Made by a program: the position numbers and the translations under genes. Below are positions 1 to 64,000 of a stretch of DNA of 64,000 nt, in pieces. The DNA comes from Siphonodentalium dalli (taxonomy: Eukaryota; Mollusca; Scaphopoda; Gadilida; Siphonodentaliidae). Position 1 is the stretch's first letter. Each line of letters starts with the position of its first letter. Location: contig CP136069.1 in NCBI GenBank assembly GCA_032622095.1, forward strand, positions 6,000,976-6,064,975, read 5' to 3'. Below the pieces are notes generated by a model. That model ran no database searches. It was given only the letters and a program-made list of their open reading frames with translations, and was not told the DNA's origin.

Positions 1-117
1 AAATTTTATTAAAAAAAATGATAAAAAATTGTTAGGCCAATGCATTCTCTTATATATGCGAGGCGACCTATGGTCGACTCGCATATATAAGAGAATGCAT
101 TGGCACAGGGTCTTACT
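1..117. mobile_element. Right part of a family B composite / module A hairpin, cut by the window edge
   Basis: The stretch reads TTAGGCCAATGCATTCTC, then a short loop around CGACCTATGGTCG, then the reverse complement ending in GGCACAGGG. The two arms pair almost perfectly. The A/T-rich sequence to its left matches the interior of the complete family B copies at 17.4 and 32.8 kb, so this is probably the right end of such an element. It encodes no protein. Confidence 0.75.
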
Positions 118-124
118 CAATTAA

Positions 125-498
125 TAGTGTGCTGTCATTTACAGAATGAGGTCCCCAGAGGGTGAATGTAGTCACGCTATCCCGCACAGTGGGCTAGCGT
201 CACCAAATCCCCCTCTGGGGACCTCATTCTGCATGGCCTCATATGCTATGGGAGACATAGACTCAGATTTAAGTTCCAAAATTGTCAATGTTGTGATGAA
301 TATACACCCATTGGGAAACTCGAATATGCAATGTGTCGTCTGCCAATTTGGGGATATAGAGAAACTAAACTAAAAAAGAAATAGAATCTATGTGAAGAAT
401 TTTCTATATAAATTTGATAATAAAGAAACCTTCCAGAGAAGATGAGACCGAAGCAGAATGAGGTACCCAGAGGGTGAATTTAGTGATGATACGCGAAT
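125..498 (-). mobile_element. Family C composite foldback element, right hairpin truncated
   Basis: A left hairpin (about 143-235) has arms starting CAGAATGAGGTCCCCAGAGG. An internal stretch follows (about 236-445), then the start of a second hairpin (450-498) that breaks off in unrelated sequence. The internal part is the reverse complement of the internal part of the copy at 1806-2249, which shows that hairpin-interior-hairpin is one unit. The left end AATAGTGTG is shared with the double hairpin at 19.9 kb. No coding capacity was seen, so it is non-autonomous. Confidence 0.8.
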
Positions 499-500
499 TC

Positions 501-1805
501 ATAAAAAAAACGCATGAGAGCTACGAATTTAAGATTTCTAGTATAAAAACAACCTTTGTCTCCTCAGATGTTCAGTTATTCAGACGTCTTCATCCCTTGT
601 TAAATTGTCCTGATATTCTGCTATGACGTTGGTGGGTTCTAGCTGAGTTTGCGGTAAGGCAAACTGATGCCGTTACGAAAATGTACCTTTATTTTATCTA
701 AAATTGTCATTTTCGCGCTGTTTGGTTAATCCGAGCGAGCGATTTGAGAAAAAATCATTGTCTGTATAATTTGTAATATATATATATTTTTGATTGAAAA
801 CTTTAATGACAGCTGCGCTGGTGTTTTCGAAATGACGTGAATAGCCATCTTGATTATAGTCAATTAGAAATAAATAAATTCAACAACTATTATAATATTT
901 CGCTATCTATAGATATGTTTTTGAATGTTTGATACACATTATGGCTTTTCCTGGATATGTTCAGAATATACGAAAAAAAAAACCCTACATTTTCTTAACG
1001 GCATCAGTTTGCCCTACCAGCTTCATATTAATCCAGCAGAATCCATCGGCATCATAACACATTATAGCAGGAGCACATCATGCATGGTTCGCGCTGCCAC
1101 TTGCCAAATTTGCCAATGACAAAAATAATTCACAGTTGGCTAAAAATATTTAAAATTTGGGAAAAGTTTTGGCAAGTCACTTTTTAATTCCTCAATATAG
1201 TTGAAAATTATCGGTCAGTCAATACTATTCATTTTAGCAAACTATTACAATAAAATTATATTAGTAGGTGGTGTTTTATATGGTTTCGAAAAAGTTAATA
1301 CCTCCATTAAGATGCAGATAATCTGGTAACATTATTATCGATGGGTGAATGGATTACATACACGGTGGTGTTTACATAGCTAATCCTCTTGTGGTGTTCC
1401 CTTCTGACGAAGCAACTCCTCTACCATTTTATTGTTCGGTGATTGGTTTATTGGTGCATGATAAACCACAATAGAGATGCGAGTATAATTGTTAACTAAC
1501 TGCTTTCCTGTCGATATCAAACGTCGTTCAAACCGAGAATGTCGAAACATAAAACCCAAAAAAGGTTGCAGAAAATGATACTATCGGAAATAACATTTGG
1601 CAAATTCTAATATAATTTTGCAAAAAATATTTTCATTTGGCAAATTATTTGGCAAAAGTAAATTTTAGTCCAGCGCGGACCTTGAGCATATGGCCAGCCA
1701 CGTGTCTGCAGGGTCCCCGTTAAGAGTTTGAAATTTAAACTGCACCCACTTCCCTTGAAGCAGAACAAACTGACAGGGATTCGCAGAATTCCATTTGCAC
1801 CCAAA
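501..1805. other. No recognised feature
   Basis: I see no gene, RNA or clear repeat here. A loose foldback runs from ACTTGCCAAA (1098) to TTTTGGCAAGT (1168), and similar TTTGGCAAA words recur at 1596-1660. These may be remnants of an old element but I cannot assign them. Confidence 0.4.
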
Positions 1806-2249
1806 CCTGAGTTTAGTGTCATTTACAGAATTAGATCCACAGAGGGTGAATTTAGTGACGCTATCCCGCATAACGGGCTAGCATCAATAAATTCACCCTC
1901 TGGGGACCTCATTCTGCTGAGGCCTCATCTTCTCTGGAAAGTTTCTTTATTATCAAATTTCTATAGAAACTTCTTCATTAAGATTCTTTTTCTTGTTTAG
2001 TTTAGTTTCTCTATATCCCGGCCGAAATTGGCAGACGACACATTGCACAATCGAGGTTCCAAATGGGTGTGCATCACAATATTCATCATTTGGGAACTTC
2101 ACTCTGAGTCTCCCATAGCAGATGAGGCCATACAGAATGAGATCTCAAGAGGGTGAATTTGGTGATGCTAGCCTGTTATGCGGGATAGCGTCACTAAATT
2201 CACCCTCTGGGGACCTCATTCTGCAAAGGACAGGCAAACTAAACTCAGG
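1806..2249 (+). mobile_element. Family C composite foldback element, complete copy
   Basis: Outer inverted termini are CCTGAGTTTAGT at the left and ACTAAACTCAGG at the right. Inside each end lies a ~95-bp hairpin with arms of the type GAATGAGGTCCCCAGAGGG. About 200 bp of non-coding interior joins them. The interior matches 236-445 in reverse orientation and, partially, 28960-29035. The size, symmetry and lack of an ORF fit a MITE or foldback element. I could not assign a superfamily because no clear target duplication is visible. Confidence 0.8.
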
Positions 2250-2345
2250 CTTTTTTGCACCGCTCTTGGAACTTTTCAACTAGTGCCTCAAAATGTCTGA
2301 CTGTTGTAAATGTCCAACCTGACACCCAAACTCCATGTATGGTTT

Positions 2346-2363
2346 ACCCCCCCCCCCCCCCCC
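2346..2363 (+). repeat. Poly-C tract
   Basis: A run of about 17-18 C residues directly abuts the start of the family D repeat at 2362. Homopolymer length here may be a sequencing uncertainty. Confidence 0.85.
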
Positions 2364-2925
2364 TTGATGATTCGGTAAGATCGCCGGCTACCGGTGACAT
2401 TTTTCCCACATTTGGTGGACTTACGCGATATTAAGATATATACAAAGCGGGCATAGCAACATTCTTCCTTATTAAGCACACATAATATCCGACAAAATGT
2501 GTGTAATTTGTGGAGAGTCCCACTGGAACCAAAGAACTATATATTGCGAAACGGTGTGATTTGGTTCTCCGATTATTTTATCAACGCAAATTTCTTAATG
2601 CACATGAGACGACATTGTCACGACAACGCTCATTGCAACTAAAATACAAGATTTCTAATTTGCTGCATGAAGTTCGACGAGTATTGCTTGCGAAAATCGT
2701 CAACAAAACTTCCGCTTTGATTCTCCATTCTGTCATTTAGTTTTAGCGCGGGAATTGTTCTCAAAGCGCATAGGAAATTTAAGTTTGGGGGCAATCGGTT
2801 TTCGACGTTTTGGATTGAAAACCCCAAGCTATATATAGAAACACAGACTGGTACCCAGTCGGTGACAGAATCAGACAGGAAGTATGAATGGTGCGCTCTG
2901 GTTGAGAGTGTTGATACCCCCTAAT
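2362..2925 (+). repeat. Family D dispersed repeat, copy 1
   Basis: This is an unclassified ~560-bp unit that begins CTTGATGATTCGGTAAGA and ends near GGTGCGCTCTGGTTGAGA. It is collinear with copies at 7438-7998 and 18258-19735. Shared landmarks are AACGGTGTGATT with the following CTCCGATTATTTTATCA, a GGAATTGTTC segment, and ACCCAGTCGGTGACAGA near the end. There are no terminal inverted repeats and no ORF. It could be a solo LTR or a SINE-like or MITE-like sequence. Confidence 0.75.
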
Positions 2926-2939
2926 GTTGGAATATTTCT

Positions 2940-3200
2940 AGCTGATGGCTATTTCAAACCAACTTGACCAAAAGTAGAAACATATTTTGGAACATCAAAC
3001 AATGAGAACAATTTCAACCTGTTGTATAGAATTTCCGAATAATATTGTGTCAGGCATGACATTTCCAATTGTTGATATTGGCAATTATTTCGAGTTACAA
3101 AGTCCACGTTGGAAATATGTGGATTTTAACCATCATAGCAAGCGCTAGAAGGCGAAACGGCTTGGAGTTATACCTCTAACCGATTGAGCCACAGCGGCCC
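2940..3200 (-). mobile_element. tRNA-derived SINE (probable)
   Basis: Read on the minus strand from 3200, the sequence starts GGGCCGCTGTGGCTCAATCG and continues GTTAGAG. This fits the RNA polymerase III A box (TGGCTCAATCGG). About 45 bp further on is GGTTAAAATCC (3131-3121), one base off a B box (GGTTCRANYCC). Such a tRNA-like head with an unrelated body is the SINE architecture. The cloverleaf is not intact, so this is not a functional tRNA gene. The 3' end near 2940 is a guess. Confidence 0.6.
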
Positions 3201-3203
3201 AAT

Positions 3204-4437
3204 ATGCATCATATGTAGGATGCAGGTAACGGTGAAGGGTGTGGTAGAAGACGGACCGTAGCGATGCAGGATCATGCTCGGAGGTAGTTGATGGTTATAT
3301 GAATATGTAGGATGCAGGTAGCGGTGAAGGATCATGTTGCGAGATAGTTGATGTTATATGAATATGTAGGATTAGGTAGCGGTGAAGGATCATGGTGGGA
3401 GATAGTTGATGTTATATGAATATGTAGGATGCAGGTAGCGGTGCAGGATCATGATGGGAGGTAGTTGATGGTTATATGAATATGTAGGATGCAGGTAGCG
3501 GTGAAGGATCATGTTGGGAGATAGTTGGTGGTTATATGAATATGTAGGGTGCAGGTAGCGGTGAAGGATCATGATGGGATATAGTTGATGGTTATATGAA
3601 TATGTAGGATGTAGGTAGCGGTGAAGGATCATGGTGGGAGATAGTTGATGGTTATATGAATATGTAGGATGCAGGTAGCGGTGAAGGATCATGTTGGGAG
3701 ATAGTTGATGGTTATATGAATATGTAGGATGTAGGTAGCGGTGAAGGATCATGATGGGATATAGTTGATGTTTATATGAATATGTAGGATGCAGGTAGCG
3801 GTGAAGGATCATGATGTGAGAGAGTTGATGGTTATATGAATATGTAGGATGTAGGTAGCGGTGAAGGATCATGATGGGAGGTAGTTGATGGTTATATGAA
3901 TATGTGGGATGCAGGTAGCGGTGAAGGATCATGATGGGAGGTAGTTGATGGTTATATGAATATGTAGGATGCAGGTAGCGGTTAAGGATCGTGATGGGAG
4001 GTAGTTGATGGTTATATGAATATGTAGGATGTAGGTAGCGGTGAAGGATCATGATGGGAGGTAGTTGATGGTTATATGAATATGTAGGATGCAGGTAGCG
4101 GTGAAGGATCATGGTGGGAGGTAGTTGATGGTTATATGAATATGTAGGATGCAGGTAGCGGTGAATGATCATGATGGGAGATAGTTGATGGTTATATGAA
4201 TATGTAGGATGCAGGTAGCGGTGAAGGATCATGATGGGAGGTAGTTGATGGTTATATGAATATGTAGGATGCAGGTAGCGGTGAAGGATCATGGTGGGAG
4301 GTAGTTGATGGTTATATGAATATGTAGGATGCAGGTAGCGGTAAAGGATCATGATGGGAGATAGTTGATGGTTATATGAATATGTAGGATGCAGGTAGCG
4401 GTGAATGGTCACGATGGGAGGCAGTTGATGTTTATAT
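3204..4437. repeat. 60-bp tandem satellite, about 20 units
   Basis: The unit contains TGTAGGATGCAGGTAGCGGT and AGTTGATGGTTATATGAA. From 3304 onward it keeps an almost exact 60-bp period; the first two units are irregular. Units differ by a few substitutions (GCAGG/GTAGG, GGAGG/GGAGA). Because 60 is a multiple of three, the minus strand shows a 340-codon open frame of identical 20-residue blocks. I read this as a by-product of periodicity, not a gene. The array starts 4 bp beyond the SINE head at 3200. Confidence 0.95.
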
Positions 4438-4490
4438 AATATAGTAACAGACCGACCCGAGGATTAAGGCGACTGTGAAATTTGGTGGTT

Positions 4491-4617
4491 AACCCTTACA
4501 TGACGGGAGCTGCGCTGCATTGTGCAGCACTAAAGATCCTGTACCAATGCATTGTCTAAAATATCCGCATATATAAGAGAATACCCTGGCTTACAAGGTA
4601 CCGGTAATTGTAAATAT
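4491..4617 (+). mobile_element. Truncated family H MITE fragment
   Basis: It begins TTAACCCTTACATGACGGGA, matching the left ends at 30614 and 31673. A decayed module A hairpin follows (CCAATGCATTGTCT... ATAAGAGAATACCCTGG). It is cut on the right by the family B copy starting at 4618. Confidence 0.55.
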
Positions 4618-5061
4618 GTGACCCGCCATATCAAATCCAGTCGTAAGTCGGGATTTTGTTTTACCCTGTGCCAATTCATTCTCTTATATATGCGAGTCGA
4701 CCATAGGTCGCCTCGCATATATACGAGAATGCATTGGCCTAACAATTTTTTACAATTTTAATAATTTTTTCTTGTATTCTTTAACAATTTTATAATTTCA
4801 CCCATACAGAGCCCCAGACAAACATGAGCAGACGTCACTCTTCTATGTGCTTCTATATATGTGTGGGGCTCCCTGCAGGGTAATGGATGTTTTTTATTTT
4901 ATGTCCTAAAAATTGTAAGAAGCATTTATTTAAAAACATGATAAAAAATTGTTAGGCCAATGCATTCTCTTATATATGCGAGGCGACCTATATATAAGAG
5001 AATGCATTGGCACAGGTTAAAAAAATCCCGACTTCCGACTGGATTTGATATGGCGGGTCAC
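4618..5061. mobile_element. Family B composite element, copy 1
   Basis: The ends are inverted repeats: GTGACCCGCCATATCAAATC at the left and its near-perfect complement ending GGCGGGTCAC at the right. Just inside each end is a module A hairpin (left 4669-4740; right 4952-5015, with part of the stem deleted). The interior carries the motif CAGAGCCCCAGACAAACATG and GTGTGGGGCTCCCTGCAGGG. It has no ORF. Other complete copies are at 17391 and 32793. Confidence 0.85.
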
Positions 5062-5420
5062 AGATAATTAGGCCAATGTATTCTCTTATATAGTTAGTGG
5101 CTTGAGATTACGCCCAGTATCAACATATTTTTTTACACGATCATGTTTGCCACGCTTTGCCCAATCCACTATTACGTCTTGTACACGGAAATTCGTAATT
5201 TAATTTATGACTCCAGCCATAAAATTAAATTTATATCGAATTATTAACTTTGATTTTGAGATAACCTATTAACCTGAACGTTTACAGAATACATATTCGA
5301 CTCAATTTATTTAAATTTCTATATATTATCGATATTAGATCGTTGTTATCACCGGGAATTTATTGAAAATGGCGTACAGTACACTTTTAATGCTTGAATA
5401 TTGCACTATCAGTATACTAT
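5062..5420. other. No recognised feature
   Basis: Apart from a short module A fragment (CCAATGTATTCTCTTATATA, 5074-5093), I see only AT-rich sequence without coding signal. Confidence 0.4.
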
Positions 5421-5429
5421 ATCTCTCAC

Positions 5430-5830
5430 TGAGAGCTTTCCGATGAATGGCAACAAGCCATGTTTCCAACTAAATCATGAAAAATTACCCATAATTCTGA
5501 TGTGGTTAACCCTTTGAGTGCCAGGTCGATTTTTGTATCAACCCATATACCCTGTGCCAATGCATTCTCTTATATATGCGAGTCGACCATAGGTCGCCTC
5601 GCATATATAAGATAATGCATTGGCCTAACCATTTTGTTTTGTTTTTTTACAATTTTTTTACAATTTTAATAATTTATTCTTATATTCTTTAACAGACTTA
5701 TTTTGTAGGTTTAGGGCCGATGAGATCGGCCCCTGGCACTCAAAGGGTTAAGGAGTCAATATTTGGGGCATTACTGTAAGTGGAGACGTGGGTTAGAGAT
5801 TACAGCACACCACGCGATAAGTGTCATGGT
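5430..5830 (-). repeat. Dispersed repeat interrupted by a TTAA MITE
   Basis: The flanks of the MITE at 5510-5747 (GATGAATGGCAACAAGCCAT on the left and GGGCATTACTGTA on the right) are the reverse complement of 25890-26040, where the same sequence runs on uninterrupted. The repeat is unclassified. It matters because it supplies an empty site for the MITE. Confidence 0.75.
5510..5747. mobile_element. Family G piggyBac-like MITE, copy 1
   Basis: The termini are CCCTTTGAGTGCCAGG and its exact complement CCTGGCACTCAAAGGG, flanked on both sides by TTAA (5506-5509 and 5748-5751). A TTAA target with termini starting CCC is the hallmark of piggyBac-type elements. The interior contains a complete module A hairpin (5552-5630). 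It is 238 bp with no ORF, so non-autonomous. The uninterrupted site at 25952-25955 confirms that TTAA is the duplicated target. Confidence 0.9.
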
Positions 5831-6540
5831 ACTGATGTACTCACACTGTAGACCTTCTTATTCGTTTTGTTAATTGCGGATGCTCACATTTCTTAATGCA
5901 AGAACACCCAAACAGTGATTACGATTGCCCAGCCCAGTACTTAGCTGGTCTAATAACCTCACAGCATAGAGACAAAACATCTTTTCAATAGTGTTTATCA
6001 ACCTAATCTGTAGTTATAAAGAATCGAATTGTGGACGGTATTCCAAACCCCCAACCTCTGCGCCATTAATAGGATAGCTCAAAGAAGATCTCACTTGAGA
6101 GAAGATTAATTGCATACGCGTGTATATGAAGGCATCCGGCGGGCCGCATCGTTTAACTAGATTTATTCTTACCGTAGAACAAATATATACACGCACTTAT
6201 AATTGATATCAACCAGGCGGTATAGTTTTGAGTTGTTCGCCAGCTTTCACAGTGGTCTCGGGGTGCGATAGAAGGGTATCAATCCTTTGCTTCGTGCTAG
6301 CGGAACCGGAAACACTTGGAAACAAAGCGTCGACTCTGTGTGATAGTCAAGTGATGGAAGTGTGTGTTCGATACCGAATCTGATCCATCTGGAACAATCG
6401 CTCCAAACTTTCGCTCGCAGCAGGGAATTGTTGGAGTATTTTTTACAGCTATGATCTCCTACACATGTATATATTATATACACTCGTGGTGCGTGTATTT
6501 CCACAGTTATTACACGATTCTACCATTATTCCAGTCAATA
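5830..6540. other. No recognised gene; possible very old SINE remnant
   Basis: No ORF in this stretch resembles a known protein. On the minus strand near 6035-6085, GGCGCAGAGGTTGGGGGTTT looks faintly like the T-arm side of a tRNA, but no A box is convincing. Confidence 0.35.
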
Positions 6541-6945
6541 AACCCATTCTATAAATTGTGATATTAAACGTTCGTTTAATAACAGGAAATAGTGCCATGT
6601 GACCTTTGACTTCCGGTATGTCGTCTGTTTACATTCCGCACGCTACGTCTAAAAATACTATGGCTTCCAATATTTTTCCAACAAACTATAATGAATGAAG
6701 AGTTTGAAAAGTTATGTCATTAAATATACGCCATTAAATACGCCAAAGTGTCTTATTTATCTGGGACTATTTCTTTACGCGGGCAAACAACGCATAGTTA
6801 CGTGAAACGATATTGCATGCCTTATAGAAGAATGTTAGTTTCGCGTCCCATTTGTTGATTTAAGCATGTTTTGTCGAGGTTTTGGATCATGTAATAAATA
6901 GAATCTACAACTCGTCCCCAGTTTGTAATTTATGTTATGTAATTT
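6541..6945 (-). mobile_element. Family J dispersed element, minus-strand copy
   Basis: This stretch is the reverse complement of 29205-29720, beginning GTGATATTAAACGTTCGTTT and ending CTACAACTCGTCCCCAGTTT. It includes TTAGTTTCGCGTCCC (6837-6851), the complement of GGACGCGAAACTAAC. That sequence corresponds to the core of the 48-bp satellite unit starting at 42797. It shows no ORF or target duplication. The element class is unknown. Confidence 0.85.
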
Positions 6946-7437
6946 CAACCTTGACTGGAAATTTATACAATAAGGTTATATAAATAACAGTCTGTGTTAT
7001 TTATATAATAAGGTGATAGACAGTCTGTGTTGGAATTTGCTCCCGTAGCTCCATTCTTACAAAAAAACTACCCCTTTTGCAGGACAATAAATTGGACTGA
7101 TGTCTTTGAATTACTTTATTATATAGCAATCTCTTAATCACCAGACTTCTCGCGTGAACCACGCGTCGCGAGATTCCTAACTGTTTGATTACATGCATAA
7201 GAACTATGAGCGTTTTTATGTAACTGCACACTTATGGTTCCACTGCCGCACATACTCTGTCTAGACAAACATAAATTGATAGGTTTATGGTAGAACAGTT
7301 GAATGACCTTTCCTATAGGATAACAGCATTCTGGGTGTAACCCCTGACCCCGGTGGCGAGTGCATGCCACCTGTGTGTCAGAATGACTAGACTCGGAATC
7401 AGTAAGTGTAAAGTGATGAACCTAAGTCAACAAACCT
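6946..7437. other. No recognised gene; short local duplication
   Basis: ACAGTCTGTGTT is repeated at about 6985 and 7020, and the first copy sits in a small palindrome (ATAAATAACA...TGTTATTTAT). Nothing else is identifiable. Confidence 0.4.
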
Positions 7438-7998
7438 CCCTTGATGACTCGGTAAGACCGCTGCTACCGGCGACATTTTACCCACATTTGGTGCACTTCC
7501 GCGATATTAAGATATATATTAAGCAATGAACACTCATACTGAGTCCAGAGAACAGAGCAACGTGCTGCCCTTGTAAAGAACACAAAACATCGAAACAAAT
7601 GTATGTAAATTTTGAACCTGAAGTTTGAAAAGTCCCACTAAAACCGAAGAACTATATTTCGAAACGGTGTGATTCGGTTCTCCGATTATTTTATCAACAC
7701 AAACGTCTAAACGCACGTGTATGACATTGTCGGACGGTAAGACAAACATAAGAGTTCTAATTTGCTGCAAATTCGATTAACAGCTTGCGGAAATCGTCAA
7801 CAAAACTACCGCTCTGATTTTCCATTCTGTCATTATGTTCTAGTGCGGGAATTGTTCAAAAAGCACAAAGAAAATTGGACCGATCGGATTTCGCCATTTT
7901 TGCTGGAAAACCCATGCTAAATATAGAAACTCAGACCAGTACCCAGTCGGTGACAGAGTCAGAAAGGGTGTATGACTGTTGCGCTCTGGTAGAGATTG
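7438..7998 (+). repeat. Family D dispersed repeat, copy 2
   Basis: This copy is collinear with copy 1, from CCCTTGATGACTCGGTAAGA to GTGTATGACTGTTGCGCTCT. It retains AACGGTGTGATTCGGTTCTC and ACCCAGTCGGTGACAGAGTC. It is the best uninterrupted reference for reading the nested insertions in copy 3. A 21-bp minisatellite starts about 20 bp after its end. Confidence 0.8.
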
Positions 7999-8018
7999 CT
8001 AAGTTAACTCGTAGACGG

Positions 8019-8168
8019 CATAGCTAGACTGGGCATACTCATAGCTAGACTGGGCATACTCATGGCTAGACTGGGCATACTCATAGCTAGACTGGGCATA
8101 CTCATAGCTAGACTGGGCATACTCATAGCTAGACTGTGCATACTCATGGCTAGACTGGGCATACTCAA
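8019..8168. repeat. 21-bp minisatellite, about 7 units
   Basis: The unit is CATAGCTAGACTGGGCATACT with rare substitutions (CATGG for CATAG, one TGTGC). The 21-bp length keeps frames open on both strands, giving heptapeptide repeats that I regard as non-genic. Confidence 0.95.
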
Positions 8169-9080
8169 TTTGAAAATATACTATATATTCGGCACCACTC
8201 ACGAGACTGAGCTGATCAATTACAAGTTATTCATTATTGTTCAACAGTATATTTAATGATTAATGGTATATGAAACCTAGCGAATAATACCTAATTTAAA
8301 GGCCCACTTAATTTTCGAACCCCCAGATTACATAAAATTAAATATATGCCATATTATATACCGTTTGAAAGAGGAAGCTCCAAAACATTGCATTATCAGC
8401 TTATCCGGTGTAATAAACTATGGCCATGTTGTTTTTGTTGAGTTGACAATGGTTATTGTCATCTAGATTGAAGTAAAAAGCAGTATTATTTTCAATGCAG
8501 GGGGAATAACTCTATATATTAAAGATAGAGTTATTCCCCTTCCGTGGAAAAGGTTTGAATTATGTTGCATTCTGGGAGCCAAAGGGGGGAAGTCATTCTA
8601 TGATTTCAGCAGTTTTCTATTTCTCTGTGGGCATCTTCTGAGACACAGATGTTTTTTTTTCAAATAGTAAGTAATGAATTATAGTATTTTAAACATATTT
8701 TATTGTAAAATCATATTTTACGTGATAATCCTGGAAAAAGTCCATATTTGACGCCCAGGTTTGCAATATTACTTTTTATCGGGACCCTGTGACGTCACAA
8801 ATTAACTATTGCGAAATGAATCGGTGAAATTGTGATGCGCGCGAAACACTGGTGGACTTAGCAGACGTTTCACTTCTGCATTGAGGTTTTTTTTTATTTC
8901 CGTGTTTACAATTCAAAATCATGCTTTCTGGTGATCAAATACAGGCTTTTATAGAGAATTAAGTGCCGACAAATATCAAAAGTAACCACTAAAGTTGTAT
9001 TCCCAAAATTTGGATAAACAGACAGATGGATAATAAAAATGTCATTATACAATGATGTGTACAGTATGAGTTTTTCTTGT
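8169..9080. other. No gene recognised; one small palindrome
   Basis: GGGGAATAACTCTAT (8501-8515) and its exact complement (8525-8539) form a 15-bp stem with a 9-nt loop. The rest is AT-rich sequence without a recognisable signal. Confidence 0.45.
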
Positions 9081-9084
9081 ACTC

Positions 9085-9210
9085 GTCCAGGTTGTGGTGA
9101 AAAGTCATATTGGACGGGACACGCAGATTCCAGGTTGTGGGGAAAAGTCATATTGGACGAGACACGCAATGTCGAGTCAAATATGACTTTTCACCACAAA
9201 CTGGAATCGT
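9085..9210. repeat. Direct and inverted short repeat cluster
   Basis: The word GGTTGTGG(T/G)GAAAAGTCATA occurs twice in direct orientation, and its complement TATGACTTTTCACCACAAAC follows at about 9181. This forms a foldback with an extra tandem arm. A weaker relative (GGAAAAAGTCCATATTTGAC) lies at 8732. Confidence 0.75.
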
Positions 9211-9295
9211 AAAAGAAAAATACATACTGTACACAACATTGAGTAATGACTAAATATAAGACTTACAAATATCTTTTTCATTTCTTTTATTTGTA

Positions 9296-9480
9296 ATTGG
9301 CATAGCTTATCACAAACCAAAAATCAACATGACAATAAACGAAATTGAAATTACAAACTACACCTTTTACCGGACTCGGCCTCCGGTTCGCAGTTCGACT
9401 TTTAATCCTCCCAAAAATTCCCAGTTGTATAAATAAAAACCCCATGTGCCCAGGCGAAACAAGAATATCTACATTAGTAT
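9296..9480 (-). repeat. Family E dispersed repeat, minus-strand fragment
   Basis: On the minus strand it reads GTCGAACTGCGAACCGGAGG and then CCGAGTCCGGTAAAAGGTGT, matching 31330-31440 closely and 18730-18790 more weakly. It is unclassified and has no ORF. Confidence 0.7.
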
Positions 9481-9522
9481 ACATGCGGCGCGGTAATAAC
9501 TTTATATTATAGAGAGGGCTAA

Positions 9523-9993
9523 CCCTTTCAGTGCCAGGGGCCGATCTTATCGGCTCTAATTTACGGTCTGTAAAATCGGCCCAAAACAATAAAAAAAAAA
9601 AATATATATATTTTTTTTCTTTTTTAGATTTTTTGTTTTTTGGGTTGAATTTTTTTTGGGTATGTTTAACATGCTATAGCGAATTTAAAAACAAACTGGA
9701 TAAGTCCTTAGGGGCATGTTATAACTCAAAACTATCACCAAGTATTCATGGTAATAATTTTAATGCCCATGAAAAACGTAAGATTCCCTGGCACTAAACG
9801 TACAAAATACTGAAAGAGTTAAAGAATATAAGAAAAAATTATTAAAATTGTAAAAAATTGTAAAAAATAATAACAAATGATGAAAAATTGTTAGGCCAAT
9901 GCATTCTCTTATATATGCGAGGCGACCTATGGTCGCGAGTTTTGGCACAGGGTATATGGGTTGATACAAAAATCGGACCTGGCACTGAAAGGG
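9523..9993. mobile_element. Family G piggyBac-like MITE, long copy
   Basis: The termini are CCCTTTCAGTGCCAGG and its complement. The right flank is TTAA (9994-9997) and the left is CTAA (9519-9522), probably a mutated TTAA. The interior contains AGGGGCCGATCTTATCGGCT, an internal terminus-like piece (CTGAAAGAGTTAA at about 9810) and a damaged module A hairpin (9893-9955). It has no transposase. The copy at 27388-27809 is its reverse complement; 5510-5747 is a deletion derivative. Confidence 0.85.
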
Positions 9994-9997
9994 TTAA

Positions 9998-10740
9998 GAC
10001 ACAAATGAGTCGGGTAACTATATCACCTCTTCTCTGATCAGTCCGCTACCTATTATACGTGTTTACATAACTCCCTTCCAAATACATTCTTACTCTTTGC
10101 CCACCTCATTTTCGGCTAATTATAAAACAATAACGCATGCCAAGAATACAACGGAACGAAACACTTTTTCTTTTACAAGAGTGTGCTTAGATCAAAGAGA
10201 TTGATCCGCGCCCGGTTCGGTTCAAGTCTGATTGGTTGAGAGACGTTTTCTATGTACCTGGCGTTTGTTGACGCGCAGCAACCCAGGTTACGTTTCGAGT
10301 ACGTCGTAATTTGGAGGCATCAATCAAGGGGACACCTAATTATTGTTTGGCACCGATGAAGAGTCAGGTTAATTAATGAGGCGTCTTGAAAGAAAACTAG
10401 TCGAATTCCAAGCACAACTGGGAGTGACACCCTTGTGGCTACGAACATTTGTCGGTTAGATGTTGTTTTATGGATTTATAAACACATGGACGTTTTCAAA
10501 CTTGGAACACGTTATGGATAAATAAATATGTAATAGTGCCAACATGTATGTTTTACATAGCCTGGTTGTTTCCGGCGTTGTGTCGTGGTTCGTGCCCAAT
10601 CTTATATATTATTTCAAGTAAACATTAAATATCTACGTGAGCGCACCAGTCATACCATTCATGCACCAATATTTGAGAAATATCGATATGGCCTCAAGTA
10701 TTGTTCTTTCGTGTAAACCTTATTCATTCCATATAATTCA
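9998..10740. other. No recognised feature
   Basis: I see no ORF of interest, no repeat shared with the rest of the window and no RNA gene. The GGTTCGGTTCAAG string at about 10214 is not part of a tRNA fold. Confidence 0.4.
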
Positions 10741-10744
10741 AGAT

Positions 10745-10975
10745 TGTTTTACCCTGTGCCAATGCATTCTCTTATATATGCGAGTCGACCATAGGTCGCC
10801 TCGCATATATAAGAGAATGCATTGGCCTAACAATTTTTTACAATTTTAATAATTTTTTCTTGTATTCTTTAACAATTTTATAATTCACCCATACAGAGCC
10901 CCAGACAAACATGAGCAGACGACACTCTTCTATATGCTTCTACATATGTGTGGGGCTCCCTGCAGGGTATTGAAT
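10745..10975 (+). mobile_element. Left half of a family B element (module A hairpin plus interior)
   Basis: A complete module A hairpin (about 10753-10828) is followed by the interior motifs CAGAGCCCCAGACAAACATG and GTGGGGCTCCCTGCAGGGTA. The GTGACCCGCC terminus and the right hairpin are missing. Confidence 0.8.
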
Positions 10976-11281
10976 GTTCTTTTTATTTGTATTTAATTTA
11001 TGACGCCACTTGATCAATCGATAATTCCACAATAAGATTATGAATATTAGTTCTATGGAGGGGATCCTACATCACGCACTCAGATTCTGATGCATGGTCG
11101 ATTGTGAAAAAGTCCACACTGTAAGAGGGTTACATATATACTATTATCTTATTATGTCCACGAGCATTTTAGAAAATCTTTATTTGGTAATATTATCTAT
11201 ATTAATGACATAATGTGCTGCATGCATGGGCTAGTCTCAAATTCTCGGCAGATTTTGTGAAAATAAATAAGAATACATTCA
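10976..11281. other. No recognised feature
   Basis: AT-rich sequence without ORF or repeat signal. Confidence 0.4.
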
Positions 11282-11350
11282 ACTTTTTATGGGGATAAAT
11301 CATCAAACAGCTATAATATAGCTGTTTGATGATTTATCCCCATAAAAAGT
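11282..11350. repeat. Perfect palindrome with 33-bp arms
   Basis: The left arm 11282-11314 (ACTTTTTATGGGGATAAATC...) and the right arm 11318-11350 are exact complements around a 3-nt AAT loop. It probably represents a very recent foldback. I found no second copy in the window. Confidence 0.95.
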
Positions 11351-11659
11351 ATATTATACATATAGGAAATGAAGGTAGTGGTGTGTGTTATTGAGTGATA
11401 CGGCGCGATGGTCGTTGTTGTCACACTTAGTGAGAACCGCTTCACAAACCCACTGCATTCATTTATGAAATATTATCAATGTCTATCTCTTGTCCATCTG
11501 CTCACAGTGTGGGCTGGATCGATAGATATATCAAAATAAGAAATGTTTCACATTGAGTAATAGAAATAAATTGATTGAAAATATATTTAGGATAGCGGGT
11601 GCACAGTAGAGAGAATAGTGTGAGGTGGCATTTCAAACGTTTGGATGAGTCTGGTATGC
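11351..11659. other. No recognised feature
   Basis: Nothing beyond AT-rich unique sequence is visible. Confidence 0.35.
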
Positions 11660-11893
11660 AGTATCGCACACTATTTGCATACTGTATTACTATAATTACA
11701 GTAGAAGTGGAGTCCCCGGTGTTAAGTGTTTTGCTTATTGCACACTATTTGCATACTGTATTGCTATAATTACAGTAGAAGTGGAGTCCCTGGTGTTAAG
11801 TGTTTTGCTTATTGCACACTATTTGCATACTGTATTGCTATAATTACAGTAGAAGTGGAGTCCCCGGTGTTAAGTGTTTTGCTTATCGCACAC
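11660..11893. repeat. 74-bp tandem repeat, about 3 units
   Basis: The unit runs CGCACACTATTTGCATACTG ... AATTACAGTAGAAGTGGAGT ... TTAAGTGTTTTGCT. TATTG/TATCG starts at 11736, 11810 and 11884 give a 74-bp period. Copies differ by only a few bases. Confidence 0.9.
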
Positions 11894-12143
11894 TCTGTAC
11901 GTACTATATACCATTGACTCAATGCGTCAGTTGATAAGTTTAAAGTGTAGGGTCAAGGGTCAAATCAAGCTGCAAGGCGGAGTCCGCTCTCCTCGCTGCG
12001 CTGTTCCGACCGCTGCCATCACGTATCTTTTCGTAATTAAACATTTCTTTTTTATGTGTTTTGTCAGTTTTAATTCATTCTGGCTTGATCTGAGAGGGTG
12101 TAAGATACATCATAACCATATATTTAGGAATTTACAAACAATA
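11894..12143. other. No recognised feature
   Basis: A short open frame crosses this stretch but resembles nothing I know. Confidence 0.3.
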
Positions 12144-15100
12144 TTCATCTAATGGACTACGATAACCTGTAACTATATTTGCGAGTAACTGCTTGTCCAG
12201 TGGAAGACGATACTCTGTAACTATATGGATGTATGACTACTCGTACAGCGGACAACGATAGCATTCAACTACTCATCCAATGTACTACGATAACCTGTAA
12301 CTATATGGATGTATGACTACTCGTACACCGTCCAACGATAGCATTCAACTACTCATCCAATGTGCTACGATAACCTGTAACTATATGGATGTATGACTAC
12401 TCGTACAGCGGCCAACGATAGCATTCAACTACTCATCCAATGTACTACGATAACCTGTAACTATATGGATGTATGACAACTCGTACAGCGGCCAACGATA
12501 GCATTCAACTACTCATCCAATGTACTACGATAATCTGTAACTATATGGATGTATGACTACTCGTACAGCGGCCAACGATAGCATTCAACTACTCATCCAA
12601 TGTACTACGATAACCTGTATCTATATGGATGTATGACTACTCGTACAGCGGCCAACGATAGCATTCAACTACTCATCCAATGTACTACGATAATCTGTAA
12701 CTATATGGATGTATGATTACTCGTACAGCGGCCAACGATAGCATTCAACTACTCATCCAATGTACTACGATAATCTGTAACTATATGGATGTATGACTAC
12801 TCGTACAGCGGACAACGATAGCATTCAACTACTCATCCAATGTACTACGATAACCTGTAACTATATGGATGTATGACTACTCGTACACCGTCCAACGATA
12901 GCATTCAACTACTCATCCAATGTGCTACGATAACCTGTAACTATATGGATGTATGACTACTCGTACAGCGGCCAACGATAGCATTCAACTACTCATCCAA
13001 TGTACTACGATAACCTGTAACTATATGGATGTATGACAACTCGTACAGCGGCCAACGATAGCATTCAACTACTCATCCAATGTACTACGATAATCTGTAA
13101 CTATATGGATGTATGACTACTCGTACAGCGGCCAACGATAGCATTCAACTACTCATCCAATGTACTACGATAACCTGTAACTATATGGATGTATGACTAC
13201 TCGTACAGCGGCCAACGATAGCATTCAACTACTCATCCAATGTACTACGATAATCTGTAACTATATGGATGTATGATTACTCGTACAGCGGCCAACGATA
13301 GCATACAACTACTCATCCAATGTACTACGATAATCTGTAACTATATGGATGTATGACAACTCGTACACCGGCCAACGATAGCATTCAACTACTCATCCAA
13401 TGTACTACGATAACCTGTATCTATATGGATGTATGACTACTCGTACACCGGCCAACGATAGCATTCAACTACTCATCCAATGTACTACGATACTCTGTAT
13501 CTATATGGATGTATGACTACTCGTACACCGGCCAACGATAGCATTCAACTACTCATCCAATGTACTACGATAACATGTAACTATATGGATGTATGACTAC
13601 TCGTACAGCGGCCAACGATAGCATTCAACTACTCATCCAATGTGCTACGATAACCTGTATCTATATGGATGTATGACTACTCGTACAGCGGCCAACGATA
13701 GCATTCAACTACTCATCCAATGTACTACGATAACCTGTAACTATATGGATGTATGATTACTCGTACAGCGGCCAACGATAGCATTCAACTACTCATCCAA
13801 TGTGCTACGATAACCTGTATCTATATGGATGTATGACTACTCGTACAGCGGCCAACGATAGCATTCAACTACTCATCCAATGTACTACGATAACCTGTAA
13901 CTATATGGATGTATGACTACTCGTACAGCGGCCAACGATAGCATTCAACTACTCATCCAATGTACTACGATAACCTGTATCTATATGGATGTATGACTAC
14001 TCGTACAGCGGACAACGATAGCATTCAACTACTCATCCAATGTACTACGATAACCTGTATCTATATGGATGTATGACTACTCGTACAGCGGCCAACGATA
14101 GCATTCAACTACTCATCCAATGTACTACGATAACCTGTATCTATATTTGCGAGTAACTGCTTGTCCAGTGGAAGACGATAATCTGTAACTATATGGATGT
14201 ATGACTACTCGTACAGCGGCCAACGATAGCATTCAACTACTCATCCAATGTACTACGATAACCTATAACTATATGGATGTATGACTACTCGTACAGCGGC
14301 CAACGATAGCATTCAACTACTCATCCAATGTACTACGATAACCTGTAACTATATGGATGTATGACAACTCGTACAGCGGCCAACGATAGCACTCAACTAC
14401 TCATCCAATGTACTACGATAATCTGTAACTATTTGATGTATGACTACTCGTACACCGTCCAACGATAGCATTCAACTACTCATCCAATGTACTACGATAA
14501 CCTATAACTATATGGATGTATGACTACTCGTACAGCGGCCAACGATAGCATTCAACTACTCATCCAATGTACTACGATAACCTGTAACTATATGGATGTA
14601 TGACAACTCGTACAGCGGCCAACGATAGCACTCAACTACTCATCCAATGTACTACGATAATCTGTAACTATTTGATGTATGACTACTCGTACACCGTCCA
14701 ACGATAGCATTCAACTACTCATCCAATGTACTACGATAACCTGTATCTATATGGATGTATGACTACTCGTACAGCGGCCAACGATAGCATTCAACTTCTC
14801 ATCCAATGTACTACGATAACCTGTATCTATATGGATGTATGACTACTCGTACAGCGGCCAACGATAGCATTCAACTACTCATCCAATGTACTACGATAAC
14901 CTGTATCTATATGGATGTATGACTACTCGTACAGCGGCCAACGATAGCATTCAACTACTCATCCAATGTACTACGATAACCTGTATCTATATGGATGTAT
15001 GATTACTCGTACAGCGGCCAACGATAGCATTCAACTACTCATCCAATGTACTACGATAACCTGCATCTATATGGATGTATGATTACTCGTACACCGGCCA

Positions 15101-17390
15101 ACGATAGCATTCAACTACTCATCCAATGTACTACGATAACCTGTATCTATATGGATGTATGACTACTCGTACAGCGGCCAACGATAGCATTCAACTACTC
15201 ATCCAATGTACTACGATAACCTGTATCTATATGGATGTATGATTACTCGTACAGCGGCCAACGATAGCATTCAACTACTCATCCAATGTACTACGATAAC
15301 CTGTATCTATATGGATGTATGACTACTCGTACAGCGGCCAACGATAGCATTCAACTACTCATCCAATGTACTACGATAACCTGTATCTATATGGATGTAT
15401 GATTACTCGTACAGCGGCCAACGATAGCATTCAACTACTCATCCAATGTACTACGATAACCTGTATCTATATGGATGTATGACTACTCGTACACCGGCCA
15501 ACGATAGCATTCAACTACTCATCCAATGAACTACGATAACCTGTATCTATATGGATGTATGACTACTCGTACAGCGGCCAACGATAGCATTCAACTACTC
15601 ATCCAATGTACTACGATAACCTGTATCTATATGGATGTATGACTACTCGTACACCGGCCAACGATAGCATTCAACTACTCATCCAATGTACTACGATAAC
15701 CTGTAACTATATGGATGTATGACTACTCGTACAGCGGCCAACGATAGCATTCAACTACTCATCCAATGTACTACGATAACCTGTAACTATATGGATGTAT
15801 GACAACTCGTACAGCGGCCAACGATAGCATTCAACTACTCATCCAATGTACTACGATAACCTGTATCTATATGGATGTATGACTACTCGTACACCGGCCA
15901 ACGATAGCATTCAACTACTCATCCAATGTACTACGATAACCTGTATCTATATGGATGTATGACTACTCGTACAGCGGCCAACGATAGCATTCAACTACTC
16001 ATCCAATGTACTACGATAACCTGTATCTATATGGATGTATGACTACTCGTACACCGGCCAACGATAGCATTCAACTACTCATCCAATGTACTACGATAAC
16101 CTGTATCTATATGGATGTATGACTACTCGTACAGCGGCCAACGATAGCATTCAACTACTCATCCAATGTACTACGATAACCTGTATCTATATGGATGTAT
16201 GACTACTCGTACAGCGGCCAACGATAGCATTCAACTACTCATCCAATGTGCTACGATAACCTGTATCTATATGGATGTATGACTACTCGTACAGCGGCCA
16301 ACGATAGCATTCAACTACTCATCCAATGTACTACGATAACCTGTATCTATATGGATGTATGACTACTCGTACAGCGGACAACGATAGCATTCAACTACTC
16401 ATCCAATGTACTACGATAACCTGTATCTATATGTGCGAGTAACTGCTTGTCCAGTGGAAGACGATAATCTGTAACTATTTGATGTATGACTACTCGTACA
16501 CCGGCCAACGATAGCATTCAACTACTCACCCAATGTACTACGATAACCTGTAACTATATGTGCGAGTAACTGCTTGTCCAGTGGAAGACGATAATCTGTA
16601 ACTATATGGATGTATGACTACTCGTACACCGGCCAACGATAGCATTCAACTACTCATCCAATGTACTACGATAACCTGTATCTATATGTGCGAGTAACTG
16701 CTTGTCCAGTGGAAGACGATAATCTGTAACTATTTGATGTATGACTACTCGTACACCGGCCAACGATAGCATTCAACTACTCACCCAATGTACTACGATA
16801 ACCTGTAACTATATGTGCGAGTAACTGCTTGTCCAGTGGAAGACGATAATCTGTAACTATTTGATGTATGACTACTCGTACACCGGCCAACGATAGCATT
16901 CAACTACTCATCCAATGTACTACGATAACCTGTAACTATATGTGCGAGTAACTGCTTGTCCAGTGGAAGACGATAATCTGTAACTATTTGATGTATGACT
17001 ACTCGTACACCGGCCAACGATAGCACTCAACTACTCATCCAATGTACTACGATAACCTGTAACTATATGGATGTATGACAACTCGTACAGCGGCCAACGA
17101 TAGCATTCAACTACTCATCCAATGTACTACGATAACCTGTATCTATATGGATGTATGACAACTCGTACACCGGCCAACGATAGCATTCAACTACTCATCC
17201 AATGTACTACGATAACCTGTATCTATATGGATGTATGACTACTCGTACAGCGGCCAACGATAGCATTCAACTACTCATCCAATGTACTACGATAACCTGT
17301 ATCTATATGGATGTATGACAACTCGTACAGCGGCAAACGATAGCATTCAACTACTCATCCAATGTACTACGATAATCTGTAACTATATTT
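12144..17390. repeat. 80-bp satellite with interspersed 48-bp variant units
   Basis: The main unit is 80 bp and contains TATGGATGTATGACTACTCG, GCCAACGATAGCATTCAACT and TGTACTACGATAACCTGT. There are roughly 60 copies. A 48-bp variant containing GAGTAACTGCTTGTCCAGTG occurs singly at about 12180 and 14150, and repeatedly at 16435-16990. There it alternates with a standard unit in a 127-128-bp composite. A 560-bp (7-unit) block around 12248-12480 recurs at 12808-13040. Eighty is not a multiple of three and no long ORF results. The right end is cut by a family B insertion. Confidence 0.97.
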
Positions 17391-17839
17391 GTGACCCGCC
17401 ATATCAAATCCAGTCGTAAGTCGGGATTTTTTTTACCCTGTGCCAATGCATTCTCTTATATATGCGAGTCGACAATAGGTCGCCTCGCATATATAAGAGA
17501 ATGCATTGGCCTAACAATTTTAATAATTTTTTCTTGTATTCTTTAACAATTTTATAATTTCACCCATACAGAGCCCCAGACAAACATGAGCAGACGACAC
17601 CCTTCTATATGCTTCTATATATATGTGTGGGGCTCCCTGCAGGGTAATGGATGTTTTTTATTTTATGTCCTAAAAATTGTAAGAAACATTTATTTAAAAA
17701 ACATGATAAAAAATTGTTAGGCCAATGCATTCTCTTATATATGCGAGGCGACCTATGGTCGACTCGCATATATAAGAGAATGCATTGGCACAGGGTAAAA
17801 AAATCCTGACTTTCGACTGGATTTGATATGGCGGGTCAC
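17391..17839. mobile_element. Family B composite element, copy 2 (complete)
   Basis: GTGACCCGCCATATCAAATC at the left and its complement at the right enclose two module A hairpins (17440-17515 and 17717-17797). Between them is the CAGAGCCCCAGACAAACATG interior. The flanks are ATTT on both sides, a possible 4-bp target duplication. The element sits exactly at the end of the 80-bp satellite, so it inserted into the array or at its edge. No ORF. Confidence 0.88.
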
Positions 17840-18257
17840 ATTTGTGTAACTACATAGGTGTGTAACTACTCTGTGTACTTAACATATACATGTATGCTTT
17901 ATACTGTTATCGCCTGATTAAAAAAGTACATTACCGATGAATAATCAACCGTTCTACAGTCTACTATCTTTTTTTGTTGACTTCTATAGATAGCCGTGGG
18001 TTCACGCCTTCCAGTCGATCCATCACGCTGGTTTTTCATCTGCCTGCTCGTTGTGCCGGTGTGGTGCTTGCGGACCTTGCCATAAGTTATCAGATCTGAC
18101 ATCCCCTTTGCCATATTGGCATAAAACATAAAACCAAGTTTAAAATGCATATAGACAGTTCAGAATAATGAATAATGATTTGTAACCGACAACAGTCTTA
18201 TATTAAAAACAAATTAGTGATTTGCTCACATTATGTACCAAACTACATGCAGGGTTA
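17840..18257. other. No recognised feature
   Basis: The first ~45 bp (GTGTAACTACATAGG) echo satellite wording, but no unit is recognisable. The rest is unique. Confidence 0.4.
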
Positions 18258-18640
18258 CCTCCCTTGATGACTCGGTAAGACCGCTGCTACCGGCGACATT
18301 TCACCCACATTTGATGGACTTCCGTGATATTAAAATATATATAAGCGAACAGAGCAACATGCTGCCCTTGTTAAGCACACAAAATATCGAACACAATTTG
18401 TATAAATTTTGGACCTTATGTTTGAAAAGTTCCACTAAAACCAAAGAACTATATTTAGAAACGGTGTGATTCGGTTCTCCGATTATTTTATCACCACAAA
18501 AGTATAAACGCACGTGTACGACATTGTCACAACTCGAACGGCAAGTCAAACACAAGAGTTCTAATTTGCTGCAATTTTGACGAATAGCTTGCGAAAATCG
18601 TCAACAAAACTACCGCACTGATTTTCCATTCTGTCATTAA

Positions 18641-19102
18641 CATCACCGATGTATACTGTTGGCCAAATTATAGAAATCCATGGTCCTATGTAGGTTTTAT
18701 AAATAGATAATTGTTTTTTCCGGTTATTTTGGGACGCGTTAAAGTTGTACTGCGACCCCGAGCTCGGTAAAAGCTATAGTTGGAATGTCCAAGTTCGTGA
18801 AAGTTCTATTGACTATGCCGATGATTTGAGAAGCTTTATTGTTTTAGGATATTGTAGGAAGACTAATCTGGCCATGTCAAATTGAGCTATAGCGATGGGA
18901 TATCTCGCAGAACAACACATTTCGGGTTTTCGTGGGGTGTGTATTCGCTGGGTGTCTTATGGTTGCAGTATATAACTACATGTATTATTTAACGGAATTC
19001 TGAGGCGGTGCATTCATGTAACCAATATAATTTATATTATAATTTATATTTATGGCTATTAATATGATGTTGGTTACCATTCCTGACTATGGTTTTCTTG
19101 TA
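18641..19102 (+). mobile_element. Family E element inserted in family D
   Basis: The core TACTGCGACCCCGAGCTCGG and the 3' end CCTGACTATGGTTTTCTTGT match 31380-31636 (CTGCGACCCGGAGGCCGAGT; TTCTGACATTTGTTTTCTTA). Insertion limits come from the uninterrupted family D copies. The class is unknown and there is no ORF. A GTCATT/TAATG overlap at the edges leaves the exact boundary uncertain by a few bases. Confidence 0.7.
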
Positions 19103-19155
19103 ATGTTTTAGTGTGGGAATTGTTCTCAAAGCACACAGAAAATTTGACTTTGGAG

Positions 19156-19608
19156 GTTACAGTGAAGTAATTCGATTGGTAGCGCCCTCCAACGGATTTT
19201 GGACCAAGATGCAGGAGAGAATTAAAAAAATTCTGGGCTCTGGTTGGTTAATAGTAGTTTCGATATTTAAACATATAAAATACATGCAATCACTCCTCTT
19301 GAAATTTCAGACTCCAAACAAAACATTGGCACATCGTAAAACACGTGGTTCCTAGATTTAATTTTTTTGGTGTGAGGTAAAAAATGTCAATATTTTTTTC
19401 ATGCAATTCTGACTCTCGATTATAAATCCCAAATTTAAAGGTACATTCCATGCTCGACGATATGATTTTTTTTTTCATGCAAAAACTTTGCGCAGATGTC
19501 AATTCCGGTGACCATGTACTCATTTATCACAATTCTTGGATAGTCAGGGCTGCAGGCCATTATATGTTAACACTGAGGCCTATGGGAAATAATTACTTCA
19601 CTGTAACC
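19156..19608. mobile_element. Family F TIR element inserted in family D
   Basis: Terminal inverted repeats are GTTACAGTGAAGTAATT and its exact complement. The flanks TGGAG (19151-19155 and 19609-19613) form a 5-bp target duplication; the intact family D copies carry the single-copy site. Interior words such as GGCTCTGGTTGGTTAATAG and ACACTGAGGCCTATGG match the longer relative at 26745-27318. No transposase is encoded, so it is non-autonomous. Confidence 0.85.
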
Positions 19609-19740
19609 TGGAGCGATCGTGTTTCGCCATTTTTGCTGGAAAATCCCATGCTAAATATAGAAACACGGACTAGTACCCAGCCGGTAACAGAGTCAGAAAG
19701 GAAGCATGACTGGTGCGCTCTGCATGGTAGAGATTGATTA

Positions 19741-19918
19741 TGTACGTGGTGGCAGCCGCGCATCAGGTTAGCGTGACAGGGGACTGAACTCTGTCTTGCA
19801 TTTTGGGGTCAAATACATGAACGTACTACCACAACGCCGCTGAATATTAATCGGACACCCAACAGTAAAATCTCCATTTGCTCAATGATAACGCATCGAT
19901 TGGCGGGGTAATGTACAA
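19741..19918. other. No recognised feature
   Basis: Short unique stretch between family D and the double hairpin. Confidence 0.35.
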
Positions 19919-20163
19919 GCCTTGAAATAGTGTGCCTGTTATTTGCAGAATGAGGTCCCCAGAGGGCGAATTTAGTGATGCTACCTCACATAGCGGGCTA
20001 GCATCACCAAATTCACCCTCTTGGGACCTCATTCTGCTTACACCTCAGCAGAATGACGTTCCCAGAGGGTGAATTTGGTGATGCTAGCCCGCTATGCGGG
20101 GTAGCATCACTAAATTCACCCTCTGGGGACCTCATTCTGCAAATGACAGACACACTATTTCAA
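19919..20163. mobile_element. Family C double-hairpin element with long flanking direct repeats
   Basis: Two ~95-bp hairpins of the GCAGAATGAGG type lie side by side (19946-20039 and 20048-20140). They are enclosed by outer inverted repeats CTTGAAATAGTGTG and CACACTATTTCAAG. The sequence GGCGGGGTAATGTAC occurs immediately outside both ends (19903-19917 and 20163-20177). No coding capacity was seen. The ~200-bp interior found in other family C copies is absent. Confidence 0.85.
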
Positions 20164-20177
20164 GGCGGGGTAATGTA

Positions 20178-20412
20178 CTTTAGATGACAAGCCGACGTTT
20201 ATCCAGATGCGCATTGGACGACCATTAAGCATTGTATAGTGACTGATGAACGACCCGACTCATCCAGCCCCCGAATTAAGTACCTGCATCAAACCGAGCG
20301 CAACACGATCCACCGTGTATTGTGGATGAACCCGATGGAATTTATCGCAGTTATGCTGTCCAGATGGAGTGTGGGGTGATCAATATCTCACAAGAAAGAT
20401 ATACCAGTGTTG
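20178..20412. other. No recognised feature
   Basis: Unique sequence; a short segment (GTCCAGATGGAG at about 20359) recurs at 36072 without further similarity. Confidence 0.3.
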
Positions 20413-20522
20413 TCGGTCGCTAAAGCTCACCCAGCGTCGCTATCCGCTTATACATTCACACCTCCATTGTACGTCGCTAAAGCTCACCCAGCGTCGTTAA
20501 TCGCTTATATATTAACACAACC
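20413..20522 (+). repeat. Two-unit ~62-bp tandem repeat, dispersed
   Basis: CGCTAAAGCTCACCCAGCGT occurs twice, about 62 bp apart. The same pair recurs at 25465-25567, so the two-unit block is itself a dispersed repeat. Confidence 0.8.
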
Positions 20523-21084
20523 AGAGTCAATCGTCACCCTCGTCGAATCGGCTTACCTATTTCAGACTCGTCTGTACACAGTAACCATATTGCCGACGGA
20601 CTACTTTAAATTTGAATATCCCGAGGATTGTCGGAGTAGAACGAAGTATTTTTAGTTCCGTAAACTGGGAATTCCCAAATCTATTTCTGCATTCATGCCG
20701 GCGGTGTTTGTATTTCTCCTATTCGTGTAACAATTTTTAGCGAATATAATTGATGATACCGATACCGGTTTGATTTTTTGTGAAATTGTGTGAATATGTT
20801 CCCATTTCCATCGTGTTTCTTTTACGAAAATTTCACAACACTCTATAATACAAAATCCAAAAACACGGTATCGTCTATAAATTCAATGACATTGCTGGTC
20901 CAGCAAAGTCATGGTATTTAAATTAAAATTACAAAATATGCCTAACATGTTGAAAATTTCCACATAATCCAGACTAGATTAAATATGTATGCCAAATTCA
21001 ATCAGAAAATGTTCTGAATAAGAGGGAAGCTGCCAACACTCAAAGCTTGGGATCAAGAATGGCTGAGAAAAAATTACGCAGTAC
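20523..21084. other. No recognised feature
   Basis: No gene or repeat shared with the rest of the window. Confidence 0.35.
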
Positions 21085-21093
21085 CAGTTGTTG

Positions 21094-21231
21094 TAGTCCA
21101 ACAAATTAGACTATTCGGGTTAAGATATATTTTAATATTTTGACATTTACGATTATCTTAACCCTTAAGAGGTCTGTAAACGTCCAAATATTAAAATTCC
21201 TCTTAATCGGAAAGTCTAATTTGTTGGACTA
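21094..21231. mobile_element. 138-bp TIR MITE with 9-bp target duplication
   Basis: Terminal inverted repeats TAGTCCAACAAATTAGACT are exact at both ends. CAGTTGTTG is present directly outside both termini (21085-21093 and 21232-21240). A 9-bp duplication fits Mutator-like elements, or hAT with a chance extra base, because the flank is a GTT-rich run. The arms extend weakly inward (GGGTTAAG / CTTAACCC). No ORF. Confidence 0.88.
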
Positions 21232-21240
21232 CAGTTGTTG

Positions 21241-22160
21241 TTGTTGATGATGATGTCCCCCATTGAATTGTCAAGGCACCTCTGGTAGAGTAGAATTAGT
21301 TGTCGTCCTTAAGAATAATCCTCCACGAATATTTTGAATATTGCGACACTCGTTGATCCTCAAAACAAGCTGCACATCCGTAGCCTTATATATATCAGTA
21401 TTTACAACTATATACCTTAAGTATACTGTATATTAGTAAGTGGCACCCTAGGGATCACACTGTGACCGTTGTTTGAGTATTGCAATTCTCACTCGGTGGA
21501 TTTTTCTAGAGATGTTCTCAGCTGCATAGTTATATGTGGTTGGTTGTATAGGTTCGTCAAATTTGTACTCCAACTAGAGCGACTGTTTTTTGTCGACCAG
21601 ATAGTGTCATCTGTTGAGAAGATGAGACTCGTACAGTCGGATACAAGCAATCCAGTACACCAAGAGAAACAAATTATTTCGTCAGTCAAGAAGTTGAAAC
21701 TAACACAAAAACCAAATCCCCCAATAATATTTTGGCAAAGCTGAAAGCATAACCCCTATGTCACCCGAGAACTGCAAACAAAATTGACCAAATTGCCCTC
21801 TGTGTCAAGTTTTTAAACAATTGACGGAAAAATGTAGGAATACAAGTTCAGATAAAGTTTTGCATGTTGCGAAAAAAAGTCGTGAGGGGGATAATTCCAC
21901 AAAAAAAGTAAGACGGACCTCATTATCACAAGTGCATGGATTACCTTGGTACTAAATATACTATAAAAAACTATATCAACAAATTTGACAAACAAATGTA
22001 GGAATATAATCTCATACAAAATTATGCACATGACGGTCATGACCACATAGAAGAAAACTAGTTTTCACCCTTATTTGAACTGATTGTTTGAAAAATTGCC
22101 CCTCAATTAAATATCACAACATAAATTCAGGAAAGACGCAATGTGAAACATACTGAGAAC
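21241..22160. other. No gene recognised; weak ~170-bp internal duplication
   Basis: AAATGTAGGAATACAAGTTCAG (about 21831) and AAATGTAGGAATATAATCTCA (about 21994) begin two diverged segments with similar following sequence. Otherwise nothing is identifiable. A 91-codon open frame at 21469-21744 resembles nothing I know. Confidence 0.4.
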
Positions 22161-22330
22161 CTGGTGTGGATTGAACAGCGGTGGGGTCTCAAGCCTATCT
22201 ACCCCGTCACATTAGAAAATGCCATTAAATGGCATACATTGTAAGTATAATGTACATCATAAATCATACATGTAGCTTGAGGATGGAAGTGATCCATCAT
22301 ACTGCCATTCAATTCAACCAGGCCCGGCCC
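22160..22330. repeat. Dispersed repeat, pair member 1
   Basis: This matches 37490-37645, sharing GAGAACCTGGTGTG/GAGAACTTGGTGTG, GCCATTAAATG, TAGCTTGAGGA and GAAGTGATCCAT. On the minus strand TGTTCAATCCACACC resembles a pol III B box, so a SINE origin is possible but unproven. Confidence 0.6.
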
Positions 22331-22869
22331 TCTAGTTTCATGTATCTTTCCATCTCTGACTGAATGTCCTCGGAATAAATTATAAACTGTTTTTGCAGTC
22401 GCCTAAACTTGACCCATGTAAAAGACTAAAACTCTAGCGAGTAATATACAATGACAGAAAACCTGGACTTGACAACCAATGACATGAGGTCAGCAATACC
22501 ATGGTACTACATGTAGTACCCAGTATATACTTAAGAAGAAAGTTCCAATAATTGTCTCCAAGTTTATCATCCACATTCATTACTTTAGCCAACAACATCT
22601 AGGTTATCACAGTACATGCAGGTAATGGTCGCAGGATAATTGGATGGTTGGGTTTTTAGCCCTTCAAGAATTGGTTCAAGAATATCATCTATCTTTACAT
22701 ATCTATAAATGTTTGGTAACCTTTCGCGCAATTCCAAATATATATTTGGTTTATCTGGATTTTTCAAGACCAATTGACTATTCTGAACTGCAGGCATTGC
22801 TGTAGTTGCTTGATGGTGGCAGGAGTACATGTTGAATTTTTCTTACATTAAAACATGTAGGGGCCCGTT

Positions 22870-23690
22870 CATATCATTTATCATTCAATATGACTATGCT
22901 ATGCGACTAAGAAAAAGTATCGTTGGTGACAATGAGGCATATATTTTCTGTGAAAGAGGAAATAATTAAAGTTCTGAGAATTTCATTGGATATTACCTAG
23001 TTAATCTCCCCTCCCCACCTGAATTGTTTTTACCTCAACATCAGTTAATCTTATTTTAGCATTCAATACATGTATGACTATGCGAAAAAGAAAAACTATC
23101 ATTGGTAACAAGGAAGCATGTTTTTTCTTCGGCCGAGGCGTTAATACGGGTAGTCTGGAAATTTTTGTAGACTATTGAAAAATTTAGGTGGTGGTGGGGC
23201 AGGAGGGGTTTTCGGGGGGGGGGCGGTGAGATAAACTGGGTAATTTGAACTAATTTCCAATCTGTAATGGCTCTGCTGATGAAAAAACATACCGGTACTT
23301 ACTTGTCACCATGGATAGATTTTCTTAGTCGAATTGTCATATTGAATGATAAAATTAGACTAACTGACCACTACATGTCAAGGTAAGACAAATTCAGAGG
23401 GGGAGGAGGGGGAGGGGTAAACTAGCTAATTTTTAAGTAAAATTATCCAAACTTTAATTATTGCCTCTTTCACAGAAAACACATGCCTCTTTGTCACCGA
23501 TGATGGGGGGGGGGAAATAATCTGGGTAATTTAATTTTCAACAAAAATAAATTCTGCACTGTATTAAATGGCTCTGCTGAAGATAAAACATGCTTTGTTG
23601 TCACCAATGATAGTTTTCCGAGTCACATACATGTAGTCATATTGAATGATAAAATGAGAGTATCTGGCTACTACATGTTAACTCTTCAAT
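22870..23690. repeat. Degenerate large inverted repeat
   Basis: Left-hand landmarks (TTCAATATGACTATGC, GTTGGTGACAATGAGGCAT, TCTGTGAAAGAGG, a C-rich patch) reappear as complements and in reverse order further right: a G-rich patch, CCTCTTTCACAGAAAACA, GTCACCGATGAT and GTCATATTGAATGAT. At least two layers of similar segments are present, so this may be several nested foldbacks. G-runs occur at about 23210-23223 and 23400-23416. Confidence 0.6.
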
Positions 23691-23900
23691 GACGGGAGCT
23701 AGCTTCCTGAAATTTTGCGAAAACCATGTGCCAATGCATTTTAGTATATATGCGAGTCTCCCATAAGGAGCCTCCCATTTATAAGAGAATACATTGGCCT
23801 AACAATATTTATACCTCGTAATTTTAAGCCACTGCATTCTCTTATATATACAAGTCTCCCTTGTATTAAGCCATCTCCCTATTGGAGACTCGCAAGCTGA
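23691..23900 (+). mobile_element. Decayed family H / module A fragments
   Basis: It starts TTAACTCTTCAATGACGGGA, resembling the family H left end. It contains a degenerate module A hairpin (23727-23800) and a second partial one (23828-23895). Confidence 0.55.
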
Positions 23901-25460
23901 AGCGCAAATATATATACCTATTAACACCAATTGACATCCCTCAGCCACCACTGAATAAGTCAGTCCATTTCATACTAGTAGTATGGGTGGAATCTGATTC
24001 TAACAATTCATGTCTCCATGTCCTGAGTCAATTTCTGCATATTAATTTTTATTTGCACTTCAGCGCAATTGAATTACGCCTCGCCTTGGGTGTACGTGTG
24101 TTGTATTTATGATTTAGTGTAAACATATTTTTATTTCCAAATCCAACATAACATAATATACAGATGATACAAATATGCAAATATAAGAGATAAGAGATAA
24201 TGTATGGAAATGAGGATCAGACAACAAGCCCGAGGGCTTATATGAAGTCTTCTCCTCTTTGGCGACATGCCCCTTCCCCAGATATGATTTGAACTTCAGT
24301 GTAAAGGATGCTCTAACGCAAATATGGTATACATTTGCGCTTAAATAGGCTGATCTCAAATAAGGAATGAATGTGAAAAAGGCCTCCCATAAATTATTAT
24401 ACAATAGATTGTTGACAACTACATGTACATGTATACATGTGCTAGTACTATAATCAATATCAATGAGCAGCACAATCAATAATTAATGTATGTACTTGTC
24501 CAGTACAGTACGTGGTACTCACCGTTTTTCATATTCGGCATAACTCTACAGAGTGTGACCTCCAATATTCACAAAGCAAGCCGGCAATCCCCTCTGACTA
24601 GTCTGAGCCTGACACATACATGTACTGATATAGATGTAACTTGGTCCTGCATCAGCGAAGTGAGTGGGCGTTGGGCAAGCAATGATAACAATCATCGGTC
24701 TTTTCCTTTGGTAACGCTTCATCTATAGCCAAGATGACAGCTGGAAAATCACACTTTTCCCGATGGAATTTTTTATTCACATTTGGCATAACTCAGATGT
24801 CTGTCGAACTGTTCAAGTTGTTTTTGACATACTTATGATAATAACAGTGATTTTGTGTTGTAGAATGTTGTTGTGTTCTTTAATCACTTGGCCTACTTTA
24901 ACTTTGTTGATTCAAGATCCTTGGACTTGGTGCTAAAAATATGCTTTACTCTTACTACCTGTACCAGTACATCAATCTGACACCAGTTGCTGACCGTGCT
25001 TCATAGAAAGTTAAAACTGAAATGTAATAATATAAAATAACTGGTGACTTCTTCAAAGTTCTTGTCCAGTTGTAGCCAAGTAAAATAACAGCGATGAATT
25101 TGGCTTGCATGAATTTGTCGTCCGATTTCAATGCGTCGAAAATAGGTCACATGTCGCTGCATGTCTTGATATATAATTAGCATTTTCTTTAAATTTCTGT
25201 CCACACCTGACCTATATTTGAAGATGTACGTTCATAACGACAATTTGTGTTCAAATGCAGTTCTTTGTAGCACAAGATGTGAATGTGGGCGAGCAGACTT
25301 ATTGTTGAACGGCCATCACACAATCGAAGAAGAGTGCTCGGTAATATATGAATATTCAGAAGGGCAAGGTAGTTTTACAATATCGTACCACTGTGTGCTT
25401 CCGAGCTTACATTCCGAGGAATCGACGGAAAGTACCGAGGATTCCGATTGAACCAGAGTA
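23901..25460. other. No recognised feature
   Basis: Several short open frames occur; the longest is 121 codons on the minus strand at 24114-24479. None shows a recognisable domain. No repeats are shared with other parts of the window. This is among the least repetitive stretches, so it may contain an intron or a diverged gene that I cannot see. Confidence 0.35.
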
Positions 25461-25464
25461 CGCC

Positions 25465-25567
25465 GCTAAAGCTCACCCAGGGTCGCTGTCCGCTTATTCA
25501 TTCACACTACCACTGAACATCGTTAAAGCTCACACAGCGTCGCTATCTGCATATACACTCACATTAT
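25465..25567 (+). repeat. Second copy of the two-unit ~62-bp repeat
   Basis: CGCTAAAGCTCACCCAGGGT and CGTTAAAGCTCACACAGCGT match the pair at 20413-20522, including TCCGCTTAT and ACATTCACAC-like words. Confidence 0.8.
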
Positions 25568-25889
25568 GACATATTACTTATTATTTTGGCAGCTATGTGC
25601 AATCATAATTTTTGCTTAACTATTTTTCAATCAAGCTGATACCTCATTTGAAAATCACGGTTGTTTGCTCTAATATTCTGACCAAAGTTGTCAGTCGAAG
25701 GATTCTTCTAGATGTGAGGAGTTTATTTGGGGACAAATATATTTGTCCCGTATACGGTATCAACTTGTTTTAAAAATAAACTAGCATATGCGTGCTCGTC
25801 ACAATCGAAATGCAACGTTTTGTGTCAGTTCATCGTGTATTATGTTTGTGTGTATTTTCGCTCACTTCGGCCGTGTTGCATGCGCGCGC

Positions 25890-26050
25890 GATACACACCA
25901 ACCACGAGATTCCCCACCGTCGATACAGTAATGCCCAAAGTAATTGACCACTTAACCACAGCAGAATTATGGGTAATTTTTCAGGATTTAGTCGGAAATA
26001 TGGCTTGTTGCCATTCATCGGAATGCTCTTGGCTATAAGCACAGTAATCT
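25890..26050 (+). repeat. Dispersed repeat carrying the empty TTAA site
   Basis: This is the reverse complement of the sequence flanking the MITE at 5510-5747. The single TTAA at 25952-25955 sits where the MITE is inserted in the other copy. Confidence 0.8.
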
Positions 26051-26080
26051 GTCGATATATTTTGGATTCATATTTAAAGG

Positions 26081-26516
26081 TACTCAATCCGATTAAGCAC
26101 CCTTAAATTACTATTTATTTGGCTTCGGGGGTAAAATATATTTGATTCGAGTCGGGGAACCCACCCATCAAAGTTAGGAGTGATCAGATATCGATGTTTG
26201 AAATCTATTATTTTAATGTCAGTGGCCCAGTAAACTTTCGACGAGAAGAACATATCTGACCAGATAGCGGATGAAGATCGATAACTCTAAAATCCAGTGG
26301 CTTTTTTGTGTCAGATATTTGACAACCGGCAAAATTTCGTTCAACGAAACGTTGATAAATAACAGGTTTTGGGCAATGTTATACATATAGCTGACTGTGG
26401 TTAGCATTATTTTTGGGCAATTAATCGATTCTGATAACAGTACTGAAGCGGCATTTCAAAAAATGTTGTTGATGTTGGAATCTGATGATATGGGGACCGT
26501 CAATCGGATTGAGTAC
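26081..26516. mobile_element. Family I TIR element with TTAA flanks
   Basis: The left end AGGTACTCAATCCGATT and the right end AATCGGATTGAGTACCT are exact complements, and TTAA flanks both. Interior words GGCTTCGGGGGTAAAATATA and GATTCGAGTCGGGGAACCCA are shared with 32149-32590. TTAA targets suggest the piggyBac superfamily, but the termini do not begin with CCC, so I leave the class open. No ORF. Terminal positions may be off by one to three bases. Confidence 0.8.
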
Positions 26517-26663
26517 CTTTAATCGTTGGGTTTGTAGCCTTCGCAATTAAGACTAACGAGGTTATGACAGGAGGTTAAATACTTTCGATAATCGTATTAT
26601 ACGCTAATACTTTGTTTACAATTTCTATACCCAGTAGATGGCGGCGCGTCGTGTTGCTAGCCA

Positions 26664-26732
26664 CGTGATCCTAAAGACCTAAACAATGTATATATAGAGG
26701 GTCGCGTGATCCTAAACAATGTATATATAGAG
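26664..26732 (+). repeat. Short tandem duplication
   Basis: GTGATCCTAAA followed by CAATGTATATATAGAGGGTC occurs twice; the first copy has an extra GACCTAAA. Confidence 0.8.
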
Positions 26733-26744
26733 GGTCGTTTCGAG

Positions 26745-27318
26745 GTTACACTGGTGTAAAAAGGGTTCGGAGTGACATCTAGCGGATGCGGGAGGAATAT
26801 ATAGGAGAGAATAAAATAGACACTGGGCCCTGGTTGGTCAATAGCCTGGTGTGCTTTTTGCATAAAAAATCATCACACCTCTTCCCTATGATTTCCCATA
26901 GGTAAAATAGCCATTGGCACAGGAATTAACCCGTTGTAGTGAAGTTTGAATTTTTTGGTGTTGTCTAAAATGTGACAGTATTTTTTTTATGCGGTTCTGA
27001 CAATAATTACGAAAACAAAAGATTTAAGGGAGAATTCCCTGCTATAGACGGACATGATTTTTTTTTGCGTAAATAGTTTCACCAAATGTCAATTTATCAG
27101 ATTTAAAAAATATTTTGGACCCAAATGGACCCAAAATTTATATTGCCAACCACAGGTCCCCAGAGCAAAACTTTACCCCACCCCCAATAATACTTAATCC
27201 TATATATTTAAGTATTATTGGGTGGGGTCAATTTTTGCTCTGGGGACCTGTGTTGCCAACAGTATACGCTAAAACGTTAGCACTGAGGCCTATGGAAAAC
27301 ATTTACACCAGTGTAACC
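26745..27318. mobile_element. Family F TIR element carrying a nested hAT-like MITE
   Basis: The termini GTTACACTGGTGTAAA and their complement are exact. The flanks TTCGAG and TTCGTG look like a slightly mutated 5-6-bp target duplication, in line with TGGAG at 19151. Interior similarity to 19156-19608 includes GAGAGAATAAAATAGACACT-like and GGCCCTGGTTGGTCAATAG words. A separate hairpin MITE at 27151-27252 lies inside it. It encodes no transposase. Confidence 0.82.
27151..27252. mobile_element. hAT-like hairpin MITE with 8-bp target duplication
   Basis: The arms CACAGGTCCCCAGAGCAAAA and TTTTGCTCTGGGGACCTGTG pair, and the pairing continues inward through CCCCACCC and AATACTTAA. TTGCCAAC lies directly outside both ends (27143-27150 and 27253-27260). 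An 8-bp duplication with CA-starting termini is typical of hAT elements. It is nested in family F and is therefore younger. Confidence 0.9.
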
Positions 27319-27339
27319 TTCGTGCAAGAACATCGTCCA

Positions 27340-27857
27340 TTAAAAGAAACTAATCATTATCATGGAATTTACTAAAGTATTGCCCTTATACCCTGTGTCA
27401 ATGCCTTCTCTTATATATGCGAGTCGCCTCGCATATATAAGAGAATGCATTGGCCTAACAATTTTTCATCATTTGTTATTATATTTTACAATTTTTTACA
27501 ATTTTAATAATTTTTTCTTATATTCTTAAACTCTTTCAGTGTCAGACTTATTTTGTAGGTTTAGTGCCAGGGGATCTTACGTTTTTCATGGGCATCAAAA
27601 TTATTACTTTGAATACTTGGTGATAGTTTTGAGTTATAACATGCCCCTAAGGTTTTATCCAGTTTGTTTTTAAATTCGCTATAGCATGCTTAAGCATACC
27701 CAAAAAATATTCAACCCCCAATTGTTTTTTTATTTTTCATTTTTTTTTAGGGCCGATTTTACAGACCGTAAATTAGGGCCGATGAGATCGGCCCCTGGCA
27801 CTGAAAGGGTTAAAAGAAACTAATGATTATCATGGGATTTACCAAAGTATTGCCCTT
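27340..27857. repeat. 48-bp direct repeats bracketing a family G MITE
   Basis: The stretches 27340-27387 and 27810-27857 (TTAAAAGAAACTAAT... TATTGCCCTT) are identical except for three substitutions. They bracket the MITE at 27388-27809. They are far longer than a TTAA duplication and so need a separate explanation (see findings). Confidence 0.9.
27388..27809. mobile_element. Family G piggyBac-like MITE with lost left terminus
   Basis: The right end CCTGGCACTGAAAGGG plus TTAA (27810-27813) is intact. The left side starts inside the element, at ATACCCTGTGTCAATGCC, with a shortened module A hairpin (27396-27460). The interior is the reverse complement of 9523-9955, including GATCTTACGTTTTTCATGGG. 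Confidence 0.82.
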
Positions 27858-27860
27858 CCG

Positions 27861-28350
27861 AAGGATAGGTGCGAAAAACAATTCCATAATAATAAATCCT
27901 CATTTTCATTCTTTCCCATCCCACGTGGCAACAACTGCAAAAACCACCGACTGCACCTCCATTACCGAATGCACCTCCATTACCGAATGCACGTGCCAGT
28001 ACAGCGAGACGTAACCCAAACAAAATCACTCGATAATTAATCCGATGTTGAAATACTTCTGCCCAGTCTGTGATTACCTGGGATTTGATGGTAGAATAAT
28101 GTTTTGGGTTTCTATCGGCTGGCATCAATTTGCTCGCTGATTGAACCGCCGCTCTCTGTGGATACTCTCGCTCTCAATCTACGTACATGTGTTTCAAATT
28201 TAGAGAAAACTATGTAAACATCTAGCAGATGGTTCCGCTGTCTTCCGCCCGAAGTTATTTATATCAATACTCCATTCAATAATGACTCATTCTCGGTATA
28301 TTTCCTGGTGTTGGAGGGTCAGGGCTGAGAATATATTTGGTACCGGAAAT
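27861..28350. other. No recognised feature
   Basis: A small repeat (TGCACCTCCATTACCGAA, twice at 27951-27988) is the only structure seen. Confidence 0.4.
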
Positions 28351-28352
28351 TT

Positions 28353-29035
28353 GCAGAACGAGGTCCCATGCAGAGGGTGAATTTAGTGCCACTACCCCCG
28401 CGCATGCAGTGACACTCCCCCGTACATGCAGTGGCACTCCCCCGCACATGTAGTGACACTCCCCAGCACATGCAGTGACACTTCCCCGCACATGCAGTGA
28501 CACTTCTCCGCACATGCAGTGACACCCCGCACATGCAGTGACACTCCCCCGCACATGCAGTGACACTACCCCGCACATGCAGTGACACTACCCCCGCACA
28601 TGCAGCGACACTACCCCCGCACACACAGTGACACTACCCCCGCACATGCAGTGACACTACCCCCACACATGCAGCGACACTACCCCCGCACATGCAGCGA
28701 CACTACCCCCGCACATGCAGTGACACTACCCTCGCACATGCAGTGACACTACCCCCACACATGCAGCGACACTACCCCCGCACATGCAGCGACACTACCC
28801 CCGCACATGCAGTGACACTACCCTCGCACATGCAGTGACACTACCCCCACACATGCAGTGACACTACCCCCGCACATGTAGTGACACTACCCCCGCACAT
28901 GCAGTGACACTACCCCCGCACATGCAGTGGGCTCAGGCTAGCGTGTCATCATCTGCAATAATAGACATATAGAGACATATTTAAGTTCCCAGATGGTGAA
29001 GATGGTGATGTGCACCCATTGGACCGATATATATT
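28353..29035 (-). mobile_element. Family C element whose hairpin loop holds a minisatellite
   Basis: The left arm (GCAGAACGAGGTCCC ... AGAGGGTGAATTTAGTG, 28353-28387) and the far side (GTGGGCTCAGGCTAGCG, then a decayed interior AGTTCCCAGATGGTGA ... CACCCATTGG up to about 29020) match family C. Between them is the 23-bp array at 28387-28930. The returning hairpin arm is largely lost. Confidence 0.7.
28387..28930. repeat. 23-bp GC-rich minisatellite, about 23 units
   Basis: The unit GCAGTGACACTACCCCCGC followed by ACAT repeats with few changes (CTCCCC, CCACAC, AGCGAC). Early units are 20-22 bp long and later ones a regular 23 bp. Variant order suggests 92-bp blocks in the second half (CTCGC, CACAC and two AGCGAC units recur in order). 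Cys-rich minus-strand frames are periodicity artefacts. Confidence 0.95.
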
Positions 29036-29204
29036 TTTACGTACCGTCGGAACTATATTTAGTCACCTAATATCTTATTTTGACGACCAAAAGTTTGCAA
29101 TAATGGTAATTCTTTCGCTATTAATAACAACAATATGAACTGAGCCAGACATAGACAATTTTAAAAGACAAGAACTAAGATCATGTCAGAAATAGAGGAT
29201 CTAC

Positions 29205-29715
29205 AACGAGTCCCCAGTTAATAGCGGAATTTACAAAACGAGTCCAGTAAATTAGGTCTGGATCGAGCCTTTGACGAGGACCAGACCTAATTTACTGGAC
29301 GAGTTTTGTAATTTCCGCTAAAAACTGGGGACGAGCTGTAGATTATATGTATTACATGATACAAAACATCGACAAAACATACTTAAATCATCAAATAGGA
29401 CGCGAAACTAACATCGGCTTCTATAAGGCAGGCGATGACGTTTCGCGTAACTATTCGCGTTTACCCGCGTAAAGAAATAGTCCCAGATAAATAAAGACTC
29501 TTTGGCTCATTTAATGGCGGATAGTTAATGACATAACTTTTCAAACTCTTCATTCATGATAGCTTGTTGGAAAAATATTGGAAGCCATAGTAATTTTAGA
29601 CGTAGCGTATATCATGTTAACAGACGACAAACCGGAAGTCAAAGATCACCTGGCACTATTTCCTGTTATTAAACGAACGTTTAATATCACAATTCATAGA
29701 ATGGGTTTATTGAAT
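29205..29715 (+). mobile_element. Family J dispersed element with foldback head
   Basis: The head is a ~60-bp-arm foldback: CTACAACGAGTCCCCAGTTA ... TTAGGTCTGG, then CCAGACCTAATTTACTGGAC ... CTGGGGACGAGCTGTAG. The body then runs through ACATGATACAAAACATCGAC and GGACGCGAAACTAAC (29398-29412) to GTTATTAAACGAACGTTTAA. It matches 6541-6945 in reverse, and its first part matches 42690-42797. A 118-codon frame at 29578-29934 crosses its end and is not conserved in the other copy. The element class is unknown. Confidence 0.85.
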
Positions 29716-29719
29716 GGAA

Positions 29720-30204
29720 TAAGGGTAGGATCATGTAATAAATCCTTATACCAAATGTTCTTGTGGTATTTTAGCAGAGAGATGGGAGATAACTCTGCCT
29801 GGAGTTTGCACGGTTATTTCAGCTGGAATGTGGGCCAACCAATTTTCCAATTTAGAATTCTATCAGATATTAAGTACCTGGTGGTTGCATTATCTATGTC
29901 CTATATCTATAGTCCCGCTATGCTGTGTGGGTAGAAAATCAGAATTTTAGTGATTTCTTATGCTCAAAAGTTAAGTGTGAGCTGGTATGTGAGCGAATTG
30001 AATGTCTTGTTTGTAGACAAAATAAATGTGAGCATTGGTTGACGAATCTAGGAAACCTGCTTTTTCCATAAATAGCTTTCTGGATATGGTTAATTGACAT
30101 GGAATTTATTTTTTCTACGAAACTCGAACCAACCGATGACGATAACGGAAGCGACTTTGGACCAAGATCAAGATCTTAATTGGGAATGTGTTTAAGAAAT
30201 GGAT
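29720..30204. other. No recognised feature
   Basis: Unique sequence. Part of an ORF that starts in family J runs in here without recognisable similarity. Confidence 0.35.
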
Positions 30205-30314
30205 GTTGATTTTGTTGCGTTCCATAGAGTATGGATGCAAGTTGGTCTGACATTTTGTGTGGAAAATATCAGACCAACTTGCATCCATACTCTATGGAAC
30301 GCAACAAAATCAAC
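30205..30314. repeat. Perfect palindrome with 46-bp arms
   Basis: The arm 30205-30250 (GTTGATTTTGTTGCGTTCCA...) and the arm 30269-30314 are exact complements around an 18-bp spacer. A partial echo, AAATGGATGCAAGTTGG, lies at 30426. No target duplication was seen. Confidence 0.95.
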
Positions 30315-30613
30315 AATTCATTACTTATATTTACACTCAACCGAGTCAATTGGCAGATTAAAAGATTTTTAAGCGTTCATTTCCAACGTTATTATCGTGG
30401 CTCGGAGCAAGTTGCGTCTACAAACAAATGGATGCAAGTTGGGGTCAGCGCGCGACGTCATGTGACGTAATTTCGACCAACCAACGTCCTGCATTCATGT
30501 TCCACAATACAAATGCATGTGTGAGTGTAAATATTTAGTCAATGGTGGGAGGAAGAGATCAACCAGTTCTCTTCGTGCAAACATGTCACATTTATTCTAT
30601 GTGTCTACATTCA
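30315..30613. other. No recognised feature
   Basis: Unique sequence without visible coding signal. Confidence 0.35.
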
Positions 30614-30617
30614 TTAA

Positions 30618-31186
30618 CCCTCCCATGACTGGAGCTTCCTGTAGGGAGCCCCATAGGGATCCTCCTATATATAAGAGAATACATTGGCCTAACAATATTT
30701 ATCTTGTAAGCCATCACATTATCTTATATATGCGAGGCTATGGGAGACTCGCATAATTAAGAGAATGCATTGGCACAGGGACGTTATTGCCGTTCCAGCG
30801 CAGCTCCCTTCCTGAATTTTTGCAAAAACCCTGATGCCAATGTATTCTCTTATATATACGAGTCGTCCATAGGTGGACTAGCATATATATAAGAGAATGC
30901 ATTGGCCGAACAAATTTTATATTATTTTTTATAATTGTTAAAGAATGTAAGAAAAAATTAAAAAAATTGATAAAGAATATAAGAACAAAATTGTAAAAAT
31001 TACAAAATTGAATTTTGCGAAAACCGTATGCCAATGCATTCACTTAAAGGGATCATCGCATATATAACATAATACATTAGCCTAACAATATTGACCTTGA
31101 CCTTGTAATCCAATTCAGTCTCTTGCTCACACAGCTCGAAACATGCACCGCGGAATGTCGTCTGCTTTATGGGGCTCTCGAAAGGG
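30618..31186. mobile_element. Family H TTAA element with two module A hairpins
   Basis: It starts CCCTCCCATGACTGGAGCTT after TTAA (30614-30617) and ends GGCTCTCGAAAGGG before TTAA (31187-31190). Two module A hairpins lie inside (30690-30780 and 30838-30905), plus fragments. The ends CCC.../...GGG and the TTAA flanks fit a piggyBac-like MITE. The shorter relative is 31677-31899. No ORF with similarity. Confidence 0.75.
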
Positions 31187-31290
31187 TTAAAGAACTTCCC
31201 GTGTGCGCCTGTACATTCTTGTGCATACGTGTTCGACTAATTGATGGGCGACTCCCGACGCTTGCATCAGTTCCACCCGCGTGGTACTCA

Positions 31291-31636
31291 TTTCGCGCTC
31301 CACGTGTATGATGTTTCGCTGATTCTTGGTATACATGGGCCATGGGCGTTTTTATTTATAGAAATGGGAATTTATGGGACGGAATAAAAGTCGAACTGCG
31401 ACCCGGAGGCCGAGTCCGGTAAAAGGTGTAGTTGGGAATTCTGGTGAGATGCATGAGAAACCTTCAGTGATAAGCCGTATTTATAGAGTTGATGTAATAA
31501 TTCGAAGGATTAGTTGTTTTAACGGAATTATGAGTTGGTCATTCGTGAAACCAATATATTTTGTATTCTATAATTACAAGCATGGGTATATGCTATACGA
31601 TCTTGGGCGCCTTACCATTTCTGACATTTGTTTTCT
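31291..31636 (+). mobile_element. Family E element, plus-strand copy
   Basis: AAAAGTCGAACTGCGACCCG and GGCCGAGTCCGGTAAAAGGT match the complement of 9354-9400. The 3' end TTCTGACATTTGTTTTCTTA matches the insertion at 18641-19102. The downstream duplicate of the flanks at 31990-32025 lacks it, which sets its limits. Confidence 0.75.
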
Positions 31637-31676
31637 TATAGACTGTATGTTGTCGAGATGTTAATGCATACATTAA

Positions 31677-31899
31677 CCTTACCATGACTGCATGGAGCTT
31701 CCTGAAATTTAGCGAAAACCATGTGCCAATGCATTCTCTTATATATGTGAGTTTCCCAAATGGATCATCGCATATATAACATAATTCATTAGCCTAACAA
31801 TATTTACCTTGACCTTGTATAACCAATTAATTCTCTTGCTCACACAGCTGGAATCATACACTGCGGAGTGTCGTCTGCTTTATGTGGCTCTCGAAAGGG
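31677..31899. mobile_element. Family H TTAA MITE, short copy
   Basis: It runs from CCTTACCATGACTGCATGGA to TGTGGCTCTCGAAAGGG, with TTAA at 31673-31676 and 31900-31903. One decayed module A hairpin (31723-31800) is inside. Its right half is nearly identical to that of 30618-31186. Confidence 0.8.
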
Positions 31900-32148
31900 T
31901 TAAAAACTCCCCGTGTGCACTTGTGAATTCTTGTGCATAAGTGTTCGACTAATTGATGGGCGACACCCGAGGTTTGCATCAGTTTCACCCGCGTGGTACT
32001 CATAGACTGTATGTTGTCGAGATGTCGACATGTCGAGAGAAACATTGACGGGCGTGTAAGCCAAGGTCGCCCCACTAATTAAAACTATTGCCAGTGGAGG
32101 TTCAGGTTACAATACAGCAATTCATTGACATAGATGAATCAATGTTAA

Positions 32149-32590
32149 AGGTACTCAGTCTCATCAGACGCTCCTAAATTACCATTGCTCTGGCTTCGGG
32201 GGTAAAAAATATTTGATTCGAGTCGAGGAACCCACCTCAGCTCAGAATGAATAGATATCGATTTTTGAAGTTTGTTATTTCTCGAGATGTGTAATAATAA
32301 TTGGCATAGAAACACATGGTCAAACGGACAAAATTGTGGATGAAGATGGATAACTCTAAACTCAAGTGATAATAATAACTTGATTTTAGAGTTACCCATC
32401 TTTCCGAAATTTTGACCGAAACCATCCTTTTAACGGCGTGTTTCTGGGCCACAAACAATTGAAATAACAAACTTCAAAAATCGATATGTGATAATTCTGA
32501 GCGTTGATGGGTAGGTTCCTCGACTCGAATCAAATATTTTATACCCCCGAAGCCAAAATAAATAGTAATTTAGGAGCGTCTGATCACCAA
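32149..32590. mobile_element. Family I giant foldback, arms about 210 bp
   Basis: The left arm starts AGGTACTCAGTCTCATCAGA after TTAA. Its sequence (CTAAATTACCATTGCTCTGG, GATTCGAGTCGAGGAACCCA, ATCGATTTTTGAAGTTTGTT) returns as complements in reverse order up to 32590. The centre is near 32365 (ACTCTAAACTCAAGT... ACTTGATTTTAGAGT). The right terminus is missing or diverged, as the sequence changes after GCGTCTGATCACC. No ORF of note. Confidence 0.85.
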
Positions 32591-32792
32591 CACCAACCCC
32601 TCCCATAAATGATATACGCACATTTAACGTAACCTATGGTCGTGTCGCTTTATTTGACGTTTCTAGTCGGGAAACAAGTTTGTGCATTTCTTCGTGCGCT
32701 TTTCGTCCATGTACTATTGACCATTCAACTGCCAACTGATCCTAGATCATGTCATGAATCTCTACCCTGGCTAACGCCCGCAGAGATCATAT
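32591..32792. other. No recognised feature
   Basis: Unique spacer between the giant foldback and the family B copy. Confidence 0.3.
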
Positions 32793-33231
32793 GTGACCCG
32801 CCATATCAAATCCAGTCGTAAGTCGGGATTTTTTTTACCCTGTGCCAATGCATTCTCTTCTATATGCGAGTCGACCATAGGTCGCCTCGCAAATATAAGA
32901 GAATGCCCTGGCCTAACAATTCCTTACAATTTTAATAATTTTTTCTTGTATTCTTTAATAATTTTATAATTTCACCCATACAGAGCCCCAGACAAACATG
33001 AGCAGACGACACTCTTCTATATGCTTCTATATATGTGTGGGGCTCCCTGCAGGGTAATGGCCTAAAAATTGTAAGAAACATTTATTTAAAAAAAATTATA
33101 AAAAATTGTTAGGCCAATGCATTCTCTTATATATGCGAGGCGACCTATGGTCGACTCGCATATATAAGAAAATGCATTGGCACAGGGTAAAAAAATCCCG
33201 ACTTACGACTGGATTTGATATGGCGGGTCAC
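32793..33231. mobile_element. Family B composite element, copy 3 (complete)
   Basis: Both GTGACCCGCCATATCAAATC termini are present in inverted orientation, as are both module A hairpins (32842-32920 and 33108-33185) and the interior CAGAGCCCCAGACAAACATG. The flanks contain ATAT on each side. No ORF. Confidence 0.88.
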
Positions 33232-33624
33232 ATATTCCACCAGTACAAAACATTGGAACTTTTTGAAGTTTTGACAGGGAATCTTATAAAGTCGAAACAG
33301 GGAGTATATTTCTTTGCTATTATATGTTCCTTAATAATGTACTTCACTGTACGTGAAAGGTTCCAACTCGAAATTTCACGATATAAGTGACTTTGTGGGT
33401 GATTTTGCTTTGCGTCGTGTACAATTATGGAATTTCTCCTGGGTATTTAATGCAATGTTTATTGCGATATGGGCTCACAAAAGTCACAGAAAAACATTCA
33501 ATTTGGAGTTAGGACTTTCATTTGCAGTAAAGTATATTATTATATTCCCGAGTTATTTTTTCGACTTTATAAGGTTCCCTGTCAAAACTTCAAAAAGTTC
33601 CCAGGTTTTGTACTGGTGGAATAT
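33232..33624. mobile_element. 393-bp TIR unit between two family B elements
   Basis: The left end ATATTCCACCAGTACAAAAC with about 45 more bases (GAACTTTTTGAAGTTTTGAC ... CTTATAAAGTCGAAA) is repeated in inverted form at the right, ending CTGGTGGAATAT. Arms are about 65 bp with a few mismatches and the interior is ~260 bp. The unit fills exactly the space between family B copy 3 and the partial copy at 33625. I see no similarity elsewhere in the window. Confidence 0.8.
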
Positions 33625-33755
33625 GTGACCCGCCATATCAAATCCAGTCGTAAGTCGGAATTTGTTTACCCTGTGCCAATGCATTCTCTTATATATGCGA
33701 GTCGACCACAGGTCGCCTCGCATATATAAGAGAATGCATTGGCCTAACACTTTTT
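33625..33755 (+). mobile_element. Family B, left-terminal fragment
   Basis: GTGACCCGCCATATCAAATC is followed by a complete module A hairpin (33676-33750). The sequence then switches to a GTCC microsatellite, so the right two-thirds of the element are missing. Confidence 0.85.
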
Positions 33756-33765
33756 TGCACCTGTC

Positions 33766-34330
33766 CGTCCGTCCGTCCGTACGTCCGTCCGATGTCTGTT
33801 CATGTCATAACTTGAACAGTAGTGCTCGGATCTCAATGAAATTATGTATGGCTGTTCATTGCTATGAGGGCATTCAATAGACGGTTACATCGTTTTGTTC
33901 GGATTTTCCATTCTGGAGTTATTCATCTTTGTTTATCTGGAAATGTTGGCTTTTTGGTCCGTCTGGTGTCTGTTCATGTCGTAACTTCAACAGTTGTGCT
34001 GGGATATCAATGAAATTTGGTATGGATGTTCACTACTATGAGAACATTAAAAAGAGGGTTCCATTGTTCTTTTCTGCTTTTCCATTCTAGAGTTATTCAT
34101 CTTTGTTTATCTGAAAATGTTGGTTGTTTGGTCCGTCTGGTGTCTGTTCAGCTCATAACTTGAACAGTAATGCTCGGATCTCAATGAAATTTTGTATGGA
34201 TGTTCACCACTATGAGGACATGTAATGGCACATTCAAATGTTTGTTTTGTTTTTATTGTTCTATAGTTACTCATCTTTGTTTATATGAAAATGCTGGTGT
34301 TTGGGTCCATCTGTCTGAGTATAGCCCTCA
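33766..34330 (+). repeat. (GTCC)n tract and ~174-bp tandem repeat, three units
   Basis: A GTCC run (33766-33790) leads into three units beginning GTCTGTTCATGTC at 33794, 33968 and 34142. Each contains AACTTGAACAGTAGTGCT-like, CAATGAAATTTGGTATGGAT-like and GTTATTCATCTTTGTTTAT words. Units are diverged by roughly a tenth. It directly precedes the reverse transcriptase remnant and could be part of its 5' region, but that is an inference. Confidence 0.8.
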
Positions 34331-34371
34331 TAAGTTATAGAAATGCCCACACGAGGCGGTATGCCACGAGG

Positions 34372-35734
34372 GAGTATAAGCTGCATATGCTTGGCTTTGA
34401 TGGAAAATCATGGCTACTGCTTCATCAGATGCTTAAAGGTACCTCTTGTTTCGTGAAATACGGAGATTGCCAGTCCAGGCAATTTCAAATAGAGCAAGGA
34501 ACAAAACAAGGGTGGCGTTATTTCACCTCTTTTTTACATGCTCTTTGTTGACCAACTTTTGGTAGAACTGGCAAACTCGGGAGCAGGACTGAATATGTAT
34601 TCTGTAAACTGTTCATGTCCAACACAAGCTGATGATATGACACTCCTCTCTGTTTCGGAAAAAGGTCTTCAGCAGCTACTGACTATATGCACTATAATTA
34701 CAGTCGAAAATGGAGGTATCGATATAATGAACAAAAGTCAGTTTTTATTGTCTTTAATGAAAGTAAAATGCGCACAATAAGACGAGTACTAACCGGGCAT
34801 GGACTCTATGTGGGAAACAAAGTTGAAAGTCTTACACACTTAGGTGTCCCTATACATAAGCATAATCAAAACGGCGAAATAAAACATTGACGAAATAAAA
34901 CAGAAACTTAGGTCAAGCTATTTTGCTATGTCCAACATCGGTATGTATGCTGGAGGTATAACACCAGTCAGCAGTAGGACAATTTATACATCTATAATAT
35001 TGCCAAGAGGTCTCTTCTGTTGTGAACTGATGTGTGGCTTGACCGATTCCGATGTATTATCCCTGGAAAGAACTCACCGATTTTGCCTTAAAAAAATCCA
35101 AGGTTTACATTCCAAAACACGGACCAACATTGTAGAAGGGTTGCTGGGAATAGGTAATATTCACAGTTTTATTGAAAAAAAGAAGCTTCTCTTCTTCGGA
35201 AGTCTATGCGCCCTCACAACTGAGAAGGCAGCCAAATCAGTTTTCTTATTAAGGCTGCACTCGTTCTTCATAGATGGGGTTTCGGGAAAATCCTTCATTT
35301 CCGATATTGCAAATATTCTAGGTAACCACCAGTTGTTGTCATATTTTACAAATTATGTTTCTGAAAGTGAATTCCCATCAAAGTCGTCATGGAAAAGTAT
35401 AGTGCGCAAGGCAATATCTGAATATTCAGAACACGAATGGGAAAGCGCGGTGATCAGCGACAAATCACTCAGTCGCTTTCATGTTATACACCCACAGTTA
35501 TCAGTCTCCCATTTGTGGCGTTGCTTTCGAAAGTTCCCTAGACACAAAATAGCATATTTGACTGTGGCCGGCATCATAGCTTGTACTGAGTCCGAATTTT
35601 TAACTTGCAACAAATGTGGTGTTGCTTATGATGATATCCCTCTACACGTCATCATAAACTGCCCCGCCATTGCGGAATATCGCAACGACATATGGTACAA
35701 GAAAACTAAGATGCATGCATCAGGTCGGCCGTGA
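34372..35734 (+). pseudogene. Non-LTR retrotransposon reverse transcriptase, 5'-truncated and frameshifted
   Basis: Four overlapping open pieces in frames 1, 2, 1 and 2 (34372-34530, 34538-34745, 34745-34890, 34890-35734) together read as the C-terminal half of a non-LTR reverse transcriptase. Visible family motifs are LHMLGFDGKSW, then EQGTKQG (the QG block before the palm), then QADDMTLLS with the catalytic aspartate pair. NKSQF and LTHLGVP follow, in the usual order. The last 268 codons form the post-RT region and end with C-x2-C-x9-H-x4-C (CNKCG...HVIINC, about 35602-35660), a finger common at this position in such elements. There is no endonuclease domain and the start is missing; at least three frameshifts disable it. 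It sits between two tandem-repeat blocks. The clade is not assigned. Confidence 0.85.
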
Positions 35735-36110
35735 ACTATCTACCATAGAATTGTTGTAGCTATCGATTATACATTTTGAAACACCTGTCTGTATGTATGT
35801 GTGTATGCGTGAATGCATGTGTGTATGTGTTATAGACTCTAACACTGCTCGAATTTGGTATTTAACGTGTCAACTTGACCTCGCTCATAGGCATGTTTCT
35901 GGACCTTGACCGATCCGACATAAAAGTTGTGTGTAGGACTACTTCGATCCCGGGAGCAATATGGACGGGTCCAATTTCACGTGGGATCATGTTCTCGAAC
36001 GTGCTGATATAGGCATGTTTCTGGACCAATTGAACAATAGTTTGGCCAGACGCTGTATATACTGGGTACTGTCCAGATGGAGGCGATCACAAAAAAAATC
36101 CCTAACTAGC
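35735..36110. other. Region after the reverse transcriptase remnant; low-complexity traces only
   Basis: A TGTATG-rich patch (35790-35830) and the word GGCATGTTTCTGGACC, repeated at about 35890 and 36011, are the only structures. It could be 3' UTR of the dead element. Confidence 0.4.
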
Positions 36111-36645
36111 CCGAACGAAGTCGAGTACATCAGCTAGTTTAATATATATTTTGGACATTTGTCTGTCTGTTTGTCTGTTAGCTATGGCCGGGAAAACTGC
36201 CGGACAGATTTGACGAAATTTGATACCTAGGGGAAATTATTTCCAGGGAGTATTTTGGACGGGTCAAATCTTGATCCCGACCTGACTTTGACATTCAAAA
36301 AGATCAATTCAAGGTCAAATCTGGTAAAACGGAAGTATTTCAACGAAATTTGATACCTACTGTTACTTTTGTCCCAGGAGTGTTTCGGGTGGGTCAAATC
36401 ATGACCCTGACCTGATCTTGACATTCAAAATTGTCAATTCAAGGTCAAATCGGGTATAAAGCCGGGCGGATTTCGACGGGTACTTTTGTCGTGACTTTTG
36501 TCCGGGGAGTGTTTTGGACGGGTCAAATCGTGACCCCGACATGACCTTCACCTTTAAAATAGTCAATTCAAGGTTAAATCGCGCATTTCTCCGAAAATCA
36601 GAGGGGAACATCCCGGACGAAGTGGGGTCCACGAGCTACTATTAT
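36110..36645. repeat. ~130-bp imperfect tandem repeat, three units
   Basis: TCAATTCAAGGTCAAATC (one copy GGTTAAATC) occurs at about 36305, 36437 and 36562. Each is preceded by GACGGGTCAAATC-like and ACCCTGACCTGA-like words and by TTTTGTCC(C/G)GGGAGTGTTT. Flanking CCGAACGAAGTCGAG and CCGGACGAAGTGGGG close the block at each side, suggesting one dispersed unit of about 540 bp. No ORF of note. Confidence 0.75.
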
Positions 36646-37489
36646 ATATTTCTAGATTTAGTTACAAACTAAATACCTGTATATTGTACAAAGAAATGTT
36701 TGACAAATATATCTGTATCAATATTACCATACGGGTCATTAAAATAGATACGACGAAACAAATTTTGAAGGGTGCATGTATCAGGTAAATTTTTATATTT
36801 CAAATGATGACAGGAATGCAGAAAGTTGAAGTACCTACGTAATACTGGCTATCCGCATGAAGAGATATACATGTATATAAAAACCAGATGAGGGATATGT
36901 CTGTACAGTTGCTAAACAATTCAGTCATGCAAAAGAGGATCAAAGAGTAAGATACCAAATTGCTGCCTGTGGTAATGTTTTTTAACGAAATTCGGGAAAA
37001 TTAGATTACTCTCACCCTGGTTATCCAGAAGATAATTGTGGAATCTGATGACGATCGGACAAGGGGTCTCGTCTGTAGGATCAACCAAATTATTTAGCCA
37101 TAAAAATAGTAAAATTGAAGATCACCGCTGGCAGTGATGTCTTCACAAGGACAGTTTGAGAACAAAATATGGCTCACATCTAGCGGTGACCCAAAATATC
37201 CACATAAGAAAAAGTTCTCCAATAAAAGCTGGCTGCAGGGTGCGCCAATTGATTCAAATTCGAAATTTAGCAGGGTGTACTGCTTGTGGCCATGTTTCCC
37301 CGCAAATTTGATAGACTGATGGACAAAACCACTGAATCCGTTGAATCAATATACATGTATACATGGATTAATTTATATGCATTGTTATACACAGTACTGG
37401 TATATAAAGGTACTGAAAATAACTATATTACTAGTATACACAAAATAAACCATATATCATGGCTATGGGTTCTAATATCCGAACATGAC
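36646..37489. other. No recognised feature
   Basis: AT-rich sequence with small open frames; nothing is identifiable. Confidence 0.35.
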
Positions 37490-37645
37490 AGCTGAGAACT
37501 TGGTGTGAATTAAAGAGTGGTGGTTTCTCAAGCATATCTAACCCTCCACGTTAGTAGAAACATGCCATTAAATGTCATAAGTATAATCTAGCTTGAGGAC
37601 AGAAGTGATCCATAAAACCCCCTTAATTCAACCAGGTCCTCGCGC
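37490..37645. repeat. Dispersed repeat, pair member 2
   Basis: Collinear with 22160-22330, with shared words GAGAACTTGGTGTGAATT, GCCATTAAATGTCATA and TAGCTTGAGGACAGAAGTGA. Confidence 0.6.
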
Positions 37646-38088
37646 GATGTATGATCGATCACATGATGATCTAGGGGGATTAGAATTGATGTATAAAAAC
37701 AGCACTGCATGTAAATATAAAATAAAATAGTGCTACATCTTATTACAGATTATTGCCATATATAATCAGTGATTATACAGACAGTCTGACAAAATAAAGT
37801 TTCAGTGACACTCTATCCGAAGAGGGGAATAATTTCATCTGTTACAGTCAATGGAGCAATTATGAATCTGGAAAGGTGAAATTTCTAAGTAATACTAGAT
37901 ATCGACATGACGCGATAAAATATAACGTAAATGCAATATGGCCGCTGGCGACCATTTTTTCCTATGAAATTAAAAAAATATTTGATAGCTCTCATCTGAT
38001 AGATCAATATCAAGATAAATATGAAGTTTGGTGATGATCGGATGAGTGAAGTGGACTGTGGTCTGTGCTAAACGGTTTAGTAATGCTT
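37646..38088. other. No recognised feature
   Basis: No gene, RNA or shared repeat seen. Confidence 0.35.
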
Positions 38089-38385
38089 GAAAAGATTCTT
38101 ACCTTAATATTTGTATGTTCACTTTATAAACTTCACTGAGTCATCTTTGTCATGTATTGAGTTTGATATCTTTTGTTAACAGTTTATAAATCATATATGG
38201 CTCATGTTTGTTATTTTAATTTATGTGTTTATTATCATTAAATAAAGTTGCATTCCTTAAAAAGATTCTTACCTCAATGTTTTTATGTTCACTTTATAAA
38301 CTCCACTGAGTCATCTTTGTCATGTATTGAATTTGATATCTTTTGTTAACAGTTTATAAATTATGTATGTCTCGTGTTCGTTATT
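38089..38385 (+). repeat. ~170-bp tandem duplication
   Basis: AAAAGATTCTTACCT followed by GTATGTTCACTTTATAAACT and GAGTCATCTTTGTCATGTAT occurs at 38090 and about 38260. The copies are about nine-tenths identical. The spacer carries AATAAAG. Confidence 0.85.
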
Positions 38386-39480
38386 ATATTATATACACTT
38401 TATAGTGTGTTTTCAGAACGAAAACAAATTGAATAAAATCAACAAATTTGTAAATTTAAAAACAATTCAAACGTTGTTGTATTCCATGTCCCAGCCCGGA
38501 CATATACACCAAATTTCAATAATATTCATTGAGAAACAACGGACCAAACGCTATATAACACCCGTATACATCTTTTATTCCGTATCGGACTCGGGTACAT
38601 GTTATAGTAGGTACCGAATTGACACATGTCGACTGGGCGAGTTGGCCCTGGGGCGATTAGATCGATTCCGGCACATTCTAGAATTTACCGTATGTATCCG
38701 TTTACGCGTAGTTTACTTTAGAAAGTTCCGCAATTAATACCGTAAATAGAGCGACCTTATTTGACAGAGAATGCCTCTGTTATTGATTATCAAGTTGCTG
38801 TACTTTAAAAACGACAAATTCACATGCTCGTTCAAGCGCAGTTAGTCTATTTTCCCCATGTTAAAGGACATCCACAAATACTAAATAACGCTAACCTACT
38901 GCCGAATGTTTGACACGACAACTGTTAACATATTTGGGCTGAATTCATCTGACGCGGTATTATTCCTCAAAATAAACAACAAAACCATCGTTACTTGGAA
39001 ATGTAGTTTGGGCTAACATTTACATAAATCCTCCAGATCAATTATCCGACACACACGTCAGATGAAAAAGTCACATGAAGTAACCGGCCAAATTGGCCGA
39101 AATGAGTTAATGAACCAGTTCAATATTCAATGTATTCTCAAACTAGACAGCCTTTGCCCAGATGTACAATTGAATGTATTTCTCACTGCACATCCACCAG
39201 AGTTATTTGATTTAATTGATGAAGCTGACTTATTCACAGACTTTGTAGTATGCAGTACGTATCGTTTGTGGAAAGCTTATACCACGCAATCTCAAATATT
39301 ACTGACATGCAGTGATGATAGTAATAATTTATGAATATTATCAATTAGGACGCCGATAAAACATCGGTAACTGATGTACATGCTCTATTTCACATCCGCA
39401 TGAACACATGATGGTGTATATTTATATATGTTGACCCATATAGCGTCGGTTTGAATGATCAGGTTAGCATATAACCTCCA
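38386..39480. other. No recognised gene
   Basis: Open frames of 124 codons (38363-38737, plus) and 90 codons (39062-39334, plus) are present. The second has an acidic, non-repetitive stretch (FDLIDEADLFTDFVV) that looks more protein-like than most frames here, but I recognise no family. It could be a stray exon or a remnant. Confidence 0.3.
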
Positions 39481-39494
39481 GAAATGGAGGTATT

Positions 39495-39610
39495 GAAATA
39501 AATATATATGTGTGTATGTATGTGAGTATGTGTATGTGATATATGTGTATATACGTGCATACGTGTGTGATGTGTATCTATGCACACATGTATATATATG
39601 TGTATGTATG

Positions 39611-39649
<39 letters not shown>

Positions 39650-39662
39650 ATATATATGTAGC

Positions 39663-39698
<36 letters not shown>

Positions 39699-39795
39699 GG
39701 GGTGTGTATGTATATGTGTAATTGTATGTATGCTCATATGTATGTATGTATGTGTTTGTGTATATATGTATGCATATGTGTATTTAAGTATGTAA
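39495..39795. repeat. TATG/TA compound microsatellite
   Basis: About 300 bp of alternating TATG, TGTATG and (TA)n, including a TA run at 39615-39645. Tyr/Ile-rich frames on both strands are artefacts. Confidence 0.95.
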
Positions 39796-39799
39796 TTTA

Positions 39800-40008
39800 G
39801 GGCCTTCCTGTATGCGCGCCCGTGTTGTTTGTGACTGCATGTGGACGTTTAGTCTGCGATACTACATAGGTGTTATGTTTGTGTTGGGTCCATTTGTTAA
39901 AAAGTTTATGTACTTTTCATGTCAATTCTTTTTTGTCAAACAATGTATGTATATATATACATGTAACCTGTAATTATGTTATTACTGCTCTCCGATATTG
40001 GAGGAAAT

Positions 40009-40040
<32 letters not shown>
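39800..40040 (+). other. Possible 3' end of a plus-strand retroelement
   Basis: CTGCTCTCCGATATTGGAGG followed by AAATAAAGG and a (TA)n tail (40012-40040) resembles the 3' end of a non-LTR element with a simple-repeat tail. There is no coding part on this strand nearby, so this stays tentative. Confidence 0.3.
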
Positions 40041-40044
<4 letters not shown>

Positions 40045-40140
40045 ACTTAACTACAATATATATGGTCATTACAGGTATACATACATGTATGTGTGTGACA
40101 TACAATAGAAATGGGGTGGTCGATATTATATAGTTAACTA

Positions 40141-40500
40141 CACTGTTTCAGTTCGACAGGCTGGTGGTAGTAAGCCTCGGGAGGACCTAAATATCTCAAG
40201 GACCTTCTTAATAAATACTTACAAGTTTTTAACTGTCTTATGATTTCGAGAGTTAAATAGAGCGGCTAATTTATAAGTGTTTGGTCTCTGATAGAAGTAT
40301 ATAGGGTTTCAGATATTTTATTCTTAGTTCGCTAAGTTCCCTACATTTCAGTACCATGTGGTATATTCATCGCCTATTTCGAGATTACAGATAGTGTAGA
40401 TTCTGTCGGAATAATCCATATTTGTCCAAGCACCGAGCTCTTTAGGGAGTTTGTGGTTTCTTGTGCGGAAAGATAAAATATTATTTCACGTTTACCGTCA
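40141..40500 (-). pseudogene. Reverse transcriptase C-terminal remnant (non-LTR)
   Basis: Read on the minus strand, this encodes pieces typical of the region downstream of the RT palm in non-LTR elements: LSFRTRNHKLPKELGAW, then YTICNLEIGDEYTTWY. After a short scrambled stretch come RPNTYKLAALFNSRN and KTVKNL, then VFIKKVLEIFRSSRG. The order basic-HKLP, cysteine-x-LEIGDEY, then an FN...KTLKNL-like tail matches that family. Frame changes near 40350 and 40320 and a stop at about 40228 disable it. The catalytic half is missing. It ends about 120 bp before the 63-bp array. It lacks the start and catalytic motifs that the copy at 34372-35734 partly retains, and comes from a different element. Confidence 0.7.
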
Positions 40501-40618
40501 GTGCATGGGGTAGCAAATTATCACTTTATAATTATTTTTATCGTATAAAACTTCCCAAACAACAGCGGCTCGCTGATTCAACAAGTCGCAACAACGATAT
40601 GTACAAAATTATTGGACC

Positions 40619-42080
40619 TTAACCGGGTGTGTTTTCTGTTTTACAGGTAGAAAACATGAATATTATGTTTATGTTATATGTTTAACCGGGTGTGTTTTCT
40701 GTTTTACAGGTAGAAAACATGAATATTATGTTTATGTTATATGTTTAACCGGGTGTGTTTTCTGTTTTACAGGTAGAAAACATGAATATTATGTTTATGT
40801 TATATGTTTAACCGGGTGTGTTTTCTGTTTTACAGGTAGAAAACATGAATATTATGTTTATGTTATATGTTTAACCGGGTGTGTTTTCTGTTTTACAGGT
40901 AGAAAACATGAATATTCACGGACCTTAACCGGGTGTGTTTTCTGTTTTACAGGTAGAAAACATGAATATTATGTTTATGTTATATGTTTAACCGGGTGTG
41001 TTTTCTGTTTTACAGGTAGAAAACATGAATATTCACGGACCTTAACCGGGTGTGTTTTCTGTTTTACAGGTAGAAAACATGAATATTATGTTTATGTTAT
41101 ATGTTTAACCGGGTGTGTTTTCTGTTTTACAGGTAGAAAACATGAATATTATGTTTATGTTATATGTTTAACCGGGTGTGTTTTCTGTTTTACAGGTAGA
41201 AAACATGAATATTCACGGACCTTAACCGGGTGTGTTTTCTGTTTTACAGGTAGAAAACATGAATATTATGTTTATGTTATATGTTTAACCGGGTGTGTTT
41301 TCTGTTTTACAGGTAGAAAACATGAATATTATGTTTATGTTATATGTTTAACCGGGTGTGTTTTCTGTTTTACAGGTAGAAAACATGAATATTATGTTTA
41401 TGTTATATGTTTAACCGGGTGTGTTTTCTGTTTTACAGGTAGAAAACATGAATATTCACGGACCTTAACCGGGTGTGTTTTCTGTTTTACAGGTAGAAAA
41501 CATGAATATTATGTTTATGTTATATGTTTAACCGGGTGTGTTTTCTGTTTTACAGGTAGAAAACATGAATATTATGTTTATGTTATATGTTTAACCGGGT
41601 GTGTTTTCTGTTTTACAGGTAGAAAACATGAATATTATGTTTATGTTATATGTTTAACCGGGTGTGTTTTCTGTTTTACAGGTAGAAAACATGAATATTA
41701 TGTTTATGTTATATGTTTAACCGGGTGTGTTTTCTGTTTTACAGGTAGAAAACATGAATATTATGTTTATGTTATATGTTTAACCGGGTGTGTTTTCTGT
41801 TTTACAGGTAGAAAACATGAATATTATGTTTATGTTATATGTTTAACCGGGTGTGTTTTCTGTTTTACAGGTAGAAAACATGAATATTATGTTTATGTTA
41901 TATGTTTAACCGGGTGTGTTTTCTGTTTTACAGGTAGAAAACATGAATATTATGTTTATGTTATATGTTTAACCGGGTGTGTTTTCTGTTTTACAGGTAG
42001 AAAACATGAATATTATGTTTATGTTATATGTTTAACCGGGTGTGTTTTCTGTTTTACAGGTAGAAAACATGAATATTCAC
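40619..42080 (+). repeat. 63/54-bp array, 24 units, each with a splice-acceptor-like sequence
   Basis: Unit starts (AACCGGG) lie at 40621, 40684, 40747 and onward to 42034. Twenty-four starts are present. Most spacings are 63 bp, and four are 54 bp (units at 40873, 40990, 41170, 41413), where TATGTTTATGTTATATGTTT is replaced by CACGGACCTT. Units of one type appear identical. Every unit contains GTGTTTTCTGTTTTACAG followed by GTAGAAAAC, a strong pyrimidine-tract/AG acceptor. The plus frame starting ACC GGG TGT is open from 40577 to the TAA at 42191, without an ATG until the codon before the stop. Confidence 0.97.
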
Positions 42081-42100
42081 GAACTGTTAGGGCGGATATA
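42059..42100 (+). other. Possible exon after the last array unit
   Basis: After the last acceptor (TTTTACAG, ending 42058 or 42060 depending on the AG used), the sequence continues uniquely (ATTCACGAACTGTTAGGGCG) to GGATATAG|GTGAGT. That is a good 5' splice donor at about 42101. The array would thus have grown from the acceptor and first bases of a small real exon of about 40 nt. One frame is open through it (RKHEYSRTVRADI). This is a sequence-pattern inference with no second exon identified. Confidence 0.35.
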
Positions 42101-42689
42101 GGTGAGTTACTATTTTTGTCTTCTTTTCATTCCTTATACAACCGTGTATATATATACACCGGCCCAGTATACGTTCCATATGCAATAATGTAATGAGTTA
42201 TACCCATGTAAAGCAGAATAATGTATAATTGAAAATCATTTAGCCAACAAAAAAACAACAACAACAACAGCAACAACAACAACAAACAAATCGCGAAACC
42301 TGCATGGTGCCGCCAATTATGTTGTACTCATTACTGTCTATGTTATTATCTAGAAGATATGTTATAATTTATGTTATATGTGATATGATATATGTTATAT
42401 GCCATGCAGTGGTATCGCCAACAGGGGCATATCGAAGAAATTTTAACACGAAATAAAACAAAAAGTGATGTTTTATTGTCGAAACGAAATTGTTCCTTCT
42501 GAACGGCTCTATGTGTGTTTCGAGCGCGATCCCATTCGTCAACCGATCACGTGATGGAAGCTGCGTAACTAAATGTTCATTAAATAACAACTAAACGATA
42601 CATGGTGTGCACACCCACACACACACGCACGCACACACATATGGAAGCTCTACAGCTAGTCGTAAGTTTAGAACGAAATTTACAAAAAG
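42101..42689. other. No gene; (CAA)n and (CA)n microsatellites
   Basis: A CAA-rich tract lies at 42247-42290 and a CA/GCAC tract at 42610-42640. ATGTTATATGTGATATGATA at about 42371 is a small TATG-like patch. Nothing else is recognised. Confidence 0.55.
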
Positions 42690-42797
42690 GCTCGGCCCTG
42701 ACCTCATTTACTGGACGAGTTTGTAAATATTGCTATAAACTAGGGACGAGTTGTAGATTCTATTTAATACTTGATCCAAAATCTCCATAAAACATAA
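42690..42797 (+). mobile_element. Family J element head, running into the 48-bp satellite
   Basis: GGCCCTGACCTCATTTACTG, GGACGAGTTTGTAAAT, GGGACGAGTTGTAGATTCTA and ATAAAACATAATTCAA follow the family J copies at 29270-29390 and 6860-6945 base by base with moderate divergence. Exactly where those copies continue into GGACGCGAAACTAAC, this copy enters the first satellite unit (GGGACGTGAAACTAAC). The rest of the element is not present in the window. Confidence 0.85.
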
Positions 42798-44609
42798 TTC
42801 AATTAATATATGGGACGTGAAACTAACAATGGCTTCCATGAGGCATTCAATTAATACATTGGACGTGAAACTAACAGTGGCTTCCATAAGGCATTCAATT
42901 AATACATTGGACGTGAAACTAACAGTGGCTTCCATAAGGCATTCAATTAATACATTGGACGTGAAACTAACAGTGGCTTCCATGAGGCATTCAATTAATA
43001 CATTGGACGTGAAACTAACAATGGCTTCCATGAGGCATTCAATTAATACATTGGACGTGAAACTAACAGTGGCTTCCATGAGGCATTCAATTAATACATT
43101 GGACGTGAAACTAACAGTGGCTTCCATGAGGCATTCAATTAATATATGGGACGTGAAACTAACAATGGCTTCCATGTGGCATTCAATTAATTCATTGGAC
43201 GTGAAACTAACAGTGGCTTCCATGAGGCATTCAATTAATTCATTGGACGTGAAACTAACAGTGGCTTCCATGAGGCATTCAATTAATACATTGGACGTGA
43301 AACTAACAGTGGCTTCCATGAGGCATTCAATTAATACATTGGACGTGAAACTAACAGTGGCTTCCATGAGGCATTCAATTAATAAATTGGACGTGAAACT
43401 AACAGTGGCTTCCATGAGGCATTCAATTAATACATTGGACGTGAAACTAACAGTGGCTTCCATGAGGCATTCAATTAATAAATTGGACGTGAAACTAACA
43501 GTGGCTTCCATAAGGCATTCAATTAATATATGGGACGTGAAACTAACAGTGGCTTCCATGAGGCATTCAATTAATACATTGGACGTGAAACTAACAGTGG
43601 CTTCCATAAGGCATTCAATTAATAAATTGGACGTGAAACTAACAGTGGCTTCCATGAGGCATTCAATTAATACATTGGACGTGAAACTAACAGTGGCTTC
43701 CATGAGGCATTCAATTAATACATTGGACGTGAAACTAACAGTGGCTTCCATGAGGCATTCAATTAATAAATTGGACGTGAAACTAACAGTGGCTTCCATG
43801 AGGCATTCAATTAATAAATTGGACGTGAAACTAACAGTGGCTTCCATGAGGCATTCAATTAATACATTGGACGTGAAACTAACAGTGGCTTCCATGAGGC
43901 ATTCAATTAATAAATTGGACGTGAAACTAACAGTGGCTTCCATGAGGCATTCAATTAATACATTGGACGTGAAACTAACAGTGGCTTCCATGAGGCATTC
44001 AATTAATAAATTGGACGTGAAACTAACAGTGGCTTCCATGAGGCATTCAATTAATACATTGGACGTGAAACTAACAGTGGCTTCCATGAGGCATTCAATT
44101 AATACATTGGACGTGAAACTAACAGTGGCTTCCATGAGGCATTCAATTAATACATTGGACGTGAAACTAACAGTGGCTTCCATGAGGCATTCAATTAATA
44201 AATTGGACGTGAAACTAACAGTGACTTCCATGAGGCATTCAATTAATAAATTGGACGTGAAACTAACAGTGGCTTCCATGAGGCATTCAATTAATACATT
44301 GGACGTGAAACTAACAGTGGCTTCCATGAGGCATTCAATTAATAAATTGGACGTGAAACTAACAGTGGCTTCCATGAGGCATTCAATTAATACATTGGAC
44401 GTGAAACTAACAGTGGCTTACATGAGGCATTCAATTAATAAATTGGACGTGAAACTAACAGTGGCTTCCATAAGGCATTCAATTAATACATTGGACATGA
44501 AACTAACAGTGGCTTACATGAGGCATTCAATTAATAAATTGGACGTGAAACTAACAGTGGCTTCCATGAGGCATTCAATTAATAAATTGGACATGAAACT
44601 AACAGTGGC

Positions 44610-47600
44610 TTACATGAGGCATTCAATTAATAAATTGGACGTGAAACTAACAGTGGCTTCCATAAGGCATTCAATTAATACATTGGACATGAAACTAACA
44701 GTGGCTTACATGAGGCATTCAATTAATAAATTGGACGTGAAACTAACAGTGGCTTCCATAAGGCATTCAATTAATACATTGGACGTGAAACTAACAGTGG
44801 CTTCCATAAGGCATTCAATTAATAAATTGGACGTGAAACTAACAGTGGCTTCCATGAGGCATTCAATTAATACATTGGACGTGAAACTAACAGTGGCTTC
44901 CATGAGGCATTCAATTAATAAATTGGACGTGAAACTAACAGTGACTTCCATGAGGCATTCAATTAATTCATTGGACGTGAAACTAACAGTGGCTTCCATG
45001 AGGCATTCAATTAATAAATTGGACGTGAAACTAACAGTGGCTTCCATAAGGCATTCAATTAATACATTGGACGTGAAACTAACAGTGGCTTCCATGAGGC
45101 ATTCAATTAATAAATTGGACGTGAAACTAACAGTGGCTTCCATGAGGCATTCAATTAATTCATTGGACGTGAAACTAACAGTGGCTTCCATGAGGCATTC
45201 AATTAATAAATTGGACGTGAAACTAACAGTGGCTTCCATAAGGCATTCAATTAATAAATTGGACGTGAAACTAACAGTGGCTTCCATAAGGCATTCAATT
45301 AATAAATTGGACGTGAAACTAACAGCGGCTTACATGAGGCATTCAATTAATAAATTGGACGTGAAACTAACAGTGGCTTACATGAGGCATTCAATTAATA
45401 CATTGGACGTGAAACTAACAGTGGCTTCCATGTGGCATTCAATTAATAAATTGGACGTGAAACTAACAGTGGCTTCCATAAGGCATTCAATTAATTCATT
45501 GGACGTGAAACTAACAGTGGCTTCCATGAGGCATTCAATTAATAAATTGGACGTGAAACTAACAGTGGCTTCCATAAGGCATTCAATTAATAAATTGGAC
45601 GTGAAACTAACAGTGGCTTCCATGAGGCATTCAATTAATAAATTGGACGTGAAACTAACAGTGGCTTCCATGAGGCATTCAATTAATAAATTGGACGTGA
45701 AACTAACAGTGGCTTCCATGAGGCATTCAATTAATAAATTGGACGTGAAACTAACAGTGGCTTCCATGAGGCATTCAATTAATAAATTGGACGTGAAACT
45801 AACAGTGGCTTCCATGAGGCATTCAATTAATAAATTGGACGTGAAACTAACAGTGGCTTCCATAAGGCATTCAATTAATAAATTGGACGTGAAACTAACA
45901 GCGGCTTACATGAGGCATTCAATTAATAAATTGGACGTGAAACTAACAGTGGCTTACATGAGGCATTCAATTAATACATTGGACGTGAAACTAACAGTGG
46001 CTTCCATGTGGCATTCAATTAATAAATTGGACGTGAAACTAACAGTGGCTTCCATGAGGCATTCAATTAATAAATTGGACGTGAAACTAACAGTGGCTTC
46101 CATGAGGCATTCAATTAATAAATTGGACGTGAAACTAACAGTGGCTTCCATGAGGCATTCAATTAATAAATTGGACGTGAAACTAACAGTGGCTTCCATA
46201 AGGCATTCAATTAATAAATTGGACGTGAAACTAACAGTGGCTTCCATGAGGCATTCAATTAATAAATTGGACGTGAAACTAACAGTGGCTTCCATAAGGC
46301 ATTCAATTAATACATTGGACGTGAAACTAACAGTGGCTTCCATGAGGCATTCAATTAATACATTGGACGTGAAACTAACAGTGGCTTCCATAAGGCATTC
46401 AATTAATACATTGGACGTGAAACTAACAGTGGCTTACATAAGGCATTCAATTAATATATGGGACGTGAAACTAACAGTGGCTTACATAAGGCATTCAATT
46501 AATATATGGGACGTGAAACTAACAGTGGCTTCCATAAGGCATTCAATTAATAAATTGGACGTGAAACTAACAGTGGCTTCCATGTGGCATTCAATTAATA
46601 CATTGGACGTGAAACTAACAGTGGCTTCCATGAGGCATTCAATTAATAAATTGGACGTGAAACTAACAGTGGCTTCCATGTGGCATTCAATTAATACATT
46701 GGACGTGAAACTAACAGTGGCTTCCATGAGGCATTCAATTAATAAATTGGACGTGAAACTAACAGTGGCTTCCATGTGGCATTCAATTAATACATTGGAC
46801 GTGAAACTAACAGTGGCTTCCATGAGGCATTCAATTAATAAATTGGACGTGAAACTAACAGTGGCTTCCATGAGGCATTCAATTAATACATTGGACGTGA
46901 AACTAACAGTGGCTTCCATAAGGCATTCAATTAATACATTGGACGTGAAACTAACAGTGGCTTCCATAAGGCATTCAATTAATACATTGGACGTGAAACT
47001 AACAGTGGCTTCCATAAGGCATTCAATTAATACATTGGACGTGAAACTAACAGTGGCTTCCATGAGGCATTCAATTAATACATTGGACGTGAAACTAACA
47101 GTGGCTTCCATGTGGCATTCAATTAATACATTGGACGTGAAACTAACAGTGGCTTCCATGAGGCATTCAATTAATACATTGGACGTGAAACTAACAGTGG
47201 CTTCCATGAGGCATTCAATTAATACATTGGACGTGAAACTAACAGTGGCTTCCATAAGGCATTCAATTAATAAATTGGACGTGAAACTAACAGTGGCTTC
47301 CATGAGGCATTCAATTAATAAATTGGACGTGAAACTAACAGTGGCTTCCATAAGGCATTCAATTAATAAATTGGACGTGAAACTAACAGTGGCTTCCATG
47401 AGGCATTCAATTAATACATTGGACGTGAAACTAACAGTGGCTTCCATAAGGCATTCAATTAATAAATTGGACGTGAAACTAACAGTGGCTTCCATAAGGC
47501 ATTCAATTAATAAATTGGACGTGAAACTAACAGTGGCTTCCATAAGGCATTCAATTAATACATTGGACGTGAAACTAACAGTGGCTTCCATGAGGCATTC

Positions 47601-49408
47601 AATTAATAAATTGGACGTGAAACTAACAGTGGCTTCCATAAGGCATTCAATTAATAAATTGGACGTGAAACTAACAGTGGCTTACATGAGGCATTCAATT
47701 AATACATTGGACGTGAAACTAACAGTGGCTTACATGAGGCATTCAATTAATAAATTGGACGTGAAACTAACAGTGGCTTCCATGAGGCATTCAATTAATA
47801 AATTGGACGTGAAACTAACAGTGGCTTCCATAAGGCATTCAATTAATACATTGGACGTGAAACTAACAGTGGCTTCCATGAGGCATTCAATTAATACATT
47901 GGACGTGAAACTAACAGTGGCTTACATGAGGCATTCAATTAATACATTGGACGTGAAACTAACAGTGGCTTCCATGAGGCATTCAATTAATACATTGGAC
48001 GTGAAACTAACAGTGGCTTCCATGAGGCATTCAATTAATAAATTGGACGTGAAACTAACAGTGGCTTCCATTAGGCATTCAATTAATACATTGGACGTGA
48101 AACTAACAGTGGCTTCCATGAGGCATTCAATTAATTCATTGGACGTGAAACTAACAGTGGCTTCCATGAGGCATTCAATTAATACATTGGACGTGAAACT
48201 AACAGTGGCTTCCATAAGGCATTCAATTAATAAATTGGACGTGAAACTAACAGTGGCTTCCATAAGGCATTCAATTAATAAATTGGACGTGAAACTAACA
48301 GTGGCTTCCATAAGGCATTCAATTAATAAATTGGACGTGAAACTAACAGTGGCTTCCATGAGGCATTCAATTAATAAATTGGACGTGAAACTAACAGTGG
48401 CTTCCATGAGGCATTCAATTAATAAATTGGACGTGAAACTAACAGTGGCTTCCATGAGGCATTCAATTAATACATTGGACGTGAAACTAACAGTGGCTTC
48501 CATGAGGCATTCAATTAATACATTGGACGTGAAACTAACAGTGGCTTCCATAAGGCATTCAATTAATAAATTGGACGTGAAACTAACAGTGGCTTCCATA
48601 AGGCATTCAATTAATAAATTGGACGTGAAACTAACAGCGGCTTCCATGAGGCATTCAATTAATACATTGGACGTGAAACTAACAGTGGCTTCCATAAGGC
48701 ATTCAATTAATAAATTGGACGTGAAACTAACAGCGGCTTCCATGAGGCATTCAATTAATAAATTGGACGTGAAACTAACAGTGGCTTCCATGAGGCATTC
48801 AATTAATAAATTGGACGTGAAACTAACAGTGGCTTCCATTAGGCATTCAATTAATAAATTGGACGTGAAACTAACAGTGGCTTCCATTAGGCATTCAATT
48901 AATACATTGGACGTGAAACTAACAGTGGCTTCCATGAGGCATTCAATTAATAAATTGGACGTGAAACTAACAGTGGCTTCCATGAGGCATTCAATTAATA
49001 CATTGGACGTGAAACTAACAGTGGCTTACATGAGGCATTCAATTAATAAATTGGACGTGAAACTAACAGTGGCTTCCATGAGGCATTCAATTAATAAATT
49101 GGACGTGAAACTAACAGTGGCTTACATGAGGCATTCAATTAATAAATTGGACGTGAAACTAACAGTGGCTTCCATGAGGCATTCAATTAATACATTGGAC
49201 GTGAAACTAACAGTGGCTTCCATAAGGCATTCAATTAATACATTGGACGTGAAACTAACAGTGGCTTCCATAAGGCATTCAATTAATAAATTGGACGTGA
49301 AACTAACAGTGGCTTCCATAAGGCATTCAATTAATAAATTGGACGTGAAACTAACAGTGGCTTCCATGAGGCATTCAATTAATACATTGGACGTGAAACT
49401 AACAGTGG
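44610..49408. repeat. Higher-order repeat block, first copy (14,592-bp period)
   Basis: Unit-by-unit variant order here is the same as in 59202-64000: the same runs between CTTAC units, the same GTGACTTCC unit (44941 and 59533), and the same GCGGC units. Immediately upstream (44497-44610 against 59089-59202) the variants disagree, which marks the left junction. Confidence 0.93.
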
Positions 49409-52400
49409 CTTCCATAAGGCATTCAATTAATAAATTGGACGTGAAACTAACAGTGGCTTCCATAAGGCATTCAATTAATAAATTGGACGTGAAACTAACA
49501 GTGGCTTACATAAGGCATTCAATTAATACATTGGACGTGAAACTAACAGTGGCTTACATGAGGCATTCAATTAATAAATTGGACGTGAAACTAACAGTGG
49601 CTTCCATGAGGCATTCAATTAATACATTGGACGTGAAACTAACAGTGGCTTCCATAAGGCATTCAATTAATAAATTGGACGTGAAACTAACAGTGGCTTC
49701 CATGAGGCATTCAATTAATAAATTGGACGTGAAACTAACAGTGGCTTCCATGAGGCATTCAATTAATAAATTGGACGTGAAACTAACAGTGGCTTCCATG
49801 AGGCATTCAATTAATAAATTGGACGTGAAACTAACAGTGGCTTCCATAAGGCATTCAATTAATAAATTGGACGTGAAACTAACAGTGGCTTACATGAGGC
49901 ATTCAATTAATAAATTGGACGTGAAACTAACAGTGGCTTCCATGAGGCATTCAATTAATAAATTGGACGTGAAACTAACAGTGGCTTACATAAGGCATTC
50001 AATTAATAAATTGGACGTGAAACTAACAGTGGCTTCCATGAGGCATTCAATTAATACATTGGACGTGAAACTAACAGTGGCTTACATAAGGCATTCAATT
50101 AATAAATTGGACGTGAAACTAACAGTGGCTTCCATGAGGCATTCAATTAATACATTGGACGTGAAACTAACAGTGGCTTCCATAAGGCATTCAATTAATA
50201 AATTGGACGTGAAACTAACAGTGGCTTCCATAAGGCATTCAATTAATAAATTGGACGTGAAACTAACAGTGGCTTCCATGAGGCATTCAATTAATTCATT
50301 GGACGTGAAACTAACAGTGGCTTCCATGAGGCATTCAATTAATAAATTGGACGTGAAACTAACAGTGGCTTACATAAGGCATTCAATTAATTCATTGGAC
50401 GTGAAACTAACAGTGGCTTCCATGAGGCATTCAATTAATACATTGGACGTGAAACTAACAGTGGCTTCCATGAGGCATTCAATTAATAAATTGGACGTGA
50501 AACTAACAGTGGCTTCCATAAGGCATTCAATTAATAAATTGGACGTGAAACTAACAGTGGCTTCCATGAGGCATTCAATTAATATATGGGACGTGAAACT
50601 AACAGTGGCTTCCATGAGGCATTCAATTAATACATTGGACGTGAAACTAACAGTGGCTTCCATGAGGCATTCAATTAATAAATTGGACGTGAAACTAACA
50701 GTGGCTTCCATGAGGCATTCAATTAATAAATTGGACGTGAAACTAACAGTGGCTTCCATGAGGCATTCAATTAATACATTGGACGTGAAACTAACAGTGG
50801 CTTCCATGAGGCATTCAATTAATAAATTGGACGTGAAACTAACAGTGGCTTCCATGAGGCATTCAATTAATACATTGGACGTGAAACTAACAGTGGCTTC
50901 CATAAGGCATTCAATTAATACATTGGACGTGAAACTAACAGTGGCTTCCATGAGGCATTCAATTAATAAATTGGACGTGAAACTAACAGTGGCTTCCATG
51001 AGGCATTCAATTAATACATTGGACGTGAAACTAACAGTGGCTTACATAAGGCATTCAATTAATACATTGGACGTGAAACTAACAGTGGCTTCCATAAGGC
51101 ATTCAATTAATACATTGGACGTGAAACTAACAGTGGCTTCCATGAGGCATTCAATTAATAAATTGGACGTGAAACTAACAGTGGCTTCCATAAGGCATTC
51201 AATTAATAAATTGGACGTGAAACTAACAGTGGCTTCCATGAGGCATTCAATTAATACATTGGACGTGAAACTAACAGTGGCTTCCATGATGCATTCAATT
51301 AATAAATTGGACGTGAAACTAACAGTGGCTTCCATGAGGCATTCAATTAATACATTGGACGTGAAACTAACAGTGGCTTACATGAGGCATTCAATTAATA
51401 AATTGGACGTGAAACTAACAGTGGCTTCCATAAGGCATTCAATTAATACATTGGACGTGAAACTAACAGTGGCTTCCATGATGCATTCAATTAATAAATT
51501 GGACGTGAAACTAACAGTGGCTTCCATGAGGCATTCAATTAATACATTGGACGTGAAACTAACAGTGGCTTCCATGAGGCATTCAATTAATTCATTGGAC
51601 GTGAAACTAACAGTGGCTTCCATGAGGCATTCAATTAATACATTGGACGTGAAACTAACAGTGGCTTACATGAGGCATTCAATTAATAAATTGGACGTGA
51701 AACTAACAGTGGCTTCCATAAGGCATTCAATTAATACATTGGACGTGAAACTAACAGTGGCTTCCATAAGGCATTCAATTAATTCATTGGACGTGAAACT
51801 AACAGTGGCTTCCATGAGGCATTCAATTAATACATTGGACGTGAAACTAACAGTGGCTTCCATGAGGCATTCAATTAATAAATTGGACGTGAAACTAACA
51901 GTGGCTTCCATGAGGCATTCAATTAATAAATTGGACGTGAAACTAACAGTGGCTTCCATGAGGCATTCAATTAATAAATTGGACGTGAAACTAACAGTGG
52001 CTTCCATGAGGCATTCAATTAATAAATTGGACGTGAAACTAACAGTGGCTTACATGAGGCATTCAATTAATAAATTGGACGTGAAACTAACAGTGGCTTC
52101 CATGAGGCATTCAATTAATAAATTGGACGTGAAACTAACAGTGGCTTCCATGAGGCATTCAATTAATAAATTGGACGTGAAACTAACAGTGGCTTCCATG
52201 AGGCATTCAATTAATAAATTGGACGTGAAACTAACAGTGGCTTCCATGAGGCATTCAATTAATACATTGGACGTGAAACTAACAGTGGCTTCCATGAGGC
52301 ATTCAATTAATAAATTGGACGTGAAACTAACAGTGGCTTCCATGAGGCATTCAATTAATAAATTGGACGTGAAACTAACAGTGGCTTACATGAGGCATTC

Positions 52401-53009
52401 AATTAATAAATTGGACGTGAAACTAACAGTGGCTTCCATGAGGCATTCAATTAATAAATTGGACGTGAAACTAACAGTGGCTTCCATGAGGCATTCAATT
52501 AATAAATTGGACGTGAAACTAACAGTGGCTTCCATGAGGCATTCAATTAATATATGGGACGTGAAACTAACAGTGGCTTCCATGAGGCATTCAATTAATA
52601 CATTGGACGTGAAACTAACAGTGGCTTCCATAAGGCATTCAATTAATACATTGGACGTGAAACTAACAGTGGCTTCCATGAGGCATTCAATTAATACATT
52701 GGACGTGAAACTAACAGTGGCTTACATGAGGCATTCAATTAATAAATTGGACGTGAAACTAACAGTGGCTTCCATGAGGCATTCAATTAATACATTGGAC
52801 GTGAAACTAACAGTGGCTTCCATGAGGCATTCAATTAATAAATTGGACGTGAAACTAACAGTGGCTTCCATGAGGCATTCAATTAATAAATTGGACGTGA
52901 AACTAACAGTGGCTTCCATAAGGCATTCAATTAATACATTGGACGTGAAACTAACAGTGGCTTCCATGAGGCATTCAATTAATACATTGGACGTGAAACT
53001 AACAGTGGC

Positions 53010-54000
53010 TTACATGAGGCATTCAATTAATAAATTGGACGTGAAACTAACAGTGGCTTCCATAAGGCATTCAATTAATACATTGGACGTGAAACTAACA
53101 GTGGCTTCCATGAGGCATTCAATTAATAAATTGGACGTGAAACTAACAGTGGCTTCCATGAGGCATTCAATTAATAAATTGGACGTGAAACTAACAGTGG
53201 CTTCCATGAGGCATTCAATTAATAAATTGGACGTGAAACTAACAGTGGCTTCCATGAGGCATTCAATTAATACATTGCACGTGAAACTAACAGTGGCTTC
53301 CATAAGGCATTCAATTAATACATTGGACGTGAAACTAACAGTGGCTTACATAAGGCATTCAATTAATAAATTGGACGTGAAACTAACAGTGGCTTCCATA
53401 AGGCATTCAATTAATAAATTGGACGTGAAACTAACAGTGGCTTCCATGAGGCATTCAATTAATACATTGCACGTGAAACTAACAGTGGCTTCCATAAGGC
53501 ATTCAATTAATAAATTGGACGTGAAACTAACAGTGGCTTCCATAAGGCATTCAATTAATAAATTGGACGTGAAACTAACAGTGGCTTCCATGAGGCATTC
53601 AATTAATAAATTGGACGTGAAACTAACAGTGGCTTCCATGAGGCATTCAATTAATACATTGCACGTGAAACTAACAGTGGCTTCCATAAGGCATTCAATT
53701 AATACATTGGACGTGAAACTAACAGTGGCTTACATAAGGCATTCAATTAATAAATTGGACGTGAAACTAACAGTGGCTTCCATGAGGCATTCAATTAATA
53801 CATTGCACGTGAAACTAACAGTGGCTTCCATAAGGCATTCAATTAATACATTGGACGTGAAACTAACAGTGGCTTACATAAGGCATTCAATTAATAAATT
53901 GGACGTGAAACTAACAGTGGCTTCCATGAGGCATTCAATTAATACATTGCACGTGAAACTAACAGTGGCTTCCATAAGGCATTCAATTAATACATTGGAC
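53010..54000. repeat. Local higher-order structure marked by a GCAC variant
   Basis: Units with CATTGCACGTG in place of CATTGGACGTG occur at about 53278, 53470, 53662, 53806 and 53950. They are spaced 192, 192, 144 and 144 bp apart. This variant is confined to the segment, so a 3-4-unit block was amplified locally. Confidence 0.85.
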
Positions 54001-57000
54001 GTGAAACTAACAGTGGCTTCCATAAGGCATTCAATTAATAAATTGGACGTGAAACTAACAGTGGCTTCCATGAGGCATTCAATTAATAAATTGGACGTGA
54101 AACTAACAGTGGCTTACATAAGGCATTCAATTAATAAATTGGACGTGAAACTAACAGTGGCTTCCATGAGGCATTCAATTAATAAATTGGACGTGAAACT
54201 AACAGTGGCTTCCATAAGGCATTCAATTAATACATTGGACGTGAAACTAACAGTGGCTTCCATAAGGCATTCAATTAATACATTGGACGTGAAACTAACA
54301 GTGGCTTACATAAGGCATTCAATTAATACATTGGACGTGAAACTAACAGTGGCTTACATAAGGCATTCAATTAATACATTGGACGTGAAACTAACAGTGG
54401 CTTCCATGAGGCATTCAATTAATACATTGGACGTGAAACTAACAGTGGCTTCCATGAGGCATTCAATTAATAAATTGGACGTGAAACTAACAGTGGCTTC
54501 CATGAGGCATTCAATTAATAAATTGGACGTGAAACTAACAGTGGCTTCCATAAGGCATTCAATTAATACATTGGACGTGAAACTAACAGTGGCTTCCATG
54601 AGGCATTCAATTAATAAATTGGACGTGAAACTAACAGTGGCTTACATAAGGCATTCAATTAATACATTGGACGTGAAACTAACAGTGGCTTCCATAAGGC
54701 ATTCAATTAATAAATTGGACGTGAAACTAACAGTGGCTTCCATAAGGCATTCAATTAATAAATTGGACGTGAAACTAACAGTGGCTTCCATGAGGCATTC
54801 AATTAATAAATTGGACGTGAAACTAACAGTGGCTTCCATGAGGCATTCAATTAATAAATTGGACGTGAAACTAACAGTGGCTTCCATGAGGCATTCAATT
54901 AATAAATTGGACGTGAAACTAACAGTGGCTTCCATGAGGCATTCAATTAATAAATTGGACGTGAAACTAACAGTGGCTTCCATGAGGCATTCAATTAATA
55001 CATTGGACGTGAAACTAACAGTGGCTTCCATGAGGCATTCAATTAATTCATTGGACGTGAAACTAACAGTGGCTTCCATGAGGCATTCAATTAATAAATT
55101 GGACGTGAAACTAACAGTGGCTTCCATGAGGCATTCAATTAATACATTGGACGTGAAACTAACAGTGGCTTACATAAGGCATTCAATTAATACATTGGAC
55201 GTGAAACTAACAGTGGCTTCCATAAGGCATTCAATTAATACATTGGACGTGAAACTAACAGTGGCTTCCATAAGGCATTCAATTAATACATTGGACGTGA
55301 AACTAACAGTGGCTTCCATGAGGCATTCAATTAATAAATTGGACGTGAAACTAACAGTGGCTTCCATGAGGCATTCAATTAATAAATTGGACGTGAAACT
55401 AACAGTGGCTTCCATGAGGCATTCAATTAATAAATTGGACGTGAAACTAACAGTGGCTTCCATGAGGCATTCAATTAATAAATTGGACGTGAAACTAACA
55501 GTGGCTTCCATGAGGCATTCAATTAATAAATTGGACGTGAAACTAACAGTGGCTTCCATAAGGCATTCAATTAATAAATTGGACGTGAAACTAACAGTGG
55601 CTTCCATGAGGCATTCAATTAATAAATTGGACGTGAAACTAACAGTGGCTTCCATGAGGCATTCAATTAATAAATTGGACGTGAAACTAACAGTGGCTTC
55701 CATGAGGCATTCAATTAATAAATTGGACGTGAAACTAACAGTGGCTTCCATGAGGCATTCAATTAATAAATTGGACGTGAAACTAACAGTGGCTTCCATG
55801 AGGCATTCAATTAATAAATTGGACGTGAAACTAACAGTGGCTTCCATAAGGCATTCAATTAATACATTGGACGTGAAACTAACAGTGGCTTCCATGAGGC
55901 ATTCAATTAATACATTGGACGTGAAACTAACAGTGGCTTCCATAAGGCATTCAATTAATAAATTGGACGTGAAACTAACAGTGGCTTACATGAGGCATTC
56001 AATTAATAAATTGGACGTGAAACTAACAGTGGCTTCCATGAGGCATTCAATTAATACATTGGACGTGAAACTAACAGTGGCTTACATGAGGCATTCAATT
56101 AATAAATTGGACGTGAAACTAACAGTGGCTTCCATGAGGCATTCAATTAATAAAATGGACGTGAAACTAACAGTGGCTTCCATGAGGCATTCAATTAATA
56201 AATTGGACGTGAAACTAACAGTGGCTTCCATGAGGCATTCAATTAATACATTGGACGTGAAACTAACAGTGGCTTCCATGAGGCATTCAATTAATACATT
56301 GGACGTGAAACTAACAGTGGCTTCCATGAGGCATTCAATTAATACATTGGACGTGAAACTAACAGTGGCTTACATGAGGCATTCAATTAATAAATTGGAC
56401 GTGAAACTAACAGTGGCTTCCATGAGGCATTCAATTAATAAATTGGACGTGAAACTAACAGTGGCTTCCATGAGGCATTCAATTAATAAATTGGACGTGA
56501 AACTAACAGTGGCTTCCATAAGGCATTCAATTAATAAATTGGACGTGAAACTAACAGTGGCTTCCATGAGGCATTCAATTAATAAATTGGACGTGAAACT
56601 AACAGTGGCTTCCATGAGGCATTCAATTAATAAATTGGACGTGAAACTAACAGTGGCTTCCATGAGGCATTCAATTAATAAATTGGACGTGAAACTAACA
56701 GTGGCTTCCATAAGGCATTCAATTAATAAATTGGACGTGAAACTAACAGTGGCTTCCATGAGGCATTCAATTAATAAATTGGACGTGAAACTAACAGTGG
56801 CTTCCATGAGGCATTCAATTAATAAATTGGACGTGAAACTAACAGTGGCTTCCATAAGGCATTCAATTAATAAATTGGACGTGAAACTAACAGTGGCTTC
56901 CATGAGGCATTCAATTAATACATTGGACGTGAAACTAACAGTGGCTTCCATGAGGCATTCAATTAATAAATTGGACGTGAAACTAACAGTGGCTTCCATA

Positions 57001-59201
57001 AGGCATTCAATTAATACATTGGACGTGAAACTAACAGTGGCTTCCATGAGGCATTCAATTAATAAATTGGACGTGAAACTAACAGTGGCTTCCATGAGGC
57101 ATTCAATTAATAAATTGGACGTGAAACTAACAGTGGCTTCCATGAGGCATTCAATTAATAAATTGGACGTGAAACTAACAGTGGCTTCCATGTGGCATTC
57201 AATTAATACATTGGACGTGAAACTAACAGTGGCTTCCATAAGGCATTCAATTAATAAATTGGACGTGAAACTAACAGTGGCTTCCATGAGGCATTCAATT
57301 AATACATTGGACGTGAAACTAACAGTGGCTTACATAAGGCATTCAATTAATACATTGGACGTGAAACTAACAGTGGCTTCCATGAGGCATTCAATTAATA
57401 AATTGGACGTGAAACTAACAGTGGCTTCCATGAGGCATTCAATTAATACATTGGACGTGAAACTAACAGTGGCTTCCATGAGGCATTCAATTAATAAATT
57501 GGACGTGAAACTAACAGTGGCTTCCATAAGGCATTCAATTAATACATTGGACGTGAAACTAACAGTGGCTTCCATGAGGCATTCAATTAATAAATTGGAC
57601 GTGAAACTAACAGTGGCTTCCATGAGGCATTCAATTAATAAATTGGACGTGAAACTAACAGTGGCTTCCATAAGGCATTCAATTAATACATTGGACGTGA
57701 AACTAACAGTGGCTTCCATAAGGCATTCAATTAATAAATTGGACGTGAAACTAACAGTGGCTTCCATAAGGCATTCAATTAATACATTGGACGTGAAACT
57801 AACAGTGGCTTCCATAAGGCATTCAATTAATAAATTGGACGTGAAACTAACAGTGGCTTCCATGAGGCATTCAATTAATAAATTGGACGTGAAACTAACA
57901 GTGGCTTCCATGAGGCATTCAATTAATTCATTGGACGTGAAACTAACAGTGGCTTCCATAAGGCATTCAATTAATACATTGGACGTGAAACTAACAGTGG
58001 CTTCCATGAGGCATTCAATTAATAAATTGGACGTGAAACTAACAGTGGCTTACATGAGGCATTCAATTAATAAATTGGACGTGAAACTAACAGTGGCTTC
58101 CATAAGGCATTCAATTAATACATTGGACGTGAAACTAACAGTGGCTTCCATGAGGCATTCAATTAATAAATTGGACGTGAAACTAACAGTGGCTTACATG
58201 AGGCATTCAATTAATAAATTGGACGTGAAACTAACAGTGGCTTCCATGAGGCATTCAATTAATTCATTGGACGTGAAACTAACAGTGGCTTACATAAGGC
58301 ATTCAATTAATAAATTGGACGTGAAACTAACAGTGGCTTCCATGAGGCATTCAATTAATACATTGGACGTGAAACTAACAGTGGCTTCCATGAGGCATTC
58401 AATTAATAAATTGGACGTGAAACTAACAGTGGCTTACATGAGGCATTCAATTAATACATTGGACGTGAAACTAACAGTGGCTTACATGAGGCATTCAATT
58501 AATACATTGGACGTGAAACTAACAGTGGCTTACATAAGGCATTCAATTAATACATTGGACGTGAAACTAACAGTGGCTTCCATGAGGCATTCAATTAATA
58601 CATTGGACGTGAAACTAACAGTGGCTTCCATGAGGCATTCAATTAATAAATTGGACGTGAAACTAACAGTGGCTTCCATAAGGCATTCAATTAATACATT
58701 GGACGTGAAACTAACAGTGGCTTCCATGAGGCATTCAATTAATTCATTGGACGTGAAACTAACAGTGGCTTCCATGAGGCATTCAATTAATAAATTGGAC
58801 GTGAAACTAACAGTGGCTTCCATGAGGCATTCAATTAATAAATTGGACGTGAAACTAACAGTGGCTTCCATGAGGCATTCAATTAATAAATTGGACGTGA
58901 AACTAACAGTGGCTTCCATGAGGCATTCAATTAATACATTGGACGTGAAACTAACAGTGGCTTACATAAGGCATTCAATTAATACATTGGACGTGAAACT
59001 AACAGTGGCTTCCATAAGGCATTCAATTAATACATTGGACATGAAACTAACAGTGGCTTACATGAGGCATTCAATTAATAAATTGGACGTGAAACTAACA
59101 GTGGCTTCCATAAGGCATTCAATTAATACATTGGACGTGAAACTAACAGTGGCTTCCATAAGGCATTCAATTAATACATTGGACATGAAACTAACAGTGG
59201 C

Positions 59202-62200
59202 TTACATGAGGCATTCAATTAATACATTGGACGTGAAACTAACAGTGGCTTCCATAAGGCATTCAATTAATACATTGGACATGAAACTAACAGTGGCTTA
59301 CATGAGGCATTCAATTAATAAATTGGACGTGAAACTAACAGTGGCTTCCATAAGGCATTCAATTAATACATTGGACGTGAAACTAACAGTGGCTTCCATA
59401 AGGCATTCAATTAATAAATTGGACGTGAAACTAACAGTGGCTTCCATGAGGCATTCAATTAATACATTGGACGTGAAACTAACAGTGGCTTCCATGAGGC
59501 ATTCAATTAATAAATTGGACGTGAAACTAACAGTGACTTCCATGAGGCATTCAATTAATTCATTGGACGTGAAACTAACAGTGGCTTCCATGAGGCATTC
59601 AATTAATAAATTGGACGTGAAACTAACAGTGGCTTCCATAAGGCATTCAATTAATACATTGGACGTGAAACTAACAGTGGCTTCCATGAGGCATTCAATT
59701 AATAAATTGGACGTGAAACTAACAGTGGCTTCCATGAGGCATTCAATTAATTCATTGGACGTGAAACTAACAGTGGCTTCCATGAGGCATTCAATTAATA
59801 AATTGGACGTGAAACTAACAGTGGCTTCCATAAGGCATTCAATTAATAAATTGGACGTGAAACTAACAGTGGCTTCCATAAGGCATTCAATTAATAAATT
59901 GGACGTGAAACTAACAGCGGCTTACATGAGGCATTCAATTAATAAATTGGACGTGAAACTAACAGTGGCTTACATGAGGCATTCAATTAATACATTGGAC
60001 GTGAAACTAACAGTGGCTTCCATGTGGCATTCAATTAATAAATTGGACGTGAAACTAACAGTGGCTTCCATAAGGCATTCAATTAATTCATTGGACGTGA
60101 AACTAACAGTGGCTTCCATGAGGCATTCAATTAATAAATTGGACGTGAAACTAACAGTGGCTTCCATAAGGCATTCAATTAATAAATTGGACGTGAAACT
60201 AACAGTGGCTTCCATGAGGCATTCAATTAATAAATTGGACGTGAAACTAACAGTGGCTTCCATGAGGCATTCAATTAATAAATTGGACGTGAAACTAACA
60301 GTGGCTTCCATGAGGCATTCAATTAATAAATTGGACGTGAAACTAACAGTGGCTTCCATGAGGCATTCAATTAATAAATTGGACGTGAAACTAACAGTGG
60401 CTTCCATGAGGCATTCAATTAATAAATTGGACGTGAAACTAACAGTGGCTTCCATAAGGCATTCAATTAATAAATTGGACGTGAAACTAACAGCGGCTTA
60501 CATGAGGCATTCAATTAATAAATTGGACGTGAAACTAACAGTGGCTTACATGAGGCATTCAATTAATACATTGGACGTGAAACTAACAGTGGCTTCCATG
60601 TGGCATTCAATTAATAAATTGGACGTGAAACTAACAGTGGCTTCCATGAGGCATTCAATTAATAAATTGGACGTGAAACTAACAGTGGCTTCCATGAGGC
60701 ATTCAATTAATAAATTGGACGTGAAACTAACAGTGGCTTCCATGAGGCATTCAATTAATAAATTGGACGTGAAACTAACAGTGGCTTCCATAAGGCATTC
60801 AATTAATAAATTGGACGTGAAACTAACAGTGGCTTCCATGAGGCATTCAATTAATAAATTGGACGTGAAACTAACAGTGGCTTCCATAAGGCATTCAATT
60901 AATACATTGGACGTGAAACTAACAGTGGCTTCCATGAGGCATTCAATTAATACATTGGACGTGAAACTAACAGTGGCTTCCATAAGGCATTCAATTAATA
61001 CATTGGACGTGAAACTAACAGTGGCTTACATAAGGCATTCAATTAATATATGGGACGTGAAACTAACAGTGGCTTACATAAGGCATTCAATTAATATATG
61101 GGACGTGAAACTAACAGTGGCTTCCATAAGGCATTCAATTAATAAATTGGACGTGAAACTAACAGTGGCTTCCATGTGGCATTCAATTAATACATTGGAC
61201 GTGAAACTAACAGTGGCTTCCATGAGGCATTCAATTAATAAATTGGACGTGAAACTAACAGTGGCTTCCATGTGGCATTCAATTAATACATTGGACGTGA
61301 AACTAACAGTGGCTTCCATGAGGCATTCAATTAATAAATTGGACGTGAAACTAACAGTGGCTTCCATGTGGCATTCAATTAATACATTGGACGTGAAACT
61401 AACAGTGGCTTCCATGAGGCATTCAATTAATAAATTGGACGTGAAACTAACAGTGGCTTCCATGAGGCATTCAATTAATACATTGGACGTGAAACTAACA
61501 GTGGCTTCCATAAGGCATTCAATTAATACATTGGACGTGAAACTAACAGTGGCTTCCATAAGGCATTCAATTAATACATTGGACGTGAAACTAACAGTGG
61601 CTTCCATAAGGCATTCAATTAATACATTGGACGTGAAACTAACAGTGGCTTCCATGAGGCATTCAATTAATACATTGGACGTGAAACTAACAGTGGCTTC
61701 CATGTGGCATTCAATTAATACATTGGACGTGAAACTAACAGTGGCTTCCATGAGGCATTCAATTAATACATTGGACGTGAAACTAACAGTGGCTTCCATG
61801 AGGCATTCAATTAATACATTGGACGTGAAACTAACAGTGGCTTCCATAAGGCATTCAATTAATAAATTGGACGTGAAACTAACAGTGGCTTCCATAAGGC
61901 ATTCAATTAATAAATTGGACGTGAAACTAACAGTGGCTTCCATAAGGCATTCAATTAATAAATTGGACGTGAAACTAACAGTGGCTTCCATGAGGCATTC
62001 AATTAATAAATTGGACGTGAAACTAACAGTGGCTTCCATGAGGCATTCAATTAATAAATTGGACGTGAAACTAACAGTGGCTTCCATGAGGCATTCAATT
62101 AATAAATTGGACGTGAAACTAACAGTGGCTTCCATAAGGCATTCAATTAATACATTGGACGTGAAACTAACAGTGGCTTCCATGAGGCATTCAATTAATA

Positions 62201-64000
62201 AATTGGACGTGAAACTAACAGTGGCTTCCATAAGGCATTCAATTAATAAATTGGACGTGAAACTAACAGTGGCTTACATGAGGCATTCAATTAATACATT
62301 GGACGTGAAACTAACAGTGGCTTACATGAGGCATTCAATTAATAAATTGGACGTGAAACTAACAGTGGCTTCCATGAGGCATTCAATTAATAAATTGGAC
62401 GTGAAACTAACAGTGGCTTCCATAAGGCATTCAATTAATACATTGGACGTGAAACTAACAGTGGCTTCCATGAGGCATTCAATTAATACATTGGACGTGA
62501 AACTAACAGTGGCTTACATGAGGCATTCAATTAATACATTGGACGTGAAACTAACAGTGGCTTCCATGAGGCATTCAATTAATACATTGGACGTGAAACT
62601 AACAGTGGCTTCCATGAGGCATTCAATTAATAAATTGGACGTGAAACTAACAGTGGCTTCCATTAGGCATTCAATTAATACATTGGACGTGAAACTAACA
62701 GTGGCTTCCATGAGGCATTCAATTAATTCATTGGACGTGAAACTAACAGTGGCTTCCATGAGGCATTCAATTAATACATTGGACGTGAAACTAACAGTGG
62801 CTTCCATAAGGCATTCAATTAATAAATTGGACGTGAAACTAACAGTGGCTTCCATAAGGCATTCAATTAATAAATTGGACGTGAAACTAACAGTGGCTTC
62901 CATAAGGCATTCAATTAATAAATTGGACGTGAAACTAACAGTGGCTTCCATGAGGCATTCAATTAATAAATTGGACGTGAAACTAACAGTGGCTTCCATG
63001 AGGCATTCAATTAATAAATTGGACGTGAAACTAACAGTGGCTTCCATGAGGCATTCAATTAATACATTGGACGTGAAACTAACAGTGGCTTCCATGAGGC
63101 ATTCAATTAATACATTGGACGTGAAACTAACAGTGGCTTCCATAAGGCATTCAATTAATAAATTGGACGTGAAACTAACAGTGGCTTCCATAAGGCATTC
63201 AATTAATAAATTGGACGTGAAACTAACAGCGGCTTCCATGAGGCATTCAATTAATACATTGGACGTGAAACTAACAGTGGCTTCCATAAGGCATTCAATT
63301 AATAAATTGGACGTGAAACTAACAGCGGCTTCCATGAGGCATTCAATTAATAAATTGGACGTGAAACTAACAGTGGCTTCCATGAGGCATTCAATTAATA
63401 AATTGGACGTGAAACTAACAGTGGCTTCCATTAGGCATTCAATTAATAAATTGGACGTGAAACTAACAGTGGCTTCCATTAGGCATTCAATTAATACATT
63501 GGACGTGAAACTAACAGTGGCTTCCATGAGGCATTCAATTAATAAATTGGACGTGAAACTAACAGTGGCTTCCATGAGGCATTCAATTAATACATTGGAC
63601 GTGAAACTAACAGTGGCTTACATGAGGCATTCAATTAATAAATTGGACGTGAAACTAACAGTGGCTTCCATGAGGCATTCAATTAATAAATTGGACGTGA
63701 AACTAACAGTGGCTTACATGAGGCATTCAATTAATAAATTGGACGTGAAACTAACAGTGGCTTCCATGAGGCATTCAATTAATACATTGGACGTGAAACT
63801 AACAGTGGCTTCCATAAGGCATTCAATTAATACATTGGACGTGAAACTAACAGTGGCTTCCATAAGGCATTCAATTAATAAATTGGACGTGAAACTAACA
63901 GTGGCTTCCATAAGGCATTCAATTAATAAATTGGACGTGAAACTAACAGTGGCTTCCATGAGGCATTCAATTAATACATTGGACGTGAAACTAACAGTGG
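59202..64000. repeat. Higher-order repeat block, second copy (truncated by the window)
   Basis: This is the second copy of 44610-49408 at an offset of 14,592 bp (304 x 48). In the part I compared base by base, three differences cluster within about 80 bp (62009, 62040, 62088 against 47417, 47448, 47496). Confidence 0.93.

Follow-up and report, generated by a model that had tools for sequence, protein, structure and literature searches.

A 68-kb satellite enclosed by a single copy of a dispersed element in Siphonodentalium dalli

Introduction

How does a satellite begin? Satellite beginnings are usually inferred once the evidence has vanished. Passages of PMC12628747, PMC9659126, and PMC6947457 describe many transposon-derived satellites, among them Xstir and miDNA4, which stem from MITEs. 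The question is raised here by a 48-bp satellite of the scaphopod Siphonodentalium dalli that lies against part of a dispersed element, named J. The stretch analyzed, called the window, is 64,000 bp in length and covers positions 6,000,976–6,064,975 of contig CP136069.1 (C9) in GenBank assembly GCA_032622095.1.

Results

Extent and structure of the array. Tandem Repeats Finder reported a period of 48 bp, 97% matches, and 0% indels for the part of the array inside the window (42797–64000, plus strand), which contains 441 complete units. The array runs beyond the window to C9:6112075 (window-equivalent 111100). This end was first bracketed by spot samples to C9:6110200–6120000 and later narrowed to ~6112 kb. 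Parsing of the window and the fetched remainder gave 1,423 consecutive 48-bp units over 68.3 kb (C9:6043772 to 6112075), and growth in place to more than 21 kb, as proposed in a first-pass annotation of the window, is borne out at this greater length. All 1,423 units have the same orientation, each is exactly 48 bp, and none contains an insertion or an indel. The structure of the whole array is known from one assembly.

The units are highly similar. Sixty-five distinct units occur, with at most four differences from the consensus, and the 29 variant states include 8 singletons. Between units sampled at intervals of seven, the pairwise difference averages 1.62 per 48 bp. It climbs little with distance, from 1.41 between neighbors to only 1.58 between units 800 apart, so the variants are spread along the array. 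Units 304 positions (14,592 bp) apart are an exception: at this spacing, stretches of 102 and of 54 successive units match exactly, and in the window this offset gives 99.0% identity against a mean of 96.8% over offsets. Unless the 304-unit repeat is an assembly error, at least one growth step probably involved a block of many kilobases. Since 48 is divisible by 3, the minus strand of the array (window 42708–63617) has one frame that stays open for as many as 569 codons. Judged by its sequence, the frame does not look coding, and stops are dispersed through the array. The window gave no Rfam matches at gathering scores.

Both edges of the array are unique and clean in the assembly. The far edge carries a secondary array of eight 27/28-bp units (C9:6112076–6112297; positions 227–448 of fetched locus L060) that have GTGGCTTCCATGAGG in common with the 48-bp unit. 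These are followed by a 16-bp partial unit, after which J resumes. Given the partial unit and 13 bases that are extra relative to J, the founding breakpoints are not cleanly readable at this edge.

Element J. J is a dispersed element of ~550 bp. The window contains a full-length copy, defined by alignment at 29194–29743 (plus strand), with a single unit at 29382–29429. A second copy at 6507–6927 (minus strand) lacks most of the 5′ hairpin and has a single unit with a 2-bp deletion. The first-pass annotation had recognized both copies, with limits (29205–29715 and 6541–6945) that differ from the alignments. The array-bearing copy begins at ~42636, upstream of the 42690 noted there.

The ends of J were scorable in 28 of 30 copies and are mostly ATAGAGGATC on the left and GTAATAAA on the right. 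No consistent target-site duplication was found in these 28 copies: 13 have no repeat of at least 3 bp, and one has a repeat of 8 bp (TATATATA). To the right of the 3′ end, base 7 is T in 24 of the 28 copies and base 8 is A in 22 of them, a pattern that may reflect a target preference with a spacer of 6 bp. One full copy, folded as single-stranded DNA, forms a ~150-nt 5′ hairpin, and a 16-bp inverted repeat (ATTTATTACATGATCC/GGATCATGTAATAAAT) encloses the remainder of that copy (z −13 for the fold, 100 shuffles). A second hairpin, in the unit region (the core hairpin, approximately positions 13–74), is predicted in the 29-kb copy (z −5.66; equaled by 0 of 200 shuffles) and, more weakly, in locus L003 (z −1.81; 8 of 200 shuffles). 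No such hairpin appeared in L062, which matches best among the relatives (z 0.45), or in the folded piece of the array-bearing copy L111 (z −0.51); for two other J segments, z was −0.56 and −0.38.

The J copy around the array. The first satellite unit is identical to the unit of the 29-kb copy at 36 of 48 positions within a collinear J alignment, in agreement with the earlier proposal that the satellite is an amplified internal fragment of J. A hand count of 41 identities in 53 positions made for that proposal is exact, with the 12 differences falling in unit 1 and the five preceding bases identical. Collinearity of J with the ~100 bp before the array, also proposed, is confirmed by alignment of 42694–42845 with 29278–29430 (79% over 153 columns with a single gap; E 4e-32). 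For the final 112 bases of this stretch, 6927–6818 on the minus strand matches at 83%. On the left of the array, J 1–52 corresponds to 42636–42687 and J 87–243 to 42689–42844. These two segments almost abut, so the inner left hairpin arm is deleted in the array-bearing copy, whose 5′ part (42636–42796, plus strand) consists of J 1–52 and of J from 87 up to the unit.

The first-pass annotation had predicted that the rest of J would lie past the array. Beyond C9:6112075, four J blocks are present in the correct order and on the same strand, up to the 3′ end of J. They are J 251–350 at C9:6112319–6112400 (score 37), 362–454 in L062 numbering at C9:6112846–6112944 (score 41), J 459–496 at C9:6113352–6113389 (score 27), and J 510–546, which adjoins the 3′ end of the element, at C9:6113911–6113947 (score 31). 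These are the best scores per block, and the top score listed among 500 shuffles of the right flank was 20. The left flank scored 114 and 97 against two J references, compared with a best listed score of 23 among 500 dinucleotide shuffles. Shuffle scores were listed for 260 of 500 on the left and 450 of 500 on the right, and the remainder were taken as under the cut-off. A single J copy encloses the whole array, with its 5′ end on the left and its 3′ part on the right.

Three later insertions divide the 3′ part of this copy. By eye, the first has inverted CAAGCCTGCAAATA ends with ATGACATA on either side, and the second is bordered by TTAA and inverted AACCCTTTCAGTGCC. The third is similar to window 9252–9499.

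One locus and one founder. A 20-base junction word was searched in the whole genome (2.23 Gb, nine contigs) and gave 901 forward and 0 reverse matches; its reversed control gave 0 forward and 0 reverse. The first 100 positions listed are all inside the C9 array. Lists for other patterns run from C1 upward, and therefore the contigs before C9 should have no junction word. The window has 267 matches in 441 units, from which ~862 are expected in 1,423 units, near the 901 observed. The search was exact, and diverged arrays without the exact word would escape it. The satellite looks private to the C9 locus, with its growth postdating the J insertion.

Other J copies carry one unit each, in 56 of 56 fetched loci. 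The 29-kb copy as query supplied 30 of these loci and the array flank 26, with four array loci left out. They are the best-matching copies rather than a random sample (best 40 of 3,144 and 40 of 1,977 candidates scored). L024 holds three units and L030 two, and every one of these units is in a separate J copy.

The units record changes made before multiplication. Satellite units have A at position 1, C at position 4, and T at position 8 in 1,423 of 1,423 cases, compared with 1, 0, and 3 of 60 J units, respectively, and C at position 41 in 1,422 of 1,423, compared with 2 of 60. The 60 J units were collected from fetched J loci. As these satellite-wide changes are rare or absent in other J units, the founder had acquired them as an already inserted J copy, ahead of its multiplication. 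Of eight L062-type copies, most share the satellite differences at positions 11, 22, 33, and 34. At position 16, the J state G is kept in 28 satellite units, including the first. The 29-kb and 6.5-kb J copies are relatives of the founder and not the donor of the satellite; the founder itself is a J copy of greater divergence, for which L062-type copies are the best match. Flank identity and unit identity, compared across the 56 J copies over units of a short 48 bp, gave Spearman coefficients of 0.15 (p 0.26) on the left and −0.24 (p 0.07) on the right, and this correlation lends the founder reading no support.

Small arrays in other J copies. Arrays were sought genome-wide using the doubled words GAAACTAACAT and GCTTCTATAAGG, and the flanks were fetched and compared with J. 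The GAAACTAACAT search gave 18 forward and 17 reverse matches (reversed control, 3 and 326), and the GCTTCTATAAGG search matched once forward and 53 times in reverse (control, 1 and 2). Five further J copies with tandem repeats of the core were found. The first-pass annotation had asked whether other copies hold a few 48-bp units; none was found, and the five small arrays have other periods. This count leaves out the GAAACTAACAT matches at C1:194928164, C6:158405195, and C9:26987833.

Repeated pieces are numbered here on the J unit. The array at C4:6865567–6866240 has 16 core copies of a 41-bp piece (21–61) in runs of 5 and 11 and lies between two J flanks (E 4e-31 and 9e-61). Its runs stand 88 bp apart, and sequence of the J flank reappears in this interval (L108, L109, L114), and array and flank seem to have been duplicated jointly. 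The array at C1:274563021–274563294 has 10 copies of 29 and 23 bp (pieces 17–45 and 23–45), with J on either side and a different repeat interrupting the upstream part. On C2, four copies of 33 bp (piece 23–55) are found at 232974991 and two copies of 43 bp (piece 19–61) at 226909614. At each C2 locus, J is present downstream, and the upstream J starts only at J 197. The two loci are 92% alike over 328 bp, upstream repeat included, and hence descend from one composite; their repeated segments nonetheless differ. At C3:261684999, a long J copy (E 6e-78) has two copies of a 27-bp piece (34–60). All five small arrays repeat pieces within 17–61, inside the core-hairpin span of 13–74, and their differing periods argue for separate events.

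Several candidates were dropped. At C3:287991957, the compared flanks gave no J match. The same was found at C1:268830122–268831374 (L112, L113), where a 42-bp array of ~30 copies adjoins sequence that by eye resembles a coding exon. Matches of the GATGATGTCAT type and the arrays at C3:15.2 and 17.5 Mb, obtained in the GAAACTAACAT search, by eye appeared unrelated.

Duplication outside the core was also observed. L072 and L073 (C9:180.45 and 179.11 Mb) carry a 50-bp tandem duplication of J 323–372, and these are the only clear longer non-core duplications in 55 J loci scanned.

Two readings of the small arrays were weighed. The J core may be no hotspot at all, in a genome that makes arrays everywhere and in which common J merely catches some. 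This reading is slightly more probable than not. Tandem arrays are dense in the window and in the sampled C9 region, and the segment duplicated in L072 and L073 is not core. In addition, the doubled-word searches required the core and were thus able to find core arrays only, and the reversed control of the GAAACTAACAT search itself matched 3 and 326 times. However, two short exact words sufficed to find six J copies with core arrays, and clear longer duplications outside the core came to just two of the 55 loci. The other reading, put forward tentatively and considered rather unlikely, is that the J core is a recurrent seed: faltering replication at an imperfect hairpin would duplicate varying pieces around one center, which would occasionally escape into a satellite. 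If the core is such a seed, one dispersed family shows every stage, from 2 to 1,423 copies, in one genome.

Other arrays and side observations. A 23-bp array of 24 copies is found at window 28385–28929. Its left flank ends in a different dispersed palindromic family, which is also found at 20112–20144 and at L060 577–609. The far side resembles, by eye, the other half of this family, and the array is possibly a second transposon-born array in the window. Nine other window arrays were compared with already fetched sequence alone. Beyond the satellite, 4 of 11 samples from C9:6113000–6600200 (L041, L045, L047, L049) and 2 of 7 in a second sampling of the same span (L057, L059) lie, by eye, in other tandem arrays. 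This span is very rich in young arrays, and L049 looks like repeated coding sequence. The open frame at 34883–35731 matched no Pfam family and one homologue.

Discussion

Origin and growth of the array. An old J copy on C9 very probably duplicated a 48-bp internal segment, which then expanded in place to 1,423 units. Growth inside one J copy from one founder is shown by the flanks and units described above, and no sign of spread was found. Replication slippage or a template switch at or close to the core, where a hairpin is possible in some copies, may have produced the first duplication. The satellite unit starts with ATTCAAT, which is nearer to the J sequence directly following the unit (ATGCAAT) than to the J sequence directly ahead of it (CTTAAAT), and a template switch at the common AAT, exactly 48 bp apart, would fit this sequence. 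Blocks of as many as 102 units in a row have identical counterparts 14.6 kb away, which indicates growth beyond single-unit slippage; later steps could have involved unequal sister-chromatid exchange, break-induced replication, or gene conversion. Against this account stand the core hairpin not seen in L062, the closest relative, or in the folded L111 piece, the founding breakpoints blurred at the far edge, and an array taken from one assembly.

Among other explanations, the one that survives best is that the array is real and its assembled length and perfect 48-bp spacing were shaped by assembly. Zero indels in 1,423 units of a single assembly is striking, and the 304-unit repeat could be a mis-join. 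This explanation is nevertheless improbable, since 29 variant states imply few independent mutations, from which few indels are expected, and the array edges are unique and clean. Far less credible is an older satellite that was captured and carried by J, the outcome against which the first-pass annotation had set its own reading. Capture is known in principle for other elements, as a passage of PMC12628747 describes. It was not seen here: the junction word occurs on one strand in about the C9 array's own count, J copies carry single units (56 of 56), and the unit is collinear with J at both sides. Equally hard to credit is an array formed elsewhere and then inserted or recombined into the C9 copy, which edge units without clean founding breakpoints would allow, whereas the founder unit is the very J segment that the array replaced and no source array was found with the exact junction word in the whole genome.

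Comparison with known systems. The C9 locus has the features of a transposon-derived satellite grown in place, namely homology to an internal segment, both halves of the element as flanks, and a single segment elsewhere (56 of 56 best-matching loci, beside which the pattern searches found five array-bearing exceptions). Likeness to known systems was judged by description.

In Tetris, a non-autonomous foldback element of Drosophila virilis, an internal segment likewise gives satellite-like arrays inside the element, in the account cited from PMC4079207. There, the amplified TIR-220 repeats already belonged to the element in tandem, with arrays of up to 66 copies in that assembly, whereas the examined J copies have a single unit each and one locus has 1,423. 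The long inverted repeats at both ends and a consistent 8–10 bp target-site duplication, as in a Tetris-like foldback element, were not found in J (28 of 30 copies scored for duplication). Xstir and miDNA4, in Xenopus MITEs, resemble the J case in having tandem repeats from or in internal MITE sequence and composites of element plus array, according to sections of PMC12628747, PMC9659126, and PMC6947457. They are described there as families of structures; J presents one huge array with both halves of its host and small arrays of other periods.

In maize, CRM1TR and CRM4TR have separate origins from similar regions of their parents (PMC3648361, part cited). They share with J a repeated origin from a similar region of a dispersed element and local homogenization. 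The same part describes LTR retrotransposon parents and monomers derived from LTR/UTR sequence, in contrast to the short element and 23–48 bp units of J. Cg_HINE of Crassostrea gigas also has arrays between the left and right parts of a non-autonomous element (PMC7492417, as excerpted). In that excerpt every element has the array as a permanent module, whereas in J it is absent except in six of the copies examined. The standing central tandem array that marks a Helentron-associated HINE was not found; the J copies in all 56 fetched loci have one unit each. The mouse minisatellite Ms6-hm is likewise attributed to a dispersed element, MaLR, of another class and in another host, in a passage of PMC6947457.

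Transposon-born satellites are thus already known, and the C9 case is unusually complete: it combines single-unit relatives, both halves of the host element, one locus, founder mutations, and small arrays of the same family. With the stages side by side in one genome (1; 2, 2, 4, 10, and 16 copies; 68 kb), seeding, growth, and breakpoints become measurable.
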